Assembly: GCF_007859315.1 (NCBI RefSeq)
Contig: NZ_VOHA01000010.1
Coordinates: forward strand, 62,001-126,000
Direction: 5' to 3'
Length of the DNA stretch: 64,000 nt
From: Reyranella sp. CPCC 100927
GTDB lineage: Bacteria > Pseudomonadota > Alphaproteobacteria > Reyranellales > Reyranellaceae
Shown here piece after piece: positions 1 through 64,000 of this stretch (position 1 is the first letter of the stretch; each line of letters begins with the position of its first letter). The position numbers and the translations under genes were made by a program. Below the pieces are notes generated by a model. The model saw nothing but the letters and a program-made list of their open reading frames with translations. It was not told the origin of the DNA and did not search any database.

Positions 1-527
1 TCGGCAAGCGCCTGGGTCTCGGTGCCGTTGCCATGATGCACATCGAAGTCGACGATCGCGATTCGCGACAAGCCATGCGCCTGCTGCGCGCGGCGTGCGC
101 CGACGACGACATTGTTGAACAGGCAGAACCCCATGGCGCGATCGGGCTCGGCGTGATGGCCCGGCGGACGCACGGCGCAGAAGGCATTCGACGCCGCACC
201 GCCGACGACGGCGTCGACCGCCGCGACGACCGCGCCGGCTGCCCGCAACGCGGCCTCTCGGCTGCCAGGCGAGACCAGCGTGTCACCATCCAGCATACTC
301 AGTCCGTCCTGCGGTATGGCGCTCATGACGGCCTGCACATGGCGCGCCGGATGGGCGAGCATCAGGTCCTCGGTGCTCGCCAACGGTGCTTCACGCCGCT
401 GCAGTGCAGCGAACTCAGGATCGTCCAGTGCCGCCAGGACGGCCTGCAGGCGTGCCGGCCGCTCCGGATGTCCCGGGCCGGTGTCGTGCGCCAAACAGGC
501 GGGGTGAGTGTAAAGCAGCGTCGCCAT
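1..527 (-). CDS. Histone deacetylase-like amidohydrolase (acetylpolyamine amidohydrolase family), 3' end outside window
   Basis: Only the first 175 residues are inside the window; the frame runs off the left edge. The start is an ATG preceded by GAGGAAACAGCC. Class II HDAC/acetylpolyamine amidohydrolase features are clear: an N-terminal GHPERPARL segment (residues 19-27), PPGHHAE with the tandem active-site histidines H124/H125, and DFDVHHGNG (161-169), whose D162 and H164 are zinc ligands in the family. Such enzymes remove acetyl groups from small amines or lysines in the cytoplasm. The substrate cannot be told from the sequence. It is divergent from the IclR gene across a 276-bp gap in which I see no further gene. 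Confidence 0.93.
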   Translation of the reverse strand, partial: MATLLYTHPACLAHDTGPGHPERPARLQAVLAALDDPEFAALQRREAPLASTEDLMLAHPARHVQAVMSAIPQDGLSMLDGDTLVSPGSREAALRAAGAVVAAVDAVVGGAASNAFCAVRPPGHHAEPDRAMGFCLFNNVVVGARRAQQAHGLSRIAIVDFDVHHGNGTETQALA

Positions 528-803
528 GGCTGTTTCCTCAGCGCCGCGTGCATTGTCAGCGCTTGCGCGGTCATAGCGACCACGACAGGGGAAAGAAAGC
601 ACTGCTTCGGCGGTGGGCCGACATCACGGCGCGCCTGACTGTTTCAAGCGCCTTGTTGGACTGGCTCCCTTGCGTAAACAGGGAAATTAAATTGCGCACC
701 CGCCAGCAGCGCATAGCAGAAGATTATTCCTGGCATGTTGCGCTGCCGCATTCATCGTGGCAGATACCCCTCGCTTCGCGAAACAACATTCCGGAGGAAC
801 CGA

Positions 804-1730
804 ATGAGCCAGCAGATCCTGGGCGCCCGCCGTCCCACCGTTCCCGTCCCGCCGAACGCGGCCGCCGCCCGTGCCTCCAAGGCCATCGCGCCGGCCGCGC
901 ACACGCCGGCCCTCGAGGAGGATGGCAGCAAGGATCGCCAGTTCGTCACGGCGCTGGCCCGTGGCCTCGACATTCTGCGCGCCTTCCATGCCGGCGACGG
1001 CATGCTGGGCAATCAGGAAATTGCCGCCCGCACCGGCCTGCCCAAGCCCACCGTGGCGCGCCTGACTCACACGCTCACGGAGCTGGGCTATCTGATCTAC
1101 ATGCGCCGGTTCCGGAAGTACGAACTGGGGCCGTCAGTGCTGGCGCTGGGCTATGCCTCGCTGGCCAACATGGATGTGCGCCATGTCGCGCGCGGCCCGA
1201 TGCAGCAGATGGCACAGGCACTGAACTGCTCGGTTGCCCTGGGCGGGCGCGACCGGCATTCGATGATCTGGCTCGAGTCGCACCGTGGTCCCTCGGCCGT
1301 CGGCGTCACCTTTGACGTCGGCTCACGTATGCCGATCGCCTCGACGGCCATGGGCCGGGCCTATCTCGCCGTGCTGCCCGAGCCCGAGAAGAGCCGCCTC
1401 CTGGACTCGATCCGCCGGCGTTGGCGCGATGACTGGACCAAGACCAAGGCGGGAATCGACAAGGCCGAGAAGGAAATCGCCGAGCGCGGCTTCTGCCTCA
1501 GCTGGGCCGACTGGGTGCCGGAGTTGTGCGGCGTCGGCGCGCCGCTGCGCAGCCCCGACGGCGAGACGTTCTTCGGCTTCGGTGTATCGGCGCCGATCTA
1601 CCAGGTTTCGCGCGAACGGCTGGAGCAGGAATGGGGCCCGCGCCTGGTCCGGCTCGCCCGCGAAGTGCGCAACGGCCTTGCCGGCCGCGCCTCCACGCCC
1701 AACGGCCATCGTCCGGCCGGCCGCAGCTAG
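804..1730 (+). CDS. IclR family transcriptional regulator
   Basis: 308 aa. The ATG at 804 has GGAGGAACCGA just before it, so an upstream in-frame ATG at 735 is not needed. An Ala/Pro-rich tail of about 45 residues precedes an IclR winged helix (about 46-105: FVTALARGLDILRAF, then NQEIAARTGLPKPTVARL as the helix-turn-helix). The C-terminal effector-binding domain ends near residue 300, with the PcaR/PobR-type segment SRMPIASTAMGRAYLA. Relatives control aromatic or organic-acid catabolism in response to a small ligand. No catabolic operon is directly adjacent on this strand, so the target is unknown; the divergent amidohydrolase is one possibility. Confidence 0.93.
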   Translation: MSQQILGARRPTVPVPPNAAAARASKAIAPAAHTPALEEDGSKDRQFVTALARGLDILRAFHAGDGMLGNQEIAARTGLPKPTVARLTHTLTELGYLIYMRRFRKYELGPSVLALGYASLANMDVRHVARGPMQQMAQALNCSVALGGRDRHSMIWLESHRGPSAVGVTFDVGSRMPIASTAMGRAYLAVLPEPEKSRLLDSIRRRWRDDWTKTKAGIDKAEKEIAERGFCLSWADWVPELCGVGAPLRSPDGETFFGFGVSAPIYQVSRERLEQEWGPRLVRLAREVRNGLAGRASTPNGHRPAGRS

Positions 1731-1736
1731 AGCCTC

Positions 1737-1771
1737 AAAAAACGAAGACCCGCACCGTCCGTGCGGGTCTT
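1737..1771 (-). terminator. Intrinsic terminator between convergent genes
   Basis: A perfect 11-bp stem (AAGACCCGCAC / GTGCGGGTCTT, loop 1756-1760). Read on the minus strand it is followed by CG and six T residues, the classic rho-independent form ending the 1824-2231 gene. The stem also lies 14 bases after the IclR stop and may act, more weakly, in that direction. Confidence 0.85.
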
Positions 1772-1823
1772 GCGTTGTCAGGTGCTGACGCCGTGACCGA
1801 CGCACCGGCCGGCCACCGCCTCA

Positions 1824-2231
1824 TCAGAGCTTGTTTTCCAGCAAGGTTGCCAAGGCGTCAGCCCGCAAGGGCCGGTCGTGGACGTTGAAGGGCAGATAAT
1901 CCAGCGTCAGCACGCCGTCCTTGAACGTTGCCCAGCGGTCGGGGCGCTTGTTGTCGGCCTCATTCTGGATGACGACTTTCTTCACGCCGGCCTTGAGCAC
2001 CGCACGCCCCATGTCGTCCTTCGCGATCCGGGCCAGACCCGTGATCAGCGGTTCGAAATACGTATCGGGCCAACACTTGGCATACTGATCGGACTGACCC
2101 TCGATCGACAACGTGTCCCATTTGACTTCGACAGTGACGGGAAATCCGGCAGCCTGATGCACCTTCTTCATCAGTGCCGGAAGGTGGCGTTCCTGAAAAT
2201 CAGCCGCCGCCCTGCGCTCAACCAACCCCAT
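1824..2231 (-). CDS. Hypothetical protein, 135 aa
   Basis: The start is the ATG at 2231, preceded by GGGAGGG five bases upstream; the longer open frame upstream of it is a shadow of the SDR gene. No signal peptide or membrane segment is visible. The product is a soluble alpha/beta-looking protein with VTVEVKWDTLSI near residues 33-44 and KKVVIQNEADNKRPDRW near 84-100. I do not recognise the family. It lies 139 bp downstream of the SDR gene on the same strand and ends at a strong terminator, so it may be the last gene of the hydrolase-SDR transcript. Confidence 0.75.
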   Translation of the reverse strand: MGLVERRAAADFQERHLPALMKKVHQAAGFPVTVEVKWDTLSIEGQSDQYAKCWPDTYFEPLITGLARIAKDDMGRAVLKAGVKKVVIQNEADNKRPDRWATFKDGVLTLDYLPFNVHDRPLRADALATLLENKL

Positions 2232-2370
2232 CGTAGCCCTCCCGCGATGGCCGCAATATCCCTTGATCCAAACGTCAACTGGCGGGAAGCCCCTCAGCCG
2301 CCCGCCAGGATTGAGAGTACCGCAACGGGCGACAACCGGGAAGCACCGGATGGAAAAGGCCCACCGCTGC

Positions 2371-3195
2371 TCACATCGTGAGCCCGCCGCTGACCTCCAG
2401 CACCTGGCCGGTGATGTAATCCGCCTCCGGCAGGCACAGCAGCAGGACGCCGCCCGCCGCCTCCCGCGGCGTGCCGACCCGCCCCAGCGGGATCTGGGCC
2501 ACCGTGGCGGCACGCCCTTCCGCCAGCAGCCCGACCCGATGCTGTCGCCCCTCGATCGCAATGGCTGTCTCGCCCTTGATCTCCTGCGTCAATCGGGTCT
2601 CGATGAAGCCGAATGCCACGCAGTTGACATTGACGCTGTAGCGTCCCCACTCCTTGGCCAGCGTCTTGGTCAAGCCGACCAGGCCGGCCTTGGCCGCGGC
2701 GTAGTTCGCCTGCCCCGCCGAGCCGCGCGTGCCCGAGATGGATGAGATGTTGACGACCTTGCGCTGCACGCGCCGTTGGGTGGCAGCTTCCGTGGCGGCC
2801 TGGTCGCGGATGTAGGAAAAGGCCTCGCGGAGGATGCGAAACGGTGCCTTCAGGTGGACGTCCTGGATCGCGTCCCACTGCTCGTCCGTGATCTTGTGCA
2901 GGGGCCCGTTCCAGATGTAGCCGGCGTTGTTGACGATGATGTGCAGGCCGCCGAACGTCTCCAGCGCGCAGCCCACGAACCGCTTCGGAAAGTCGCCGGC
3001 CGTGACGTTACCAGGACAGGCGACCGCCTTGCCGCCGGCGGCCACGATCGCGTCGACGGTCTGCTGGGTCGGCTCGGCATCGAGGTCGTTGACCACGACC
3101 TGAGCGCCTTCCGCTGCCAGCTGTTGCGCCAGGCTGGCACCGATACCCCGGCCCGCCCCTGTCACCAACGCGACCTGCCCCGCCAACCGCGCCAT
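2371..3195 (-). CDS. Short-chain dehydrogenase/reductase (SDR), FabG-like
   Basis: 274 aa. The start at 3195 is chosen because AGGAGGATCGC immediately precedes it. Classical SDR signatures are present: the nucleotide-binding TGAGRGIG (12-19), NNAG (89-92), and the catalytic S152, Y165 and K169 (YAAAK). The family uses NAD(P)(H) to oxidise or reduce hydroxy/keto groups in the cytoplasm. The substrate is unknown. It lies 65 bp after the alpha/beta hydrolase on the same strand, suggesting joint expression under the LysR regulator immediately upstream of that pair. A long unusual insert (QAATEAATQRRVQRK) lies just before the catalytic serine strand. Confidence 0.93.
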   Translation of the reverse strand: MARLAGQVALVTGAGRGIGASLAQQLAAEGAQVVVNDLDAEPTQQTVDAIVAAGGKAVACPGNVTAGDFPKRFVGCALETFGGLHIIVNNAGYIWNGPLHKITDEQWDAIQDVHLKAPFRILREAFSYIRDQAATEAATQRRVQRKVVNISSISGTRGSAGQANYAAAKAGLVGLTKTLAKEWGRYSVNVNCVAFGFIETRLTQEIKGETAIAIEGRQHRVGLLAEGRAATVAQIPLGRVGTPREAAGGVLLLCLPEADYITGQVLEVSGGLTM

Positions 3196-3260
3196 GCGAT
3201 CCTCCTGCTTCATCATGCCTCGACAGCAAGGCACCATGCGCACAAAGATCGCGGCGGCCG

Positions 3261-4352
3261 TCAATAGCCTTCGGCGAGGAAGCCCACGACGCTCTGCAGG
3301 AAGACATCGCGACCGCGCTCCGGCCGATCGAGATGAACGTGATGGGTGGCGTCAGGGATGGTCCTGACCTGCACCGCGGCGGCGCGGTCGAGATGCCGCG
3401 CCAGGGTCTCGGCATCCTGCGGCCGGCTCCAGAAATCGCGCGCCGAGCGCAGCACGAGCACGCGCGCCGCAATCGACGCGGCATCGAACAGCTGCCGGCC
3501 GGTTGCCTGGTAGAAACTGTCCTCCATGGCGCCACTGGGCGCGCGGAAACTCGCAGGATTGCGCGATGCCGCCGTCGTATCGCTGGCCAGCGCCTCCTTC
3601 ACGTAGGCCTCGGCAACCCGGGCATCGCGCCATTGCGATTTGTCCTCGACCGGGATCACGGCGTCCCAGGCCCGCAGCAGATCGGGTCCGGTGCTGAGAC
3701 GCCAGGCGCCAGCACCCGCCCGATTGAAGCGTCCAGGATGGGCCGTATCCTCGTTCGAAGTTCCAAGACCCAGCATCGCATGCTGCGCCGACCCGCCGTA
3801 GAGTCCGTTGTAATAGACGAGATGGCCCACCCGGTCTGGGTTGAGCGCCGCGTACATGCCGCACCACATGGCGCCCGTGGCCCAGCCCAGCAGCGCAACC
3901 ATGCTCACGCCGGCGCGCTGGCGTACGGTCGCCACCACGGCATCGATGTCCCGCATCACGGCCCAGGCACGGACCAGCGGCGCCTGTCCCGCGGCCGGCA
4001 CATCCATGGCCGCCGGCCGGGTCGAACGACCATAGCCGCGCGCGTCCATGACGTAGACGGCATGACCGGCGCGCGCGAGATCGGCCGCCAGCGACCCACC
4101 CGGGACGGGCAGATCGAAGGAACCGATACCCGGCACCCGCGCACCGTGCACCAGGATCACCGGCGGACGCGATGCGCCGGGTGCCGCCGCCACGGCACGC
4201 ACCGCGATGTCATAGCCATCCGCCGTCTTCACGAAGAAATCCTCGCGCATCACATCCTCCGTATGGCCAATGGCCGACCGACCGCAGATCGCGAGCATGA
4301 CAGCAGCCGCAGCCGTGCCGGCCGCGCGACGGCGAGAAACTGCGCAAGACAT
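3261..4352 (-). CDS. Exported alpha/beta-hydrolase-fold protein lacking the nucleophile serine
   Basis: 363 aa from the ATG at 4352, which has GGAGGATCGGGCC upstream; an in-frame GTG at 4373 would add seven residues. An N-terminal Arg-rich then hydrophobic stretch (RRRAAGTAAAAVMLAIC) resembles a signal peptide. The fold is clear: VILVHG near residues 65-70, a nucleophile-elbow strand, an acid D306 (SARDFWS) and a histidine cluster H337/H338/H340. The elbow, normally G-x-S-x-G, reads G156-W-A-T-G160, so alanine occupies the nucleophile position. Either the protein is not a serine hydrolase, or another residue such as T159 has taken over. It is first gene of a probable hydrolase-SDR pair. Confidence 0.88.
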   Translation of the reverse strand: MSCAVSRRRAAGTAAAAVMLAICGRSAIGHTEDVMREDFFVKTADGYDIAVRAVAAAPGASRPPVILVHGARVPGIGSFDLPVPGGSLAADLARAGHAVYVMDARGYGRSTRPAAMDVPAAGQAPLVRAWAVMRDIDAVVATVRQRAGVSMVALLGWATGAMWCGMYAALNPDRVGHLVYYNGLYGGSAQHAMLGLGTSNEDTAHPGRFNRAGAGAWRLSTGPDLLRAWDAVIPVEDKSQWRDARVAEAYVKEALASDTTAASRNPASFRAPSGAMEDSFYQATGRQLFDAASIAARVLVLRSARDFWSRPQDAETLARHLDRAAAVQVRTIPDATHHVHLDRPERGRDVFLQSVVGFLAEGY

Positions 4353-4429
4353 GGCCCGATCCTCCGTCGACACCGCGTGCAGTGTCGGGATTCAGGCGCG
4401 TGTTGTGAAATATATCCTTAAGGTTGGAT

Positions 4430-4448
4430 TGATATGATCTGCATATCA
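4430..4448. promoter_or_regulatory. LysR-type T-N11-A dyad (candidate operator)
   Basis: TGATATGATCTGCATATCA is a perfect inverted repeat with 7-bp arms and a 5-bp centre. Inside it, 4433-4445 matches the LysR-type box T-N11-A with dyad symmetry. It lies between the end of the LysR gene and the hydrolase start, centred about 87 bp upstream of that start, where an activator site would sit. Confidence 0.6.
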
Positions 4449-4458
4449 GATGCGGACA

Positions 4459-5358
4459 CTAGGACTTCATCCGCCGCACCGTATCGAGAAACCGATCACG
4501 CACGGCCGATGGGCGGCGGCCGTCCCACGCCATGATCAGATCGAGGTGGACGGCATCGTCGGGCGCATCGACACGGACGGGTCGAAAGACGACGCCGCGT
4601 CGTTTCGCAGCCGCGACCGAGTCCGGCACCAGCGCGGCGCCGAATCCAGCGGCCACGAGACCGACCACCGTCTGCATCTGGCGCGCCTGCTGCACCACGA
4701 TCGGCGAGAAGCCAGCCAACCGGCACAGGCCCAGCACCTGGTCGTGAAACCCGGGTCCCTTCTCGCGCGGCGTCATCACAAGCGGGGTCGACGCCAGTGC
4801 CGCCAGGGGCACCGACGCGCGGCGCGCCAAAGGATGGGTCCGCGGCAACGCCACCCGAATGGGTTCGCGCATCACCAGTTCGACCTCCAGGTTCGGAACG
4901 ACGATGCCCGGCCGGCGCATGAAGCCGACATCCGCGCTGCCGCCCAGAAGCGCCTCGACCTGTTCCGAGGTGGTGCCCTCCTGCAGGCGCAACTCCACAT
5001 GCGGGAATGCCGTGCGAAAGCGGCGCAGGATCGCGGGCAGTCGCTCGGCGAAGGACATGTCGAGGAACGTTATAGTGATTTGTCCAGCCAGGCCGGCCGC
5101 CACGCGCCGGGTCTGGTCAATGCCATCCGACAGCGTTGCCAGCGTACGCCGCGCCACCTCAAGCAGCGCTGCACCGGCCGGTGTCAGCGTCACTTGCCGC
5201 CGGGTGCGCACGAACAGCGCCGAGCCCAGCTCCGTCTCCAGCTTGCGAATGGCCTGGCTGAGCGGCGGCTGTGCCATGTGCAGCCGCTCGGCGGCACGAC
5301 GGAAATGCAGTTCCTCGGCGACGGCCACGAACTGTTGCAACAGACGGAGGTCGATCAT
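4459..5358 (-). CDS. LysR family transcriptional regulator
   Basis: 299 aa, starting at the canonical LysR beginning MIDLRLLQQFVAVAEE; the frame is open further upstream without a better start. The winged helix covers about residues 1-60 (RRAAERLHMAQPPLSQAIRKLE), followed by a linker helix and a LysR substrate-binding domain (about 90-295) of the BenM/CatR-like type (FLDMSFAERLPAILRRFR). It is divergent from AMP nucleosidase (122 bp apart) and directly upstream of the hydrolase-SDR pair on the same strand. The dyad at 4430-4448 suggests the pair is the target. The effector is unknown. Confidence 0.93.
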   Translation of the reverse strand: MIDLRLLQQFVAVAEELHFRRAAERLHMAQPPLSQAIRKLETELGSALFVRTRRQVTLTPAGAALLEVARRTLATLSDGIDQTRRVAAGLAGQITITFLDMSFAERLPAILRRFRTAFPHVELRLQEGTTSEQVEALLGGSADVGFMRRPGIVVPNLEVELVMREPIRVALPRTHPLARRASVPLAALASTPLVMTPREKGPGFHDQVLGLCRLAGFSPIVVQQARQMQTVVGLVAAGFGAALVPDSVAAAKRRGVVFRPVRVDAPDDAVHLDLIMAWDGRRPSAVRDRFLDTVRRMKS

Positions 5359-5480
5359 GGCTCGGGCCGGGCTCCTCCCACGCCGCCATATTTGCATGCG
5401 GACGCCGTGGTGCCCATCTCCGTTGCAGCACGGCAGCGATCGATGATAGCTGTAGTGCACCACGCCGGAAGTCGAGTCTT

Positions 5481-6968
5481 GTGAGCGAGCCCATTCCCGT
5501 CCTGCAGCCGACCCCGCCTTTGACGTTCCAGGCGTTCGACGACGTGGCCGCGGCGGTGCAACGGCTGATCGAGATCTACCAGCGCAACACCGGGTTCATC
5601 CGCCAGAATTTCGAACGGATGCTGAATGGCAACGTGCCGCAGGGCCGGATACGCGCCTGCTATCCGACGATCCGGATCACCACGACGTCGTTCGACCCCA
5701 TCGATTCGCGGCTGGCTTATGGCTATGTGCCCGGCCCTGGCACCTACCAGACGACCGTGTCGCGGCCCGAGCTGTTCGTTGCCTATCTCACCGAACAGAT
5801 CGGCCTGCTGATGCGCAATCATCGCCTGTCGGTCGAGATCGGCGAGTCCGATGTGCCGATCCCGCTGCACTTCGCCTTTCACGAAGGCACCTACCTCGAG
5901 GGCACGGTGCCCGAGGCGTTGCCGCGACCGCTGCGCGACGTGTTCGACGTGCCCGACCTCGCCATCACCGACGATGCCATCGTGAACGGCACCTGGACGC
6001 CGCGCGAAGGCGATCCCATGCCCCTGGCGCCGTTCACCGCGCCACGCGTTGATTTCTCGCTGCACCGGTTGCTGCACTACACCGGGACGCTGCCCGAGCA
6101 TTTCCAGAATTTCGTCCTGTTCACCAACTACCAGTTCTACGTCGATGAGTTCGCTCAGCGCGCCCGCGCGCTGATGGCCGCCGGCACGCAGGATTACTCG
6201 GCTTTCATCGAACCCGGCAATGTCATGACGCGGCGTGGTGCCGCGTCGCCCGATCCGGCCGAGCCGGTGCAGCGTCAACCGCAGATGCCGGCCTATCACT
6301 TGGTGCGCCCCGACCATTCCGGCATCACCCTGGTCAATATCGGCGTCGGGCCGTCGAACGCCAAGACGATCACCGACCATATCGCCGTGCTGCGTCCGCA
6401 TGCCTGGTTGATGCTGGGCCACTGCGCCGGCCTGCGCACGTCGCAGGAGCTCGGCGACTATGTACTGGCGCACGGCTATGTGCGCGAGGATCACGTGCTC
6501 GATGCCGACCTGCCGACCTGGGTACCGGTGCCGCCGCTGGCCGAGGTCCAGGTGGCGCTGGAGGACGCCGTCGAGGAAGTCACCGGCCTGTCGGGCTGGG
6601 AGTTGAAGAAGATCATGCGCACCGGCACCGTGGCCACGATCGACAACCGCAACTGGGAACTGCGCGACCACAGCGAGCCGGTGCGCCGCTTCTCCCAGTC
6701 GCGCGCGATTGCGCTCGACATGGAGTCGGCCACCATTGCCGCTAACGGCTTCCGCTTCCGCGTGCCCTACGGCACGCTGCTGTGCGTGTCGGACAAGCCG
6801 CTGCACGGTGAACTGAAACTGCCGGGCATGGCCACCGCGTTCTATCGGCGTCAGGTGCACCAACACCTGGAGATCGGGATCCGAGCCTTGGAGAAGCTGC
6901 GCGCCATGCCGTCGGAACGGCTGCACTCACGGAAGCTGCGCAGCTTCATGGAGACGGCGTTCCAGTAG
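5481..6968 (+). CDS. amn: AMP nucleosidase
   Basis: 495 aa from GTG 5481, close to the roughly 480-residue enterobacterial enzyme. It cleaves the N-glycosidic bond of AMP to adenine and ribose 5-phosphate, limiting adenylate pools. An N-terminal AMP nucleosidase domain (about 1-180) is followed by a nucleoside-phosphorylase-like catalytic domain containing LVNIGVGPSNAKTITDH, LMLGHCAGLR and ALDMESATIAANGFRF, the last holding the purine-site Met-Glu. The start is inferred from where similarity to the family begins (VSEPIPVLQP); only a weak GGAAG precedes it. It stands alone between LysR and a convergent SDR gene. Confidence 0.95.
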   Translation: MSEPIPVLQPTPPLTFQAFDDVAAAVQRLIEIYQRNTGFIRQNFERMLNGNVPQGRIRACYPTIRITTTSFDPIDSRLAYGYVPGPGTYQTTVSRPELFVAYLTEQIGLLMRNHRLSVEIGESDVPIPLHFAFHEGTYLEGTVPEALPRPLRDVFDVPDLAITDDAIVNGTWTPREGDPMPLAPFTAPRVDFSLHRLLHYTGTLPEHFQNFVLFTNYQFYVDEFAQRARALMAAGTQDYSAFIEPGNVMTRRGAASPDPAEPVQRQPQMPAYHLVRPDHSGITLVNIGVGPSNAKTITDHIAVLRPHAWLMLGHCAGLRTSQELGDYVLAHGYVREDHVLDADLPTWVPVPPLAEVQVALEDAVEEVTGLSGWELKKIMRTGTVATIDNRNWELRDHSEPVRRFSQSRAIALDMESATIAANGFRFRVPYGTLLCVSDKPLHGELKLPGMATAFYRRQVHQHLEIGIRALEKLRAMPSERLHSRKLRSFMETAFQ

Positions 6969-6970
6969 TG

Positions 6971-7055
6971 CCCGGGGAGCGCGGGCGTCCTGCCCGCGCC
7001 AGACAATATCGCTGCTTCGCCTGATATGAGCGGGCGGGACGCCCGCTCCCGGGAG
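6971..7055. repeat. GC-rich imperfect inverted repeat (intergenic palindromic element)
   Basis: Two arms of about 25 bases (roughly 6971-6998 and 7030-7055), each reading GGAGCG-GGGCGTCC-GCCCGC with small differences, face each other across about 30 bases. The element fills the gap between the convergent amn and SDR genes. Each arm can also fold on itself (GGGCGTCC/GCCCGC). It resembles dispersed REP-like elements and could terminate both genes. Copy number in the genome is unknown. Confidence 0.65.
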
Positions 7056-7057
7056 CC

Positions 7058-8029
7058 TTATCGCCCGAGCCGCCACCCGATCTCGGCCGCCACGCTCTGG
7101 AAGAAGTCCAGTTCGTAGGCCTGCTCCGGTGTCTCGCGCACGCGCTCGTCAAGCCGCTGCGCGTCGGCGCCCACCAGGATCCGCCAGCGGCCGGCCTTGA
7201 CGCCGTCAAGGATGATCTTCGCGGCCTGTGCCGCCGTGGTCGGCGCCTCTTCGAGGAAGCGCCGTGCCCGTTCGGCCACCAGGCGGCGGATGTCGTCGTC
7301 GGTCACCTTGGCAACGTCGGTGCCCCCCAGTGCCATCTGCGCGCGGATCTGGCTGAGCTGTCGTTCGTTCAGCTTGCCGGACTCGTTGCCGCTATGCATC
7401 TTGCTGGAGTTGGCGGCGATGGAGGTGCCGATGTGGCCGGGCATCACGACCGAGCACTTGATGTGCGGTGCGTTGGCCCGCAGGTCCGTGATCAACGCCT
7501 CGGTGAATCCCTTCACCGCGAACTTGGCGGCGCAATAGGACGTGTGCGCGACGCCAGGGCCGATCGAGGCCCAGAAACCGTTGACGCTGCTGGTGTTGAC
7601 GATGTGCCCCTTGTCGGCGTTGCGCAGCATCGGCAGGAAAGCGCGGACGCCGTAGTAGACCCCGCCCCAGCAGATGTTGAACGTGCGCTCCCACTCCTCG
7701 CGCGTATTGGCGATCATGCTGCCGCCGCCGCCGATCCCGGCGTTGTTGAACAGCAGATGGATCTTGTCGGTGCCGTGCGTCGCGCCGACCTCGTCGCGGA
7801 ACTTCAGGATCTGCGCTTCGTCCGCCACATCGGCGACATGCGATGTAACGCGCAAGCCCTGCGGCAGCCCGTCGGCTTCGCACAGGCGTCGCGTTTCGGC
7901 CATGGCGGCGCCGGAAACGTCGCACATCGCAACGTGGCATCCCTCAGCCACGAGCTGGCGCGCCAGCTCGCGGCCCATTCCCGTACCGCCGCCCGTGATG
8001 ACGGCGATCCGTCCGGCAAGATCATCCAT
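7058..8029 (-). CDS. SDR family oxidoreductase
   Basis: 323 aa. Nucleotide-binding motif TGGGTGMG (12-19), NNAG (95-98), and a probable catalytic set S148, Y165 and K169 (YCAAK). The C-terminal extension of about 60 residues (DGVKAGRWRILVGADAQRLDE) is longer than in FabG and is seen in SDRs of the C-terminal-extended type annotated in fatty-acid and terpenoid oxidation. NAD(P)-dependent and cytoplasmic; substrate unknown. It is convergent with amn, and upstream is a 149-bp gap in which I see no further gene. Confidence 0.92.
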   Translation of the reverse strand: MDDLAGRIAVITGGGTGMGRELARQLVAEGCHVAMCDVSGAAMAETRRLCEADGLPQGLRVTSHVADVADEAQILKFRDEVGATHGTDKIHLLFNNAGIGGGGSMIANTREEWERTFNICWGGVYYGVRAFLPMLRNADKGHIVNTSSVNGFWASIGPGVAHTSYCAAKFAVKGFTEALITDLRANAPHIKCSVVMPGHIGTSIAANSSKMHSGNESGKLNERQLSQIRAQMALGGTDVAKVTDDDIRRLVAERARRFLEEAPTTAAQAAKIILDGVKAGRWRILVGADAQRLDERVRETPEQAYELDFFQSVAAEIGWRLGR

Positions 8030-8178
8030 GGTCGCGTCTCTCTCTGATAGATGGCGCGGCGATAGTGTCGGGACGCGCCACGCGGTTCAATATCAACCGC
8101 GCCCGCGTCACCCTCATCCGCGCGCTCATTTCGCGACGTGATGCGAGAGGCGGATTGCCCGTAATGTTGCGGCCAGCG

Positions 8179-8583
8179 TTACGACCGCTTGCGGATGATG
8201 AAGTCGGCGCTCCACGGGCCGCCGCCGGCAAAGGCCAGGTAGAGAAAGACGAAGCTGTAGAGGATCGCGAGTTCTCCCGCGTTCAGGATCGGGAAAAATC
8301 CTCTCGGGGCGTGCGCCATGAAATAGGCGACAGCCATCAATCCGGACAAGACGAAGGCCACAGGCCGCGTGAACAGTCCGATGATGATCAGGGCACCGCC
8401 GACCAGTTCGAAGATGCCGGCGATCCCTGACGGCGAGAACGTCTGGAGATTCTCCATCGACGCAATTCGGGGAAACTTCAGGTATTTCGCAGTCCCATGC
8501 TGCAGGAACAGAAGTCCCGTCATGATGCGCAGCGCGCTCAGCGCATGGGGCCGCAATGATGTGCCGATCGAGTCAAAATTCAT
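8179..8583 (-). CDS. DoxX family membrane protein
   Basis: 134 aa with four hydrophobic segments, the DoxX/DoxD arrangement: ALRIMTGLLFLQHGTAK in helix 1, FELVGGALIIIGLF in helix 2, AFVLSGLMAVAYFM in helix 3 and ELAILYSFVFLYLAFAG in helix 4. The family is found in the inner membrane and is linked in other bacteria to oxidoreductive or sulfur metabolism. The ATG is preceded by a GGGGGA site. It follows the sulfite-oxidase-like gene by 44 bp on the same strand, probably as one transcript. Confidence 0.9.
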   Translation of the reverse strand: MNFDSIGTSLRPHALSALRIMTGLLFLQHGTAKYLKFPRIASMENLQTFSPSGIAGIFELVGGALIIIGLFTRPVAFVLSGLMAVAYFMAHAPRGFFPILNAGELAILYSFVFLYLAFAGGGPWSADFIIRKRS

Positions 8584-8627
8584 TGTGAAAAGTCCCCCTT
8601 TGGCAGCCGGGCCGTCACCTGCCCGCC

Positions 8628-9302
8628 TCAGTCCGTATCATAGCGCTGCTCAAGCCAGGGATCACCGTAGTTGTGATAGCCGCGCACCTCCCAGAATCCA
8701 GGCTTGTCGTGCAGTGAGAACTCGATGCGCTTGATCCACTTGGCGCTCTTCCAGAAGTAGAGCTTGGGCATCACCACACGAACCGGCCCGCCATGCTCGC
8801 GCACGATCGGCTCGCCGTTCCACTTCACCGCCAGCAGGACGTCGTCGGCGTCGAAATCAGCCAGCGGTACGTTGGTGGTGTAGGTATCGTAGGAATGGAA
8901 GATCACGTACCGCGCGTCGGACTTCGGCTTGACGAGCGACAACAGATGCCGGGCACTCATGCCCTCCCAGTCGTTGTCATAGCGCGACCACGCCGTGACG
9001 CAGTGGATGTCGCTGGTGCGTCTCACCATCGGCTCATCGGTGAAGTCGCCCCACTTCCACACCGTGGGATTTTCAACCAGCCCGTCGACGGTAATGCGCC
9101 AGATGTCGAGCGGAATCTCGGGCTGGATCCCCAGGTCCAGCACCGGCCAGTTGGTGACCTGTCGCTGCCCGGGCGGCAAGCGCTGGGCGCGGCGCGGATC
9201 GGGCGCGCCGGTCAGCAACCGCCCGTCCTCGGCCCAGCGCTTTTTGCTCTCGACCAGCTTCTCCTTCAACTTGCCAAACAGGCCAACACCATCGTCGGAC
9301 AT
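8628..9302 (-). CDS. YuiH-type sulfite oxidase-like molybdopterin oxidoreductase
   Basis: 224 aa, a single oxidoreductase molybdopterin-binding domain. The molybdenum-coordinating cysteine is C101 in the motif DIHCVTAWSRYDNDWEG. VREHGGPVRVVMPKLYFWKSAKW (about 166-188, in two parts) is the typical cofactor-pocket segment. There is no Tat or Sec signal, unlike MsrP, so a cytoplasmic location is likely. The dimerisation domain of eukaryotic sulfite oxidase is absent, as in YuiH-like proteins. GAGG eight bases before the ATG supports the start. It is paired with the DoxX gene downstream. Substrate unknown. Confidence 0.9.
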   Translation of the reverse strand: MSDDGVGLFGKLKEKLVESKKRWAEDGRLLTGAPDPRRAQRLPPGQRQVTNWPVLDLGIQPEIPLDIWRITVDGLVENPTVWKWGDFTDEPMVRRTSDIHCVTAWSRYDNDWEGMSARHLLSLVKPKSDARYVIFHSYDTYTTNVPLADFDADDVLLAVKWNGEPIVREHGGPVRVVMPKLYFWKSAKWIKRIEFSLHDKPGFWEVRGYHNYGDPWLEQRYDTD

Positions 9303-9393
9303 GGGTGCGCCTCGCCGCTATGCGATTACAAGGCGTTACCCACCACAGGGGCCTGAAGAAGGCAAGGGTGAGAGAACCACACCACCGCTGGGG

Positions 9394-10971
9394 TCAAATG
9401 GACCGGCCAGCCTTTTCCCAGTAGGGCTGACGCAGTTTGCGCTTGAAGATCTTGCCCGAATCCTCGCGTGGCAGCTCGTCCTGGAACTCGATCACCTTGG
9501 GCACTTTGAAACGGGCGACCCGTTCGCGCAGGAAGGCACGCACGTCGTCGGCCCCCAGGTTGCTGCCCGCGTCGGGCTGCACGACGGCGCAGATCGCCTC
9601 GCCGAACTCCTCGTCGGGAATGCCGAAGACGGCGCAATCACGGACGCCCGGCATATCGATGAGCTGGCTTTCGATTTCGGCCGGGTAGATGTTGACGCCG
9701 CCCGAGATGATCATGTCGCGCTTGCGGTCGCACAGGAACAGGTAGCCGTCGTTGTCGAAATAGCCTATGTCGCCGACCGTCACGAGATCGCCCAGAGCCA
9801 CTTCGCGGCGCTTCTCGTCGGCATTGTTGTAGGTGAAATCCGACAGGTTGGGCGCCCGCACGTAGATCTCGCCGATCTCGCCCTGCTTCACGTCCTTGCC
9901 CTGTGCATCGACGACGCGCACGACGGCGCCTTCTACAGGCTGACCGACGGTGCCCGGCTTATGCAGCGCTTGCGCCGACGTGTTCCACACCACGATGCCG
10001 GTCTCGGTGGCGCCGTAGTACTCGTTGATCACGGGCCCCCACCACGCGATCATCGCCCGCTTGACGTCAGGTGGGCATGGCGCCGCGCCATGCGTGACGT
10101 TGCGCAATGACGACAGGTCATACTTGCGCTTCACCTCGTCCGGCAGGCGCAGCAGGCGCACGAACATCGTGGGCACGATGTGCATGTGCGTGACGCGATG
10201 TTTGTCGATCAGCCGCAACATGTCCTCGGCATCGAAACGCGGCTGCAGCACCGTGGTCAGCTGATGGCGGATCGCCGACATGCCATAGCCCGCCGGTGCC
10301 GAGTGGTACATCGGACCGTTCATCAGGATCACGGCCGTCGGGTCGGGCAGCAGCCCCCAGAGCACACCGATCTGCTGGGCCACCGCGTCCATCTGTTCCT
10401 GTGTCGGCGGCCGCCGCCGCACGCCCTTGGGCCGCCCGGTGGTACCCGACGTATAGATCATACTGCCGCGCGAGATCTTGGGCGGCACCGCCAACGGCGC
10501 GCTGGCGTCAACGAAACCGGACCAGGATGCGCGCCCCGCAGGCAACGCCGCCGCGTCCGACGTGACGTGATAGGCTGCGGCGATCTCGGCCGGCGTCGGT
10601 ACGACGAAAACGCGCGTCGTCTCCGGGATCCCCGACACGATCTGCGGCAGCAGGTCGGCATGCACCACCAGCACCTTGGCCGCACAGTCGCGCAGGATGT
10701 AGCCGGCCTCGTCGGCGGTCGCGTGCCAGTTCATGGGTACGGCGTAGGCGCCCAGCATGCCGGCCGCAATGTTGGCCTCGAACAGGGCGAAGTCGTTGCG
10801 CAACATCAGCGCCACGGAATCGTCCTCGCCGACGCCCAATGCCGCCAGACCGCCTGCCGCTTTCAGCGCACGCGCGCCGAGATCGGGAAAAGTCAGTATC
10901 CGATCACCCGCAATGATGCTCACGTTTTCCTCCCGTGCGCGCGGCATGAGCGCCTGCGCGTCATCGTTCAT
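9394..10971 (-). CDS. AMP-forming acyl-CoA synthetase (class I adenylate-forming enzyme)
   Basis: 525 aa. P-loop YTSGTTGRPKG at 173-183, the EYYGATE A5 motif, GDIGYFDNDGYL with the conserved Asp, then DRKRDMIISGGVNIYP, and the C-terminal catalytic-lysine region PREDSGKIFKRKLR. It activates a carboxylic acid to its CoA thioester through an acyl-AMP. The closest class by feel is the steroid/bile-acid or long-chain CoA ligases, but substrate cannot be assigned. It is the last gene of a TetR - binding protein - ligase transcript (8-bp gaps), implying import and activation of the same acid. Confidence 0.93.
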   Translation of the reverse strand: MNDDAQALMPRAREENVSIIAGDRILTFPDLGARALKAAGGLAALGVGEDDSVALMLRNDFALFEANIAAGMLGAYAVPMNWHATADEAGYILRDCAAKVLVVHADLLPQIVSGIPETTRVFVVPTPAEIAAAYHVTSDAAALPAGRASWSGFVDASAPLAVPPKISRGSMIYTSGTTGRPKGVRRRPPTQEQMDAVAQQIGVLWGLLPDPTAVILMNGPMYHSAPAGYGMSAIRHQLTTVLQPRFDAEDMLRLIDKHRVTHMHIVPTMFVRLLRLPDEVKRKYDLSSLRNVTHGAAPCPPDVKRAMIAWWGPVINEYYGATETGIVVWNTSAQALHKPGTVGQPVEGAVVRVVDAQGKDVKQGEIGEIYVRAPNLSDFTYNNADEKRREVALGDLVTVGDIGYFDNDGYLFLCDRKRDMIISGGVNIYPAEIESQLIDMPGVRDCAVFGIPDEEFGEAICAVVQPDAGSNLGADDVRAFLRERVARFKVPKVIEFQDELPREDSGKIFKRKLRQPYWEKAGRSI

Positions 10972-10979
10972 GCGTCCGG

Positions 10980-12197
10980 TCAGTCGCCCAGGACGTCGTC
11001 CAACACCTTGTAGGTGGTGCCATCAAACCGCTGCAAGCGCAGTTGCCGGTAAGGCAGGTATGAGTCCGGCGCGGTGTTCACAACGACACCCGGCAGGGCC
11101 AGCGGACCGACGAAGGCCTGGACGCTGGCGGCCTTGCTGAGCACGTTCTCGCGCGACAGATCATCACCGCACCGTTGGAGCACGTGTGCCAGCAACGCAC
11201 CGTAGCCGTAGCCGCCAGAGGCCGAGCCATCGAGCGGATTCTCGCCGGGCAGATATTTCTGCATGAATGCGAAATAGGCTTTCATGCCCGGATCGCTATC
11301 CCACTGCGGATCGCCCGGAATCTTGCCCAGCGCAACGGTCGTTGCTCCCACGGCGTTCTCGGCACCCGCTGGCCGCAGGACGCCGGGAATCGAACTGGCG
11401 CCGGCGGGAACGTAGATCTGCGGCTTCCAGCCACCCTCGCCGGCCTTTCGGATCGCCATGCTCTGGTGCTTGCCCAACGCGATATTGAAGAGCACGTCGG
11501 CACCGCTGTTCTGCAGCTGGATCATCTGGGATTCGACCGTGGGATCCGTGCTCTCGTAGGTGGCCTCGGCGACGATCATCGTCTTCGCCTTGTCACCCAG
11601 GGCCGCCTTGAAACCCTCCAGGTAGTCCCTGCCGAAATCGTCGTTCTGCACCAGCACCGCGATCCTGGCGGTCGGCCGTGTCTTGAGAATGTGCTTGGCG
11701 TACACACCAGCCTCGGTCCGATAGGCGGGCATGCCCATCATGGTCCAGGGATGATTGGCGGGATCGTTCCACTTGGCCGCGCCGCTGAGGATGAAGAGGT
11801 GCGGCACCTTCTTCTGATTGAGGTAACGGTGGATGGCGGTGTTGGTGGGCGTGCCCAGCGTACTGAAGATCGCCAGCACCTGTTCCTTCTCGACGAGCTG
11901 ACGCGTCATCTCGACCGTCTTGGGCGGACTGTAGCCGTCATCAAGGCTGAGCAGTGTCACCTTGCGGCCGTTGATGCCGCCCTGCGTATCGTTGAGCATG
12001 CGGAAATAGGCCTGTTCCGCCTTGCCCACGAGCCCCAGCGCCGATAGTGGGCCGCTATAGGGCAACGACTGGCCGAGCTTGATCTCGGTGTCACTGGCAC
12101 CGGGGCCGTACTTCTTCTGCGCCAGAGCCGCTCCAGTCGCAGTCAACGCCGCGATCATCACCGCCACCGCGCAGACGCGGTGCACCACCTTCGTCAT
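10980..12197 (-). CDS. ABC transporter substrate-binding protein, LivJ/Peripla_BP_6 type
   Basis: 405 aa. The start at 12197 has AGGAGGAAAC directly upstream. A signal peptide covers residues 1-26 (cleavage after GAALA), placing the mature protein in the periplasm. A branched-chain-amino-acid-type binding fold follows: DTEIKLGQSLPYSGPLSALG, GGINGRKVTLLSLDDGYSP, and lobes with VLVQNDDFGRDYLEGFKAAL. Relatives often bind aromatic acids or short amides rather than amino acids. No permease or ATPase gene is nearby, so it is an orphan subunit here. Context with the CoA ligase suggests a carboxylic acid ligand. Confidence 0.93.
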   Translation of the reverse strand: MTKVVHRVCAVAVMIAALTATGAALAQKKYGPGASDTEIKLGQSLPYSGPLSALGLVGKAEQAYFRMLNDTQGGINGRKVTLLSLDDGYSPPKTVEMTRQLVEKEQVLAIFSTLGTPTNTAIHRYLNQKKVPHLFILSGAAKWNDPANHPWTMMGMPAYRTEAGVYAKHILKTRPTARIAVLVQNDDFGRDYLEGFKAALGDKAKTMIVAEATYESTDPTVESQMIQLQNSGADVLFNIALGKHQSMAIRKAGEGGWKPQIYVPAGASSIPGVLRPAGAENAVGATTVALGKIPGDPQWDSDPGMKAYFAFMQKYLPGENPLDGSASGGYGYGALLAHVLQRCGDDLSRENVLSKAASVQAFVGPLALPGVVVNTAPDSYLPYRQLRLQRFDGTTYKVLDDVLGD

Positions 12198-12205
12198 GTT
12201 TCCTC

Positions 12206-12862
12206 CTAGTTTTTCATGGGCGCCTGTTCGGCTGCCGGTTTCCGCCGCTCGCTTACGGGGGCATGCTTCGTCCGCGCGCCCTCGACGATCAGGCGCATCA
12301 TGGTCTTGTGCAGTACGTCGAAGTCCGGCCCCTCGCGCAGCAGGCCGGCCAGCTTCAACACGACCAGACCGTGCACGGCCGCCCACATCGACCAGCCGAC
12401 AACCTGGGGATCGGCTTCGATCAAGCCGGCGCGAGAGAGATCCTCCGCCTGGCGTGTGATGAACTGCCGTGCGCGCGCCGACTCGCGGCGCAACTCGGCG
12501 TGGTTCATCGATTCCGGCACATTGAGATCGAACATGATCCGGTAGGCCGCCGGGTTGGCGAGGGCAAAATCGATATAAGCGCGTCCGACACGCGAGGAGC
12601 GTTCCGCCGGATCGGCGCTGGACGCGGCCGCGGCCTCCAGCGCGTCAGCGAAACGCCCGAAGGCCGCAGCCCGCACCGTCGCCAGGATGTCGGCCTTGTC
12701 CTGGAAGTAGCGGTACGGCGTCTTGGGGCTGCAGCCCAGCTCATCGGCGAGCTGCCGCATGGTCACGCCATCGTAGCCGTACTTCGCGAAGCGCTCCGTC
12801 GCGACGCGGCAGAGTTCAGCGCGGAAATCGGCGATATCGTCGTCCGTCAGGATCTTCGGCAC
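12206..12862 (-). CDS. TetR family transcriptional regulator
   Basis: 218 aa from GTG 12862; the nearby ATG at 12869 is out of frame. The N-terminal helix-turn-helix spans about 12-60 (FAKYGYDGVTMRQLADEL, then SPKTPYRYFQDKADILATV). The C-terminal ligand-binding region (about 80-195) resembles the WHG-containing TetR_C group (SMWAAVHGLVVLKLAGLL). It is the first gene of the TetR - binding protein - ligase transcript, and a palindrome just before its start suggests self-repression relieved by the substrate or its CoA ester. Confidence 0.92.
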   Translation of the reverse strand: MPKILTDDDIADFRAELCRVATERFAKYGYDGVTMRQLADELGCSPKTPYRYFQDKADILATVRAAAFGRFADALEAAAASSADPAERSSRVGRAYIDFALANPAAYRIMFDLNVPESMNHAELRRESARARQFITRQAEDLSRAGLIEADPQVVGWSMWAAVHGLVVLKLAGLLREGPDFDVLHKTMMRLIVEGARTKHAPVSERRKPAAEQAPMKN

Positions 12863-12877
12863 GGCCCATCCGTAATT

Positions 12878-12890
12878 TTCACGGCGTGAA
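12878..12890. promoter_or_regulatory. Palindromic operator candidate before the TetR gene
   Basis: TTCAC-GGC-GTGAA, a perfect 5+3+5 dyad with partly symmetric A/T flanks. It lies 16 to 28 bases upstream of the TetR start, squeezed between that start and the desaturase stop at 12892. Placement and symmetry fit a TetR autoregulatory operator. Confidence 0.5.
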
Positions 12891-12891
12891 T

Positions 12892-14061
12892 TTAACCGTA
12901 GGGCAGTGCATCGTGCCGGTCAATAGTGCCCATGCGCTTGAGAAATCGGAAATGCGAGCGCACCAGCCGCGGCAGCGTCGTGCAATGGTAGCGCAGGCCG
13001 AAGTCGATCGCCGTCTGTCGGATGATACGACTGATGGCGATGTAGTGGACGTGGGAGACAGTGGGAAACAAGTGGTGTGCGACGTGACAGTTCGCGCCAC
13101 CGGCGATGAACGATGCCAGACGACTCTGCGGGCTCCAGTCGACCGACGTCAGCAACGCGTGCTCAGCCCAGTCATGTCCCAGATAACCGTCGGCGTCGAC
13201 ATGTGGGAATTGCGCCTCTTCGGCAAAATGCGTGCCGATCAACAGCATGACGAACAGAACCGAAGCCGAGATGCTCATCACCATGGCGCCGATCACGACC
13301 TGCCACCACGCCACGTCGAGGACCATCATCGGGATGCCGACGACGATCGCGAGGTACGCCATCTTGCACGCGATGAACGTCACGTACTGATGACCGGGAT
13401 GGCGAATATCGCTCATGTTCGCCAGGCGCTTCTTCGCCAGATAAACGAAGTCCTGGTAGAAAACCGTATGTAGCGCGACGAGCCAGAAAACGAATGGCGC
13501 GTAGAGGTGCTGGAAACGCTGATACCAGCGCCGCCGGTGGTTCGGGGACAACCGCAGGAATGGGTTCTCATCGATGTCCATGTCGCACCCGTTCACATTG
13601 GGAAATATGTGGTGCGACTTCACGTGGCGCAGGCGCCAGAGATAGGCGCTGGCGCCCAGCAGCGTGAATATGACTGTCTGTATGATCTGATTCAGCCATC
13701 GATGCCGGGTGAGCGCATCGTGAGCTGCGTCGTGGGCCACATTGATGGCCAACAACAGGACGGCGGCGCCTGCGACATTGGCCATCAGCAGCATCTGCCA
13801 GGGGCTGAACTGGTTCGACAGAATCGCACCGTAGGCGGCGACGGCAATCGCGGCATACAGCACCGCCTTGAACCATAGGCGCCCGTCGGCATATCGCGTG
13901 GTCCCGGATGCGGAGAGATACGCCGTCACGCGACGCCTGACCTCTCTCGCAAAGCCGGGATTCCTGCTGCCGCGAAACCTGATCTTCTGCCCGCTGGAAG
14001 GCGACTCGGCGAGAACACCTGTTCCAACGGCCGACGACTTATCGGTATCTGCGCGCAACAT
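12892..14061 (-). CDS. Membrane fatty acid desaturase (front-end/acyl-lipid type)
   Basis: 389 aa. Three histidine boxes of di-iron desaturases are present: HDAAHD (110-115), HVKSHH (146-151) and HVAHH (326-330). The third box lacks the QxxHH glutamine typical of cytochrome-b5-fused front-end desaturases, and there is no b5 domain. Hydrophobic pairs at about 65-107, 125-142, 187-205 and 226-280 form the membrane bundle. It introduces a double bond into a membrane or CoA-linked acyl chain using O2 and an external electron donor. It ends 29 bp before the TetR gene. No promoter evidence ties it to that operon. Confidence 0.92.
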   Translation of the reverse strand: MLRADTDKSSAVGTGVLAESPSSGQKIRFRGSRNPGFAREVRRRVTAYLSASGTTRYADGRLWFKAVLYAAIAVAAYGAILSNQFSPWQMLLMANVAGAAVLLLAINVAHDAAHDALTRHRWLNQIIQTVIFTLLGASAYLWRLRHVKSHHIFPNVNGCDMDIDENPFLRLSPNHRRRWYQRFQHLYAPFVFWLVALHTVFYQDFVYLAKKRLANMSDIRHPGHQYVTFIACKMAYLAIVVGIPMMVLDVAWWQVVIGAMVMSISASVLFVMLLIGTHFAEEAQFPHVDADGYLGHDWAEHALLTSVDWSPQSRLASFIAGGANCHVAHHLFPTVSHVHYIAISRIIRQTAIDFGLRYHCTTLPRLVRSHFRFLKRMGTIDRHDALPYG

Positions 14062-14229
14062 CGCGCGCTGAGATGGGTATGACGTCGAACGGCTTCAATC
14101 GACCGACAGATGGAAAGTTCCACCAATCGCCGCATATTTCATGCGTCACATACCGTGGAGTGATTGGCTATCCGTCACGATCCCGGCGGGTATAGCATAC
14201 CCACCCATCGAAGCGCCCCAGAGGTATCC

Positions 14230-14658
14230 ATGCGCGCCACCGCCGCCATCATTCCCACCATGCGCTATCGCGATGCACCCCGCGCGATCGACTGGTTGTG
14301 CGACGTCTTCGGATTCGAAAAGCACCTGGTGGTTCCCGGCGACGAGGATGGCACGATCGCGCACGCGCAACTCACGCGCGACAACAGCATGATCATGCTG
14401 GGGTCCATCTATGACTCGCCGTACGGGCGCCTCATGCGTCAACCGACCGAGGCCGGCGGCTCGACGCAAAGCATTTATGTCGTGGTCGCCGACATCGATG
14501 CGCACTACGCCCACGCCAAGCAGGCGGGCGCGGACATCGTCGCGGAACTGGCCGAACAGGATTACGGCGGCAAGCTCTACATGTGCCGCGACATCGAGGG
14601 CCATGTCTGGGGTTTCGGCAGCTACGATCCGTGGGCCGAGCCATCACCGTCGTCCTGA
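14230..14658 (+). CDS. VOC superfamily (glyoxalase/bleomycin-resistance/dioxygenase fold) protein
   Basis: 142 aa. The ATG at 14230 has AGAGG upstream. A single VOC module begins with IIPTMRYRDAPRAIDWLCDVFGF, continues through QSIYVVVADIDAHYAHAKQAG and ends with CRDIEGHVWGFGSYDPW. This is the PhnB-like subgroup, common in metal-dependent lyases and binding proteins of unknown substrate. The last two codons and the stop lie inside the inverted repeat at 14651-14770, so the native C-terminus may have been altered when that element arrived. Confidence 0.88.
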   Translation: MRATAAIIPTMRYRDAPRAIDWLCDVFGFEKHLVVPGDEDGTIAHAQLTRDNSMIMLGSIYDSPYGRLMRQPTEAGGSTQSIYVVVADIDAHYAHAKQAGADIVAELAEQDYGGKLYMCRDIEGHVWGFGSYDPWAEPSPSS

Positions 14659-14770
14659 GTGCAGCGAAGGACCTTGCGGTCTTGGCATTCACTCTGTCGG
14701 CGCAGATGAGTCACCAGCGCCGACGTTCCTTGCACCACCCACCGCAAGGTCCTTCGCTGCGCTCAGGACG
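14651..14770. repeat. Long inverted repeat, two 30-bp arms, overlapping the VOC gene's stop
   Basis: Arms 14651-14680 and 14741-14770 are reverse complements with one mismatch in 30 (core GCAGCGAAGGACCTTGCGGT), separated by 60 bases. The motif CCTGAGxGCAGCGAAGGA matches a dispersed palindrome seen in many proteobacterial genomes. It behaves like a small non-coding mobile repeat or a strong hairpin between convergent genes. Confidence 0.85.
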
Positions 14771-14806
14771 ACAAGAGCAGTGAATCCATCGGCATAGTGA
14801 ACTGCT

Positions 14807-15595
14807 CTACTTGCCCGTGAAGGTGGCTCGCCGCTTCTCGACGAATGCTGCAATGCCTTCCCGTGCATCGCGCCGCCCCATGGCGGTGGTGATGGTAACA
14901 CCTTCAATCTCGCCCGCCTGTTCCAGCGGCATGTCGTAGCCCGAATAGATCAACCGCTTGGCTTGTCCCAGCGCCCACGACGGTCCATCCGCCAGCTGCT
15001 GTGCCAGCGCCGCTGTTGCGTGATCGACCTGATCGTCCTCGACAACCCGGTTCACCAGGCCCCACGCTTCCGCCTCACTCGCCGTCAGAGTCCGGTTGGT
15101 CAGTGTCAGATCCAGCATGCGGCGCAGGCCGATATGGCGCGCCAGGAAGTAGCTCGCCGTCCCATCGGGGGTAACGCCGGCGCGCGTGTACGCCAGTGTA
15201 AACTTGGTGCTTGCGCCGCAGACGACGAGGTCGAACGCGCCGACCAACGACAAGCCTGCACCGCCGGCAGCACCCCTGACGCCGGCCACGAACGGCTTCG
15301 GCACCCGGTTCATCTTGTAGAGGGCGCCGTGAAAGTCGATCAGCATGTCGGCAGCCAACTTGGGCAACCCATCACCGGCGGCATGGAACGCCTTGAGGTC
15401 GCCGCCCGCACAGAAGATCGGACCTTCGGCCGTCACCGCGACGGCCTTGACCGCGTCATCAAACTCGATGGCGACCATGACCGCGCGAAGATCGTGCGAA
15501 AAAGCCGGATTCACGGCGTTGGCCCCTTCCGGCCGGGCCAACCGGACATGCGCAACCCCGGCGCGCACTTCATACTTTATCGTCGTGAGATCCAT
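14807..15595 (-). CDS. Enoyl-CoA hydratase/isomerase family protein
   Basis: 262 aa crotonase fold. The oxyanion-hole segments are FCAGGDLKAF (61-70) and RGAAGGAGLSL (near 107-117). At the second catalytic position it has Asp (AGVTPDGTASYFL) rather than the two-glutamate pattern of classical hydratases, which resembles PaaG-type isomerases more than FadB-type hydratases. GGGGGATGCC precedes the ATG. It lies 26 bp after the isovaleryl-CoA dehydrogenase on the same strand, so a role in acyl-CoA breakdown, such as branched-chain or aromatic acids, is likely. The exact reaction is open. Confidence 0.92.
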   Translation of the reverse strand: MDLTTIKYEVRAGVAHVRLARPEGANAVNPAFSHDLRAVMVAIEFDDAVKAVAVTAEGPIFCAGGDLKAFHAAGDGLPKLAADMLIDFHGALYKMNRVPKPFVAGVRGAAGGAGLSLVGAFDLVVCGASTKFTLAYTRAGVTPDGTASYFLARHIGLRRMLDLTLTNRTLTASEAEAWGLVNRVVEDDQVDHATAALAQQLADGPSWALGQAKRLIYSGYDMPLEQAGEIEGVTITTAMGRRDAREGIAAFVEKRRATFTGK

Positions 15596-15621
15596 GGCAT
15601 CCCCCTTCCCTTGAGCCGTCG

Positions 15622-16794
15622 CTAGGCCGTCTCCTCGAACAGCTCTCGGCCGATCAGCCAGCGGCGGATTTCACTGGTGCCGGCGCCGATTTCGTAGAGC
15701 TTGGCGTCACGCAGGAAGCGACCGGTCGGATAGTCGTTGATGTAGCCGTTGCCGCCCAGGATCTGGATGGCATCCAACGCCAGCAGGGTTGCCTTCTCCG
15801 CGGCGTAGAGGATGGCGCCGGCGGCATCCTTGCGCGTCGTACGCCCGGCATCACAGGCTTTGTTGACCGCGTACACGTACGCCTTGCAGGCATTCATGAT
15901 CGTGTACATGTCGGCCAGCTTGCCCTGGATGAGCTGGAAGGTCCCGATCGGCTGCCCGAACTGCTTGCGCTCGTGCACATAGGGCACCACGACATCCATG
16001 CACGCCTGCATGATGCCCAGCGGACCGGCCGCGAGCACCGCGCGCTCATAGTCGAGGCCGCTCATGAGAACGTTGACGCCCTTGCCGATCGAGCCCAGCA
16101 CATTCTCCGCCGGCACCTCGCAATCCTCGAACACCAGTTCGCCGGTCGAGGAGCCGCGCATGCCGAGCTTGTCGAGCTTCTGGGCGACCTTGAATCCCTT
16201 CCAGCCGGTCTCGATAATGAACGCGGTGATGCCGCGTGGACCGGCGGTGGGATCGGTTTTGGCATAGGCCACGACGACCTGGGCGTCGGGGCTGTTGGTG
16301 ATCCACATCTTGGTGCCGTTGAGCACGTAACGGTCACCCTTCTTGTCGGCGCGCAGCTTCATGGAGACAACGTCAGAGCCGGCGCCAGTCTCGCTCATGG
16401 CAAGACTGCCGACATGTTCACCCGAGATCAGCTTGGGCAGGTAGCGAGTCTTGAGTTCATGGCTGGCGTTGCGACGGATCTGATTGACGCAGAGATTGGA
16501 ATGCGCGCCATAGCTCAGACCGACCGCGGCGGATGCCCGGCTCAGTTCTTCCAGGGCAATGGCCTGCTCGACATAACCGAGCCCGGCGCCGCCATACTCC
16601 TCCTCGACGGTGATGCCGAGCAGGCCCAGTTCGCCCATGCGCGGCCACAGCTCGCGCGGGAACCGGTCGGTCTTGTCGATCTCGGCGGCGATCGGTGCCA
16701 CTTCATCGGCGGCAAAGCGCGCGACCTGATCGCGGACGGCATCCGCTGTTTCGCCGAGGCCGAAGTCGAATGGCGGCAAAGCGTTGGGAATCAT
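15622..16794 (-). CDS. ivd: Isovaleryl-CoA dehydrogenase (acyl-CoA dehydrogenase family)
   Basis: 390 aa from ATG 16794, with an AGGAG about ten bases upstream. Family signatures include [19 protein letters not shown] and WITNSPDA for FAD and substrate binding. The catalytic glutamate is E250 in [15 protein letters not shown], the position that sets isovaleryl-CoA dehydrogenase apart from other acyl-CoA dehydrogenases. The C-terminus carries [20 protein letters not shown] and GTSEIRR. It oxidises isovaleryl-CoA to 3-methylcrotonyl-CoA in leucine breakdown, passing electrons to ETF. The usual partners, methylcrotonyl-CoA carboxylase and HMG-CoA lyase, are not in the window. Confidence 0.93.
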
Positions 16795-16937
16795 GTCATT
16801 GGCTCCTGCAGGCGCAAAGTCGTCTGGCAATGCATACGCGAGGCGGCGTGCGAACGGACCTGTCCCTCCCCTGGTCCGGCACGATAGCCGGCGCCCGACC
16901 GATTGCGAAGGCTGCGGTGCGAGCACCGCCGTCCAAT

Positions 16938-17396
16938 TCAGCCACGACGGGCGTCGTCAGGTTGGCCGTCCAACCGCATCAGCGTCTGCAGCGAGGTCAA
17001 ACACAGCGTCTCCCGCCCGTCCCGGACGGCAAAGACATCTGCCTGAACCACTGTCAGCGTGCGGCCGGGCTTGACGACATGAGCCCGCGCCGCCAGTTGC
17101 TCGCCCTGGCCGGGACGCAGAATATTCAGCTTGTACTCGACCGTCAGCACGGTGGAGTCGGCCGGCATCAGGCTATAGGCCGCATAGCCCGCCGCGCTGT
17201 CAGCCAGCGACGCCATCACGCCGCCATGGAAATAGCCGTGCTGCTGCGTCAGTTCCGGTCGATGCGCCGCGACGACCTCGCACCGGCCCGGCTCCACCTG
17301 AGTCAGGCGAGCGCCCAGGTGATCCATGAACGCTTGGCGCGCAAAGCTGGCGCGCACGCGATCAGCATAACCCGGATCGCTAATACCACTGGTCAT
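16938..17396 (-). CDS. PaaI-type hotdog-fold thioesterase
   Basis: 152 aa. Hotdog-fold signature [21 protein letters not shown] near residues 53-73, with the catalytic Asp in the LAD position, followed by [14 protein letters not shown] and the last strand TLMRLDG. It hydrolyses acyl- or aryl-CoA thioesters, often clearing stalled CoA intermediates. It lies 143 bp upstream of the isovaleryl-CoA dehydrogenase on the same strand and is divergent from the LysR gene at 17501. A LysR-type dyad lies between them. Confidence 0.92.
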
Positions 17397-17482
17397 GCGT
17401 CCCGCTCCCGCCGTGGTGCCTCGACGGGCAGAACCATAGACATGGGATGATCATGACGGAAATTGATTGATTTGATCGATCT

Positions 17483-17499
17483 GATAGATATCGTCTATC
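17483..17499. promoter_or_regulatory. LysR-type dyad overlapping the LysR gene's translation-initiation region
   Basis: GATAGATATCGTCTATC has perfect 6-bp arms and a 5-bp centre, and contains ATAG-N7-CTAT, which satisfies the LysR T-N11-A rule (17485-17497). It ends one base before the GTG start at 17501. Occupancy would block the LysR gene's own initiation region while sitting about 90 bp upstream of the divergent thioesterase start. Confidence 0.6.
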
Positions 17500-17500
17500 C

Positions 17501-18379
17501 GTGAACCTGACGTTCCTGAACTACTTCCTGGCCGTTGCGGAGGCAGGCCATTTCACGCGCGCCGCCGAGCGCCTCAACGTCACGCAGCCGACCTTGTCGG
17601 CCGGCATTGCGCGGCTGGAAGACTCACTGGGCGCACGACTTTTCAACCGGCAACGCGCCGTCATGCTGACCGAAGCCGGCCGGCGTCTGTTGCCCCAGGC
17701 CCGAGCCATCACCGAGGCCTGGGCTGGCGCCCGCGCCGACCTGCGGCAGATGCCGACGTCGCGCCGGCCGGTACGGCTGGGCGTGTTGCCGACCCTACCC
17801 GATCGCGTCGTGCTGGCACTCACGACACGCCTGGCGGGACGAATGATCGAGCTGGTGGAAGCCCATGGCGAGGCATTGCGGACACGCCTGCAGCGCAACC
17901 AGCTCGATGCCGCCTTGACGGTCCTGCCGTCGACTGCACCGGGACAGCGTGGACGGGCATTGCATCGCGAAGCCTACGTCGTGGCCGTGCCACCCCATCA
18001 CCCGCTGGCCGGTCGCAGCCGGATCACGATCACCGATCTGGCCGCCACGCCTTTCGTGTTGCGGCTGCATTGCGAAGCCCACCCCGAGGCGCAACGGCTG
18101 TTCGCAGCACACAATGCGCGGCCACCCGTCACCGCTCGCACCGCCTCGGACAGCCGCGCGCTTGCGCTTGTCGGCGCTGGAACCGGCGCATGCCTGATGC
18201 CCGAAAGCCTGATCGACGCGAGCGTCGGCGCCGTTGCCATAGCGGAGTTGCGGCTGGAGCGTCGACTTGGGTTGATACTGAGGGGTGGCCTTGACGCCGA
18301 TGTCGTCGACGCCCTGCATGATGCGACGCGCGCCCTGCCGTGGATGCCGCCGCGCCCCGCCGCCATGACGGCACACTAG
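17501..18379 (+). CDS. LysR family transcriptional regulator
   Basis: 292 aa from GTG 17501, giving the standard beginning MNLTFLNYFLAVAEAGHF. Helix-turn-helix in residues 18-40 (TRAAERLNVTQPTLSAGIARLE). The substrate-binding domain covers about 90-285, with TLPDRVVLALTTRLAG and a second lobe SDSRALALVGAGTGACLMPESL. No ribosome binding site is visible because the operator-like dyad occupies that space; a leaderless or weakly translated message is possible. It is divergent from the thioesterase and so a candidate controller of the thioesterase - ivd - hydratase group. Confidence 0.92.
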   Translation: MNLTFLNYFLAVAEAGHFTRAAERLNVTQPTLSAGIARLEDSLGARLFNRQRAVMLTEAGRRLLPQARAITEAWAGARADLRQMPTSRRPVRLGVLPTLPDRVVLALTTRLAGRMIELVEAHGEALRTRLQRNQLDAALTVLPSTAPGQRGRALHREAYVVAVPPHHPLAGRSRITITDLAATPFVLRLHCEAHPEAQRLFAAHNARPPVTARTASDSRALALVGAGTGACLMPESLIDASVGAVAIAELRLERRLGLILRGGLDADVVDALHDATRALPWMPPRPAAMTAH

Positions 18380-18397
18380 GTCATCCGTGTATCAGCC

Positions 18398-19516
18398 TCA
18401 CCGAGCCTCTTCGACGGCCAGGATGTGATACAGCGCCTCGCTCTGCAGCCGGGGACGCGGCGTGCCCGATACAGGATCAGGCACCATGGTCGCGCGCCGA
18501 TCATCGTCGTGCACGACCAGCAGGCGACGATCCGGCAGAATCGCCAGGGCCTCGGGCTTATGGCTGAACATCAGCGGCCTGCCGCGCGCATCACGTACCA
18601 GAACAGGTGGCGCGCCGCGCTCGAATGCAGCTCGATCGAGACTCCAGAGGTAACCAGCCACCGAATCCACGGCATCATCATCCCGCTCGAAGCTGGTCAG
18701 CAGCCACAGGCGATCGTGCGCGGGATCATAAGCCAGGTCGGACAAGCCAACCGGCGCCTTCGGCAAACCGCGCAGGCTTGCCGGATCGATACGCCACACG
18801 ATGCGCGGCGCCTCCCGCAGAACCGGCCGACCGTTTTCCAGATGCCACGGCAGTGACAAGACCGTCAGGGTGTAACGCACATCGCGGTAGTTGGGCCCAG
18901 TTTCGCGCACGCCGATCAACAGGTGATCCGGCAAGGCGGCGAGTCCCTCGATCTTGAAGTGACCCGGTCCGTCCGGGTCCGACGGCGACGCGAGCGCCGC
19001 GCGCAATTGCTGACGCAAGGCCAGCGACGCCTGCGGCCTCGGCGATGCTGCGCCCAGCACGCGCGCCGCCTGCGGCCGCTCTGCCGGCCAGGTCAACAGG
19101 ACGTTGAACTGATCCTGTGCGGTGGCCGCGGCATCGTGGCGATCGAAGGCGGTGGTTGCGAACACGTGCCGGCCATCGGGCGTCGTCGTGATGGCTTCGA
19201 ACTTCTCGGCCGATACCGGCGGCAGGCCCGGCAGGAACCGCGCCTCGACGCGCGGCGCAAACCCGGACAGTGGCAGAGCCAAAATCGAGTCGCTGGCCTT
19301 GGCGCTCACGGCCCGATCATTGACCAGCAGCAACCGCCCACCGGCGATCGTCGCCCCCGACAGTTCGCAGCGGGCGGTCGGTGGCGGACAGGCGATGATC
19401 CCCTCGGCGACGATCCGGGCGACCGGCCCCGCGACCGGCCCTTCGGCGCAGGCCGCAAGCAGGCCGACAAGAACGAGCACGCCCCTGTGCATCCAACCGC
19501 CGCGACGTCCGCCCAT
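18398..19516 (-). CDS. Lipoprotein with beta-propeller-like (DUF3616/esterase-like) domain
   Basis: 372 aa from ATG 19516, with GGGGAGGGG upstream. A lipoprotein signal ends in the lipobox LAAC at residues 20-23, so the mature protein is anchored at the outer or inner membrane through C23. The rest is beta-rich, with repeated blade-like segments: KFEAITTTPDGRHVFATTAF, HFKIEGLAALPDHLLIGVRE, GLSDLAYDPAHDRLWLLTSF and KPEALAILPDRRLLVVHDDD. This pattern fits the phytase-like or DUF3616-type propeller, function unknown. It follows mgtE by 41 bp on the same strand and is convergent with LysR (18 bp). Confidence 0.85.
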   Translation of the reverse strand: MGGRRGGWMHRGVLVLVGLLAACAEGPVAGPVARIVAEGIIACPPPTARCELSGATIAGGRLLLVNDRAVSAKASDSILALPLSGFAPRVEARFLPGLPPVSAEKFEAITTTPDGRHVFATTAFDRHDAAATAQDQFNVLLTWPAERPQAARVLGAASPRPQASLALRQQLRAALASPSDPDGPGHFKIEGLAALPDHLLIGVRETGPNYRDVRYTLTVLSLPWHLENGRPVLREAPRIVWRIDPASLRGLPKAPVGLSDLAYDPAHDRLWLLTSFERDDDAVDSVAGYLWSLDRAAFERGAPPVLVRDARGRPLMFSHKPEALAILPDRRLLVVHDDDRRATMVPDPVSGTPRPRLQSEALYHILAVEEAR

Positions 19517-19557
19517 CAGCGCGCCCCTCCCCGCTCCATGTGTTCCGACCGCCGATC

Positions 19558-20940
19558 CTAGAGCAGGATAACGGCGGCCAGCCCGAGAAAGGCCAGAAAA
19601 CCGACGACGTCGGTGACCGTGGTGAGGAAGACGGTCGAGGACACGGCGGGGTCGATCTTGAGCCACTGCAGGCCCAACGGAATCAGCGTCCCCGCCAGCG
19701 CTGCCGCCAACAGGTTGATCACCATTGCCGCCGCGATCGTGAGCGCGATGCGTGGATCGTGGAACCACAGCCAGGTCACGGCGCCGACGATCAGCGCAAA
19801 CATGAACCCATTGGCGCCGCCGACGATGATCTCCTTGATGACGAAGCGCAGCGCGTTGGCGGCGGTCAGCTCGCCCATGGCCAGCGCCCGCACCGCCACG
19901 GTGACAGTCTGGGTACCGGCATTGCCGCCCATGGACGCCACGATCGGCATCAGCACCGCCAGGGCCACGACCTTCTGCAATTCGTCCTCGAACCGGCCGA
20001 TGACCGAGGATGCCAGGAACGCGGTGCCGAGATTGACGAACAGCCACCAGAAACGCGAACGGGTCGTGCGGGCAGCGGGCTCGTGGATATCGATGCCGCT
20101 GACACCACCCATATGGGCAAGGTCCGCCTCGGCCTCCTCGTCGATGACGTCGACGACGTCGTCGACCATGATCACGCCCAGCAGGCGACGGTCGTCGTCG
20201 ACCACGGGACAGGACACCAGGTTCTGGTCTCGAAAGACGTGGGCGACCTCTTCCTGGTGCGCCGTCACCGGGATGCTGGGAATATCCGGGTCCATGATGT
20301 CGACCACCGGCACCGGCCGCTTGGTGCGCAGCATGCGGCCCAGCGCCACGCTGCCGCGCAGCCGGCGCTCGCCGTCAACCACGAACAGATCGTACACGTC
20401 GTCCGGCAGGTCCGTGGCGTCGCGGCAGTAGTCGATGACCTCGCCCACCGTCCAGGTATCGGGCACCGACACCAGGTCGCGCTGCATGAGGCGGCCGGCG
20501 CTGTCCTCCGGATAGGCCAGGGTCTGCTCGATGACGGCGCGGTCGGCAGCGGGCAGCTCGGACAGCACCTCGCGGCGTTCGACTTCGGGCAGGTCGTCGA
20601 TGATCTCGGCCGCGTCGTCGGTGTTAAGCTCCTGGGCAGCAGCGGCGATGTCCTTGGGTTCGAGGTTTTCCAGGACCTCGTCGCGCACCTCGGCGTCGAG
20701 CTCGATCAGCGTCTCGGGGTCGAGGTCGTCCTTGAGGATGCCGACCAGTTGCGCCCGCGGTTCAGCTGCCACCTGCTCCAACAGCCAGGCGACGCCGATG
20801 GGACTGAGGGCCGATACGGCGCGGCGGATATCATCGACCCGGCCATGATCGAGATGCTCGAGGATGTCAGCAACCAGCTCGGGCGTCACCTCATCCAGGG
20901 TGGCCGGAGCGTCAGCGGTGTCGCGCGCGGCGTCGGTCAT
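19558..20940 (-). CDS. mgtE: Magnesium transporter MgtE
   Basis: 460 aa from ATG 20940. The domain order is that of MgtE: N-terminal superhelical domain (about 15-125, DDIRRAVSALSPIGVAWLLE), two CBS domains (about 130-255, ending near VDDVVDVIDEEAE), then five membrane helices beginning near residue 285 (FWWLFVNLGTAFLASSVIG). The Mg2+-pore segment is GGNAGTQTVTVAVRALA. The cytoplasmic domains sense Mg2+ and gate the channel. The upstream 210 bp show no M-box I could recognise. The lipoprotein gene downstream is probably cotranscribed. Confidence 0.95.
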   Translation of the reverse strand: MTDAARDTADAPATLDEVTPELVADILEHLDHGRVDDIRRAVSALSPIGVAWLLEQVAAEPRAQLVGILKDDLDPETLIELDAEVRDEVLENLEPKDIAAAAQELNTDDAAEIIDDLPEVERREVLSELPAADRAVIEQTLAYPEDSAGRLMQRDLVSVPDTWTVGEVIDYCRDATDLPDDVYDLFVVDGERRLRGSVALGRMLRTKRPVPVVDIMDPDIPSIPVTAHQEEVAHVFRDQNLVSCPVVDDDRRLLGVIMVDDVVDVIDEEAEADLAHMGGVSGIDIHEPAARTTRSRFWWLFVNLGTAFLASSVIGRFEDELQKVVALAVLMPIVASMGGNAGTQTVTVAVRALAMGELTAANALRFVIKEIIVGGANGFMFALIVGAVTWLWFHDPRIALTIAAAMVINLLAAALAGTLIPLGLQWLKIDPAVSSTVFLTTVTDVVGFLAFLGLAAVILL

Positions 20941-21150
20941 GGTCCGTCCCGATCCGGTTTTGCCGTCCGCGATCGGTCGGCAACGTGGTATCCAGCTGTT
21001 GCGAGGATGTCCGCGCGCGATGCGGCAGACCTCTTTTCCATGAGCCGACCCGGTGGTTGGGGTCAAGCAAAATGACATCGCGCGCAGTGCCGACTGTCAC
21101 AGTACCTTTGCATGATGGTCGATGACGCCGCGTGAGACTATTTTCTCCGC

Positions 21151-21489
21151 ATGCGCCGGCTATCGCTTGCCCTGCTTGTCATCATGCTGTCGTCCACGGT
21201 AGCGCTGGGCTGCGGCGACGTACGGGTCTGGACGAACGCCTACTGGCGGGAGGCCGCGACCGACCGCAACCGCCAGGCCGCGCTGGTCGAATTGTCCAGC
21301 CTGTGCGGCAGCAAGACCGATGCCGATGGAGACCAGCGCCTGCTGGCCGTGATCCGCGATGCCGAGCAGCGCCAGTATGACCGCGCCCTGCTCCGCCGGG
21401 TTCTCGAGGCACATCGCTGCCTACCGACGGTGCCCCGCACCGCCGACAAGGCCCAGCTGATTTCCGCGATAGGCGCGCGCTGCTCCTGA
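21151..21489 (+). CDS. Small secreted protein, unknown function
   Basis: 112 aa. A signal peptide is clear (MRRLSLALLVIMLSSTVALG). The next residue is Cys, but the -3 position is Ala, so a lipobox is doubtful. The mature part is about 90 residues, helical and charged (DAEQRQYDRALLRRVLEAHRC), with four cysteines in all, which could form two disulfides in the periplasm. I do not recognise the family. It is convergent with the malic enzyme, ending one base before that gene's stop. Confidence 0.7.
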   Translation: MRRLSLALLVIMLSSTVALGCGDVRVWTNAYWREAATDRNRQAALVELSSLCGSKTDADGDQRLLAVIRDAEQRQYDRALLRRVLEAHRCLPTVPRTADKAQLISAIGARCS

Positions 21490-21490
21490 T

Positions 21491-23773
21491 CTACGGCCCG
21501 CGCCGCGTCTGGTCCTGGGCGTCCACCGCGGCCACCGCGGCCATGTTGACGATGCCGCGGGCCGTCACCGACGGCGTCAGGATATGGGCCGGCCGTGTCG
21601 TGCCCAGCAGCATCGGGCCGACATGCAGCCCGTCGGCGGCGACTTTCAGCAGGTTGAACGCGATATTGGCGGCATCCAGCGACGGACAGACCAGCACGTT
21701 GGCGATACCCTTCAGCCGCGACCGCGGAAAGACTGCATGCCGGATGTCCTCGTCCAGTGCCGCATCGCCCTGCATCTCACCCTCGACCTCGAGATCGGGT
21801 GCCCGCTCCTGTAATAGGCTCAGGGCCGCGCGCATTTTGACGGCTGACGGGCTGTCCGAGCTGCCGAAGTTGGAATGCGACAGCAGTGCCACCTTGGGCT
21901 CGATGCCGAAGCGGCGAACTTCGTCGGCCGCCAGCATCGTGGTGTCGGCGATCTCCTCCGGGTCGGGGTCGTCATTGACGAAGGTGTCGCAGATGAACAG
22001 CGAGCGGGCCGGCATCACCAGCAGGCTGACGGCGGCCATGCGCTCGACACCGGGCCGCAGGCCGATGACATCGCGGACATGATTGAAGTGCGTGCGAAAG
22101 CGGCCGAAGGCGCCAGCGATCAGGGCGTCGGCATCGCCGCGGCGCACGGCCAGGGCGCCGATCAGGGTCGGGCTGGAACGCACGAGATTGCGCGCCGTCG
22201 GCTCGGTAACGCCCCGCCGCTCCATCAACTGGTGATACAGGCCCCAGTAGGCGTCGAACCGCGGATCGCTCGACGGGTCGACCAGATCGACATCGACGCC
22301 GGGACGAAAGCGAAGCCCAAGTCGCGCCATGCGGCGGCGGATGATGTCGGGACGCCCGATCAGGATCGGCTGGCAAAGCTTCTCGTCGAGCAGCACCTGA
22401 GTGGCGCGTAGCACGCGGTCATCCTCGCCGGCGCTGAAGATCACGCGCTTGGTTTCGCGCCGCGCCTGATCGAACACCGGCCGCATGATCAGGCCGGAGC
22501 GGAAGACGAACTGGCCCAGCCGGTCGCGATAGGCCGCAAAGTCCGCGATCGGACGCGTCGCCACGCCGCTATCCATCGCCGCCTGGGCAACAGCCGGCGC
22601 CAGTTCGACGATCAGGCGCGGATCGAAGGGCCGCGGGATGATCTGCTCGGCGCCGAAATCGTCGGCGTGCTGGCCGAAAGCCTTGGCCACGACCTCCGAC
22701 GTCTCCTGGTGCGCCAGGCGGGCCAGTGCGCGCACGCAGGCGATCTTCATCTCGTCATTGACGGTGGTTGCGCCGACGTCGAGCGCGCCGCGAAAGATGA
22801 AGGGAAAGCACAGGACGTTGTTGACCTGGTTGGGATAGTCGCTGCGGCCGGTGGCCACGATGGCGTCATCCCGCACCGCCTTCACGTCTTCCGGCAGGAT
22901 TTCCGGTGTCGGGTTGGCCAGCGCCAGGATCAGCGGCTTGGGCGCCATGCGCGCCACCATCTCCCGGCGCAGCACGCCGCCGGCCGACAGGCCCAGGAAA
23001 ATGTCGGCCCCGTCAATGATCTCGCCCAGGGTGCGCTGGGCGGTGTCGCGCGCGTAGCGCTCCTTCCAGGGGTCCATCAGGACGGTACGCCCCTTGAAGA
23101 CCACGCCTTCGATATCGCTGACCCAGATGTTCTCCAGCGCGAGGCCGAGCTTCACCAGAACGTCCAGGCACGACAGGGCGGCAGCACCGGCGCCCGAGCA
23201 GACGAGCTTGACCTGGCCGATCTCCTTGCCGACCAGCTGCAGGGCATTCAGCACGGCGGCGCCGACGATGATCGCCGTCCCGTGCTGGTCGTCATGAAAG
23301 ACCGGAATCTTCATCCGCTCGCGCAACGCGCGTTCAACGGCGAAGCATTCCGGCGCCTTGATGTCTTCCAGGTTGATGCCGCCGAAGGTGGGCTCCAGGG
23401 CCGCCACGATCTCGATCAGCTTGTCGGGATCGTTCTGGGCGATCTCGATGTCGAAGACATCGATGCCGGCGAACTTCTTGAAGAGGACGCCCTTGCCTTC
23501 CATGACCGGCTTGGCGGCCAGCGGGCCGATCGCGCCCAACCCCAGCACCGCGGTACCGTTGGTGACAACGGCCACCAGGTTGGCGCGCGACGTCATCTCG
23601 GCCGCCGCAGCGGGATCGGCAACGATGGCGTTGCAGGCGGCCGCCACGCCCGGCGAGTAGGCCAGAGACAGGTCGCGCTGGGTGGCGAGCGGCTTGGTGG
23701 GGACGACCTCGATCTTGCCTGGCCTCGGCAGGCGATGGTACCGCAGGGCACTGTCGGCAAGATCTTCCGTCAT
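21491..23773 (-). CDS. maeB: NADP-dependent malic enzyme with C-terminal phosphotransacetylase-like domain
   Basis: 760 aa, the MaeB hybrid length. The N-terminal malic enzyme part (about 15-425) has [36 protein letters not shown] with the metal-binding region, and the nucleotide fold [19 protein letters not shown]. The C-terminal part (about 430-755) resembles phosphotransacetylase; in MaeB it does not transfer acetyl groups but binds acetyl-CoA and controls activity. The enzyme converts malate to pyruvate, CO2 and NADPH, supplying precursors when growing on organic or fatty acids. The start ATG is followed by [19 protein letters not shown], typical for the family. Confidence 0.95.
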
Positions 23774-23804
23774 CGTCGTTTCCCCCTTGCCGGCGGGAAC
23801 GAAA

Positions 23805-23825
23805 GGGCCGCCCGATGGGCGGCCC
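23805..23825 (-). terminator. Terminator of the tRNA-Leu transcript
   Basis: GGGCCGCCC-GAT-GGGCGGCCC, a perfect 9-bp stem with 3-base loop. On the minus strand it starts 36 bases after the tRNA 3' end and is followed by TTTCGTTC, a short T tract. Confidence 0.7.
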
Positions 23826-23861
23826 CGTTCGTCACTGTCCCTGCGCCGGCGTTGACCGGAT

Positions 23862-23946
23862 TGGTGCGGCCGAGAAGACTCGAACTTCCACGGTGTTACC
23901 CGCTAGCACCTCAAGCTAGTGCGTCTACCAATTCCGCCACGGCCGC
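23862..23946 (-). tRNA. tRNA-Leu (anticodon GAG)
   Basis: The 85-nt gene includes an encoded CCA (23862-23864). The acceptor stem GCGGCCG pairs with CGGCCGC. The D arm reads TGGCGGAATTGGTAGACGC. The anticodon loop is TTGAGGT between CTAGC and GCTAG, giving GAG, which reads CUC/CUU leucine codons. A long variable arm (GCGGGTAACACCGT) is as expected for a class II tRNA, and the T arm holds GTTCGAGTC. All paired regions close. Confidence 0.97.
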
Positions 23947-24093
23947 ATTCCGATCGGCCGGCTTGGGCGGCTCTTGGAGCGAATCCAACGAGCCGGCGCG
24001 GGAAATAGCAAATCGACCCGGCAAGGGCAAGGCTGGGCACGACCTCCTGGCAATACCGTGGACGCACGGCGAACATCGGCCCATATTGGCACC

Positions 24094-24801
24094 ATGGTGC
24101 TATCGACCGAGCCGGAATGGCGGACCGAGGACCGTTCGGTGCCCTATCCCGAGGCGCTAGCGGCCATGGATGCACGCGTCGCGGCCATCCGGGCCGGTAC
24201 CGCGCCCGAGCTGGTCTGGCTGCTGGAGCATCCGCCGCTCTATACAGCCGGCACCAGCGCCAAGCGTGCTGATCTCCTCACGCCGGAGAGATTTCCGGTC
24301 TACGCAACCGGGCGCGGCGGTCAGTACACCTACCATGGCCCTGGACAGCGCGTGGCCTACGCGATGCTGGACCTCCGCCGCCGACGGATCGGCGTGCACC
24401 GCTACGTGCGGCACCTCGAGGAGTGGATCATCCGCTCCCTGGCCGAGCTCAATGTCAGGGGCGAGCGGCGCGAGGGGCGCATCGGTGTCTGGGTCGCGCG
24501 ACCGGACAAACCGCCGCGACGGGCGCCGGACGGCACGATCTATCCGGCGGAAGACAAGATCGCGGCCCTGGGCGTGCGGGTGCGCCACTGGGTGGCGTTC
24601 CATGGCATCTCGATCAACGTCGATCCCGATCTGTCGCACTTCGAGGGCATTGTGCCGTGCGGCATTGCCGAGCACGGCGTGACATCGCTGGCCGACCTCG
24701 GCCTGACGGCCAGCCTGGACGATGTCGACGCAGCCTTGCGCGCGACGTTCGACTCGGTGTTCGCAGCGGAACCGGTCGAGGCCGCGCTGGTGCCGGCCTG
24801 A
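24094..24801 (+). CDS. lipB: Octanoyl-[acyl carrier protein]:protein N-octanoyltransferase LipB
   Basis: 235 aa from ATG 24094. It moves octanoyl groups from ACP to the lipoyl domains of 2-oxoacid dehydrogenases and GcvH, the first step of lipoate assembly. Conserved [12 protein letters not shown] lies at 74-85, with K155 (EDKIAALG) and the acyl-accepting C189 (IVPCG) forming the catalytic Cys/Lys pair. The loop between them (about 124-153, with [16 protein letters not shown]) is the longer alphaproteobacterial form. lipA is not in the window. It is convergent with the TMEM43-like gene, leaving a 10-bp gap. Confidence 0.95.
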
Positions 24802-24811
24802 GCACAGCCGG

Positions 24812-26182
24812 CTATCGCTGTACCGGACCCTGAGGCATCTGCTGTTGCGGCGCTTGCTGCCATTGTCCTGGCGGCATCTGCGGCTGTGACCATTGTCCTG
24901 GGGATGGCATCTGCCCCATGGGCATTTGGGGCGGCATGGTGTAGCCGCCCGGTGCCGCAGGTGCCATGCCCGCCGGCGCTGCCATCTGGCGGGCACCGCG
25001 CCGCTTGCGGCCAAGCCACCACAGGCCGACCGCGATACCGATGCCGGCAACCAGCACCAGGATGCCCACGACCGGGCGGTAGTAGAGCCAGGCCAGCGCA
25101 ATGGTGATGGCCGACAGCACGGCGGTCATCGCCAGTCCGATCGCACCGGTGCCCAGGCCGATGATGTCGCCGAGGAACGGGATCACATCGCCCAGCACGC
25201 TCAAGGGCCGGAAGAACAGAACGAAGCCGATGAACATGACCAGGGCGCCCACGCCACGCAGGATCCAGGTCAGCACCGTGTTGGCCTGCTGGGCTGCCTG
25301 GAACATCTGTGCTGCCGGCACCAGCCCCTTTTCCACCATCAGCAACCGGTCGCCTGCCGCCGTCTGGTAAGGGCCGAAACCATTGCCGGCCTGCCGGGCC
25401 ACAACGCTGATCTGCGACGCTTTCACCACGTCGTAGGAAATCCGCAGATCGCCGATCTGCGGGCTGTCCGGGTCGCGTCCGACATAGATCCGACCATCGA
25501 CGACGCGCGTCGGTCCCCCGACCGTCTGGCGCGCCCGCGCCTCCGCTGAAGCGTCGACCGGCAGGGGTTCGGTGCCGCCCAGATGTCCCAAAACGTCGGG
25601 CGATGCCTCGAATGCCCCCAACGTCGCTTTCGCCACCGTGACACTGCGGCCGCTATAGCGCGGTTGCGGATTGTGATGATTGCCGGGCTGCTTGAAGCGC
25701 GCGGAATCATGGACGCGCTCGCTCCATTCGCGGACGTAGCTATACGTCGTCACCGTCTCTTCGCCGCCGCCGATCTTCTTGCGGGTCTCGCTCTTGCTCT
25801 CTTCCTTCCACTGATACATCTCGACGCGGCGGATCAGGCGCACGGCCTGGGTGGTAACACCGAAGTCGCTATCGGACACCGAGCCGCCCAGGGTCAGCGG
25901 CCCGGCAACATGCACCAGCTTGTCCTGGTTGGCCGGATCGACGCGCTCCGCCGCCACGGGCCGCACCAGGCCGGCGCCCTCCGTCAGCGATCGCGCCGTG
26001 GTCACGGCCCGCCCCTCGTTCCAGAACAGCAGGCCGACGGCGCCCGGGATCATCAGCAGCCCGATCAGAACGCCGACGATCGCCCCTTTCAGCCGCTCGA
26101 ACCACGAGGTCTGGCTGGTCTCGGTAAAGCTGTCGCCGCTGTAACTGCCCGGATCAAATCCTGACGACTGGTCGTCGGCCAT
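24812..26182 (-). CDS. TMEM43 family membrane protein
   Basis: 456 aa from ATG 26182, chosen because GGGGGATTCGACG precedes it; an ATG five codons upstream (26197) lacks a spaced site. One membrane segment near residues 32-55 (IVGVLIGLLMIPGAVGLLFW) is followed by a large central domain with NEGRAVTTARSLTEGAGLV, the conserved start of TMEM43/LUMA proteins, and then by three or four closely spaced hydrophobic segments (about 305-405). A cytosolic tail of about 55 residues is rich in Pro, Gln and Met. Bacterial members have no known role; the human homologue is an inner nuclear membrane protein. Confidence 0.85.
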   Translation of the reverse strand: MADDQSSGFDPGSYSGDSFTETSQTSWFERLKGAIVGVLIGLLMIPGAVGLLFWNEGRAVTTARSLTEGAGLVRPVAAERVDPANQDKLVHVAGPLTLGGSVSDSDFGVTTQAVRLIRRVEMYQWKEESKSETRKKIGGGEETVTTYSYVREWSERVHDSARFKQPGNHHNPQPRYSGRSVTVAKATLGAFEASPDVLGHLGGTEPLPVDASAEARARQTVGGPTRVVDGRIYVGRDPDSPQIGDLRISYDVVKASQISVVARQAGNGFGPYQTAAGDRLLMVEKGLVPAAQMFQAAQQANTVLTWILRGVGALVMFIGFVLFFRPLSVLGDVIPFLGDIIGLGTGAIGLAMTAVLSAITIALAWLYYRPVVGILVLVAGIGIAVGLWWLGRKRRGARQMAAPAGMAPAAPGGYTMPPQMPMGQMPSPGQWSQPQMPPGQWQQAPQQQMPQGPVQR

Positions 26183-26304
26183 CGTCGAATCCCCCATCCC
26201 ATGCGGGCGTCATGATTCCACCCCACACGGTTCTACATTGTCCCCTGCTATTGTCCACAATAAAGTGACCACTCGCATACTATACTAAGAAGTGCGGCCA
26301 AACG

Positions 26305-27465
26305 TCACCGAAGATGCTTGCGAACAACAACCGTGTTCACGCACGCCAGAGTTTCTAGGGTACTGGAATCGAGTTCAGTTACCTCCGGCTTCCCCAAGTC
26401 AGACGGGTCAATTGGTCTAGCCAGATCGAACAGCGTGCGATTTCCAAACCGCTCGCGAATGTCTGCAGGCAGTCCACGCAAATAAGCGCCGGCAAACCAC
26501 TGCAACGCCCAGATCGGGTGTCCATGGGCTGGCGTATAGCAGGCAATGATCTCGCCATTGGTATCGAACAAGCTGGACAGGCCTGATCGCGTCATGTTGA
26601 AGAAGTGATTGGGGTAGCCATGCACCGGCTGAAGGAAGGGAACGTCGGCAACGATGCTTCCGCCCGGTTTAAGGACGCGCATCAATTCCCGAGCACAGGT
26701 GAAGGGATCCCTCACGTGCTCCAGGACCGCCAGTGACAACACAGCATCAAAACTCTCACTGGCAAACGGAAGAGCCTCCCCCACTGCCAGGACGTCCGTG
26801 GACAAGTAGTCAACGACCTCGACATTGACTACGTTCTCAATACGCTCCGCTCTCGCCCCTGCCCCGCAGTCGAGAACCCAGCCATTCCTTCGAACAGTAT
26901 TGTCGATCAGCTCCCGTGCCAGGGGAGTGTACGGATTGTTCGATATATTCGCCGTTTCAACGATGCTCGATCGCAGCCGCAACTCCGGCGCAATGAGATT
27001 GAGAGCCTGGCTTGCCTGAGGAAATTCCGCTCCACACGAGCAACAACTCACTAGATCGGCTGCGGCGCGCATCTCTCTCGAAGAGCACAACGGACACTGC
27101 AAGTTGATCAAGCACCAAGCCCTGGCCTTATCTCGCAGTTTTACTTCTTGTGATGCAGCATCGCGTACGGTTGGTGCGAAGCTGATCCGCTTTCGTATCA
27201 CCTCGTCGCCAAATCGAAGGGTGATCTCGCCACCGGCCGCCGCGCCACAATCGCTGATGTCTCCGTGCGCAATTACGCGCCGTACATAGGCAAATCCTGG
27301 CAAAGCAGCCGCAAGTTCGGACGATTCCTCCACCTCATGCGCCACGGAGCAGCCGTTGATGCTCACGTTGATCGGGATATCGGGCGATCCTCCCGCTACC
27401 CACCCTGCAATCTTAAAAACCGGCTGTTCTACTTGTGATTCAGGAAGGTCCAGAAACAACGGCAT
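26305..27465 (-). CDS. SAM-dependent methyltransferase with zinc ribbon and N-terminal beta domain
   Basis: 386 aa from ATG 27465, with GGAG nine bases upstream. Three parts are visible. Residues 1-105 form a beta-rich module (FKIAGWVAGGSPDIPINVSI) of the kind fused to glycan enzymes. A zinc ribbon (CPLC ... CCSC, about 124-148) follows, and then a class I methyltransferase (about 185-330) with a motif I-like VLDCGAGA, LPFASESFDAVLSLAVLEHV and MRVLKPGGSIVADVPFLQ. It probably methylates a sugar or lipid in envelope polysaccharide assembly, judged by its place at the edge of the glycan cluster. Its base composition is A/T-richer than flanking genes. Confidence 0.85.
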   Translation of the reverse strand: MPLFLDLPESQVEQPVFKIAGWVAGGSPDIPINVSINGCSVAHEVEESSELAAALPGFAYVRRVIAHGDISDCGAAAGGEITLRFGDEVIRKRISFAPTVRDAASQEVKLRDKARAWCLINLQCPLCSSREMRAAADLVSCCSCGAEFPQASQALNLIAPELRLRSSIVETANISNNPYTPLARELIDNTVRRNGWVLDCGAGARAERIENVVNVEVVDYLSTDVLAVGEALPFASESFDAVLSLAVLEHVRDPFTCARELMRVLKPGGSIVADVPFLQPVHGYPNHFFNMTRSGLSSLFDTNGEIIACYTPAHGHPIWALQWFAGAYLRGLPADIRERFGNRTLFDLARPIDPSDLGKPEVTELDSSTLETLACVNTVVVRKHLR

Positions 27466-27534
27466 GCAGCATATCTCCAATACAGACCGCAACCGCCCCG
27501 TGTAATGCCTTTTGCTATGCCTCGCGGCCGCACG

Positions 27535-28392
27535 TTACATAGACTGCCGTTGCGTCCCGGACAGAAGCTTGGCTCGCCGTCGAGCTACCACGGTAAACAT
27601 CGGAGGCCTCTCGCTCATTCGTTCCGGGGTGTGATGTGTTACAACCGCATCTGTAAACCCGCACAACGCCAACATGTGCACCACCACCGAAGGTGACAGT
27701 GCCCACCAATGAACGTGACCGTTCGGTGGCGGCGTTGGATTGAAAGCCACAGCAGTCGGCATTCCCGCGGCCACAGATGCCGAATGAACGTCGGTTACGA
27801 CTATTGTCTCGGATGTGATCTCAGCAATCTGCTGCAATGCGCGGAACGGATTCGAGAGGTGTAACAGGATGGCACCGAAAACGGCGATATCGAACCGTCC
27901 GATATCCGCTGGAGGATTGTATATGTCACCATACACTGCGGTCGCTCGAAATCCGAGCGCACGTTTGGTAAACCACCAACTGTTGCGAAGGCGTGTTACT
28001 GAGCGAATGCCGCTCGCGGTGACCTGATCCATGTCGGCATCAGGGTGAGGTACAAGTTCGGGGCCGGCACCGAACGGCAAGTCGAAAACAACCAGGTCTG
28101 CCGCCCGGCGCGCCATGTACGCCGAAAGCCAGCCGCTGGCAGGACCGAGTTCAACGACTCTGCGACCCTCAAAAACCTGATGACCAAGATACTCATCCTC
28201 GTGCCCGCGCAAATCCCAATCACCTTGATAGATTCCATCACGTGTCTCTATCGTGTGGTAGAAATCGCAAGCCTCTGGCGTAAGGCCATGATGGTGATTT
28301 TCAAGTGCTGCCTGGAAGGCAGCACTACATTGCCCCATACAGGCCGCAAGCTGGCCTGGATGTTTCTGATAATAATCTACCAAGTTAATCAT
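27535..28392 (-). CDS. SAM-dependent methyltransferase
   Basis: 285 aa. The class I core includes VVELGPASGWLSAYMARR (motif I, about 79-96), VVFDLPFG, and FDIAVFGAILLHLSNPFRALQQI (motifs IV-V). The C-terminal part has HWWALSPSVVVHMLALCGF. It resembles methyltransferases found in glycan clusters that methylate terminal sugars, but the acceptor is unknown. It lies 69 bp upstream of the zinc-ribbon methyltransferase on the same strand. AGGATC lies about eight bases before the ATG. Confidence 0.88.
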   Translation of the reverse strand: MINLVDYYQKHPGQLAACMGQCSAAFQAALENHHHGLTPEACDFYHTIETRDGIYQGDWDLRGHEDEYLGHQVFEGRRVVELGPASGWLSAYMARRAADLVVFDLPFGAGPELVPHPDADMDQVTASGIRSVTRLRNSWWFTKRALGFRATAVYGDIYNPPADIGRFDIAVFGAILLHLSNPFRALQQIAEITSETIVVTDVHSASVAAGMPTAVAFNPTPPPNGHVHWWALSPSVVVHMLALCGFTDAVVTHHTPERMSERPPMFTVVARRRAKLLSGTQRQSM

Positions 28393-28491
28393 ATACGCTG
28401 ATCCTATTGCTCTGCCACCGCAGCGCTGATGCTGGGTCGATCCAAGAACAATTCAGATTGATGCAATAAGCGTCACCACTGCCTTACAGCT

Positions 28492-29649
28492 TCATGTCGG
28501 GCGGACAAGTCCGTTTGCCGGCGGGCAACTCATGGATGCATGGTTTAAATTTCCGCATCCGTGCACTTCCGGCTCTTCGCTTTCGACGTCCCTGTCATCC
28601 TGCTGGACGACAGACTGGCGCCTCGCCAGTGCCTTGTGTGCCCGCGACAAGTCTTCAGCTGCCATCAACTGCACCAACCCTTCGAAAGACATTTCGGATG
28701 CCCAGCCGAGCTGAGTGCGCGCGACGTCAGCGCTGCCCAGCAGTAGATCAACCTCTGCCGGTCGATAGTATTCGCGATCTATGACAATTACCTTTCTACC
28801 AGACGCTTGATCCACTCCAACTTCATCTCTGCCTTTGCCGATCCACTCGATCTTCATGTGCATGGCCGCCGCCGCCTTCTCGGCAAACGATCGAACCGGG
28901 TGCGTTTCCCCTGTCGACAGGATGCAGTCAACCGGCTTGTCCTGTTGCAGCATGAGCCACATGCCCTTCACGTAATCCTTGGCGTATCCCCAATCGCGGC
29001 GTGCATCCAGGTTACCCAACCGCAGAGGCCTCTCCTCAAGGCCGATCTTGATGCGAGCCAGATTGTAGGTGATTTTGCGCGTGACAAACTCTACGCCACG
29101 CAAAGGGGATTCGTGATTGAAGGCGATGCCTGAGACAGCGAAAAGATTGTAAGATTCACGATAATTGACGGTCATCCAGTGAGCATACAGTTTCGCCACC
29201 CCATAGGGGCTGCGCGGATAAAACATCGTTCGTTCAGTCTGTGGCGTCTCTTGAACCTTACCGAACATCTCGGACGTAGACGCCTGATAGAATTTAGTCG
29301 CCGGCGAGCTTTGGCGGATCGCGTCCAGGATACGCGCCACTCCCAACCCATCGACGTCGCCCGTGTAGATCGGCTGATCGAATGACGTACTGACGAAGCT
29401 TTGAGCTGCGAGATTATAGAATTCGTCTGGTTTAATCGTGGAAACTGCCCATTGAACGTTGCTGGCGTCGGCCAAATCAAACGCCACGCATTTCACGGAG
29501 TCACGGATCCGCAGTTCATCGAGACGCCAAAAATTCGGCGTCGATGTCCTGCGGCACCCTCCATAAACAGTGTACCCTTTTTCCAGGAGAAATTTTGCAA
29601 GATACGCGCCATCTTGGCCCGTAACACCCGAAACAAAGGCCGTTTTCAT
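28492..29649 (-). CDS. gmd: GDP-mannose 4,6-dehydratase
   Basis: 385 aa from ATG 29649, with GGGG upstream. An extended SDR fold carries the NADP motif GVTGQDGAYLA (8-18), catalytic S126/E127 (STSEMFG), Y149 and K153 (SPYGVAKLYAHW), plus DARRDWGYAKDYVKGMW. It converts GDP-mannose to GDP-4-keto-6-deoxymannose, the branch point to GDP-fucose, GDP-rhamnose and related sugars. A C-terminal extension of about 40 residues (from ARRQSVVQQDDRD) goes beyond the usual end and has no recognisable motif. The next pathway enzyme (fcl, rmd or per) is not in the window. Confidence 0.95.
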   Translation of the reverse strand: MKTAFVSGVTGQDGAYLAKFLLEKGYTVYGGCRRTSTPNFWRLDELRIRDSVKCVAFDLADASNVQWAVSTIKPDEFYNLAAQSFVSTSFDQPIYTGDVDGLGVARILDAIRQSSPATKFYQASTSEMFGKVQETPQTERTMFYPRSPYGVAKLYAHWMTVNYRESYNLFAVSGIAFNHESPLRGVEFVTRKITYNLARIKIGLEERPLRLGNLDARRDWGYAKDYVKGMWLMLQQDKPVDCILSTGETHPVRSFAEKAAAAMHMKIEWIGKGRDEVGVDQASGRKVIVIDREYYRPAEVDLLLGSADVARTQLGWASEMSFEGLVQLMAAEDLSRAHKALARRQSVVQQDDRDVESEEPEVHGCGNLNHASMSCPPANGLVRPT

Positions 29650-29698
29650 CAAAATACCCCCCAATAGACAACTCCCGTCTACTCCACTGCTCGGGTAA

Positions 29699-30469
29699 TT
29701 AGCCGGCCCTACGACGCAGAACGACCACATCCTGATGACCGAGGGCAAATGTCGGCAGCCATGCCAGAAGCTCAAAGGCTTGCTGCCAGTGATCCACGAT
29801 GTAGCGGATATCGTGAAAAGCAGCACCATAGTACTCGGGCAGAGTCATCTCGGCCTGGGTCCGGCCCCGAACATGGCAGAAACCCTTCAGATACATTGTG
29901 GCATCAAAGCTTCCGCCTTCGTTGTGTCGGCCCTGTGACTGCAGAGCGTGCCGGTATTCGCGAATCACTTTCGCGCCGTGCACAGACGTCACGAAAACAC
30001 CGTCGCTTCGCAGCACGCGCGAGAGTTCGCCAAGCCACTTGAATTGAATGTCCTCAGGCAAGTGTGTGAATACACTGTGCGCGACAATCAGATCTACGCT
30101 GCCAGTAGCGAGTGACGTGGGTGGCATCGCCTCAAGCGGCAGACTGGTCACACGTGGGTATGACGCCGCAAGCCACGCAATTGCCTGGGCATCGACATCC
30201 AGCCCGATCAAACGCTGCGTGGGCAGAAGATTTGCTTCAAGATGCCGAAGCGCGCGCCCACAGCCACAACCAAAGTCGAGGATCGTTCCAAAATCGCTCA
30301 AACGGCGGCCTGCAACAGCAAGTGCTTGGCGCCATTCCTCGACGGTTCTCGCTCCCGACTCGTCGAACCATTTGGCATCACTGGTTCCCGCGACACGCTC
30401 ACGCAGCGCGGACGGCGGAAGCGGCCCAAGCGAAAGTGTCGCAATGCCTACGTCAGCATCCCTCATCAT
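29699..30469 (-). CDS. SAM-dependent methyltransferase
   Basis: 256 aa, class I fold: ILDFGCGCGRALRHLEA (motif I, about 63-79), LIGLDVDAQAIAWL, and VDLIVAHSVFTHLPED with the usual HLPE helix. It is typical of small-molecule or sugar methyltransferases in polysaccharide loci. It lies 49 bp upstream of gmd on the same strand and probably starts that transcript, gmd - methyltransferase - zinc-ribbon methyltransferase. Two adjacent ATG codons (30469, 30466) make the exact start uncertain. Confidence 0.88.
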   Translation of the reverse strand: MMRDADVGIATLSLGPLPPSALRERVAGTSDAKWFDESGARTVEEWRQALAVAGRRLSDFGTILDFGCGCGRALRHLEANLLPTQRLIGLDVDAQAIAWLAASYPRVTSLPLEAMPPTSLATGSVDLIVAHSVFTHLPEDIQFKWLGELSRVLRSDGVFVTSVHGAKVIREYRHALQSQGRHNEGGSFDATMYLKGFCHVRGRTQAEMTLPEYYGAAFHDIRYIVDHWQQAFELLAWLPTFALGHQDVVVLRRRAG

Positions 30470-30851
30470 CGAACTCTCGCGCGCAACCGGAACTCTTGCC
30501 CGTCGTTAGAACGACGGCACCAGAATACGCCTGACCAGCCTGAGTGAGCACTGGCCGCCCAGCTCCTTTATCCAGACGCAATTCAAACGCCGCAAAGAAC
30601 GGCGCGCCACATAGGCAGATATTCTCGGCGCATGCAGTTCATCGACAATAGTGGCCGGATTTACCCCTCAGCTATCTCCAGTAGAATTTCTGTGGCGTGC
30701 ACACACAATGAATTTCCCGCAGGTTCAGTTCACAGTGAACCAATTCATTGAACGTTATTGTAGTCGAAGGGCATAGCTTTCGCGTGAGAGTGCGGGTCGC
30801 TTCATCGCGAGAATGACGGATCAATCGGATTGGTAACGAGGAGCGTCCTTG
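30470..30851. other. Divergent intergenic region, 382 bp
   Basis: No gene seen. It is A/T-richer than the rest of the window and separates the gmd-side transcript from the glycosyltransferase pair. It holds a dyad at 30728-30740 and a weak promoter-like TTGAAC-N17-GCATAG on the + strand (about 30750-30778). Confidence 0.5.
30728..30740. promoter_or_regulatory. Inverted repeat, possible operator
   Basis: GTTCAC-A-GTGAAC, perfect 6-bp arms around a single base, in the divergent region of the polysaccharide cluster about 110 bp upstream of the glycosyltransferase start. No cognate regulator is encoded next to it. Confidence 0.4.
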
Positions 30852-33098
30852 GTGACTTCCGAATCTCAGCATGGCACGCCAGCGGTAAGTTCGTCGCCCC
30901 GTCCGCATGCGCGTTTCGGAGCAAGAAACTCCTTCATCCGGTTCATGTCATTCGGCACTCGCAGCACTTCGGTAGGACACCAGACGTCTGTTGTCCGCCG
31001 ATCCGGACTTTTCGCTGCCAGATGGTATGCCGATCTATATCTGAAGTCGCATCGGTATTACAAAAAGCCATTGCATCATTATTTGACCATAGGTGCCTAC
31101 GAAGGACTGCGACCAAACCCAATATTCGATAGCTTCTTCTATCTCGCACGCTATCCGGACGTGCGAACAAGCGGGACAAACCCCCTGTATCACTACGTGC
31201 AATGGGGAGCGATCGAGAGACGAAATCCGAGCACACTTTTCGAGACCGAGTATTATCTCACACAGAATCCAGCCATCGATCGCTCAGGTGCGCAAACCGA
31301 GCTTACCCACTATCTGCTCTCGGGCATTGGAAACCGTAGTAACCCCCACCTTCTTTTCGGCACGCATTGGTATCTGGTTAACAATCCAGACGTCGCCGCA
31401 TCTGGCATCAATCCACTGTGGCATTTCATGGCATACGGCGCCGCCGAAGGACGCAATCCACATCCACTGTTCAACACCAGCTGGTATGTTCAACAGTACC
31501 GCCACGAACTTGCCGACGACAAAAATCCATTGGAGCATTTCCTGCAAAGTGGTGCCGAGAGCGGATGCAAGCCGCATCCGCTCTTCGAGACCGCATGGTA
31601 TCTAGCGACATACCCGGATGTGGCTGCCAACGGCATGAATCCGTTGTGCCACTTTGTAGCCCACGGCGCTGCCGAAGGGCGTAGCCCGCATCCGCTGTTC
31701 AACACGCGCTGGTATGTCCAACAGTACGGACGTGACGTCGAACCCGGCGCAAATCCGTTGGAGCACTTCATGCGCCGCGGTGCTGCCAGCGGATGCAACC
31801 CAAGCCCATCTTTCGATACGGCTTGGTATCTGCGGGAATACCCGGAGGTTGCCGCGGCCAATCTCAATCCATTGGTCCATTACGTTCTTCGGGGTAGTGC
31901 TGAAGGCCGTCGCACCAGCCCACCACCCATCAGTAGCAGGCGTTCACCAGCGCCACACGAGAAACGCTCCCGCGGATCAGCACCCGGAGCCAACTTCATC
32001 GGCCCTGTCGCTTGCGTCAACGGCCTCGGAACGAGTGCTCGCGGTTATCTGAAGGCCATGAAGTGCGCCAACATTACCGTCAATGTCGTGCCGTGGACTA
32101 TCGGCTTCGAACGCGTTGATAAGATTGACACCTTGACGTTTGACCAGTGCGAGCCCTTGCCGATCAATCTTGTTCACTTGAATCTCGACCTGATTACGCA
32201 ATCCCATTTGATTGACATGTCGGTCCTGCCGCAACTCGTCACGGCCGATAGATATAATATCGCAATCGTCTACTGGGAACTCGCTGCCATCGCACCTGAG
32301 TGGTTTGAGACCATCACACAGTTCGACGAGATCTGGTGCGCCAGCTCTTTCATGGCCCGCACCTTCGAGGCCATTTCAGCCAAGCCGGTTCGGGTCGTTC
32401 GACCGGCAATCGCTTTCTCGTCCGACCCACCGCAACGAGCTCGGCATCACTTCGGGTTACCGGAAGACAAGTATATTTTCGCCTACATGTTTGACGTTGG
32501 CAGCGTTGTCGGGCGCAAGAATCCTCTCGCTTTCGTCAAGGCCTACATCGAGGAATTTCATGCACAAGAAGGGGCCGTGTGCTTCGTCAAAATTGGCTAT
32601 GCGCCCGCCGGTTTGCCCGCGATAGAGGCTATAAGATCACTTGCCGAGAGACGACCGGATATTATCCTCGTAGAGCGCATATTCGCTTCCGATGAGATCG
32701 CCGATCTATTCAATCACATCGATTGCTATGTATCACCGCACCGTTCCGAAGGACTAGGCTTGACGATTATCGAAGCAATGGCCGCCGCAAAGCCAGTCAT
32801 TGCCGTGCGGTACGGCGGGGTTACCGATTTTGTGACTCCGGACACGAGCTTCATCGTCGACCATAAACTGATCGAGGTCGGCGAAGGTAATGCTCCCTAT
32901 CGGCCACGCTACATCTGGGCTGACCCAATTCAGTCCTCGCTGCGGCAGTGCATGCGCGCTGCTTTTGAGGACCGGCGAGCTGCGCAGGTGAAGGGTATGC
33001 AAGGTCGCGCAATTATTGACCGCCTGTTCTCGCCCACGCGAACTGGCGAAGCGCTTGCGGCCGAACTCGGGCGCGTGTCCGCCAACATCAGGGAATAG
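30852..33098 (+). CDS. GT4-like glycosyltransferase with eight-unit N-terminal repeat domain
   Basis: 748 aa from GTG 30852, with GAGGAG nine bases upstream. After about 50 basic residues come eight units of 38 residues (starting near 54, 92, 130, 169, 207, 245, 283, 321; one is 39). Each has the pattern F-x3-WYL-x-x-NPDV, NPLxHF and GAAEGR. This module occurs in other bacteria beside glycosyltransferase domains. The C-terminal half (about 375-745) is a GT-B enzyme with IDCYVSPHRSEGLGLTIIEA, the nucleotide-sugar motif. It likely adds a sugar to a surface polysaccharide, with the repeats acting in binding or assembly. Confidence 0.88.
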   Translation: MTSESQHGTPAVSSSPRPHARFGARNSFIRFMSFGTRSTSVGHQTSVVRRSGLFAARWYADLYLKSHRYYKKPLHHYLTIGAYEGLRPNPIFDSFFYLARYPDVRTSGTNPLYHYVQWGAIERRNPSTLFETEYYLTQNPAIDRSGAQTELTHYLLSGIGNRSNPHLLFGTHWYLVNNPDVAASGINPLWHFMAYGAAEGRNPHPLFNTSWYVQQYRHELADDKNPLEHFLQSGAESGCKPHPLFETAWYLATYPDVAANGMNPLCHFVAHGAAEGRSPHPLFNTRWYVQQYGRDVEPGANPLEHFMRRGAASGCNPSPSFDTAWYLREYPEVAAANLNPLVHYVLRGSAEGRRTSPPPISSRRSPAPHEKRSRGSAPGANFIGPVACVNGLGTSARGYLKAMKCANITVNVVPWTIGFERVDKIDTLTFDQCEPLPINLVHLNLDLITQSHLIDMSVLPQLVTADRYNIAIVYWELAAIAPEWFETITQFDEIWCASSFMARTFEAISAKPVRVVRPAIAFSSDPPQRARHHFGLPEDKYIFAYMFDVGSVVGRKNPLAFVKAYIEEFHAQEGAVCFVKIGYAPAGLPAIEAIRSLAERRPDIILVERIFASDEIADLFNHIDCYVSPHRSEGLGLTIIEAMAAAKPVIAVRYGGVTDFVTPDTSFIVDHKLIEVGEGNAPYRPRYIWADPIQSSLRQCMRAAFEDRRAAQVKGMQGRAIIDRLFSPTRTGEALAAELGRVSANIRE

Positions 33099-33194
33099 GC
33101 ATCAAAATTGTAAGGGCGATTATCTGCCGCTAGCGGAAAACAATAGCCAACCGTCGCGGACCCTTACTAAACGATCTAGCTTTTGGGGGCGAGC

Positions 33195-34820
33195 GTGATT
33201 GCATTGAATTCAAGACATAATTTAGTCAATACTTCAGTTTCAATCCTTATGCCTGTTTACAATACGCCACCAGATGTATTGGAGGCCGCGATACGTTCAG
33301 TTTTGTGTCAAACGTACGCCGACTGGGAGCTCTGCATATGCGACGACGCATCAACATCTCCGCAAACCCATCGCAGCCTTGAGAAATTCAAAGGCTTCGA
33401 CCACCGCATCAAAATACTTAAGGCATCTGTAAACCTCGGCATCGCCGAGGCAACCAACACCGCCGCAGAACTTGCAACTGGCGACTTCGTCGCCTTCCTT
33501 GATCACGACGACACGATCGATCCTGATGCCATTGCACAGATTGTCATGGCGATTCACGCCAATCCTGACGCTGATGTGCTCTATACCGACGAAGACAAGA
33601 TCGAGCCGAACGGCTCGTACTCAGAGCCATATATGAAGCCGGACTGGTCACCTGAGCATCTGATGTCCGTGATGTACCTGCTGCACATGTTTGTGCTACG
33701 CAAATCGCTGTTTCTCGATCTTGGCGGTGTGCGAAGCGCCTATTCGGGTGCACAGGACTACGATCTGGCTCTGCGCGCTACAACTCGGGCACGCCGTGTA
33801 GTTCATATTCCACGTGTTCTCTATCATTGGCGGAAGATCGAAGGGTCGGCAGCAGCGGCACTCGAAGCCAAGCCGCAGGCTCTCGTCAAAGCAGGCGCGG
33901 CACTTGCTGATTTCGTCAAACCATACGACGCGACAGTCGAGGGTGGTTTGTTTGCGGGCAGCTTTCGCGTGCGCTGGCCAATCAACAATGAGCGGCCCGT
34001 TACGCTGCTGATTCTCACCAACAGCCGCTTCCGCGACATCGAGGGACGCGGGCGGATTCTGCTCGTTGAGAACTTCATTCACAGCATCTTGGCCAAGACA
34101 ACCTATCCGAGCATTCGGATCCTCGTTGTTGACGATGGAAAGATGCCGTCGGACGTTCGCAGCGACCTGATTGCGCGCGGCGTCGTCGTGCGGCAGTACC
34201 CTCTCGAGGGGACCTTCAACTTTCCTCATAAGCTGAACTATTCACTGACACTGGTGGAAACCGAGGACGTCATCATTCTCAATGACGATCTGGAAGTTAT
34301 CTCGCCGGATTGGGTTGAAGCATTGCTTGAACAGTCACGCCGGCCAGAGATCGGCGCTGCCGGCGCTCGCCTCCTCTTTGCGAGTGGTTCCGTTCAGCAC
34401 GCCGGCGTTGTTCTTGGCGTCCAGGGCGCCGCAAGTCACATTTTTCACCACTGGCCGGGTGATCACATTGCCTACTGCGGATTTTCGCACATAGTGCGAA
34501 ATTATTCTGCCGTAACCGCTGCAGTGCTCGCCACCCGCTTAGGGGTAATCCGTGAGGTCGGCGGTTTCGATGAAGGCTTTGCCATTGACTACAATGATAT
34601 CGACTTTTGCTTGAAGGTGCGCAAGGCCGGCTATCGGGTCGTTTACACACCTTTTGCCGAGCTCTATCACTTCGAGGCGTCCAGCTTGACTCGCAACGCC
34701 CCCAATGAGGCCGACGCGCAATCATTCAGGGCCCGTTGGGCCAGCGAAATTGACGCCGACCCTCACTACAGTCCGCATCTGCCACGAGACCGGAATGATT
34801 GCGCGCTCGACATATGGTAA
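33195..34820 (+). CDS. Tandem-domain GT2 glycosyltransferase
   Basis: 541 aa from GTG 33195, with TTTTGGGGGC upstream. Two family-2 (GT-A) modules lie in a row. The first (about 14-235) has VSILMPVYNT, ICDDAS, FLDHDDTIDP with the metal-binding acidic pair, and SGAQDYDLALRA. The second (about 265-520) has LLILTNSRF, VVDDG, ILNDDLEVISPDW and a YNDIDFCLKVRKAGYRVVY equivalent of the ED motif. Such double enzymes often add two sugars in turn to an O-antigen or capsule chain. It follows the repeat-bearing glycosyltransferase by 96 bp, probably in one transcript. Confidence 0.93.
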   Translation: MIALNSRHNLVNTSVSILMPVYNTPPDVLEAAIRSVLCQTYADWELCICDDASTSPQTHRSLEKFKGFDHRIKILKASVNLGIAEATNTAAELATGDFVAFLDHDDTIDPDAIAQIVMAIHANPDADVLYTDEDKIEPNGSYSEPYMKPDWSPEHLMSVMYLLHMFVLRKSLFLDLGGVRSAYSGAQDYDLALRATTRARRVVHIPRVLYHWRKIEGSAAAALEAKPQALVKAGAALADFVKPYDATVEGGLFAGSFRVRWPINNERPVTLLILTNSRFRDIEGRGRILLVENFIHSILAKTTYPSIRILVVDDGKMPSDVRSDLIARGVVVRQYPLEGTFNFPHKLNYSLTLVETEDVIILNDDLEVISPDWVEALLEQSRRPEIGAAGARLLFASGSVQHAGVVLGVQGAASHIFHHWPGDHIAYCGFSHIVRNYSAVTAAVLATRLGVIREVGGFDEGFAIDYNDIDFCLKVRKAGYRVVYTPFAELYHFEASSLTRNAPNEADAQSFRARWASEIDADPHYSPHLPRDRNDCALDIW

Positions 34821-34843
34821 GCCTTCAAAAGGTACTGAAGGCT
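34820..34843. terminator. Hairpin between convergent genes
   Basis: AGCCTTCA / TGAAGGCT, an 8-bp stem with 8-base loop, starting on the last base of the GT2 stop codon and lying 21 bases after the acylphosphatase stop on the other strand. There is no long T tract, so terminator strength is doubtful. Confidence 0.45.
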
Positions 34844-34864
34844 AACCCGTGCGCGCCGATGTCG

Positions 34865-35155
34865 TCATGTGGTCGGTCTACGTGTGAAGCTATCACAAGC
34901 CGGCACGGCCTCCGGATCAGTATCAATTACCTGAACACGCGCCAACGACGGTCCATGCCAACAATCGGCGACCATGCGGTCGACGGCGCTGCGCGCGCCG
35001 ATGAACAATGCCTCGACCGAGCCATCCGTGCGGTTGCGCACCCAGCCACGCAACGTCAGCCCAACGGCCCGCCGCTGCGTCCAGTCGCGATACCCTACGC
35101 CTTGCACGCGACCACGAATGCGCACCCGGACGGCAACGATGTCACTGTCTGTCAT
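34865..35155 (-). CDS. acyP: Acylphosphatase
   Basis: 96 aa from ATG 35155. The family signature GRVQGVGYRDW (15-25) contains the phosphate-binding R23, and N41 (GWVRNRTDGSVE) is the catalytic asparagine. It hydrolyses acyl phosphates such as acetyl phosphate or carbamoyl phosphate in the cytoplasm. It is the last gene of the pccB - peptidase - pccA - permease - acylphosphatase run, 11 bp after the permease. The extended open frame upstream of 35155 is a shadow of that permease. Confidence 0.94.
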   Translation of the reverse strand: MTDSDIVAVRVRIRGRVQGVGYRDWTQRRAVGLTLRGWVRNRTDGSVEALFIGARSAVDRMVADCWHGPSLARVQVIDTDPEAVPACDSFTRRPTT

Positions 35156-35166
35156 TGCCGCGCCTC

Positions 35167-35922
35167 CTAGCCCGACAGCGCCTGCCAGCCGTTCTGCACC
35201 GTCAGCACGATACCGGAAGCCGCCAACAGCATCAGCACGATGCGGCGAAACTGCTCGGGGGATACCCGCCCGTAGGCCCGGGTGCCAAGCCAGGCGCCGC
35301 CGATGAGGCAAGGCAGCAGGAGTGCGAACCGCTGCAGCGTCGTTGCGGTGATGTAACCGGCGACGGCGAGGCCAATGAGCGCCACGACGTGGCAAAAGCT
35401 ATTGAAGGCCAAGAACAGGCCGCGCTGGCGGTCCTTGCCCCAGCCGCGCACCACCGCCCACATGGCCGGTGCCACACCGCTGAGACCCACCAGACCACCC
35501 AGGACGCCGCTGATCCAGCCGATCGCCGTTTCAATGGCGAAACCACCCCCTTGAAGAGGCCGCAACCGCGGACCGATCACAAGCTGAAAGAACGCGAAGG
35601 CCATGAGCAGCAAACCGACGCCCAGCCGGAACCAGCCGAGGTCGATATGGGCGATCAGCACCGTGCCCATCGGCAGACCGACAATGGCGCCCAGGATGAA
35701 TGGCGTCAGCAGCTTGACGTCGAGGTGACGCAGGACGCTCGGCATCGCCGTGGCCTGCGATACCAGCGACCCGAAGATCACCAGCGCCGACACCTCAGCC
35801 AGCGGAAAACGCCAGATCCAGAACGACAGCGAGACCAGCCCAAAGGCAAAGCCTGACAGGCCGGACACGAAGGCCGCGACGAGGGCCCCGACCACCAGAA
35901 AGATCAGGTCGATCGATGCCAT
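35167..35922 (-). CDS. TauE/SafE family sulfite/organosulfonate exporter-like permease
   Basis: 251 aa, about eight hydrophobic segments. The N-terminal motif FLVVGALVAAFVSGLSGFAFG and the repeat motif ISGVLGGLVGLSGVAPAMW in the second half show the internal duplication of the family. Inner-membrane exporters of sulfite, sulfonates or other small anions are known members; the substrate here is unknown. It lies 21 bp after pccA. Placement in the carboxylase operon may point to a carboxylate or acid as cargo, which is inference only. Confidence 0.92.
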   Translation of the reverse strand: MASIDLIFLVVGALVAAFVSGLSGFAFGLVSLSFWIWRFPLAEVSALVIFGSLVSQATAMPSVLRHLDVKLLTPFILGAIVGLPMGTVLIAHIDLGWFRLGVGLLLMAFAFFQLVIGPRLRPLQGGGFAIETAIGWISGVLGGLVGLSGVAPAMWAVVRGWGKDRQRGLFLAFNSFCHVVALIGLAVAGYITATTLQRFALLLPCLIGGAWLGTRAYGRVSPEQFRRIVLMLLAASGIVLTVQNGWQALSG

Positions 35923-35943
35923 GACGACGCATCACAACAGGCG

Positions 35944-38064
<2,121 letters not shown>

Positions 38065-38087
38065 CCCACTCTCCTTCACAGACATCA

Positions 38088-40181
38088 TCAATGCGCCGGC
38101 TGTGCCGGCAGGCCAAGGGCGCGGATCACGAATGCCAGGCGCTCGGCGACCTCGACCAGCGCCTTGTAGCGCCCGGACGCGCCGCCATGCCCGGCTTCCA
38201 TCTCGGTGTGCAGCAGCAGCACGTTATCATCCGTTTTCACCGCGCGAAGCTTCGCTGCCCACTTCGCCGGCTCCCAGTAGGTCACCCGCGGATCGTACAA
38301 TCCGGCACTGATCAGCATCGCCGGATAAGCCTTGGCGGCAACGTTGTCGTACGGGCTATAGCTTGCCATGTAATCGCGAAACACCGGCTCAGCCGGATTG
38401 CCCCATTCGACATACTCGGGCGGCGTCAGCGGCAGGCTGGCATCCAGCATGGTCGACAGCACATCGACGAAGGGCACCATCGCCAGGATGGCGGCAAAGA
38501 GGTCCGGTCGCTGATTGGCAACCGCGCCCATCAGCATGCCGCCGGCGCTGCCACCCATCGCCGCGATCTTGTCGGGCGCCGCGATACCGGCATCGACCAG
38601 GTATTCGGCACAGGCGATGAAGTCGTCGAAGGTGTTGCGCTTGTTCAGCAGCTTGCCGTCATCGTACCAGGCGCGCCCCATCTCCTGGCCGCCGCGGATG
38701 TGGGCGATCGCCCAGATCATGCCGCGACGCAGGAACGGTATGCGGTTGGCGGAGAAGCCGGCATCCATCGACATGCCGTAGGCGCCATAACCGTACAACA
38801 CCACCGGCGCTGCCGAACTGCCTGCCGCCGCGCGATGACGCACAAGGGAGATCGGCACCCGCACGCCATCCCTGGCCGTGGCCCAATGCCGTTCCACGAC
38901 ATAGTCATCAGGTGTGTGGGTGGGCACGCTGGTGTGCTGCACGGCGTCCAGGCGGGCTGCCGCCACATCGTAGTCGTACCAGGTCCGTGGCCGCGCCGGC
39001 GATTCGTAGATCAGACGCAGCGCGCGGCGATCCCACTGATGCCCGTCCAACGCCGAGATCGTATAGGCGGGATCGGGGAAGGTGATGACTTGCCCCGCCG
39101 CGGCATCCCGGTGGTGGCCCGGCACGACGCGCACGCGCTTCTGCGCCTCGAAGCGCTCGACCAGCCACCAGAAGTCACGTGCGACGCCCAGTCCGCTGAT
39201 CAGGGCCAGGTCCGACGGCGCGACGACCTCCTGCCATCGCGACTCGCGCGGATCATCCAGCGGCGCGCGCACGATACGGAAGTTGGGGTGCCGATCGTTG
39301 GTGCGGATCAGCAGGTCCTCGCCGCGATCGACGACGTCGTATTCATGATCTGGTCGGCGCGCCAGCACCAGCCGCGGTGCGCCATCGGGCTCGGCGAGCG
39401 ACAGCAGGCGGGTTTCGCTGCTGTTCTTGGCCGCCGACTCGATGTGCAGAAAGCGTCCCGAGGCGCCCTCGCCGATGCCGAGGAAGTAGACCGGGTCGGT
39501 TTCCTCGTAGATCAGCGGGTCATCGCCGGCCGTACCGACGCGGTGACGATGCACCCAGCGCGGGCGCTGCTTGTCGTCCTGCCGGGTATAAAAGAGCGTG
39601 CTCGAATCGCTCGACCAGCCGAGGCCCGGCGAGCAGTGCGCCGTCGCGGTGTGCACGTCCTTGCCGTCGGCGAGGGTGCGGATGCGCAGACGCAGGCGCT
39701 CCGAACCATCGATGTCGTCGAGGATGGCCAGAAAGCGATGGTCCGGCGAGACAGCCCAATCGCGCACCGCGTAGAAGCCCTGCCCCTCGGCCTCGCGATT
39801 GGCATCGAGGATGGTCGTCTCCGGCGCATCGGGTGCGGTCTTGCTGTACCACAACGGGTATTCCCGTCCCGGTTCGTAGCGAACACCATACCAGCGGCCG
39901 TGGACCCACTCCGCCGGCGGGCTTTCGTCGGGAATGACCAGCGCCTTGAATTCTTCCAGCAGCGCCGGCCGCAGATCATCCGAACCGCCCAGCACGGAAT
40001 CGACGTAGGCGTTCTCGCTCTTGAGATAATCCAGCACCGCCTGGTCACGCACATCGGGATAGCCCGGATCGCGCAGCCACTGGAACGGATCGTCGCGCCC
40101 GTCGGCATGCCGGAACGGCATCTGCCGCGCACGCGGCGGTGGCGTGAAGGCCGACTGACGGAAAGCGCGCTGGGAAGACAT
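38088..40181 (-). CDS. ptrB: Oligopeptidase B (S9A prolyl oligopeptidase family)
   Basis: 697 aa from ATG 40181; the longer frame would overlap pccB. An N-terminal propeller (about 20-420) is followed by an alpha/beta-hydrolase domain with the triad S545 (GGSAGG), D630 (GLYDPRV) and H665 (EAGHGGASGRYK). VLYGYGAYGMSMDAGFSANR is a family hallmark. It cuts short peptides after Arg or Lys in the cytoplasm and does not attack folded proteins. It sits between pccB and pccA with gaps of 14 and 23 bp, so it splits the two carboxylase subunit genes within one transcript. Confidence 0.93.
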   Translation of the reverse strand: MSSQRAFRQSAFTPPPRARQMPFRHADGRDDPFQWLRDPGYPDVRDQAVLDYLKSENAYVDSVLGGSDDLRPALLEEFKALVIPDESPPAEWVHGRWYGVRYEPGREYPLWYSKTAPDAPETTILDANREAEGQGFYAVRDWAVSPDHRFLAILDDIDGSERLRLRIRTLADGKDVHTATAHCSPGLGWSSDSSTLFYTRQDDKQRPRWVHRHRVGTAGDDPLIYEETDPVYFLGIGEGASGRFLHIESAAKNSSETRLLSLAEPDGAPRLVLARRPDHEYDVVDRGEDLLIRTNDRHPNFRIVRAPLDDPRESRWQEVVAPSDLALISGLGVARDFWWLVERFEAQKRVRVVPGHHRDAAAGQVITFPDPAYTISALDGHQWDRRALRLIYESPARPRTWYDYDVAAARLDAVQHTSVPTHTPDDYVVERHWATARDGVRVPISLVRHRAAAGSSAAPVVLYGYGAYGMSMDAGFSANRIPFLRRGMIWAIAHIRGGQEMGRAWYDDGKLLNKRNTFDDFIACAEYLVDAGIAAPDKIAAMGGSAGGMLMGAVANQRPDLFAAILAMVPFVDVLSTMLDASLPLTPPEYVEWGNPAEPVFRDYMASYSPYDNVAAKAYPAMLISAGLYDPRVTYWEPAKWAAKLRAVKTDDNVLLLHTEMEAGHGGASGRYKALVEVAERLAFVIRALGLPAQPAH

Positions 40182-40195
40182 GCCGGTCGCCCGGT

Positions 40196-41728
<1,533 letters not shown>

Positions 41729-41873
41729 CGTGTTGTCCCCGCACAGGTCGGTCGGTTCACGCAAAAGGCCGGCCGCCCGGTGAACGCCGGGGGCGCGGCA
41801 CAGTCCGTCGAAACGGCCGTTGCCCATAGCACTTGGCTGGACAGGTTGCTAAGCAGGATTCTGAGGATCACGC

Positions 41874-41893
41874 GACAAAAGCGGCGCTTTGTC
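41874..41893 (-). terminator. Hairpin after the phasin gene
   Basis: GACAAAAGC-GGC-GCTTTGTC: an 8-bp stem with one bulged A, 50 bases downstream of the phasin stop on the minus strand and 145 bases before pccB. The 3' arm ends in GCTTTTGTC, giving a short T run only. Confidence 0.45.
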
Positions 41894-41943
41894 CCCGGTC
41901 GATCACCCTTAAGCGGCTTCGTTTTCGCAGTACGAACGCCGTA

Positions 41944-42510
41944 TCAGCGGCGCGGCGGTGTGCGCCGGGGCGTCCGCGGCTTGGGTGCAGCGACGACGGG
42001 TGCATCCTCGGCCGCCGGCACCGGCTCTACCACCACGGCGACCGGCTCAACCACGGCGGGGGACTCGACGACAACCGCGACGGGCGCGGCCAACGCCACG
42101 GGGGCGGCGGCGAGCGGTACCGCGAACAACGCCTTGACCTCGTCGAAGGCTTCGGTGACGCGGGCGTTCAGGATATCGGCGGCCGCGACATTGGCCTTCA
42201 GCGCCATATCGGACAGCTCGCGCACATTGCTCACCGTCGCGACGTAGGCGTGCCGCGCCGCATCAGCCTGCTTGGCCGCCCGCTCCTCAAGGGAGACGGC
42301 GGTCAGCACGTCGTTGGCAACCCGACTGTAGTCATCGACCGTCGCCTTGATCAGCTCGCTCTGCCGCTGCGCCAGGGCCTTCAGGCTATCGAACGCAATC
42401 TGATGCGCAGCGCTGAGGGCGGCCGCATTCTTGCGGTGCGTTTCGAGCAAGGCCTCGACGTTGAACGACGGCACCTTGAAATCAACCCAGGCAGTTTGAA
42501 ACGGGCTCAT
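41944..42510 (-). CDS. Phasin family protein
   Basis: 188 aa. The phasin_2-type helical core spans about residues 1-125 (NVEALLETHRKNAAALSAAH, then QRQSELIKATVDDYSRVAND), amphipathic and without a signal peptide. The tail (about 130-188) is Ala/Val/Pro-rich, ending in KPRTPRRTPPRR, similar to DNA-binding basic tails of some phasins. Phasins coat polyhydroxyalkanoate granules and limit their size. GGAAG eight bases before the ATG supports the start. It lies upstream of the propionyl-CoA carboxylase operon, which fits a link to propionate/PHA carbon flow; the polymerase genes are not in the window. Confidence 0.9.
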   Translation of the reverse strand: MSPFQTAWVDFKVPSFNVEALLETHRKNAAALSAAHQIAFDSLKALAQRQSELIKATVDDYSRVANDVLTAVSLEERAAKQADAARHAYVATVSNVRELSDMALKANVAAADILNARVTEAFDEVKALFAVPLAAAPVALAAPVAVVVESPAVVEPVAVVVEPVPAAEDAPVVAAPKPRTPRRTPPRR

Positions 42511-42597
42511 GGCTGACTTCCTTCTTGCTGGATGGGCATATTATGTTGCATCGCAGCATTTGAATGCTGCGCCGCAAGAAGTCAAGCCCGACGAGCA

Positions 42598-43485
42598 TCA
42601 GGATTTGCGATAGGCACAGTCCCAGCTGTGGTTATTCAGGAACCGATCGAAGTCGGCCCGGGCGCCGCGGAACACACTGCGGTCGACCAGTTCACCCGCG
42701 ATCTTACCCGCGGGATAGTCGGCGATCGGGCCGTTGTCGCCGCTGGTGTACTGCCACAGGCTCCAGTTGGCCCACGGCGAGCCGGCCAGCCGAGGCAGGA
42801 TCATGCCACCGCGCAGGGGGTTGCCCATGGCGTCGGTGCTGACCTTGTAGTTGGCGATCCACAGCGGGTTGCGGCCCAGAAGGCTCCACAGGCCCGGCGT
42901 GTTGGCGATCTCGTCACGCTGCTCGTGGATGAAGTTCTCATAGGCATAGACCAGCACGCTACGGCCGGTGCGCGCCATGGCCCGGCGCAGAAACCGGTCG
43001 ACCTCGGCCGCCCGCATATAATGGTCGGGATTGTTGCCGTGCGGCTCCCAGTCGATCGCCAGCACCACGCGCCGCTGCGATGGTGCCAGCATGTCGCACA
43101 TCGCCTTCACCACGCGCAGGAAATCATCGGCCTGCCGATCGCCGGTGTCGGTCGGTGTCGCCCAATGATACGCACCCAGGCGCAGGCCAGCGCGGGCAAC
43201 CTGCAGCGCGCGATCCGGAAAGACGGTATCGATGTCGTTGGGGCTACCCGTGTCACGGCCCAGGGTCGCGCGATGAATCACCAAGCCGATGCCGTGCCGG
43301 CTCTTCAGGGTGTTATCGATCGGGATGGTGTTGTGGCTGGACAGATCGAGCACGACCGACGGGTAGTCCCGCGGGTGCAAGGGCGCCGCGGCAACCGGCC
43401 GTGGCGCGGCGACGGGACGCTGTTGTGCAAGGGCCGGCAGGCTGGCGAGCAATGCGACAAACAAGGTCACTACTCTGCCGACCAC
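42598..43485 (-). CDS. Exported GH25-family (lysozyme-like) protein
   Basis: 295 aa from GTG 43485. An ATG two codons earlier directly abuts the AGGAG site, so the GTG, spaced six bases, is preferred. A signal peptide (VTLFVALLASLPALAQ) is followed by a Pro/Ala linker and a GH25 barrel: VVLDLSSHNTI at the first strand with its aspartate, GLVIHRATLG, LGAYHWATPTDTG, VVLAIDWEPH with the catalytic-type Asp and Glu, and WQYTSGDNGPIADY near the end. The family cleaves the MurNAc-GlcNAc bond of peptidoglycan. Location is likely periplasmic. It follows the ATP12 gene by 45 bp. Confidence 0.88.
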   Translation of the reverse strand: MVGRVVTLFVALLASLPALAQQRPVAAPRPVAAAPLHPRDYPSVVLDLSSHNTIPIDNTLKSRHGIGLVIHRATLGRDTGSPNDIDTVFPDRALQVARAGLRLGAYHWATPTDTGDRQADDFLRVVKAMCDMLAPSQRRVVLAIDWEPHGNNPDHYMRAAEVDRFLRRAMARTGRSVLVYAYENFIHEQRDEIANTPGLWSLLGRNPLWIANYKVSTDAMGNPLRGGMILPRLAGSPWANWSLWQYTSGDNGPIADYPAGKIAGELVDRSVFRGARADFDRFLNNHSWDCAYRKS

Positions 43486-43530
43486 CGGCATCTCCTGTAC
43501 TCACGCTGAACGCGAACTGCGAGCTCTATA

Positions 43531-44259
43531 CTACAGAAGGCGCGCTCTTCCCAGGAGGTCCAGGAAACGCGCGCCGGCGTCGACATCACGGCGCAGGCGC
43601 TGGAGGCGCAGCGTTGCCTCGGAATCCTCACCCCATTTCTCGATCTCATACAGGGCATCGAGTTCCGCTGCCGCGAAGGCATCGGATGGCGCGAGGTGCC
43701 GCTCCGACACTGCCAACGCCAGCACCACCGACCCCATGGCCGCCGTCAGGTTGAACAACCCCGCCAGGCCGAAATCGCTATGGCCGGCGACGGCTTCGGT
43801 CAGGGCCGTCAGCGATGACGCCGGCTGCGGCCGATGCTGCACACCTGCCGTCACCTCCAGCCGTGCGCCATAATGCATGGCGGCCCAATCGAGCAGCGGC
43901 TGCCAGACTCGCACCTGGCGCACCACGAGGTCGGTGGGTGCATCGGCGCGATAGCACAGCAGATCAGAGCCGGCGTATTTGGCCGTATCGTCAATCACCT
44001 TGCGCCGCTGCACCGTGACGCGGTCGATCGCCGTCGCCGCCAGGCGCATCATGGCCATGTCGAGCGGCTTGATCTCCCCTTTCTCGGGTTGTTCGGCCCA
44101 CTCGCGCGCGATGGCTGCCGCCAGGACTTCCGTGGGCACCGTCAACGGCCGGCCGGCCGGGGTGCGGATCGGACGGCCATCCAACCGTACCTCGAAGCCG
44201 CCGTCGGCGGGCTCGATGGCAACGGTCTTGTAGAAGCGCTTCAGGACACTGACGGACAT
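43531..44259 (-). CDS. ATP12 family F1-ATPase assembly chaperone
   Basis: 242 aa. ATP12 signatures are KRFYKTVAIEPADGGFEVRLDGRPIRTPAGRPL at the N-terminus (residues 8-40, in two parts) and AREWAEQPEKGEIKPLDMAMMRLA. A helical C-terminal domain contains HSDFGLAGLFNLTAAMGS and ends with ALYEIEKWGEDSEA. The mitochondrial homologue binds F1 alpha before assembly, and in alphaproteobacteria the gene is conserved near rluC. It is in an operon with asmA and rluC, 18 bp after asmA. Confidence 0.93.
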   Translation of the reverse strand: MSVSVLKRFYKTVAIEPADGGFEVRLDGRPIRTPAGRPLTVPTEVLAAAIAREWAEQPEKGEIKPLDMAMMRLAATAIDRVTVQRRKVIDDTAKYAGSDLLCYRADAPTDLVVRQVRVWQPLLDWAAMHYGARLEVTAGVQHRPQPASSLTALTEAVAGHSDFGLAGLFNLTAAMGSVVLALAVSERHLAPSDAFAAAELDALYEIEKWGEDSEATLRLQRLRRDVDAGARFLDLLGRARLL

Positions 44260-44277
44260 GGGAAACTCAGACGATTC

Positions 44278-46419
44278 CTAGCGGCCCCTACGCGGCGCGG
44301 CCCGCGGCGGCCGATATTCCGGCTGCACCGACGGCGGCTGCGGCAGCTGCGCCCGCAGATTGGGACGCAGACTGTCGAGGCGCGCCAGCACGGTACCGCA
44401 GGCGTTGAGCGACGCGGAAGCGGCAGCCCGCCCCGCGGTGGTGATGGCTGCTGTCAGGCTCGCCACGCGGGTACCGGGGACCGCGCCCGCTGCCGACCGG
44501 GCCGCGGCAGCATCGGACTCGGCACTGGCCTGGGCCAGCGATCCTTTCAGCCGCAGAGGCACTGCCGCGCCGATCAGGGCGAGATCGCGCGGTTCGGGCC
44601 ACATCAGGAGGCCAATCTGCTCGTTGCGCAGGTGAATATAGCCACCACCGATCGCGGTGAAGCGCTGGGCATCGATGACCAGCTTCCGGATGTTGGCGGC
44701 GCCACGCTCACCTTCGGGCCGGCCGCCGAACTCGATCTTGCCGGCGGCACAGTTCAGCGTCGCCGGACGATCACCCAGGCCCAGCATGCGGATCCACTCC
44801 GGCGTCAGCAGGTGGGCTGCTTCCTTCGTGATCTGCGCCGAACCGATGACAAAATCCATGTTGCCCACGGCCAGCCCCAGCGACTCGCGCAGCGATCGAC
44901 CGGAACCACGCAGCTTCACCTCCATATCGATCGACGCGCCTTTCACGCCGGTCGATATGCCCAGCAATGTCATCATGTCTTCCAGAGGCACCTTGGCGGC
45001 CGTCGCCGTCAGGGTCAGCACCGGACCTGCTCCGCTGGCGTCGATCTGGGCGTCGATGCCGAGCTGGCCCGAGCCGATGGTGGCAGCCGGCCGCAGCGTC
45101 AGCTTGCCGTCGTTGAGCGTCAAGGTCACCGACAGGCCCTGCATCTTCACGGCCGCGCCGACCACTTCGGCGACGCGCAGCGTGAAAGAGCCGTTCCACT
45201 TCTTGATCGCCTCGATCGGATAGGGATCGCCGGGAATGACCCGCCCATCGCTCGCCGCCGGGTGGGATGCGGGAGCGGGCGGCGGCGCGGGTGGTGGTGG
45301 CGCCGCCGGCGGTGCAGCCGCTTGGGCCGTGCCCGATGGCCCTGACGCCGCGGGCGCCGTACCGCCGTTGGATGGCGGTGGGGGCGCGGCCGGCCGCGGC
45401 TTGAGATCGGCGAGGTCGAACTTGTCGGCCGCGAGGTTGGCCACGATGACCGATTTGCCGGCCTTGGTGGTGCGGAAGACCATATCACCACGCAGAACAC
45501 TGTCACCGATCTTGAGTTCGGCGATATCCAGCTTGGGGCCCGTTCGCGGATTGGTCAGCTTGAGCTTCAACCCGTAGGGCGCCGTTTCCGGCAGCGGCAG
45601 GTTGAGAATATGCCCCAGCGCCACCAGGCTGCGGCCTTCGACCTCAACCCCCATCTCGAGCCGTCGCGCCGCGACCTGCCCCGTGACGGCGACCGGCAAC
45701 CCGCCAAGGGTTCCCTGCATGTCGAGATCGCCCGGCACACCCTTGAGCCAGCCATCGAATGTTCCAGCCTTCTTCAGGCTCAGTGCCAGGGCCTCGCTGC
45801 TGTTGATCCGGCCCAGGAACTCGCCGCTGATCGGGGCTGTTGCCTGTGTGGCGGTGCCGATGAAGCGATCGACGACAATCACAACGGCCGGCCGTTCAGC
45901 CGTCTCCTTCAAGGTCACGGTCGACCCTTCAACCTCGATGCGGCTGATCCAGGGCAGGCTCGGCGTGTTCTTGATGCGCAGCGACTGATGCTCGCTGGGA
46001 TGCGGACCTGAGCCTTCGACCGGTGCCTCCATCGCCAGATTGCTGCGTCCCTCGCCATCGCGCTCGATCAGGATATCGGCGCCGAACAGCTGCAGGCGGC
46101 CAATGCGGATCTCGCCCAGCAGCAGCGAGAACGGGTCCAGGTGCAGCACCAGGCGCTTGATGCGCGCCATCTCGGGCCGCGATCCGCCGGCGGCGTTGGC
46201 CAGCACGACATCTTCGGCCACGGCCGACGGCGAGAGCGTGAAGTTGACTCGCAGGCCGCCCTTCATCACCAGTTCGCGGCCCGTGGCCTTGCGTACCTGC
46301 TCGGCAATCTGACTCTGGTAGCGGCTGAGATCGCGACTGCTGGCCCACAGATAGAGCCCGGCCGGTGCCAACAGCAGCACTGCCAATGTCCCTACCGTGA
46401 TCCACAGGAAACGCTTCAC
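44278..46419 (-). CDS. AsmA family protein
   Basis: 713 aa from GTG 46419, with AGGTGA seven bases upstream. A single N-terminal membrane helix (FLWITVGTLAVLLLAPAGLYLW) anchors a large periplasmic beta-rich protein. AsmA features include the N-terminal GRELVMKGGLRVNFTLSPSA and the C-terminal AGKIEFGGRPEGERGAANIR segment. A Pro/Ala-rich disordered stretch (about 340-395) separates the two halves. Relatives take part in phospholipid transport and outer-membrane assembly. It lies between rluC (54 bp) and ATP12 (18 bp), where many alphaproteobacteria have a HAD phosphatase instead. Confidence 0.88.
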   Translation of the reverse strand: MKRFLWITVGTLAVLLLAPAGLYLWASSRDLSRYQSQIAEQVRKATGRELVMKGGLRVNFTLSPSAVAEDVVLANAAGGSRPEMARIKRLVLHLDPFSLLLGEIRIGRLQLFGADILIERDGEGRSNLAMEAPVEGSGPHPSEHQSLRIKNTPSLPWISRIEVEGSTVTLKETAERPAVVIVVDRFIGTATQATAPISGEFLGRINSSEALALSLKKAGTFDGWLKGVPGDLDMQGTLGGLPVAVTGQVAARRLEMGVEVEGRSLVALGHILNLPLPETAPYGLKLKLTNPRTGPKLDIAELKIGDSVLRGDMVFRTTKAGKSVIVANLAADKFDLADLKPRPAAPPPPSNGGTAPAASGPSGTAQAAAPPAAPPPPAPPPAPASHPAASDGRVIPGDPYPIEAIKKWNGSFTLRVAEVVGAAVKMQGLSVTLTLNDGKLTLRPAATIGSGQLGIDAQIDASGAGPVLTLTATAAKVPLEDMMTLLGISTGVKGASIDMEVKLRGSGRSLRESLGLAVGNMDFVIGSAQITKEAAHLLTPEWIRMLGLGDRPATLNCAAGKIEFGGRPEGERGAANIRKLVIDAQRFTAIGGGYIHLRNEQIGLLMWPEPRDLALIGAAVPLRLKGSLAQASAESDAAAARSAAGAVPGTRVASLTAAITTAGRAAASASLNACGTVLARLDSLRPNLRAQLPQPPSVQPEYRPPRAAPRRGR

Positions 46420-46473
46420 TCTTTCACCTGACGTCGCAAGCCTTGCCGCCAATCAGATGGGCGGTGGCCCCTT

Positions 46474-47475
46474 TTACCGAGAATGCGCCTGCCCGTCGCG
46501 CGGCATCTCAAATCCCAATGCGGTGACCGTCGCCGCAAAATGCGGCGGCGGCGGGGCAACCAGGCGCAGCGTGCCCTTGCCGCCATCCAGGCGCGGCAGG
46601 GCCAGGCGCGCCGCATGCAAGTGGAGACGCCGGGCGATACCCGGCGCATCGATGACGGCGCGATCGCCGCCATACTTGCCGTCACCCAGGATCGGCGTTC
46701 CAAGCGCGGTACAATGCACCCGCAGCTGGTGCGTACGACCGGTCAGCGGCCGCAAAATGAGCAGTGCCGCTTTCTTGCCGGCCACGTCGACCGTTTCATA
46801 GTCTGTGATCGCCCGATCGCCGGCTGCCTTGTCGACCACCATCTGCTCGCGGCCGTAGGCGCCGCCCGTTGCCTTGGCCAGCGGCAGATCGATGGTTCCC
46901 TGGGACACCTTGGGCACACCGACCACCACGGCCCAGTACTCCTTGAGGGTCGCCCGTTCGCGAAATGCCGCCGCCAGTTGGGCGGCCGCCGAGGCGGTGC
47001 GCCCCAGCACCAGCAGGCCGCTGGTATCCTTGTCCAACCGGTGCACGAGGCGCGGCCGCTCCGACGCCCCGAAGCGCAGCGCATCGAGCAGCCCGTCGAC
47101 GTGGCGTTGCGTACCGCTGCCGCCCTGTACGGCGAGACCTGGCTCCTTGTTCAGCGCCAGGACGAAGTCGTCCCGGTAGATCACACTGGCAACGAGCGCC
47201 GCCGCCGCCCGCGGATCGAGCGCTGGATCCGCCGCGGGTTTGGCGGCCCCCTGGCCCGCCGGCAGCGGCGGCACCCGGATCTGTTCGCCGCCAGCCAGAC
47301 GATCGCCCGCCTGGGCGCGCCTGCCATCGACCCGGACCTGGCCGGTGCGCAGCAGCTTCTCCAGCCGGCCGTGAGAAAGCATCGGATAGCGCCGATGGAA
47401 CCAGCGATCCAGCCTCAGCCCAGCCTCGTCGTCCTGTACGGCGACCACGGCCACGACCATCGTCTCATTCATCAT
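46474..47475 (-). CDS. rluC: RluC/RluD-family 23S rRNA pseudouridine synthase
   Basis: 333 aa. The N-terminal S4 RNA-binding domain (about 20-70: RLDRWFHRRYPMLSHGRLEK) is followed by the synthase domain with HRLDKDTSGLLVLGRT, where D148 is the catalytic aspartate. It converts uridines in 23S rRNA to pseudouridine. The start is uncertain: ATG codons at 47475, 47472 and 47460 all lack a strong ribosome binding site. It heads the rluC - asmA - ATP12 - GH25 run. The RluC rather than RluD name follows from its usual alphaproteobacterial neighbours. Confidence 0.9.
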   Translation of the reverse strand: MMNETMVVAVVAVQDDEAGLRLDRWFHRRYPMLSHGRLEKLLRTGQVRVDGRRAQAGDRLAGGEQIRVPPLPAGQGAAKPAADPALDPRAAAALVASVIYRDDFVLALNKEPGLAVQGGSGTQRHVDGLLDALRFGASERPRLVHRLDKDTSGLLVLGRTASAAAQLAAAFRERATLKEYWAVVVGVPKVSQGTIDLPLAKATGGAYGREQMVVDKAAGDRAITDYETVDVAGKKAALLILRPLTGRTHQLRVHCTALGTPILGDGKYGGDRAVIDAPGIARRLHLHAARLALPRLDGGKGTLRLVAPPPPHFAATVTALGFEMPRDGQAHSR

Positions 47476-47668
47476 CGCACGCTATCAGTGTCTGGCATGA
47501 CAAAAACGACAAAAAGACAATTTCTTCATTATTACAATAGATTATGATATATATCTCCACTGACAGATAAGCGACAAAATCCGACAGAATGTCCGGCCCC
47601 TGGGTCATGAAACACACGCCGTCCGCAAGTCGCCGACCGTTCGCATGGCTCACAAGCAATGTAACGAA

Positions 47669-47683
47669 TTCTCGTATCGAGAA
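47669..47683. promoter_or_regulatory. Inverted repeat in the rluC/hydrolase divergent region
   Basis: TTCTCG-TAT-CGAGAA, perfect 6-bp arms, 79 bases upstream of the hydrolase start. The surrounding 47476-47761 is markedly A/T-rich (runs of CGACAAAA and TATATATC) and carries no gene I can support; it presumably holds both divergent promoters. Confidence 0.4.
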
Positions 47684-47761
47684 CAAGATATTTCGCGTGT
47701 TCGAGCCTCAACAAATCAGCGGTGAATTCCGGCTCCTCATAGTAAAACCAGCCCGCTGGCG

Positions 47762-48679
47762 ATGTCCGCTACACTCTTCCAGAGCCCTGCCGATGTGACG
47801 GTAGAGGCGATAGCCCTGCCCTCCTTGTCGCCGCTGTCGCCGATCGCGGTGCCGGCGCAGACTGTGTGCGCGCAGCTCTTTCGACCGGCGACGGGTTCAC
47901 CGGCGCCGGCGATGGTGATCTTGTCGAGCAGCGCCGGCATCCAGAAGCACCGTGAACTGTTCTATGCCGATGCGCTGGCGCGGGCGGGTGTCGCAGCTTG
48001 TGTCGTGGACAGTTTCGGGCCCCGCGGCGTGCGCTCGACCGTCGCCGACCAAAGTCTGGTGAGCGCCTTTCAGATGGAGTGCGACGCGCACGCCGCCCTG
48101 CAGTGGCTGCAACGCGACGATCGGATCGACCCGACGCGGATCGGCGTCATGGGCGTCTCCAAGGGCGGTGTCGCGGTGGTCAACAGCGCCATCGCGGTCC
48201 GCCGCCGATGGCGCGGCATCGACGACATCTTTGCCCTGCACGTCGCCATCTGCCCCGGTTGCGTGGCGCAGCATCGCGACGCGACCACAACGGGCGTGCC
48301 CCTGTTCATGATGCTGGCCGAGTACGACGACTACACACCGGCCCATTTCGCCCTCAGCTATGCCGGCCGCATGCGTGCGACCGGCAACCGGCAGATCCGG
48401 ATCAAGGTCTACAAGGCCCACCACGGCTGGGAGTCGATCGGGCCGCTTTATCACATTCCCAAAGCGCAGAATTTCTCCGGCTGCACCAACCTGATCGAGG
48501 ATGACGGTCGCCACTATGTCCCTGCGGCCGGCCATGCCATGAGCGAGGCCGACTATCGGGCCTGGGTGCGAGAGGCCGGCCTTCTGCGATACGGCGCCCA
48601 TGCCGGTGGCGGCACGGCCGCGCTCAAGCAACGCGCGACGGGTGACCTGATGGCCTTTCTGCGCACCCACGGGTTCTGA
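47762..48679 (+). CDS. Dienelactone hydrolase family alpha/beta hydrolase
   Basis: 305 aa, no signal peptide. Nucleophile elbow GVSKGG with S133; acid D189 or D190 (LAEYDD); histidine H220/H221 (YKAHHGWE). The strand before the active site (APAMVILSSSAGIQKHRELF) and DSFGPRG are typical of the dienelactone-hydrolase group, which usually has Cys at the nucleophile; here it is Ser. Ester or lactone substrate unknown. It is divergent from rluC across an A/T-rich 286-bp gap and stands upstream of the L,D-transpeptidase. Confidence 0.88.
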   Translation: MSATLFQSPADVTVEAIALPSLSPLSPIAVPAQTVCAQLFRPATGSPAPAMVILSSSAGIQKHRELFYADALARAGVAACVVDSFGPRGVRSTVADQSLVSAFQMECDAHAALQWLQRDDRIDPTRIGVMGVSKGGVAVVNSAIAVRRRWRGIDDIFALHVAICPGCVAQHRDATTTGVPLFMMLAEYDDYTPAHFALSYAGRMRATGNRQIRIKVYKAHHGWESIGPLYHIPKAQNFSGCTNLIEDDGRHYVPAAGHAMSEADYRAWVREAGLLRYGAHAGGGTAALKQRATGDLMAFLRTHGF

Positions 48680-48783
48680 CCGATCACGAACGCGTGGGCT
48701 GACTGTCCCAAGTGTGGCAGCAATGCAACTACCGCAACCGCTCATTTTTTCTTATACAGGCGGACAAAGTTGGGAGATTGCTG

Positions 48784-50442
48784 GTGTTAAGGGCTGTCCT
48801 TCGCAGAACGTGGCTTCATCGCACGGGCGTATGTGGTGTTCTCGCAATCTCCCTCCTGGGTGGCCTTGCTCCCGCCCAGGCGCAGGGCGATGCCGTCATC
48901 GTCGCCCTGAAGGACAGGATCCGGGCCGCCATCCAGACGGCGACAGACGGCTCCGAACCGATGCTGGCGGCACTCGGCAAGGTCTATGCAGAGCGCGAGC
49001 ACGCGCTGCTGTGGCTTGACGGCGGCAGGCCGACGCGCCGCGGCAAGGCGCTGCTCGAGGCGCTGAAATCGATGCAGGACGAGGGCCTTGAGCCCGAGGA
49101 CTACGACGTCTCGCTGATCGAGAAGCTGTTGGGCTCCGACGCGCCGGCCGATCAAGCGCGCGCCGACTTCCTGATGAGCCGCGCCTTGATCCTGGCCGGC
49201 GCCGACGTGTCGAGCGGCCGTGTCAACGCCACCGCCATCGACAAGGACATGTCGCCCGTCCAGCGCCGGCCTGACTACGGCGCGCTGGCGCGCGAGGGCC
49301 TGACGGCGTCCGATCCGAGGGACTTCATCCAGTCGATGGCGCCCGCGGGCACACAGTATCCGGCGCTGAAAAAGGCCCTGGCGCAGTGGCGCGAGCGCAT
49401 CAAGACCGAGACCTACACCAAGGTGCCGCGCGGCGATCTGCTGCGGCCCGGCAACTGCGACGCGCGTGTCCCGCTGATCCGCAAGCGGCTATCGGAGACC
49501 GAGGCCGACGTGCCCAAGGCCGCCGGCGATGCCAACTGCTATGACGATGGCCTGGTGGCGGCAGTGAAGCGCTTCCAGGAGGCGCACAACCTGAGTGTCG
49601 ACGGTGTCGTGGGCCCACGGTTCACGGCGTCACTGAACATCCCCATCGAAGAGAAGGTGCAGCAGATCATCGTCAATCTGGAGCGCCGGCGCTGGGCGCC
49701 GGAAGCGCCGGGCAACCGCTACCTGCTGATCAACGCCGCCGACTATTCAGCCGTCTTCGTGGACGACGGGCGGGTGGCGTTCCGGACCAAGGTGATCGTC
49801 GGCACGGCCAAGGACCAGACGCCCGAGATCACCAGCACGATGCACAGCTTCCAGACCAACCCGTACTGGACGGTGCCGACATCGATCGCGGGCGAGGAAT
49901 ACCTGCCGCTGCTGCGCCGGGACCCCTACGCGCTGCAGAAGTCGAACATGAAGATCTTCGCCGACTGGAGCAGCGACACCGAACTCGACCCGGGCACGGT
50001 CGACTGGGCCAGCGTCAACCCCAAGGCGTTCCCCTATCGCATCCGCCAGGAACCCGGCGCCAGCAACGCCCTGGGCTACATCTTCTTTCCGTTCTCCAAC
50101 AAGTACGGCATCTACGTGCACGACACGTCGAGCCGCTTCCTGTTCACCGAGGGCAGCCGCAACTTCAGCCATGGCTGCATCCGCCTGCAGAACCCGTTCG
50201 CTTTCATCGAAGCCGCCGTCAAGGGCTCCAGCAGCGTCAGCCGCGCCCGCGTCGAGACGCTGGCGAACTCCGGTCAGCGGGCCAACTTCGGCTTCCCGGC
50301 CCCAATCACGATCCAGGTCACCTATCAGACGGTGTTCGCCGACGATCACGGCAAGATCCAGTTCCGCGACGATATCTACGGCCGCGACCGCAAGGTCTTC
50401 GCCGCCATGCGCAAGACGCGCATGTTCGAGCGGGCGAAGTGA
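48784..50442 (+). CDS. L,D-transpeptidase, YcbB/LdtD type
   Basis: 552 aa from GTG 48784, chosen for GGGAG seven bases upstream. A signal peptide (residues 1-33, ending PAQAQG) exports it to the periplasm. Helical scaffold domain about 40-220; peptidoglycan-binding module about 240-285 (YDDGLVAAVKRFQEAHNLSV, then DGVVGPRF); YkuD catalytic domain about 320-480 with the active-site C465 in SHGCIRL. It makes 3-3 crosslinks in peptidoglycan or attaches proteins to it. The YcbB-like order of domains and a large substrate-capping insert (about 370-430) are clear. Confidence 0.94.
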   Translation: MLRAVLRRTWLHRTGVCGVLAISLLGGLAPAQAQGDAVIVALKDRIRAAIQTATDGSEPMLAALGKVYAEREHALLWLDGGRPTRRGKALLEALKSMQDEGLEPEDYDVSLIEKLLGSDAPADQARADFLMSRALILAGADVSSGRVNATAIDKDMSPVQRRPDYGALAREGLTASDPRDFIQSMAPAGTQYPALKKALAQWRERIKTETYTKVPRGDLLRPGNCDARVPLIRKRLSETEADVPKAAGDANCYDDGLVAAVKRFQEAHNLSVDGVVGPRFTASLNIPIEEKVQQIIVNLERRRWAPEAPGNRYLLINAADYSAVFVDDGRVAFRTKVIVGTAKDQTPEITSTMHSFQTNPYWTVPTSIAGEEYLPLLRRDPYALQKSNMKIFADWSSDTELDPGTVDWASVNPKAFPYRIRQEPGASNALGYIFFPFSNKYGIYVHDTSSRFLFTEGSRNFSHGCIRLQNPFAFIEAAVKGSSSVSRARVETLANSGQRANFGFPAPITIQVTYQTVFADDHGKIQFRDDIYGRDRKVFAAMRKTRMFERAK

Positions 50443-50469
50443 ACACAGCCCAGTCGATGCTGACACCGC

Positions 50470-51369
50470 TTATGACGTGGGCTTGGGATCCTGCGCGACT
50501 TCCGGCGATGCCGGCTGCATGGCCACCCAGCAGCTTGCGAGGATCAAAACCGCGCCGATACCGGTCACCAGGTCGGGAATCTCGTTGAACACAACGACAC
50601 CGCCGATCATGGCGAACACCAAGCGGAGCAGCGTCAGCGGTCCCAGCGACGAGGCACTGGCATGTCTTAACGCGACAATGCCGACATACATGCCGATCGG
50701 CCCAAACACGAGGACACTGGACAACCAGGGCCAGACCGACTGCGCGGGCAGGTCTTCCAGGATCACAGTGGGCAAGTTCCCCACGATCATCACCGCGTTG
50801 GCATAAAACATGGTCGTCAGCTCGCTATCACCGCCCGGTCGCTGAACGTACTTGTTCAGGACGAACGCAAGACCGTTCAGGCTGGTCCCGACGAGAGCAA
50901 CGACATAGACGGTGTTCCACTCAGCAAACGCCGGCTTGATGATCAGCAACGCCCCGATCATGCCGGCGGCACTAGCCATCCAGCGCAGCGCCGTAATGCG
51001 TTCATGGAGGATCAGCGCCGAGAACATCGTGATGTACGGCACCACCGTAAAGGAAATCGCCGTTGCATCGGCGAAGGGCAGCTGACCGAACGAATACATC
51101 AAAACCCAGCCGTAGCAGATCGCCACGACGCCACGCAGCAACTGCAGGCCGAGCTGATTGGTTCTGACGACAGCCCACCCCACGGTTCTGGCTAACACCA
51201 CAACCAGCAAAACGCCCCCGATGCCACGCATCAACGCCAATTGCATCACACTCGCGCCACTGCCGATGTGATGGATCATGGCGGTTTCGATTGTGAAGAG
51301 TACGCTCTGCGCCACCATCAGGAGACCGGCGAGGCGGAGACCGTTCATCGCCTCGCTCCACCACGCCAT
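50470..51369 (-). CDS. EamA/DMT-superfamily transporter
   Basis: 299 aa with ten hydrophobic segments and two EamA halves (about 10-138 and 155-285; the second starts YVVALVGTSLNGLAFVLNKY). Inner-membrane drug/metabolite transporters of this type export amino acids, nucleosides or other small molecules. ATG 51369 has GGGCGAG upstream; ATG 51348 is an alternative start. It lies downstream of the DUF6065-like gene on the same strand, 166 bp away with an inverted repeat between, so cotranscription is possible but not shown. Confidence 0.92.
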   Translation of the reverse strand: MAWWSEAMNGLRLAGLLMVAQSVLFTIETAMIHHIGSGASVMQLALMRGIGGVLLVVVLARTVGWAVVRTNQLGLQLLRGVVAICYGWVLMYSFGQLPFADATAISFTVVPYITMFSALILHERITALRWMASAAGMIGALLIIKPAFAEWNTVYVVALVGTSLNGLAFVLNKYVQRPGGDSELTTMFYANAVMIVGNLPTVILEDLPAQSVWPWLSSVLVFGPIGMYVGIVALRHASASSLGPLTLLRLVFAMIGGVVVFNEIPDLVTGIGAVLILASCWVAMQPASPEVAQDPKPTS

Positions 51370-51477
51370 CGCTCGCCCAAAACTATGGCGTCGCCCGCCA
51401 TCGACCGTGCGCCCCTGACTCCACCCAGCGATGAGGGCTGCAACACGATGGCACCGTCACGTGTGAAGCGTTGCTGT

Positions 51478-51494
51478 TTCTATTGCGAATAGAA
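51478..51494. promoter_or_regulatory. Inverted repeat upstream of the EamA gene
   Basis: TTCTATT-GCG-AATAGAA, perfect 7-bp arms, in the 166-bp gap between the DUF6065-like and EamA genes. It may be an operator or a weak terminator of the former; there is no T tract. Confidence 0.45.
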
Positions 51495-51535
51495 GCTGCT
51501 GCACGGTCATCACAAACCAGCACAGCACGGGCTCT

Positions 51536-52282
51536 TCATAGTCCTTCCTTGGTCCGCCGTTTTCGTGCCGCGACCGCGTACTTGCCGAGCGGACGGTTGG
51601 GGTCCTTGTTAGGCCCGACAACCGCCTGATCGTAAGCGTGCCAATCGTCCGGCGACAACGATTGAAGCCCCGACTCGACCTGCATCGCGTTCAAAAAATC
51701 GTCGGCATAGTGCTGGCGATGGACGGGCTGCACCTGCAGAAACGGCCATTGGGTATCAAACCGGATCGGCACACCGGTCTGAATGAGGCGCACATTGAAA
51801 AACAGCGGCCCACCCCACGCATCCGTTTCTATGATGCCATCGAAGTGATGGTAACCGGCGCTGTGAGGCAGGTTCGCCGGCGCGCGCAACAGCAGACTCC
51901 AATCCGGAGCAGTGCGCACGATCAACCCCGTCCAGATCTGCAGTATCGCCGGACCGTCGAGCATTGAAAGAAAGGGTGGAGAGAAGCCCTTGGCGCTTTC
52001 CGGCGCCGCAGCGTCGAACTCATCGGCGAAGCCAGGGTATTGGGCGACCTTTAGCGGAAACCAGCCGTCGGCGCCGTCATAGGTCCAGAGAGCATCGATG
52101 CCATCAAACATGATTTGAAAGGCGATGGGTGGAAAGACATACCACCCAAACCCGGACGCTGCGGACACCGGCTCGCAATATCGAACGGCCCGTACCGGCA
52201 GCGTGCCTGCCGCATCGCGTGTTGCGCGTCGTGGCGGCAGCCCGCCCCGCACAACTTTCTTGAAAGTAACAACTGGGTTCAT
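51536..52282 (-). CDS. DUF6065-like protein of unknown function
   Basis: 248 aa, soluble, no signal peptide. Features I associate with DUF6065 are GFGWYVFPPIAFQIMFDG near 43-60, QIWTGLIVRTAPDWSLLLR with the Arg-Thr-Pro-like core, APANLPHSAG, GIIETDAWGGPLFFNVRL, and PFLQVQPVHRQHY. Function is unknown. It starts 60 bp after the stop of the 29-residue-repeat gene, on the same strand, with a strong hairpin between. The arrangement is like a highly expressed small product followed by a less expressed partner. No strong ribosome binding site precedes its ATG. Confidence 0.8.
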   Translation of the reverse strand: MNPVVTFKKVVRGGLPPRRATRDAAGTLPVRAVRYCEPVSAASGFGWYVFPPIAFQIMFDGIDALWTYDGADGWFPLKVAQYPGFADEFDAAAPESAKGFSPPFLSMLDGPAILQIWTGLIVRTAPDWSLLLRAPANLPHSAGYHHFDGIIETDAWGGPLFFNVRLIQTGVPIRFDTQWPFLQVQPVHRQHYADDFLNAMQVESGLQSLSPDDWHAYDQAVVGPNKDPNRPLGKYAVAARKRRTKEGL

Positions 52283-52299
52283 GGTTCAAACATCACGCA

Positions 52300-52331
52300 G
52301 GCCGGGACAAGGCAGACACCTTGTCCCGGCC
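52300..52331 (-). terminator. Perfect 13-bp hairpin between the repeat gene and the DUF6065-like gene
   Basis: GGCCGGGACAAGG / CCTTGTCCCGGCC with loop 52313-52318. On the minus strand it begins 12 bases after the repeat gene's stop and is not followed by a T tract, so it probably acts as a partial terminator, processing point or mRNA stabiliser rather than a full stop. A second small stem, AGTCTT/AAGACT, spans the stop codon. Confidence 0.75.
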
Positions 52332-52342
52332 GCGAGTCTTAA

Positions 52343-53152
52343 TCAAGACTTACGAAACGTCGGTTGCATTCCGCCCACCTTGACCCGGTCACCGTCTGCC
52401 ACCTCTTTCGGGGCGGTCAGAACAACGCGCACCGCGTCACGGAACGTCGGCTGCATACCGCCGACCTTGACCCGGTCACTGTCTGACACCTCTGCCGGGG
52501 CGGTCAGAACAACGCGCACCGCGTCACGGAACGTCGGCTGCATACCGCCGACCTTGACCCGGTCACTGTCTGACACCTCTGCCGGGGCGGTCAGAACAAC
52601 GCGCACCGCGTCACGGAACGTCGGCTGCATACCGCCGACCTTGACCCGGTCACTGTCCGACACCTCTGCCGGGGCGGTCAGAACAACACGCACCGCGTCA
52701 CGGAACGTGGGCTGCATGCCGCCAACCTTGACCCGGTCACTGTCCGACACCTCTTCCGGCGCAGTCAGAACAACACGCACCGCGTCACGGAACGTGGGCT
52801 GCATGCCGCCAACCTTGACCCGGTCACTGTCTGCCACCTCTTTCGGGGCGGTCAGAACAACACGCGCCGCGTCGCGGAACGTCGGCTGCATGCCGCCGAC
52901 CTTGACCCGGTCACTGTCCGACACCTCTTCCGGCGCAGTCAGAACAACGCGCACCGCATCACGGAACGTCGGTTGCATGCCGCCGACCTTGACCCGGTTC
53001 GTATCAGTTACTTCCGCAGGGGCAGTGAGAACAACTCGCACCGCACCACGGAATGTGGGCTGCATGCCGCCGAGCTTAACCCGATTTCCGTCAACCACTT
53101 CTTCGGGGGCGGTCAGAACAACGCGCACACCCTTCGCAGCTTCAACTTGCAT
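52343..53152 (-). CDS. Protein of nine tandem 29-residue repeats, unknown function
   Basis: 269 aa from ATG 53152, with AGGAGGATTGCG directly upstream. Seven leading residues (MQVEAAK) are followed by nine 29-residue units without a single insertion or deletion, then a final Ser. Each unit reads VRVVLTAP-x-EV, a variable acidic D-x-D stretch, RVKVGGMQPTFR and D. There is no cysteine, signal peptide or membrane segment. Units are almost invariant; changes sit at the residue after TAP (E/A/K) and the VSDS/VADS/VTDT stretch. I do not recognise the family. It could be a beta-repeat structural protein or a multi-copy peptide precursor. It is divergent from three BTAD regulators. Confidence 0.8.
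   Translation of the reverse strand: MQVEAAKGVRVVLTAPEEVVDGNRVKLGGMQPTFRGAVRVVLTAPAEVTDTNRVKVGGMQPTFRDAVRVVLTAPEEVSDSDRVKVGGMQPTFRDAARVVLTAPKEVADSDRVKVGGMQPTFRDAVRVVLTAPEEVSDSDRVKVGGMQPTFRDAVRVVLTAPAEVSDSDRVKVGGMQPTFRDAVRVVLTAPAEVSDSDRVKVGGMQPTFRDAVRVVLTAPAEVSDSDRVKVGGMQPTFRDAVRVVLTAPKEVADGDRVKVGGMQPTFRKS
52349..53131. repeat. Tandem array, nine 87-bp units
   Basis: Exactly 783 bases = 9 x 87. Neighbouring units around 52440-52700 differ by only one or two bases, including at silent positions, while the outer unit near 53045-53131 is more diverged. This points to recent expansion or gene conversion within the array. Because 87 is a multiple of three, copy-number change keeps the reading frame. 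Confidence 0.95.
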
Positions 53153-53518
53153 CGCAATCCTCCTCATTGTGTCCCCCGGAAAACCCGTGGGATTCCGAAC
53201 CGCGACCGCCCCACTCGGGCTGCGTCGCCCCGCCTCCGGTGATGTTGAATTTCGCGACCACAACCAGAGAAACAGGCGAAGACACAATGACTTAGATCGA
53301 GCCTGGGAAAAAGAACCGAAACCGGAAGTAATGCGGTTTTATCGGCCTATCGTCCGTGATATCTGCGTAATTTTGCATTCTTATGTAGCGTGACAATGAC
53401 GTGATATTGCCCTTGCGCTGAGTGTGATAACGGCATAGCATTCAAAAAACGGAGGACCAATCTCTAGCTGTATGTCGATGTTAGAGTGCACGCGGCAGGC
53501 GTTCCGGGGGGTTGGTAA
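53153..53518. other. Divergent promoter region of the repeat gene and the BTAD operon, 366 bp
   Basis: No gene seen. The half next to the repeat gene is GC-rich; the half from about 53280 to 53450 is A/T-rich and contains repeated YGTGAYA heptamers. Both start codons have good ribosome binding sites (AGGAGG on one side, GGGGGG on the other). Confidence 0.6.
53355..53429 (+). promoter_or_regulatory. Four direct YGTGAYA heptamers, candidate BTAD-regulator binding sites
   Basis: CGTGATA at 53355, CGTGACA at 53389, CGTGATA at 53400 and TGTGATA at 53423, all in the same orientation. Spacings are 34, 11 and 23 bases, near multiples of 11. SARP/BTAD winged-helix proteins are known to bind direct heptamers spaced 11 bp, on one DNA face. 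Position between divergent starts fits control of both sides. Confidence 0.5.
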
Positions 53519-55681
53519 ATGGCATCTGAATTTAAATACGCTGAAGCGCCGCCCGCGCATGGGAGCCCTCTCGCATCCCCATGGGCCGACCTGGCCGGGC
53601 CTGCGGCAGACCCCAATGCTGCCCCCTTCCGGCTTTCATTGCTGGGCAACTTCAGTCTGACCGGACCGCAGGGACCAGTTGATCTCGGCAATAGGAAACT
53701 TTGTGCCCTGCTGGCCTTTCTTGTTTCCGCTTCTTCAGATCTGCTGTCGCGCGAGACGCTGACGACTTTGCTGTGGGGCTCGCAGTTAAAAACCCAGGCT
53801 CAGCAGAACCTGAGGCAAATGCTAACGCGGTTGCGCCGGGCGCTCGGGGATGATGTATTTGCCACCAACGACAATGCTCTGCAGGTCCGCCCTGGATTAT
53901 TTTACTGCGATGCGGTCAGTTTTGAGGCGTTGATTCAGGCCGATTCGCGCGACAGTCGCAAAACTGCAATCGACCTCTACCAGGGCGCGTTCCTGTCAAA
54001 CATCGCGATCCAGGAAGACGGCTGGACTGATTGGGTGGTCACCCAGCGCCAGAAGCTCGAGGATCTTGCCGTCGACGGGTTGATCCAGCTCGGCGAAGAA
54101 GAGGCAGAACTCGGGGCCTCCACACAGGCACTCGAGCTTGCCAACCGCGCACTGGCCATCAACGGGCTACGGGAAGACGGCCATCGCCTGATCATGCGGT
54201 CGCTGGCTGCTGCTGGGCGGCGTGCGGAGGCACTGAAGCACTATGACCAGCTGGCGGTGAGACTGAAGCGTGACCTGAATGTGGAGCCCGACTCTGCAAC
54301 GACAACGCTAATCACAACGCTGCGGCGGGCACGAGCCCAGGATCGCGTGGCAAAGCCCACGGGGAACGTTGCCCCGACGGCGCCCCGAACCTCCGCGAAG
54401 TTTTCACAGGAAGCGGTCCCTGCGCCAGAGATCGTCTCCGGCGCATCGGCGCCCCGCCTGCATACGCCACAGGTGCTGCAGGAGACGCAGCCGTCTATCG
54501 CCGTTCTCCCGTTTCACAATCTTGGCGGCGACACCAGCGACGACTATTTCGCCGACGGTGTCGTAGAAGATATCATCGTCTCGCTGGCCGGCTTACGCGA
54601 GCTGCTGGTCATCTCCAGAACCTCGACGTTCGCCTATCGCAACCGCCAGGTCGATCCACGCGAAGTTGGGCGCGCGCTTGGCGTGCGGTACGTTCTGGAA
54701 GGCAGTATCCGCAAAAGCAAAACGTCGATCCGCGTCTCGACCCAGCTTTGCGACACTGAAACCGGCGCCAGTTTGTGGGGCGAGCGTCAGGAAGTCCCCC
54801 TGGGTGATCTCTTTGAAGTACAGGATCGCATCGTTCGCGACGTTGTCGCCGGGATAGCGCCTAACGTTCAGACGGCAGAACTGGAGCGCGCGTTGCGCGT
54901 ACGGCCGTCCAGCTTCACCGCGTATGACCATACGCTGCGCGCACTGAACACCATCAACAACCTTGATCGACAGTCGTTCCTGGCCGCGCGCGAGCATCTC
55001 CATGAAGCGATGACCGCACAGCCCAGCTTCGCCATGCCTGCCGCCTGGGCCGCGTTCTGGTACATCATTTGGGTCGGCCAAGGGTGGTCGGACAATCCGA
55101 GGGAAGACTCGAACACGGGTGCGACGCTCGCAACCAGAGCAATCGACCTGGATGGACACAACGCGTTGGCGCTCGCGACGTACGGGCACCTGAGGTCTTT
55201 TCTGTTCCACGACTACGACAGCGCGCTGGTGTACTTCGATCGGGCATTAGCGGCTTGTCCCAACAGTTCGTGGGCCTGGATTCTGTCCAGCATCACACTC
55301 AGCTACATCGGCCGTAGCGACGATGCGGTTCGACACGCTGAGCATGGCTTGCGGCTATCACCCTACGACCGCAACCTCTTCCTGTACTACACACCGCTCA
55401 GCATCGCCCATTACAGCAACGGCAATTACGAGGATGCGGTCAAGTGGGGCCGCATGTCCGTTGCCGAGAATCCCACCTTCTCGGCCTGCTACAGGTACTT
55501 GATATCCGCCCTGGCCGCGGTCGGGCGGTTGGATGAAGCACATGAAGTCGCGTCCAACTTTCTGAAGCTGGAACCTGACTTCAAGCTGCACTTGTACGAG
55601 CAGACGTTGCAGCCGTTCCGGCATCCCGAGATCAAAGCGCGTCACATGGAGCATCTCAAGAAAGCGGGATTGCCGACATGA
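53519..55681 (+). CDS. BTAD-domain regulator with TolB-N-like and TPR domains (paralogue 1 of 3)
   Basis: 720 aa; ATG 53519 follows GGGGGG. The N-terminal winged helix of SARP/BTAD type (about 37-135: FRLSLLGNFSLTGPQGPVDL, SRETLTTLLWGS, NLRQMLTRLRRALG) is followed by the BTAD helical repeats (about 140-262, ending LKRDLNVEPDSATT). A Pro/Ala linker leads to a TolB-N/FlgO-like domain (about 325-450: PSIAVLPFHNLGGD, FADGVVEDIIVSLAG) and C-terminal TPR helices (about 460-715) ending in KAGLP. No receiver, cyclase or membrane segment is visible. The last bases ATGA overlap paralogue 2, so the two are translationally coupled. Confidence 0.92.
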   Translation: MASEFKYAEAPPAHGSPLASPWADLAGPAADPNAAPFRLSLLGNFSLTGPQGPVDLGNRKLCALLAFLVSASSDLLSRETLTTLLWGSQLKTQAQQNLRQMLTRLRRALGDDVFATNDNALQVRPGLFYCDAVSFEALIQADSRDSRKTAIDLYQGAFLSNIAIQEDGWTDWVVTQRQKLEDLAVDGLIQLGEEEAELGASTQALELANRALAINGLREDGHRLIMRSLAAAGRRAEALKHYDQLAVRLKRDLNVEPDSATTTLITTLRRARAQDRVAKPTGNVAPTAPRTSAKFSQEAVPAPEIVSGASAPRLHTPQVLQETQPSIAVLPFHNLGGDTSDDYFADGVVEDIIVSLAGLRELLVISRTSTFAYRNRQVDPREVGRALGVRYVLEGSIRKSKTSIRVSTQLCDTETGASLWGERQEVPLGDLFEVQDRIVRDVVAGIAPNVQTAELERALRVRPSSFTAYDHTLRALNTINNLDRQSFLAAREHLHEAMTAQPSFAMPAAWAAFWYIIWVGQGWSDNPREDSNTGATLATRAIDLDGHNALALATYGHLRSFLFHDYDSALVYFDRALAACPNSSWAWILSSITLSYIGRSDDAVRHAEHGLRLSPYDRNLFLYYTPLSIAHYSNGNYEDAVKWGRMSVAENPTFSACYRYLISALAAVGRLDEAHEVASNFLKLEPDFKLHLYEQTLQPFRHPEIKARHMEHLKKAGLPT

Positions 55682-57948
55682 GAACAGCGCAACGCCTCAG
55701 GGTCGCGACAAACCCGATATTGCCTTTCGAAGGTCGGCCGATGAGCACCAGCTCCAAGCGTGTCGCAGTAGCAAGCGCCGGCTTTACCCCATCGGCACCG
55801 GTCGTTGGTAGTCGCCAGCCCGAAGCGTTATTCCAGCTCTCCTTGCTGGGGCACTTCAATTTGAGCGGCCCCAACGGTCCAGTCGATCTGGGCAACAAGA
55901 AGCTATGTGCCCTGATCGCTTTCGTGGCGTGCGCGACATCCGAGCCGCCATCGCGTGAGACACTGACCACATTGCTGTGGGGTTCGCATTTCGAAGTCCA
56001 GGCACGACACAACATGCGCCAGGCGCTGACACGGTTACGCCGAGCGTTTGGCGATGACGTGTTTGTGAACAGCGACAATACGTTGGTGATTCGTCCCGGG
56101 CTTTTTCACTGCGACGTGACCAGCTTCGAAACCCTGATCCACGATGAATCACGGCAGACCCGCAAGGCTGCGGTCGACCTCTACCAGGGCACATTCCTGG
56201 CCAATATCGCCATCCCGGAAGAAGCATGGACTGACTGGCTGACCGCACAGCGGCAACGGCTGGAAGATCTTGTCGTCGATGGCCTGATCCGCCTCGGCGA
56301 AGAGGAAGAACAAATCGATGCGCCTGCGTTGGCCCTGGAGTTTGCCAATCGTGCCATCGCCATCAACGGTCTGCGCGAGGATGGTCACCGGTTGATCATG
56401 CGATCGCTGGCCGCCGTTGGACGGCGGGCCGAGGCGCTTAGGCACTATGATCAGCTGGCCACGCGGCTGAAGCGTGATCTGAGTGTCGAGCCCGATGCCG
56501 CGACGACGTCCTTGGTCGCGACTCTGCGACAGTCGCGTGCTCCACGGGCGGAACCCGGCCCGGCACAAGACCCGCAAAGCCCGGTTGCAGCACCCGTTGA
56601 AGGAATGCCAACCGCGCGCGCCGAGGCACCGTGGAATGGCACCGGCGTCGCCAATGCGATGGCGGTAGCACCGGCACAGCGAGAAGTCCGGGCCGCAGGG
56701 ATAGTCGCAGAAATCCTGCCTGCTGTGTCTCCCACGCAGTCACAGCAAGGGACATTGCCATCCATTGCCGTGTTGCCCTTTCAGAACCTCGGCGGCGATC
56801 CGAGCGATGACGATTTTGCCGACGGTATCGTCGAAGACATCGTCGTGTCGCTGGCCAGCTTGCGTGAATTGGTGGTGATCTCGCGAACCTCGACGGTGGC
56901 CTACCGAGGCCGCCAGGTCGATCCGCGAGAGGTCGGACGGGCGCTGGGTGTCCGCTATGTCCTGGAGGGCAGCGTGCGCAAAGGCACGGCGTCAGTGCGG
57001 GTCGCGATCCAGCTTTGCGACACCGAAACTGGCGCCAGCCTATGGGCGGAACGCCATGAGGCACCTCTGGGCGACCTGTTCGAGGTCCAGGACAGCATCG
57101 TCTGCAATGTTGTTGCCGGAATTGCCCCCAACGTGCGATCGACGGAGTTGGAGCGCGCGCTGCGGATCCGGCCAACCAGTTTCACGGCCTACGATCATAC
57201 GCTGTATGCCCTGAACCTCATCAACAGTCTGGATCGCAAGACGTTCCTGAGTGCGCGAGACCACCTCGACAAGGCCATGGCGGCGCACCCTGGCTTTGCC
57301 ATGCCGGTCGCCTGGGCTGCGCGCTGGTACAGCATCTGGATCGGCCAGGGATGGTCAGATAACCCCAAGGCGGACGCCGACAAAGCGGCAGCGCTTGCCG
57401 CACGGGCCATCGACCTGGACGGGCACAATGCGCTGGCATTAGCGACATATGGGCACGTGCGGTCGTTCCTGTTCCACGACTATGACAGTGCGCTGGTCTA
57501 TTTCGATCGCGCGCTATCGGCTTGCCCCAACTATTCGCTGGCTTGGATCCTGTCGAGCGCCACGTTGAGCTATGTCGGCCGCGGCGCCGATGCCGTTCGA
57601 CATGCCGAACGCGGCCTGCGGCTGTCGCCGTACGACCGCAGCCTCTTTCTCTACTACAATTTCCTGGGTATCGCGCATTACGGGAACGGCAACTACGAAG
57701 AGGCGATCAAGTGGGGCCGCTTGTCCGCCGCCGAAAGCCCCCTCTTTGCGTCCAATCTCCGGATGCTCGCAGCGGCGCTGGCGGCGGTCGATCGGTTGAA
57801 CGAAGCGCGTGAGATCGCGGCGGCCCTGCTCACGTTGGAGCCCAACTTCAGTCTCGACACGTATGAGCAGACTCGCCAGCCGTTTCGACAGCCGGAGATC
57901 AAGACGCGCCTCATTGCGCACCTGAGAACGGCCGGATTGCCGGCGTGA
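55678..57948 (+). CDS. BTAD-domain regulator with TolB-N-like and TPR domains (paralogue 2 of 3)
   Basis: 756 aa with the same domain order as paralogue 1: winged helix and BTAD (about 50-285), the longest linker of the three (about 285-355, Ala/Pro-rich), TolB-N-like domain (about 360-485: LPSIAVLPFQNLGGDPSDDD), and TPR (about 490-750) ending in TAGLP. The start used is the ATG in the ATGA overlap; ATG 55741 with AAGG upstream is an alternative that trims 21 poorly conserved residues. Shared blocks such as SRETLTTLLWGS are identical in all three copies. Its end overlaps paralogue 3 by GTGA. Confidence 0.92.
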   Translation: MRTAQRLRVATNPILPFEGRPMSTSSKRVAVASAGFTPSAPVVGSRQPEALFQLSLLGHFNLSGPNGPVDLGNKKLCALIAFVACATSEPPSRETLTTLLWGSHFEVQARHNMRQALTRLRRAFGDDVFVNSDNTLVIRPGLFHCDVTSFETLIHDESRQTRKAAVDLYQGTFLANIAIPEEAWTDWLTAQRQRLEDLVVDGLIRLGEEEEQIDAPALALEFANRAIAINGLREDGHRLIMRSLAAVGRRAEALRHYDQLATRLKRDLSVEPDAATTSLVATLRQSRAPRAEPGPAQDPQSPVAAPVEGMPTARAEAPWNGTGVANAMAVAPAQREVRAAGIVAEILPAVSPTQSQQGTLPSIAVLPFQNLGGDPSDDDFADGIVEDIVVSLASLRELVVISRTSTVAYRGRQVDPREVGRALGVRYVLEGSVRKGTASVRVAIQLCDTETGASLWAERHEAPLGDLFEVQDSIVCNVVAGIAPNVRSTELERALRIRPTSFTAYDHTLYALNLINSLDRKTFLSARDHLDKAMAAHPGFAMPVAWAARWYSIWIGQGWSDNPKADADKAAALAARAIDLDGHNALALATYGHVRSFLFHDYDSALVYFDRALSACPNYSLAWILSSATLSYVGRGADAVRHAERGLRLSPYDRSLFLYYNFLGIAHYGNGNYEEAIKWGRLSAAESPLFASNLRMLAAALAAVDRLNEAREIAAALLTLEPNFSLDTYEQTRQPFRQPEIKTRLIAHLRTAGLPA

Positions 57949-59915
57949 ACCGCCCGCCTGACGCACCGTTTCAACTGTCACTATTCGGGCGCTTCAACCT
58001 AGTCGGACCAGACGGTCCGATTGATCTGAGTAATAAAAAACTAAGCGCTCTGCTTGCATTCCTGGCGTGCGCAACATCGGAGCCGCCGTCACGTGAGACA
58101 CTGACGACGCTGCTGTGGGGATCGCACTTCGACACGCAGGCGCGCCATAGCCTGCGTCAGGCATTGACCCGTTTGCGTCGCGCCCTCGGCCAGGACGTAT
58201 TCACCGGCACCGACAACACTCTTGCACTCCGTCCCGGACTGTTTCACTCCGATGCGGACCGCTTCCTGGACCTGCTTCGTGTCCCGTCGCGCGAGGCGCG
58301 CAAGGCGGCAGTCGATCTCTACCGGGGCGCTTTCCTTGCCAATATCGACATTCCGGAAAAAGTCTGGACCGACTGGATCACCGATCAGCGCCAGAGCATG
58401 GAAAACCTCGCGGTCACCAGCTTGATCCAACTGGGCGAAGAAGCGGAGCGGCAAGGTGCGCTGGTGCAAGCGCTGAGGTTTGCCAACCGAGCCATCGCGA
58501 TCAACGATCTGCGCGAGGACGGGCATCGCCTGATCATGCGGAGTCTGGCCGCTGATGGTCAAACGGCCGAAGCACGCCAACACTACGATCACCTGGCAGC
58601 GCGACTGAAGCGTGACCTGAATGTCGAACCCGATGCCGCAACGACGGCATTGATCAACAACTTGGCTACCTCGTCGGCGCCAACTTCCCCCGTATCACAG
58701 ATGCTCTCGCAGCACGACTTGCTGCCGTCCATCGCCGTGCTGCCCCTTCGCAACCTCGGTGGCGATACGGCCGACGACTACTTCGCCGACGGTATCGTCG
58801 AGGACATCATTGTGTCGCTGGCCGGGCTGCGCGAGTTGTTCATCGTTTCAAGAAGCTCGACCCTGGCGTTTCGCGGCAGACAGGTCGATCCACGTGAGGT
58901 CGGTCGCACCTTGGGTGTTCGCTACGTTTTAGAAGGCAGCGTCCGAAAAAGCAGGACGTCCATGCGCGTCTCGACTGAGCTTTGTGACGCTGAAACGGGG
59001 GCCAACCTGTGGGCCGAACGGCAGGAGATCGCCTTGGGCGACCTGTTCGCCGTCCAGGACCATCTCGTTCGCCGCATCGTGGCCGGGATCATACCGAACG
59101 TACGAACGGCCGAACTGGACCGGGCGCTACGCCTGCGGCCGACCAGCTTCACCGCTTACGATCATACGCTGCGCGCCCTCGACGTCATCAACAGTACTGA
59201 CCGGCAGACGTTCCTCGGTGCGCGCGAGCATCTCGACACGGCCATGGATGCACACCCGGGCTTCGCCATGCCGGCTGCCTGGTCGGCGTACTGGTACGTG
59301 ATCTGGATCGGTCAGGGATGGTCCGACAATCCCACGGAGGATGCGAAGAAGGCTGCAGCGGTCGCAACGAAAGCTGTCAACCTGGACCGTCACAATTCGC
59401 TGGCGCTGGCGGCGCACGGACATGTGCGTTCGTTCCTGCTCCACGACTACGACAGTGCGCTTGCGTATCTTGGCCAGTCCCTAGCGGCAGGGCCCAACAA
59501 TTCTCTCGCCTGGATTCTGTCGAGCGCCACATTGGCCTATGTCGGCCGCGGCAGTGATGCGGTACGCCATGCTGAGCACGGTCTGCGGCTATCACCTTAC
59601 GACCGGATCCTCTTTTTCTATCACAATTTTCTCAGCATCGCACACTACGGGAATGGCAATCATGAAGAGGCGGTGAAGTGGGGTCGCCTGTCCGCTGCTG
59701 AAAACCCGAAGTTCACATCCAACCTCCGGATCCTGGCGTCGGCTCTTGTCGCTATCGGCCAACTCGACGAGGCGCGTGATGTCGCATCGGAACTCATGAA
59801 GCTGGAGCCGAATTTTCGCTTAAGCGTCTATGAACGGACACGGCAACCATTCCGGCAGCCCGAACTCAAGGCGCTCACCATGGCGCACCTCAGAATCGCC
59901 GGACTGCCAGAGTGA
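57945..59915 (+). CDS. BTAD-domain regulator with TolB-N-like and TPR domains (paralogue 3 of 3)
   Basis: 656 aa from GTG 57945 in a GTGA overlap. It is the shortest copy: it begins almost directly with the winged helix (FQLSLFGRFNLVGPDGPIDL at residues 8-27) and has only a brief linker (about 240-260) before the TolB-N-like domain (LLPSIAVLPLRNLGGDTADD). TPR helices complete it, ending in IAGLP. All domains are intact, so this is not a decayed copy. It is convergent with rarA (26 bp), with no clear terminator between. Confidence 0.92.
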   Translation: MNRPPDAPFQLSLFGRFNLVGPDGPIDLSNKKLSALLAFLACATSEPPSRETLTTLLWGSHFDTQARHSLRQALTRLRRALGQDVFTGTDNTLALRPGLFHSDADRFLDLLRVPSREARKAAVDLYRGAFLANIDIPEKVWTDWITDQRQSMENLAVTSLIQLGEEAERQGALVQALRFANRAIAINDLREDGHRLIMRSLAADGQTAEARQHYDHLAARLKRDLNVEPDAATTALINNLATSSAPTSPVSQMLSQHDLLPSIAVLPLRNLGGDTADDYFADGIVEDIIVSLAGLRELFIVSRSSTLAFRGRQVDPREVGRTLGVRYVLEGSVRKSRTSMRVSTELCDAETGANLWAERQEIALGDLFAVQDHLVRRIVAGIIPNVRTAELDRALRLRPTSFTAYDHTLRALDVINSTDRQTFLGAREHLDTAMDAHPGFAMPAAWSAYWYVIWIGQGWSDNPTEDAKKAAAVATKAVNLDRHNSLALAAHGHVRSFLLHDYDSALAYLGQSLAAGPNNSLAWILSSATLAYVGRGSDAVRHAEHGLRLSPYDRILFFYHNFLSIAHYGNGNHEEAVKWGRLSAAENPKFTSNLRILASALVAIGQLDEARDVASELMKLEPNFRLSVYERTRQPFRQPELKALTMAHLRIAGLPE

Positions 59916-59941
59916 GTGCGGCGCGCCCGCCGACGACTTGA

Positions 59942-61246
59942 CTACGTTTCCCCCTTCTGCCGCTTCTCGCGCAGCTTGGACCAGTACTCCAGCCGCTTGC
60001 GGATCTCGCGCTCGAAGCCGCGCTCGACGGGCTGGTAGAGCTCGCGCCTGGCCATGCCGTCGGGAAAGTAGTTCTGGCCGGAGAACGCGTCCGGCGTGTT
60101 GTGGTCGTAGTCGTAATCCTTGCCATAGCCGAGCTGCTTCATCAGCCGCGTCGGCGCGTTGAGGATGTGCATGGGCGGTGCCAGCGAGCCGGTGTCACGG
60201 GCGGCAGCCCTGGCGGCACTGCTGGCGGTATAGAGCGCGTTGGATTTCGGTGCCGTGGCCAGATAGACGACGGTCTGCGCGATGGCGAGTTCGCCTTCGG
60301 GCGAGCCCAGCCGCTCATATGCATCCCATGACGCCAGCGCCTGGGTGAGCGCCTGGGGGTCGGCCATGCCGATGTCTTCGGACGCGAAACGCACCAGGCG
60401 ACGCGCCAGGTAGAGCGGATCCTCGCCGCCTTCCAGCATGCGGGCATACCAGTAGAGCGCCGCATCGACGTCCGATCCGCGCAGCGACTTATGCAGCGCC
60501 GAGATCAGGTTGTAGTGGCTCTCCTGTGCCTTGTCATAGATCGGCGCACGCTTCTGGAGAAACTGCGCCAGATCCTCAGGCGACAGCGGCGCCTCCACTT
60601 TCAGGTCCAGCAGCTGCTCGGCCATGGAAAGCACATAGCGCCCATCGCCGTCGGCCATGGCGCACAGCGCCTCGCGCGCCGGCGCCGTCAGCGGCAGCTG
60701 GCGGCCGACCACCGTCTCGGCCCTGGCGATCAGAGTGAGCAGTGCCGGCGTATCGAGCCGGCGCAGTACCAGCACCTGGCAGCGCGAGAGCAAGGCGGCA
60801 TTCAGTTCGAAGGACGGGTTCTCCGTGGTGGCGCCGACCAGGGTGACGGTGCCGTCTTCGACATAGGGCAGGAAGCCGTCCTGCTGGGCGCGGTTGAAGC
60901 GATGGATCTCGTCGACGAACAGCAGCGTGCCACGCCCGCCCAGGCGTCGCTGGCGGGCGGCCTCGAACACCTTGCGCAGATCGGCCACGCCGGAGAACAC
61001 CGCCGACAGCGGCTCGAAATGCAGACTGACGCGGTCCGCCAGCAGACGCGCCATCGTCGTCTTGCCGCAACCGGGCGGTCCCCACAGGATCAGCGAGCCA
61101 AGCCGCCCGGCGGCCAGCATGCGCCCCAGAGGGGCATCGGCCGCCAGGATGTGATCCTGGCCGACGATGTCCTCCAGCCGGGTCGGCCGCAGCCGCTCGG
61201 GGAGCGGAGTCGGCGCCAGCGCACTGAACAGCCCGCCTGACGCCAT
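59942..61246 (-). CDS. rarA: Replication-associated recombination protein A (RarA/MgsA), AAA+ ATPase
   Basis: 434 aa; ATG 61246 lies five bases after AGGAGG, while the upstream GTG is too close to it. AAA+ core: Walker A GPPGCGKT (56-63), Walker B LLFVDEIHRF (108-117), sensor 1 VGATTENPSFELN and the SRCQVL arginine-finger region. The C-terminal tetramerisation domain contains ISALHKSLRGSDVDAALYW and ASEDIGMADP. It acts at stalled replication forks, related to WRNIP1/Mgs1. It lies 18 bp after the degP-like gene on the same strand, a common alphaproteobacterial neighbour pair. Confidence 0.95.
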   Translation of the reverse strand: MASGGLFSALAPTPLPERLRPTRLEDIVGQDHILAADAPLGRMLAAGRLGSLILWGPPGCGKTTMARLLADRVSLHFEPLSAVFSGVADLRKVFEAARQRRLGGRGTLLFVDEIHRFNRAQQDGFLPYVEDGTVTLVGATTENPSFELNAALLSRCQVLVLRRLDTPALLTLIARAETVVGRQLPLTAPAREALCAMADGDGRYVLSMAEQLLDLKVEAPLSPEDLAQFLQKRAPIYDKAQESHYNLISALHKSLRGSDVDAALYWYARMLEGGEDPLYLARRLVRFASEDIGMADPQALTQALASWDAYERLGSPEGELAIAQTVVYLATAPKSNALYTASSAARAAARDTGSLAPPMHILNAPTRLMKQLGYGKDYDYDHNTPDAFSGQNYFPDGMARRELYQPVERGFEREIRKRLEYWSKLREKRQKGET

Positions 61247-61264
61247 CACCGCCTCCTGTGCCGA

Positions 61265-62665
61265 TCAACCGCGGAAGTTGAAGGTGCGCACCTGACCGTC
61301 GCGACGGACCGAGACGCTCCAACGATCGGGTTGCGTGCCGACCATGGTGCGCAAGGTTGCCACCGAATCGACCTCACGGCCATTGATGCCGACGATGTAG
61401 TCACCGGCCTTCAGAAACTGGGCCGCGAACACGCCCTGCGGCACCTCGGCGACGATCACCCCGCCCTGGCCCGGCTCGATGGCAAGCTCGTCGGCCACGG
61501 CCGGCGACATGTTCATCACCGTAACGCCGGTCAGCGGCTGCCGGCCGGTCAACTGCGTGCGCTCGCGCGGCGGAAGCTCAGGCGGCGCCGTGACCTTCAC
61601 GACGTAGGTCTCTTCCTGGCCCTTGCGCGTGACGCGGGCCCTGATCGTGGAGTCGACGGCCTGGGTCGACAGCCGGAACCGCAGCGCACTTTCGTCGTCG
61701 ACCGGCTGATCGTTGATCGTCAGCAGCACGTCGCCCACCTTCAGGCCGGCGCGCGCGGCCGGGCTGTCGGGCGCCACAGCGCGAATGATGACACCCTGCG
61801 GCCGCGCCATGCCCAGCGACTGGGCCAGATCGGACGTCACCCGCTGAACGCCGATGCCGAGCCAGGGACGCGTCAGCCGCGTGCCCTTCTCCGCCGCCTC
61901 GACGATGCGCGCCACGATGTTGGACGGTGTTGCAAAGCCGATGCCGACGCTGCCACCGCTGTTGGAGTAGATGGCGGTATTGATGCCGACCAGCCTGCCG
62001 TCCAGGCCCAGCAGAGCGCCGCCGGAGTTGCCGGGGTTAATCGCGGCATCGGTCTGCAGGAAGAAGCCGCTTTCGGTCACGCTACCGCCGCTGCGCGCGA
62101 TGGCCGAGATGATGCCTGATGTCACCGTCTGTTGCAGACCGAATGGGTTGCCGATCGCCAGCACCAGGTCACCGACCTCGACCGTGTCGGAGTCGCGCAG
62201 TTCCAGAAACGGCAGGCGTTCGTCACCGGCCTCCACCCGCAGCACGGCAAGGTCGTAACGGTCATCCTGGATCACAACCTTGGCCGGAAACTCGCGCTTG
62301 TCGGCGAAAACGATCTGGATCTCGTCGGCGTTGCGCACGACGTGAGCGTTGGTGACGATCAGGCCATGGGCGCGCAACACGACGCCGGAGCCCAGCGCGT
62401 TCTGCACGCGCTCGCGCGGCAGGCCCCGCATGTAGTCGTCGCCGAAGAAACGGCGAAATACCGGATCGTCGAGAAAAGACGGCCGCTGCGTCTTGATGCG
62501 GGTCTTGGTGTAGATGTTCACCACGGCCGGCGAGGCACGCTTGACCAGCGGCGCAAAGGACAACTGCATCTGCTCGCGGTTCGCCGGCAGGGTTTGCGCC
62601 AACGCCAACGCCGGCGCCGCAAGACCCGCCGCGAGGAAAAGCGCGGCCAAAACGTTGCGTTGCAT
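61265..62665 (-). CDS. Do-like periplasmic serine protease (DegP/DegQ family)
   Basis: 466 aa from ATG 62665. A signal peptide (1-24, ending ALALAQ) is followed by a trypsin-like domain with H108 (VTNAHVV), D138 (DRYDLAV) and S214 (GNSGGALLG), then two PDZ domains (about 265-355 and 375-460). It degrades or refolds damaged envelope proteins. The Q-linker region typical of DegP (LA loop) is short: RPSFLDDPVFRRFFGDDYMRG. It lies between rplQ and rarA, where alphaproteobacteria often carry such a gene. Confidence 0.93.
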   Translation of the reverse strand: MQRNVLAALFLAAGLAAPALALAQTLPANREQMQLSFAPLVKRASPAVVNIYTKTRIKTQRPSFLDDPVFRRFFGDDYMRGLPRERVQNALGSGVVLRAHGLIVTNAHVVRNADEIQIVFADKREFPAKVVIQDDRYDLAVLRVEAGDERLPFLELRDSDTVEVGDLVLAIGNPFGLQQTVTSGIISAIARSGGSVTESGFFLQTDAAINPGNSGGALLGLDGRLVGINTAIYSNSGGSVGIGFATPSNIVARIVEAAEKGTRLTRPWLGIGVQRVTSDLAQSLGMARPQGVIIRAVAPDSPAARAGLKVGDVLLTINDQPVDDESALRFRLSTQAVDSTIRARVTRKGQEETYVVKVTAPPELPPRERTQLTGRQPLTGVTVMNMSPAVADELAIEPGQGGVIVAEVPQGVFAAQFLKAGDYIVGINGREVDSVATLRTMVGTQPDRWSVSVRRDGQVRTFNFRG

Positions 62666-62778
62666 CAAGCCCGTCCTTGCCGGCGGTACACACGGCGACG
62701 TCGCCCGGGACATCTTAGCCGGCCTGGCCACAGGTGGAAAAAGAAAGAGGCGGCACTATGGCCGCCTGTTTTTCACTT

Positions 62779-62915
62779 CTCCCGCCGGCGGGAGAGGTCG
62801 ACGGGCACGCAGTGCCCGGCGGGTGAGGGCCCAAGCACGAGGTGCCGCGTCTGTAATCCCTCACCCTCCCATCGCTTCGCGATGGGCCCCTCCCTCTCCC
62901 GCTCACGGGAGAGGG
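62779..62915. repeat. Composite of four GC-rich palindromes after rplQ
   Basis: In order: CTCCCGCCGGCGGGAG (62779-62794), GGGCAC-GCA-GTGCCC (about 62803-62817), CCCATCGC-TTC-GCGATGGG (about 62867-62885) and CCCTCTCCCG-CTCA-CGGGAGAGGG (62892-62915). The pattern is that of dispersed intergenic elements in high-GC proteobacteria. No open frame uses it. Confidence 0.7.
62892..62915 (-). terminator. Hairpin downstream of rplQ
   Basis: Perfect 10-bp stem (CCCTCTCCCG / CGGGAGAGGG) with a 4-base loop, seven bases after the rplQ stop on the minus strand. There is no T tract, so it may pause or stabilise rather than terminate on its own. Confidence 0.5.
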
Positions 62916-62922
62916 AAACGCC

Positions 62923-63363
62923 TTAAGCCTGGACCTGTTCCTCAGCGTCGTCGGCTGCCGTCGGCTCGCCGGACGGACCGCTGTCCTTGCCCTTGGCCTC
63001 GGGGTCACGGTCGACCAGCTCGATCAGCGCCATCGGCGCGGCATCGCCATAGCGGAAGCCGGCCTTGAGCACGCGCGTGTAACCGCCCTTGCGGTTCTTG
63101 TAGCGTTCGGCCAGCGTGGTGAAGAGCTTCTCGACGATCGCCTCGTCGTTGGCCAGCGATGACAACGCCTGACGGCGTGCGTGCTGACCGCCGCGCTTGC
63201 CCAGCGTGATCAGGCGCTCGACCTGCGGGCGCAGATCCTTGGCCTTGGGCAGCGTGGTGCGGATCTGCTCGTGCTTGAGCAGCGCCAGCTCCAGATTCAT
63301 GAACAGGGCCTTGCGGTGCCCCGACGGCCGATTGAGCTTACGGCCATTCATTCCGTGACGCAT
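62923..63363 (-). CDS. rplQ: 50S ribosomal protein L17
   Basis: 146 aa. [20 protein letters not shown] is the conserved L17 beginning, followed by [20 protein letters not shown] and a C-terminal [20 protein letters not shown]. An acidic tail of about 28 residues ([20 protein letters not shown] onwards) extends the protein beyond the usual bacterial end, as in several alphaproteobacteria. It is a component of the large ribosomal subunit and the last gene of the rpoA-rplQ end of the ribosomal protein operon. Confidence 0.97.
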
Positions 63364-63468
63364 ATCCAGTCTCCATTGTGTTTATCGACGCACGCCGGCA
63401 AGCCGACATGCGCGTTGGGGCCTGTGGCCCTGTGGGAACCACGCGCTGAGACGCGCGTGGTCAGAAGC

Positions 63469-64000
63469 TCAGTATGGCTCCTCGAGGCGCTTGGCGAGCT
63501 CCTCGATGTTCTCCGGCGGCCAGTTGGGAATCTCCATGCCAAGATGGAGGCCCATCTGGGCCAGCACTTCCTTGATCTCGTTGAGCGACTTGCGGCCGAA
63601 GTTCGGCGTGCGCAGCATCTCGGCCTCGGTCTTCTGGACCAGGTCGCCGATGTAGATGATGTTGTCGTTCTTCAGGCAGTTGGCCGAGCGCACCGACAAC
63701 TCGAGCTCGTCGACCTTGCGCAGCAGGTTGCGGTTGAACGGCAGCTCGTCGGCGGCCTCGACCGGGCGCGCCTGCTGCGGCTCCTCGAAGTTCACGAACA
63801 GGCGCAGCTGATCCTGCAGGATGCGCGCGGCAAGCGCCACGGAGTCCTCGGGGTTCACCGTGCCATCGGTCTCGATGGTCATCGACAGCTTGTCGTAGTC
63901 GGTCACCTGACCGACACGGCTGTTGTCGATCTTGTAGGAGACCTTCTTCACCGGGCTGAACAGCGCATCGACCGGAATGAGGCCGATCGGTGCATCGGCC
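63469..64000 (-). CDS. rpoA: DNA-directed RNA polymerase subunit alpha, C-terminal part (5' end outside window)
   Basis: The last 176 residues or so are present; the frame continues past the right edge (the codons before 63951 read [15 protein letters not shown]). The end of the N-terminal assembly domain ([20 protein letters not shown]) is followed by the linker and the alpha-CTD (about the last 95 residues: [36 protein letters not shown]), which contacts UP elements and activators. It lies 105 bp upstream of rplQ on the same strand. Confidence 0.97.

Follow-up and report, generated by a model that had tools for sequence, protein, structure and literature searches.

The locus described here lies in a 64-kb piece of the 9.08-Mb genome of Reyranella sp. 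CPCC 100927; this whole stretch is referred to as the window, and all positions are counted within it. A peptide gene on its minus strand (52343-53152) encodes 269 aa made up of nine 29-aa units, and is supported by its open reading frame and start-site sequence, by an 87-bp tandem array of 8.9 copies found with TRF (52352-53128, minus strand) and by homologous arrays located through DUF6065-A. This last name denotes the type of DUF6065 protein whose gene starts 60 nt downstream of the array gene on the same strand (51536-52282); Pfam, a structural model, fold searches and a motif test, discussed below, point to a predicted dUTPase fold that lacks dUTPase motifs. Between the two genes, a stem search finds a perfect hairpin with a 13-bp stem (52300-52331). 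Three BTAD/TPR regulator genes run the other way on the plus strand (53519-55681, 55678-57948 and 57945-59915), across a divergent intergenic region that presumably holds the promoters (53153-53518). The initial annotation had read most of this from the letters, and it is borne out with regard to the nine-unit repeat gene (8.9 copies by TRF, nine units in the translation), the perfect hairpin, the DUF6065-like gene (PF19541, E 4.3e-13; 49.7 bits against a cut-off of 26.6), the three paralogous regulators (BTAD and TPR matches in Pfam, 67-71% mutual identity), their 4-base overlaps (55678-55681 and 57945-57948) and the 366-bp length of the divergent region, given a start at 53152. Next downstream of DUF6065-A, at a distance of 166 nt and beyond the coordinates of that annotation, lies a gene for an EamA (DMT) transporter (50470-51369, minus strand), a candidate exporter by its Pfam match and by a homologue in locus L063.

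Two details of the initial description were not recovered. Direct heptamers in the divergent region occur at chance frequency (13 pairs with at most one mismatch versus 9.3 in shuffles, p 0.23; exact repeated heptamers, p 0.44) and were rejected as operator sites, and neither Pfam nor NCBIfam calls a "TolB-N" part in the regulators. Regulator 1 has an AfsR/EmbR-like N-terminal half, a middle without a called family and a TPR part, as judged from its ORF, Pfam, NCBIfam and structure-profile matches; regulators 2 and 3 are delimited by ORF and Pfam. BTAD exceeds the Pfam cut-off in all three, Trans_reg_C does so in one, stays just below in another and is weak in the third, and the middle part gives weak GNA1162-like, LpoB and CadC matches in Pfam and NCBIfam. 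A profile of ten regulators matches structures of AfsR (E down to 3.6e-18) and EmbR (E 7.4e-15), in both cases with the N-terminal half.

The array gene most likely starts with the ATG at 53152, six bases behind a GAGGAGG, and the commonest form of its 29-aa unit is RVVLTAPAEVSDSDRVKVGGMQPTFRDAV. Differences among the window's units fall on codon positions as 97, 59 and 308, an excess at the third position in the minus-strand frame, and over all unit pairs 229 codon differences are synonymous and 131 non-synonymous. Because one antisense frame has a comparable third-position excess (230 and 151), it is the homologous arrays, which read in the same way, that settle the sense of the gene. A 422-aa plus-strand ORF across the array is best taken as an antisense shadow; Pfam yields nothing for it at E 1, and NCBIfam a single weak match (17.5 against a 250-bit cut-off). 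Likenesses of the repeat to CsrA, flagellin, amanitin and phage connectors, and of other arrays to various families, were dismissed, as they stay under curated cut-offs where these exist and fall within the repeats; eight peptides scanned gave no Pfam or NCBIfam family at cut-off. The window's hairpin has a z of about -6.5 relative to 40 mononucleotide shuffles, and it might act as an attenuator or an mRNA stability element. Of 72 stretches between array and DUF6065-A that were taken, 69 were scored, and 23 of these contain a perfect stem of 8 bp or longer.

The same gene set recurs in the host's family. Among the order's 56 genomes with a completeness of 90% or more, which all belong to one family, a DUF6065-A profile finds eight full-length loci in seven genomes, every one with an array and a regulator, whereas two weaker matches (G039 and a second one in G005) have neither in the adjacent DNA examined. 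A regulator profile run over 75 genomes, itself built from seven of the matches that it reports plus three loci of the species-genome scan described below, yields 12 full-length matches above 880 bits at ten loci in nine genomes. In two genomes outside the DUF6065-A search (G073 and G003), array and DUF6065-A likewise adjoin the regulator, and lower-scoring full-length regulators (431-501 bits; G057, G042, G041, G017) have neither alongside. The full-length DUF6065-A loci found in the family thus combine array and this regulator type in ten of ten cases, in nine genomes. One of these is a second cassette of the host itself (at C23, L016), with a regulator, five short units and DUF6065. The nine loci other than the window's have a single regulator each, which is split in one, and the regulator frame of G001 is interrupted by a stop. 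The host's 9.08 Mb hold nine BTAD matches, the top four of which are the regulators of its two cassettes. Because the C-terminal half of the regulator by itself is common in genomes of the family, the co-occurrence argument uses full-length regulator matches. Searches with the repeat are insensitive: the window repeat was found in 4 of the 75 family genomes although nine carry the cassette, and a composite repeat query found 1 of 56.

Beyond the family, a scan of species genomes returned 190 DUF6065-A relatives, of which the best 80 were kept, a selection biased to closer relatives. These come mostly from Acetobacteraceae and from Roseomonas-like MAGs and strains, with others in Elioraea, Rhodopila and Sneathiella. 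Together with the ten local loci they give 88 loci with at least 300 nt of upstream DNA (L110 and L112 had too little and were excluded), and in 81 of them an array gene immediately precedes DUF6065-A; the pattern recovered 65 of these, and the other 16 were added manually (L016-L019, L054, L064-L067, L078, L084, L117, L124 and L163-L165). A first motif search (14 of 80 loci) had overlooked units that lack Met, and the pattern was widened after inspection of the data; four loci contain masked stretches (L067, L076, L098, L117), and seven show no array by the patterns used (L106, L111, L128, L138, L140, L141, L142). A regulator is present within 3 kb in 35 of 49 loci (both model halves covered in 30); at 5 kb the count is 32 of 43 (both halves in 27), the denominators being loci with 3 or 5 kb of DNA on both sides. 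The BTAD half is absent or partial in five counted loci (L073, L092, L102, L120, L126), and three loci of another family (L050, L051, L054) have an array and no regulator in 12 kb. Rhodopila globiformis (L075) likewise carries array and DUF6065-A, and the adjacent DNA examined there shows no regulator. All-against-all ORF clustering over 87 loci identifies two general partners: the regulator, present in 52 loci, and the array, which BLAST links across 34. The next cluster covers 13 loci.

As controls we used 22 ordinary DUF6065 neighbourhoods. They contain no regulator match and, by eye, no array; a looser unit pattern matched nine ORFs there, none of which was an array on inspection, and apart from DUF6065 itself no ORF cluster occurs in more than three loci. 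The co-occurrence of repeat gene, DUF6065-like gene and BTAD regulator, raised as a check in the initial annotation, is therefore positive in the host family (10/10 loci versus 0/22 controls) and also across the wider loci (array in 81/88; regulator within 5 kb in 32/43, 27 of them with the BTAD half). Array, DUF6065-A and regulator are supported as a real recurring gene set. Replication slippage can lengthen tandem arrays, and a variable-number tandem repeat might in principle have grown beside unrelated genes; recurrence against the controls contradicts such a chance neighbourhood, as does the coding pattern in the variation among units, and we give it practically no credence.

What is conserved is the unit. 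An alignment of 308 units from 72 loci reads A-D-A-G-[KR]-[VI]-R-[LI]-G-G and continues into a variable stretch that is often x-A-P-x-L/F or x-x-R-L-P. The search pattern imposed Gly at position 9 and restricted positions 5, 6, 8 and 10; Asp at position 2, which the pattern left free, nevertheless has a frequency of 0.87. A unit can thus be described as a conserved tag (about D-x-G-[KR]-[VI]-R-x-G) joined to a variable core of about 7 residues. Mean identity between units is 0.83 inside a locus (61 loci) and 0.43 between loci; four pattern-found peptides (L075, L076, L098, L100) are excluded from the unit statistics. By regular expression a locus has 1 to 18 units, with the counts for L070 and L125 inflated by overlapping matches. 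Arrays of up to 18 near-identical copies might suggest an amyloid- or solenoid-like structural polymer, for which DUF6065-A would be the chaperone or cap. Single-unit peptides of 29-30 aa (L113, L115, L127, L139) speak against such a role, and no structural or secreted family was called on the peptides scanned, which leaves a structural repeat protein highly improbable. The peptide of L063, 63 aa long, was read as two units similar to the window's.

Many Acetobacteraceae and their relatives carry the cassette, and some have two paralogous copies that differ in core type. Among the best 80 of the 190 relatives, eight genomes have two cassettes when loci are grouped by record title, and five of these show both an AP-type and an RLP-type array (L071/L088, L080/L136, L096/L114, L112/L113 and L094/L131, the last pair being noted for a GGGCRxP core). 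On a tree of 88 DUF6065-A proteins, the RLP class requires 5 changes, against 16.6 in shuffles.

DUF6065-A shares the Pfam family PF19541 with a canonical branch, whose members reach E values of about 1e-57 to 1e-104 except for one gene split in two pieces. The nearest DUF6065 to the window's among the best 80 of the 190 relatives is that of L063 (63% identity). A model built from 55 sequences has a pLDDT of 90.1, superseding an earlier one of 67.8, and fold searches with it lead to the dUTPase fold, with Foldseek E values no better than 2.1e-3. DUF6065-A is thus confidently predicted to be a dUTPase-fold protein. A profile comparison between DUF6065-A and dUTPase is not significant (E 0.29), and the link therefore rests on the predicted fold. 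Simple patterns for dUTPase motifs 1-5, in what we take to be their usual numbering, match 0, 2, 0, 0 and 0 of the 55 proteins, whereas each matches 12 of 12 dUTPases of relatives; the host genome encodes a separate dUTPase of its own. Because no active site is known for DUF6065-A, it may only bind. A phage origin was considered and rejected, as tblastn of phage records with the window DUF6065 gave no match. Remote relatives do appear as phrog_7084 (via L054, L057 and L058) and as BFVD matches.

Does the core follow one of its partners? Across 46 loci with array, DUF6065-A and regulator, core divergence correlates with that of DUF6065-A once the regulator is removed (0.35, p printed as 0.000 in 2000 permutations), whereas with DUF6065-A removed its correlation with the regulator is 0.00 (p 0.46). 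For the whole unit the values are 0.31 with DUF6065-A and 0.11 with the regulator, the latter a small remaining signal (p 0.038), and the tag half tracks both alike (0.15, p 0.015, and 0.16, p 0.022). In variants using ranks, regulator halves, thinning to 24 loci or omission of the host family, values for DUF6065-A range from 0.27 to 0.49 and those for the regulator from 0.00 to 0.12, one of the latter with p 0.049. Within core classes the contrast becomes weak or disappears: the RLP class alone gives 0.09 and 0.16, neither significant, and the xP class alone 0.26 and 0.20 (p 0.025 and 0.027). These correlations, from which shared ancestry is only partly removed, favour a core that contacts DUF6065-A.

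In a rival reading, the array would be an intracellular multivalent ligand that docks on and controls DUF6065-A, with neither export nor modification. Most dUTPases are trimers, and DUF6065-A might be one likewise; the arrangement could then be likened to phage dUTPases that act via protein contacts such as those with Stl. Docking would accommodate the repeated short motifs next to a dUTPase-like predicted fold, the dUTPase-Stl complexes among the structural matches of DUF6065-A, a core that tracks DUF6065-A, and the fact that neither a curated leader nor a maturase was found. One- and two-unit versions exist, however, and multivalency is therefore not essential; moreover, several lineages couple a transporter to DUF6065-A. 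On this evidence we regard docking without a released product as fairly unlikely.

The transporters deserve closer consideration. Of the 92 loci for which 1 kb of downstream DNA is available, 11, from perhaps six lineages, encode one immediately after DUF6065-A; in the other 81, including the host's second cassette (L016), this is not the case. The EamA gene of L063, 51% identical to the window's over 272 residues, overlaps the DUF6065-A stop. A different EamA type overlaps the DUF6065 stop by 4 nt in L064-L067 and L122, and in two Rhizobium plasmids a three-unit peptide and DUF6065 are followed by an MFS gene with a 4-nt overlap, the MFS frame being split in two in L187. Same-strand transporters without overlap occur in L134 (EamA, 229 nt) and L131 (MFS, 71 nt), and in five further loci an EamA gene lies behind the regulator instead (L079, L085, L090, L099, L118). 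Transporters were assigned by Pfam in the window and in L063, L065, L122, L188, L079, L099, L134 and L131, the rest by BLAST to these; the same BLAST on 26 control loci gave one weak EamA-type match (68.6 bits) and one SGNH-type match (85.5 bits). Because genomes often hold many EamA genes, the host's giving 76 domain matches, single EamA neighbours prove little, and the weight of the case lies in the repeated overlap with DUF6065-A in separate lineages. In seven other loci an SGNH hydrolase frame stands behind DUF6065, fragmented in L074 and partial in L080. The initial proposal that the repeat product is the output of the locus is favoured by this placement of transporters directly behind DUF6065-A in several lineages, and by the constancy of the unit rather than of the array.

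How might the cassette operate? From its parts, their order, their recurrence and the tag-core pattern, all of which can be read in the sequences, we infer that the cassette makes a peptide product under regulation, much in the manner of a multi-core RiPP cluster, and we see the chances of this reading as evenly balanced. The array gene would supply several copies of a short unit, each a conserved tag with a variable core, and these units would be the product or its precursor. DUF6065-A might be a dedicated handler that recognises the individual units, which it would bind, modify or cut. The product and handler steps fit because of the tag-core pattern, the adjacency of the two genes and the correlation between core and DUF6065-A. 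Conceivably, the hairpin between the genes acts such that the peptide is made in excess over DUF6065-A, and the EamA or MFS transporter, where present, may export the product. The BTAD/TPR proteins would be cluster-specific activators that switch the operon on, their C-terminal half possibly sensing a ligand or partner. Several observations count against this reading. Of 43 loci, 11 have no regulator inside 5 kb and five more have its C-terminal half only; 81 of 92 loci lack a transporter next behind DUF6065-A, and a perfect stem is seen in just 23 of 69 intergenic stretches. Neither a known RiPP maturase or peptidase among the recurrent neighbours nor a curated family for the peptides turned up. 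The tag half tracks DUF6065-A and regulator equally, the whole unit retains a small regulator signal, and the preference of the core for DUF6065-A fades inside core classes.

Alternatively, the regulator might itself be the receiver of the peptide. In RRNPP-type quorum sensing, processed peptides are sensed by a regulator's TPR domain, and the TPR half of the cassette regulator could similarly sense processed units in a signalling loop. In 32 of 43 loci, a protein that contains the TPR half is encoded no more than 5 kb away, and in L120 this half is fused to a histidine kinase and receiver that replace BTAD, an arrangement that L092 and L102 share by layout; the C-terminal half is therefore the constant part. 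A slight association with the regulator also persists in the tag half (0.16, p 0.022). The core, in contrast, shows no dependence on the regulator after correction for DUF6065-A (0.00-0.12, with p 0.049 in one of six tests), which is indirect evidence, and 11 of 43 loci show no such protein at that distance; a signalling loop appears improbable.

If the multi-core peptide reading is taken further, the cassette would define a new class of ribosomal peptides, in which tag-core arrays are matured by DUF6065-A without dUTPase chemistry, controlled by BTAD/TPR regulators and exported by EamA or MFS transporters; we advance this fuller version tentatively, as a possibility with more against it than for it. 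Known RiPP maturases or peptidases are not found among the recurrent neighbours (87 loci, with chosen genes scanned against families, so that an unusual enzyme could have escaped notice). Nor was any enzyme that defines an established peptide system found to recur. DUF6065 is mentioned in none of the open-licence papers searched, and the titles and abstract openings listed contain nothing that we recognised as this cassette; a unit-motif match in PMC13186347, by its title a paper on a schistosome lipid enzyme, was taken as chance. Anti-phage defence was rejected as well, since PADLOC families are absent for DUF6065 and the regulators (no match at E 0.01), with one 17-bit match inside the repeat.

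The cassette joins uncurated peptides, a domain that now has a predicted fold and a type of BTAD regulator into one testable unit. Proof of modification would make it a new class of RiPP. Should DUF6065-A act on the units, the dUTPase fold would enter peptide chemistry, and highly variable peptides (190 DUF6065-A relatives in one scan) would be opened to product discovery. Even if DUF6065-A does no more than bind the units, a dUTPase-like fold paired with a repeat ligand would be new.

The cassette can be compared with several known systems. Canonical DUF6065 neighbourhoods, although of the same Pfam family, have an array or regulator in 0 of 22 cases and no partner in more than three loci. 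Relative to the dUTPase/dCTP deaminase fold (PF00692), DUF6065-A lacks four of the five motifs and has motif 2 in 2 of 55 proteins. The regulators share their N-terminal half with AfsR/SARP-type BTAD regulators and EmbR; the C-terminal parts of AfsR and EmbR are unlike the TPR half that the cassette regulators have instead. Multi-core RiPP precursors such as those of cyanobactins consist of cassettes with a recognition element per core. Like the cassette described here, they are encoded as an array of segments, some conserved and some variable, next to a partner gene and a regulator, with a transporter in some cases. The cassette differs from them in having no known maturase or peptidase among its recurrent neighbours, no curated leader family, and a partner with a predicted dUTPase fold. 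Phage dUTPase/Stl pairs differ in turn, as no Stl-like protein is found among the recurrent neighbours of the cassette and the neighbour is a repeat peptide; judged from structure titles, what they would share with it is a dUTPase fold that serves protein contacts.

Among the best 80 of 190 relatives of DUF6065-A, the protein with a predicted dUTPase fold that accompanies the unit-array peptide gene, eight genomes, judged by record title, carry two such cassettes each (L068/L072, L071/L088, L096/L114, L110/L125, L112/L113, L080/L136, L094/L131 and L063/L124). In five of these eight, an array of the AP-type could be made out alongside a peptide of the RLP-type (both are classes of variable core in the array units), as though each genome made two distinct products. 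DUF6065-A is followed on the same strand by a frame for an SGNH (NonGDSL) hydrolase in L071, where Pfam identified it, and in L074, L075, L080, L089, L104 and L114, where BLAST did so; this frame is broken into pieces in L074 and partial in L080.

How might the cassette be regulated? The C-terminal, TPR-containing half of the BTAD regulator also forms the end of longer proteins encoded beside DUF6065-A in L092 (7809-10457), L102 (7802-10462) and L120 (7796-10498). The front part of the L120 protein is a histidine kinase with a receiver according to Pfam, which was applied to L120 alone of these three, and the other two proteins share its layout. Within the window, the divergent region between the array gene and regulator 1 (53153-53518) contains an 11-bp direct repeat at 53389-53410 (CGTGACAATGA / CGTGATATTGC, 8/11 matching), which was chosen by eye and whose spacing is that of SARP sites; repeats across the whole region are not above chance.

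Elsewhere in the window, G+C content falls to 0.54-0.57 at 26000-34000, compared with 0.62-0.68 before and about 0.65 after. Judging by names read from translations, the ORFs there are methyltransferase-, GDP-mannose-dehydratase- and glycosyltransferase-like, and the segment is apparently a polysaccharide island. A 228-nt tandem repeat (1.8 copies, 31435-31846) lies within a large glycosyltransferase-like ORF.

A search with the array pattern gave no match at the remote DUF6065 relatives L052, L055, L056, L057 and L058. Receptor-like genes lie near those in L052 and L057, and L057 and L058 both match phrog_7084. These remote relatives point to a wider superfamily that extends to phages.
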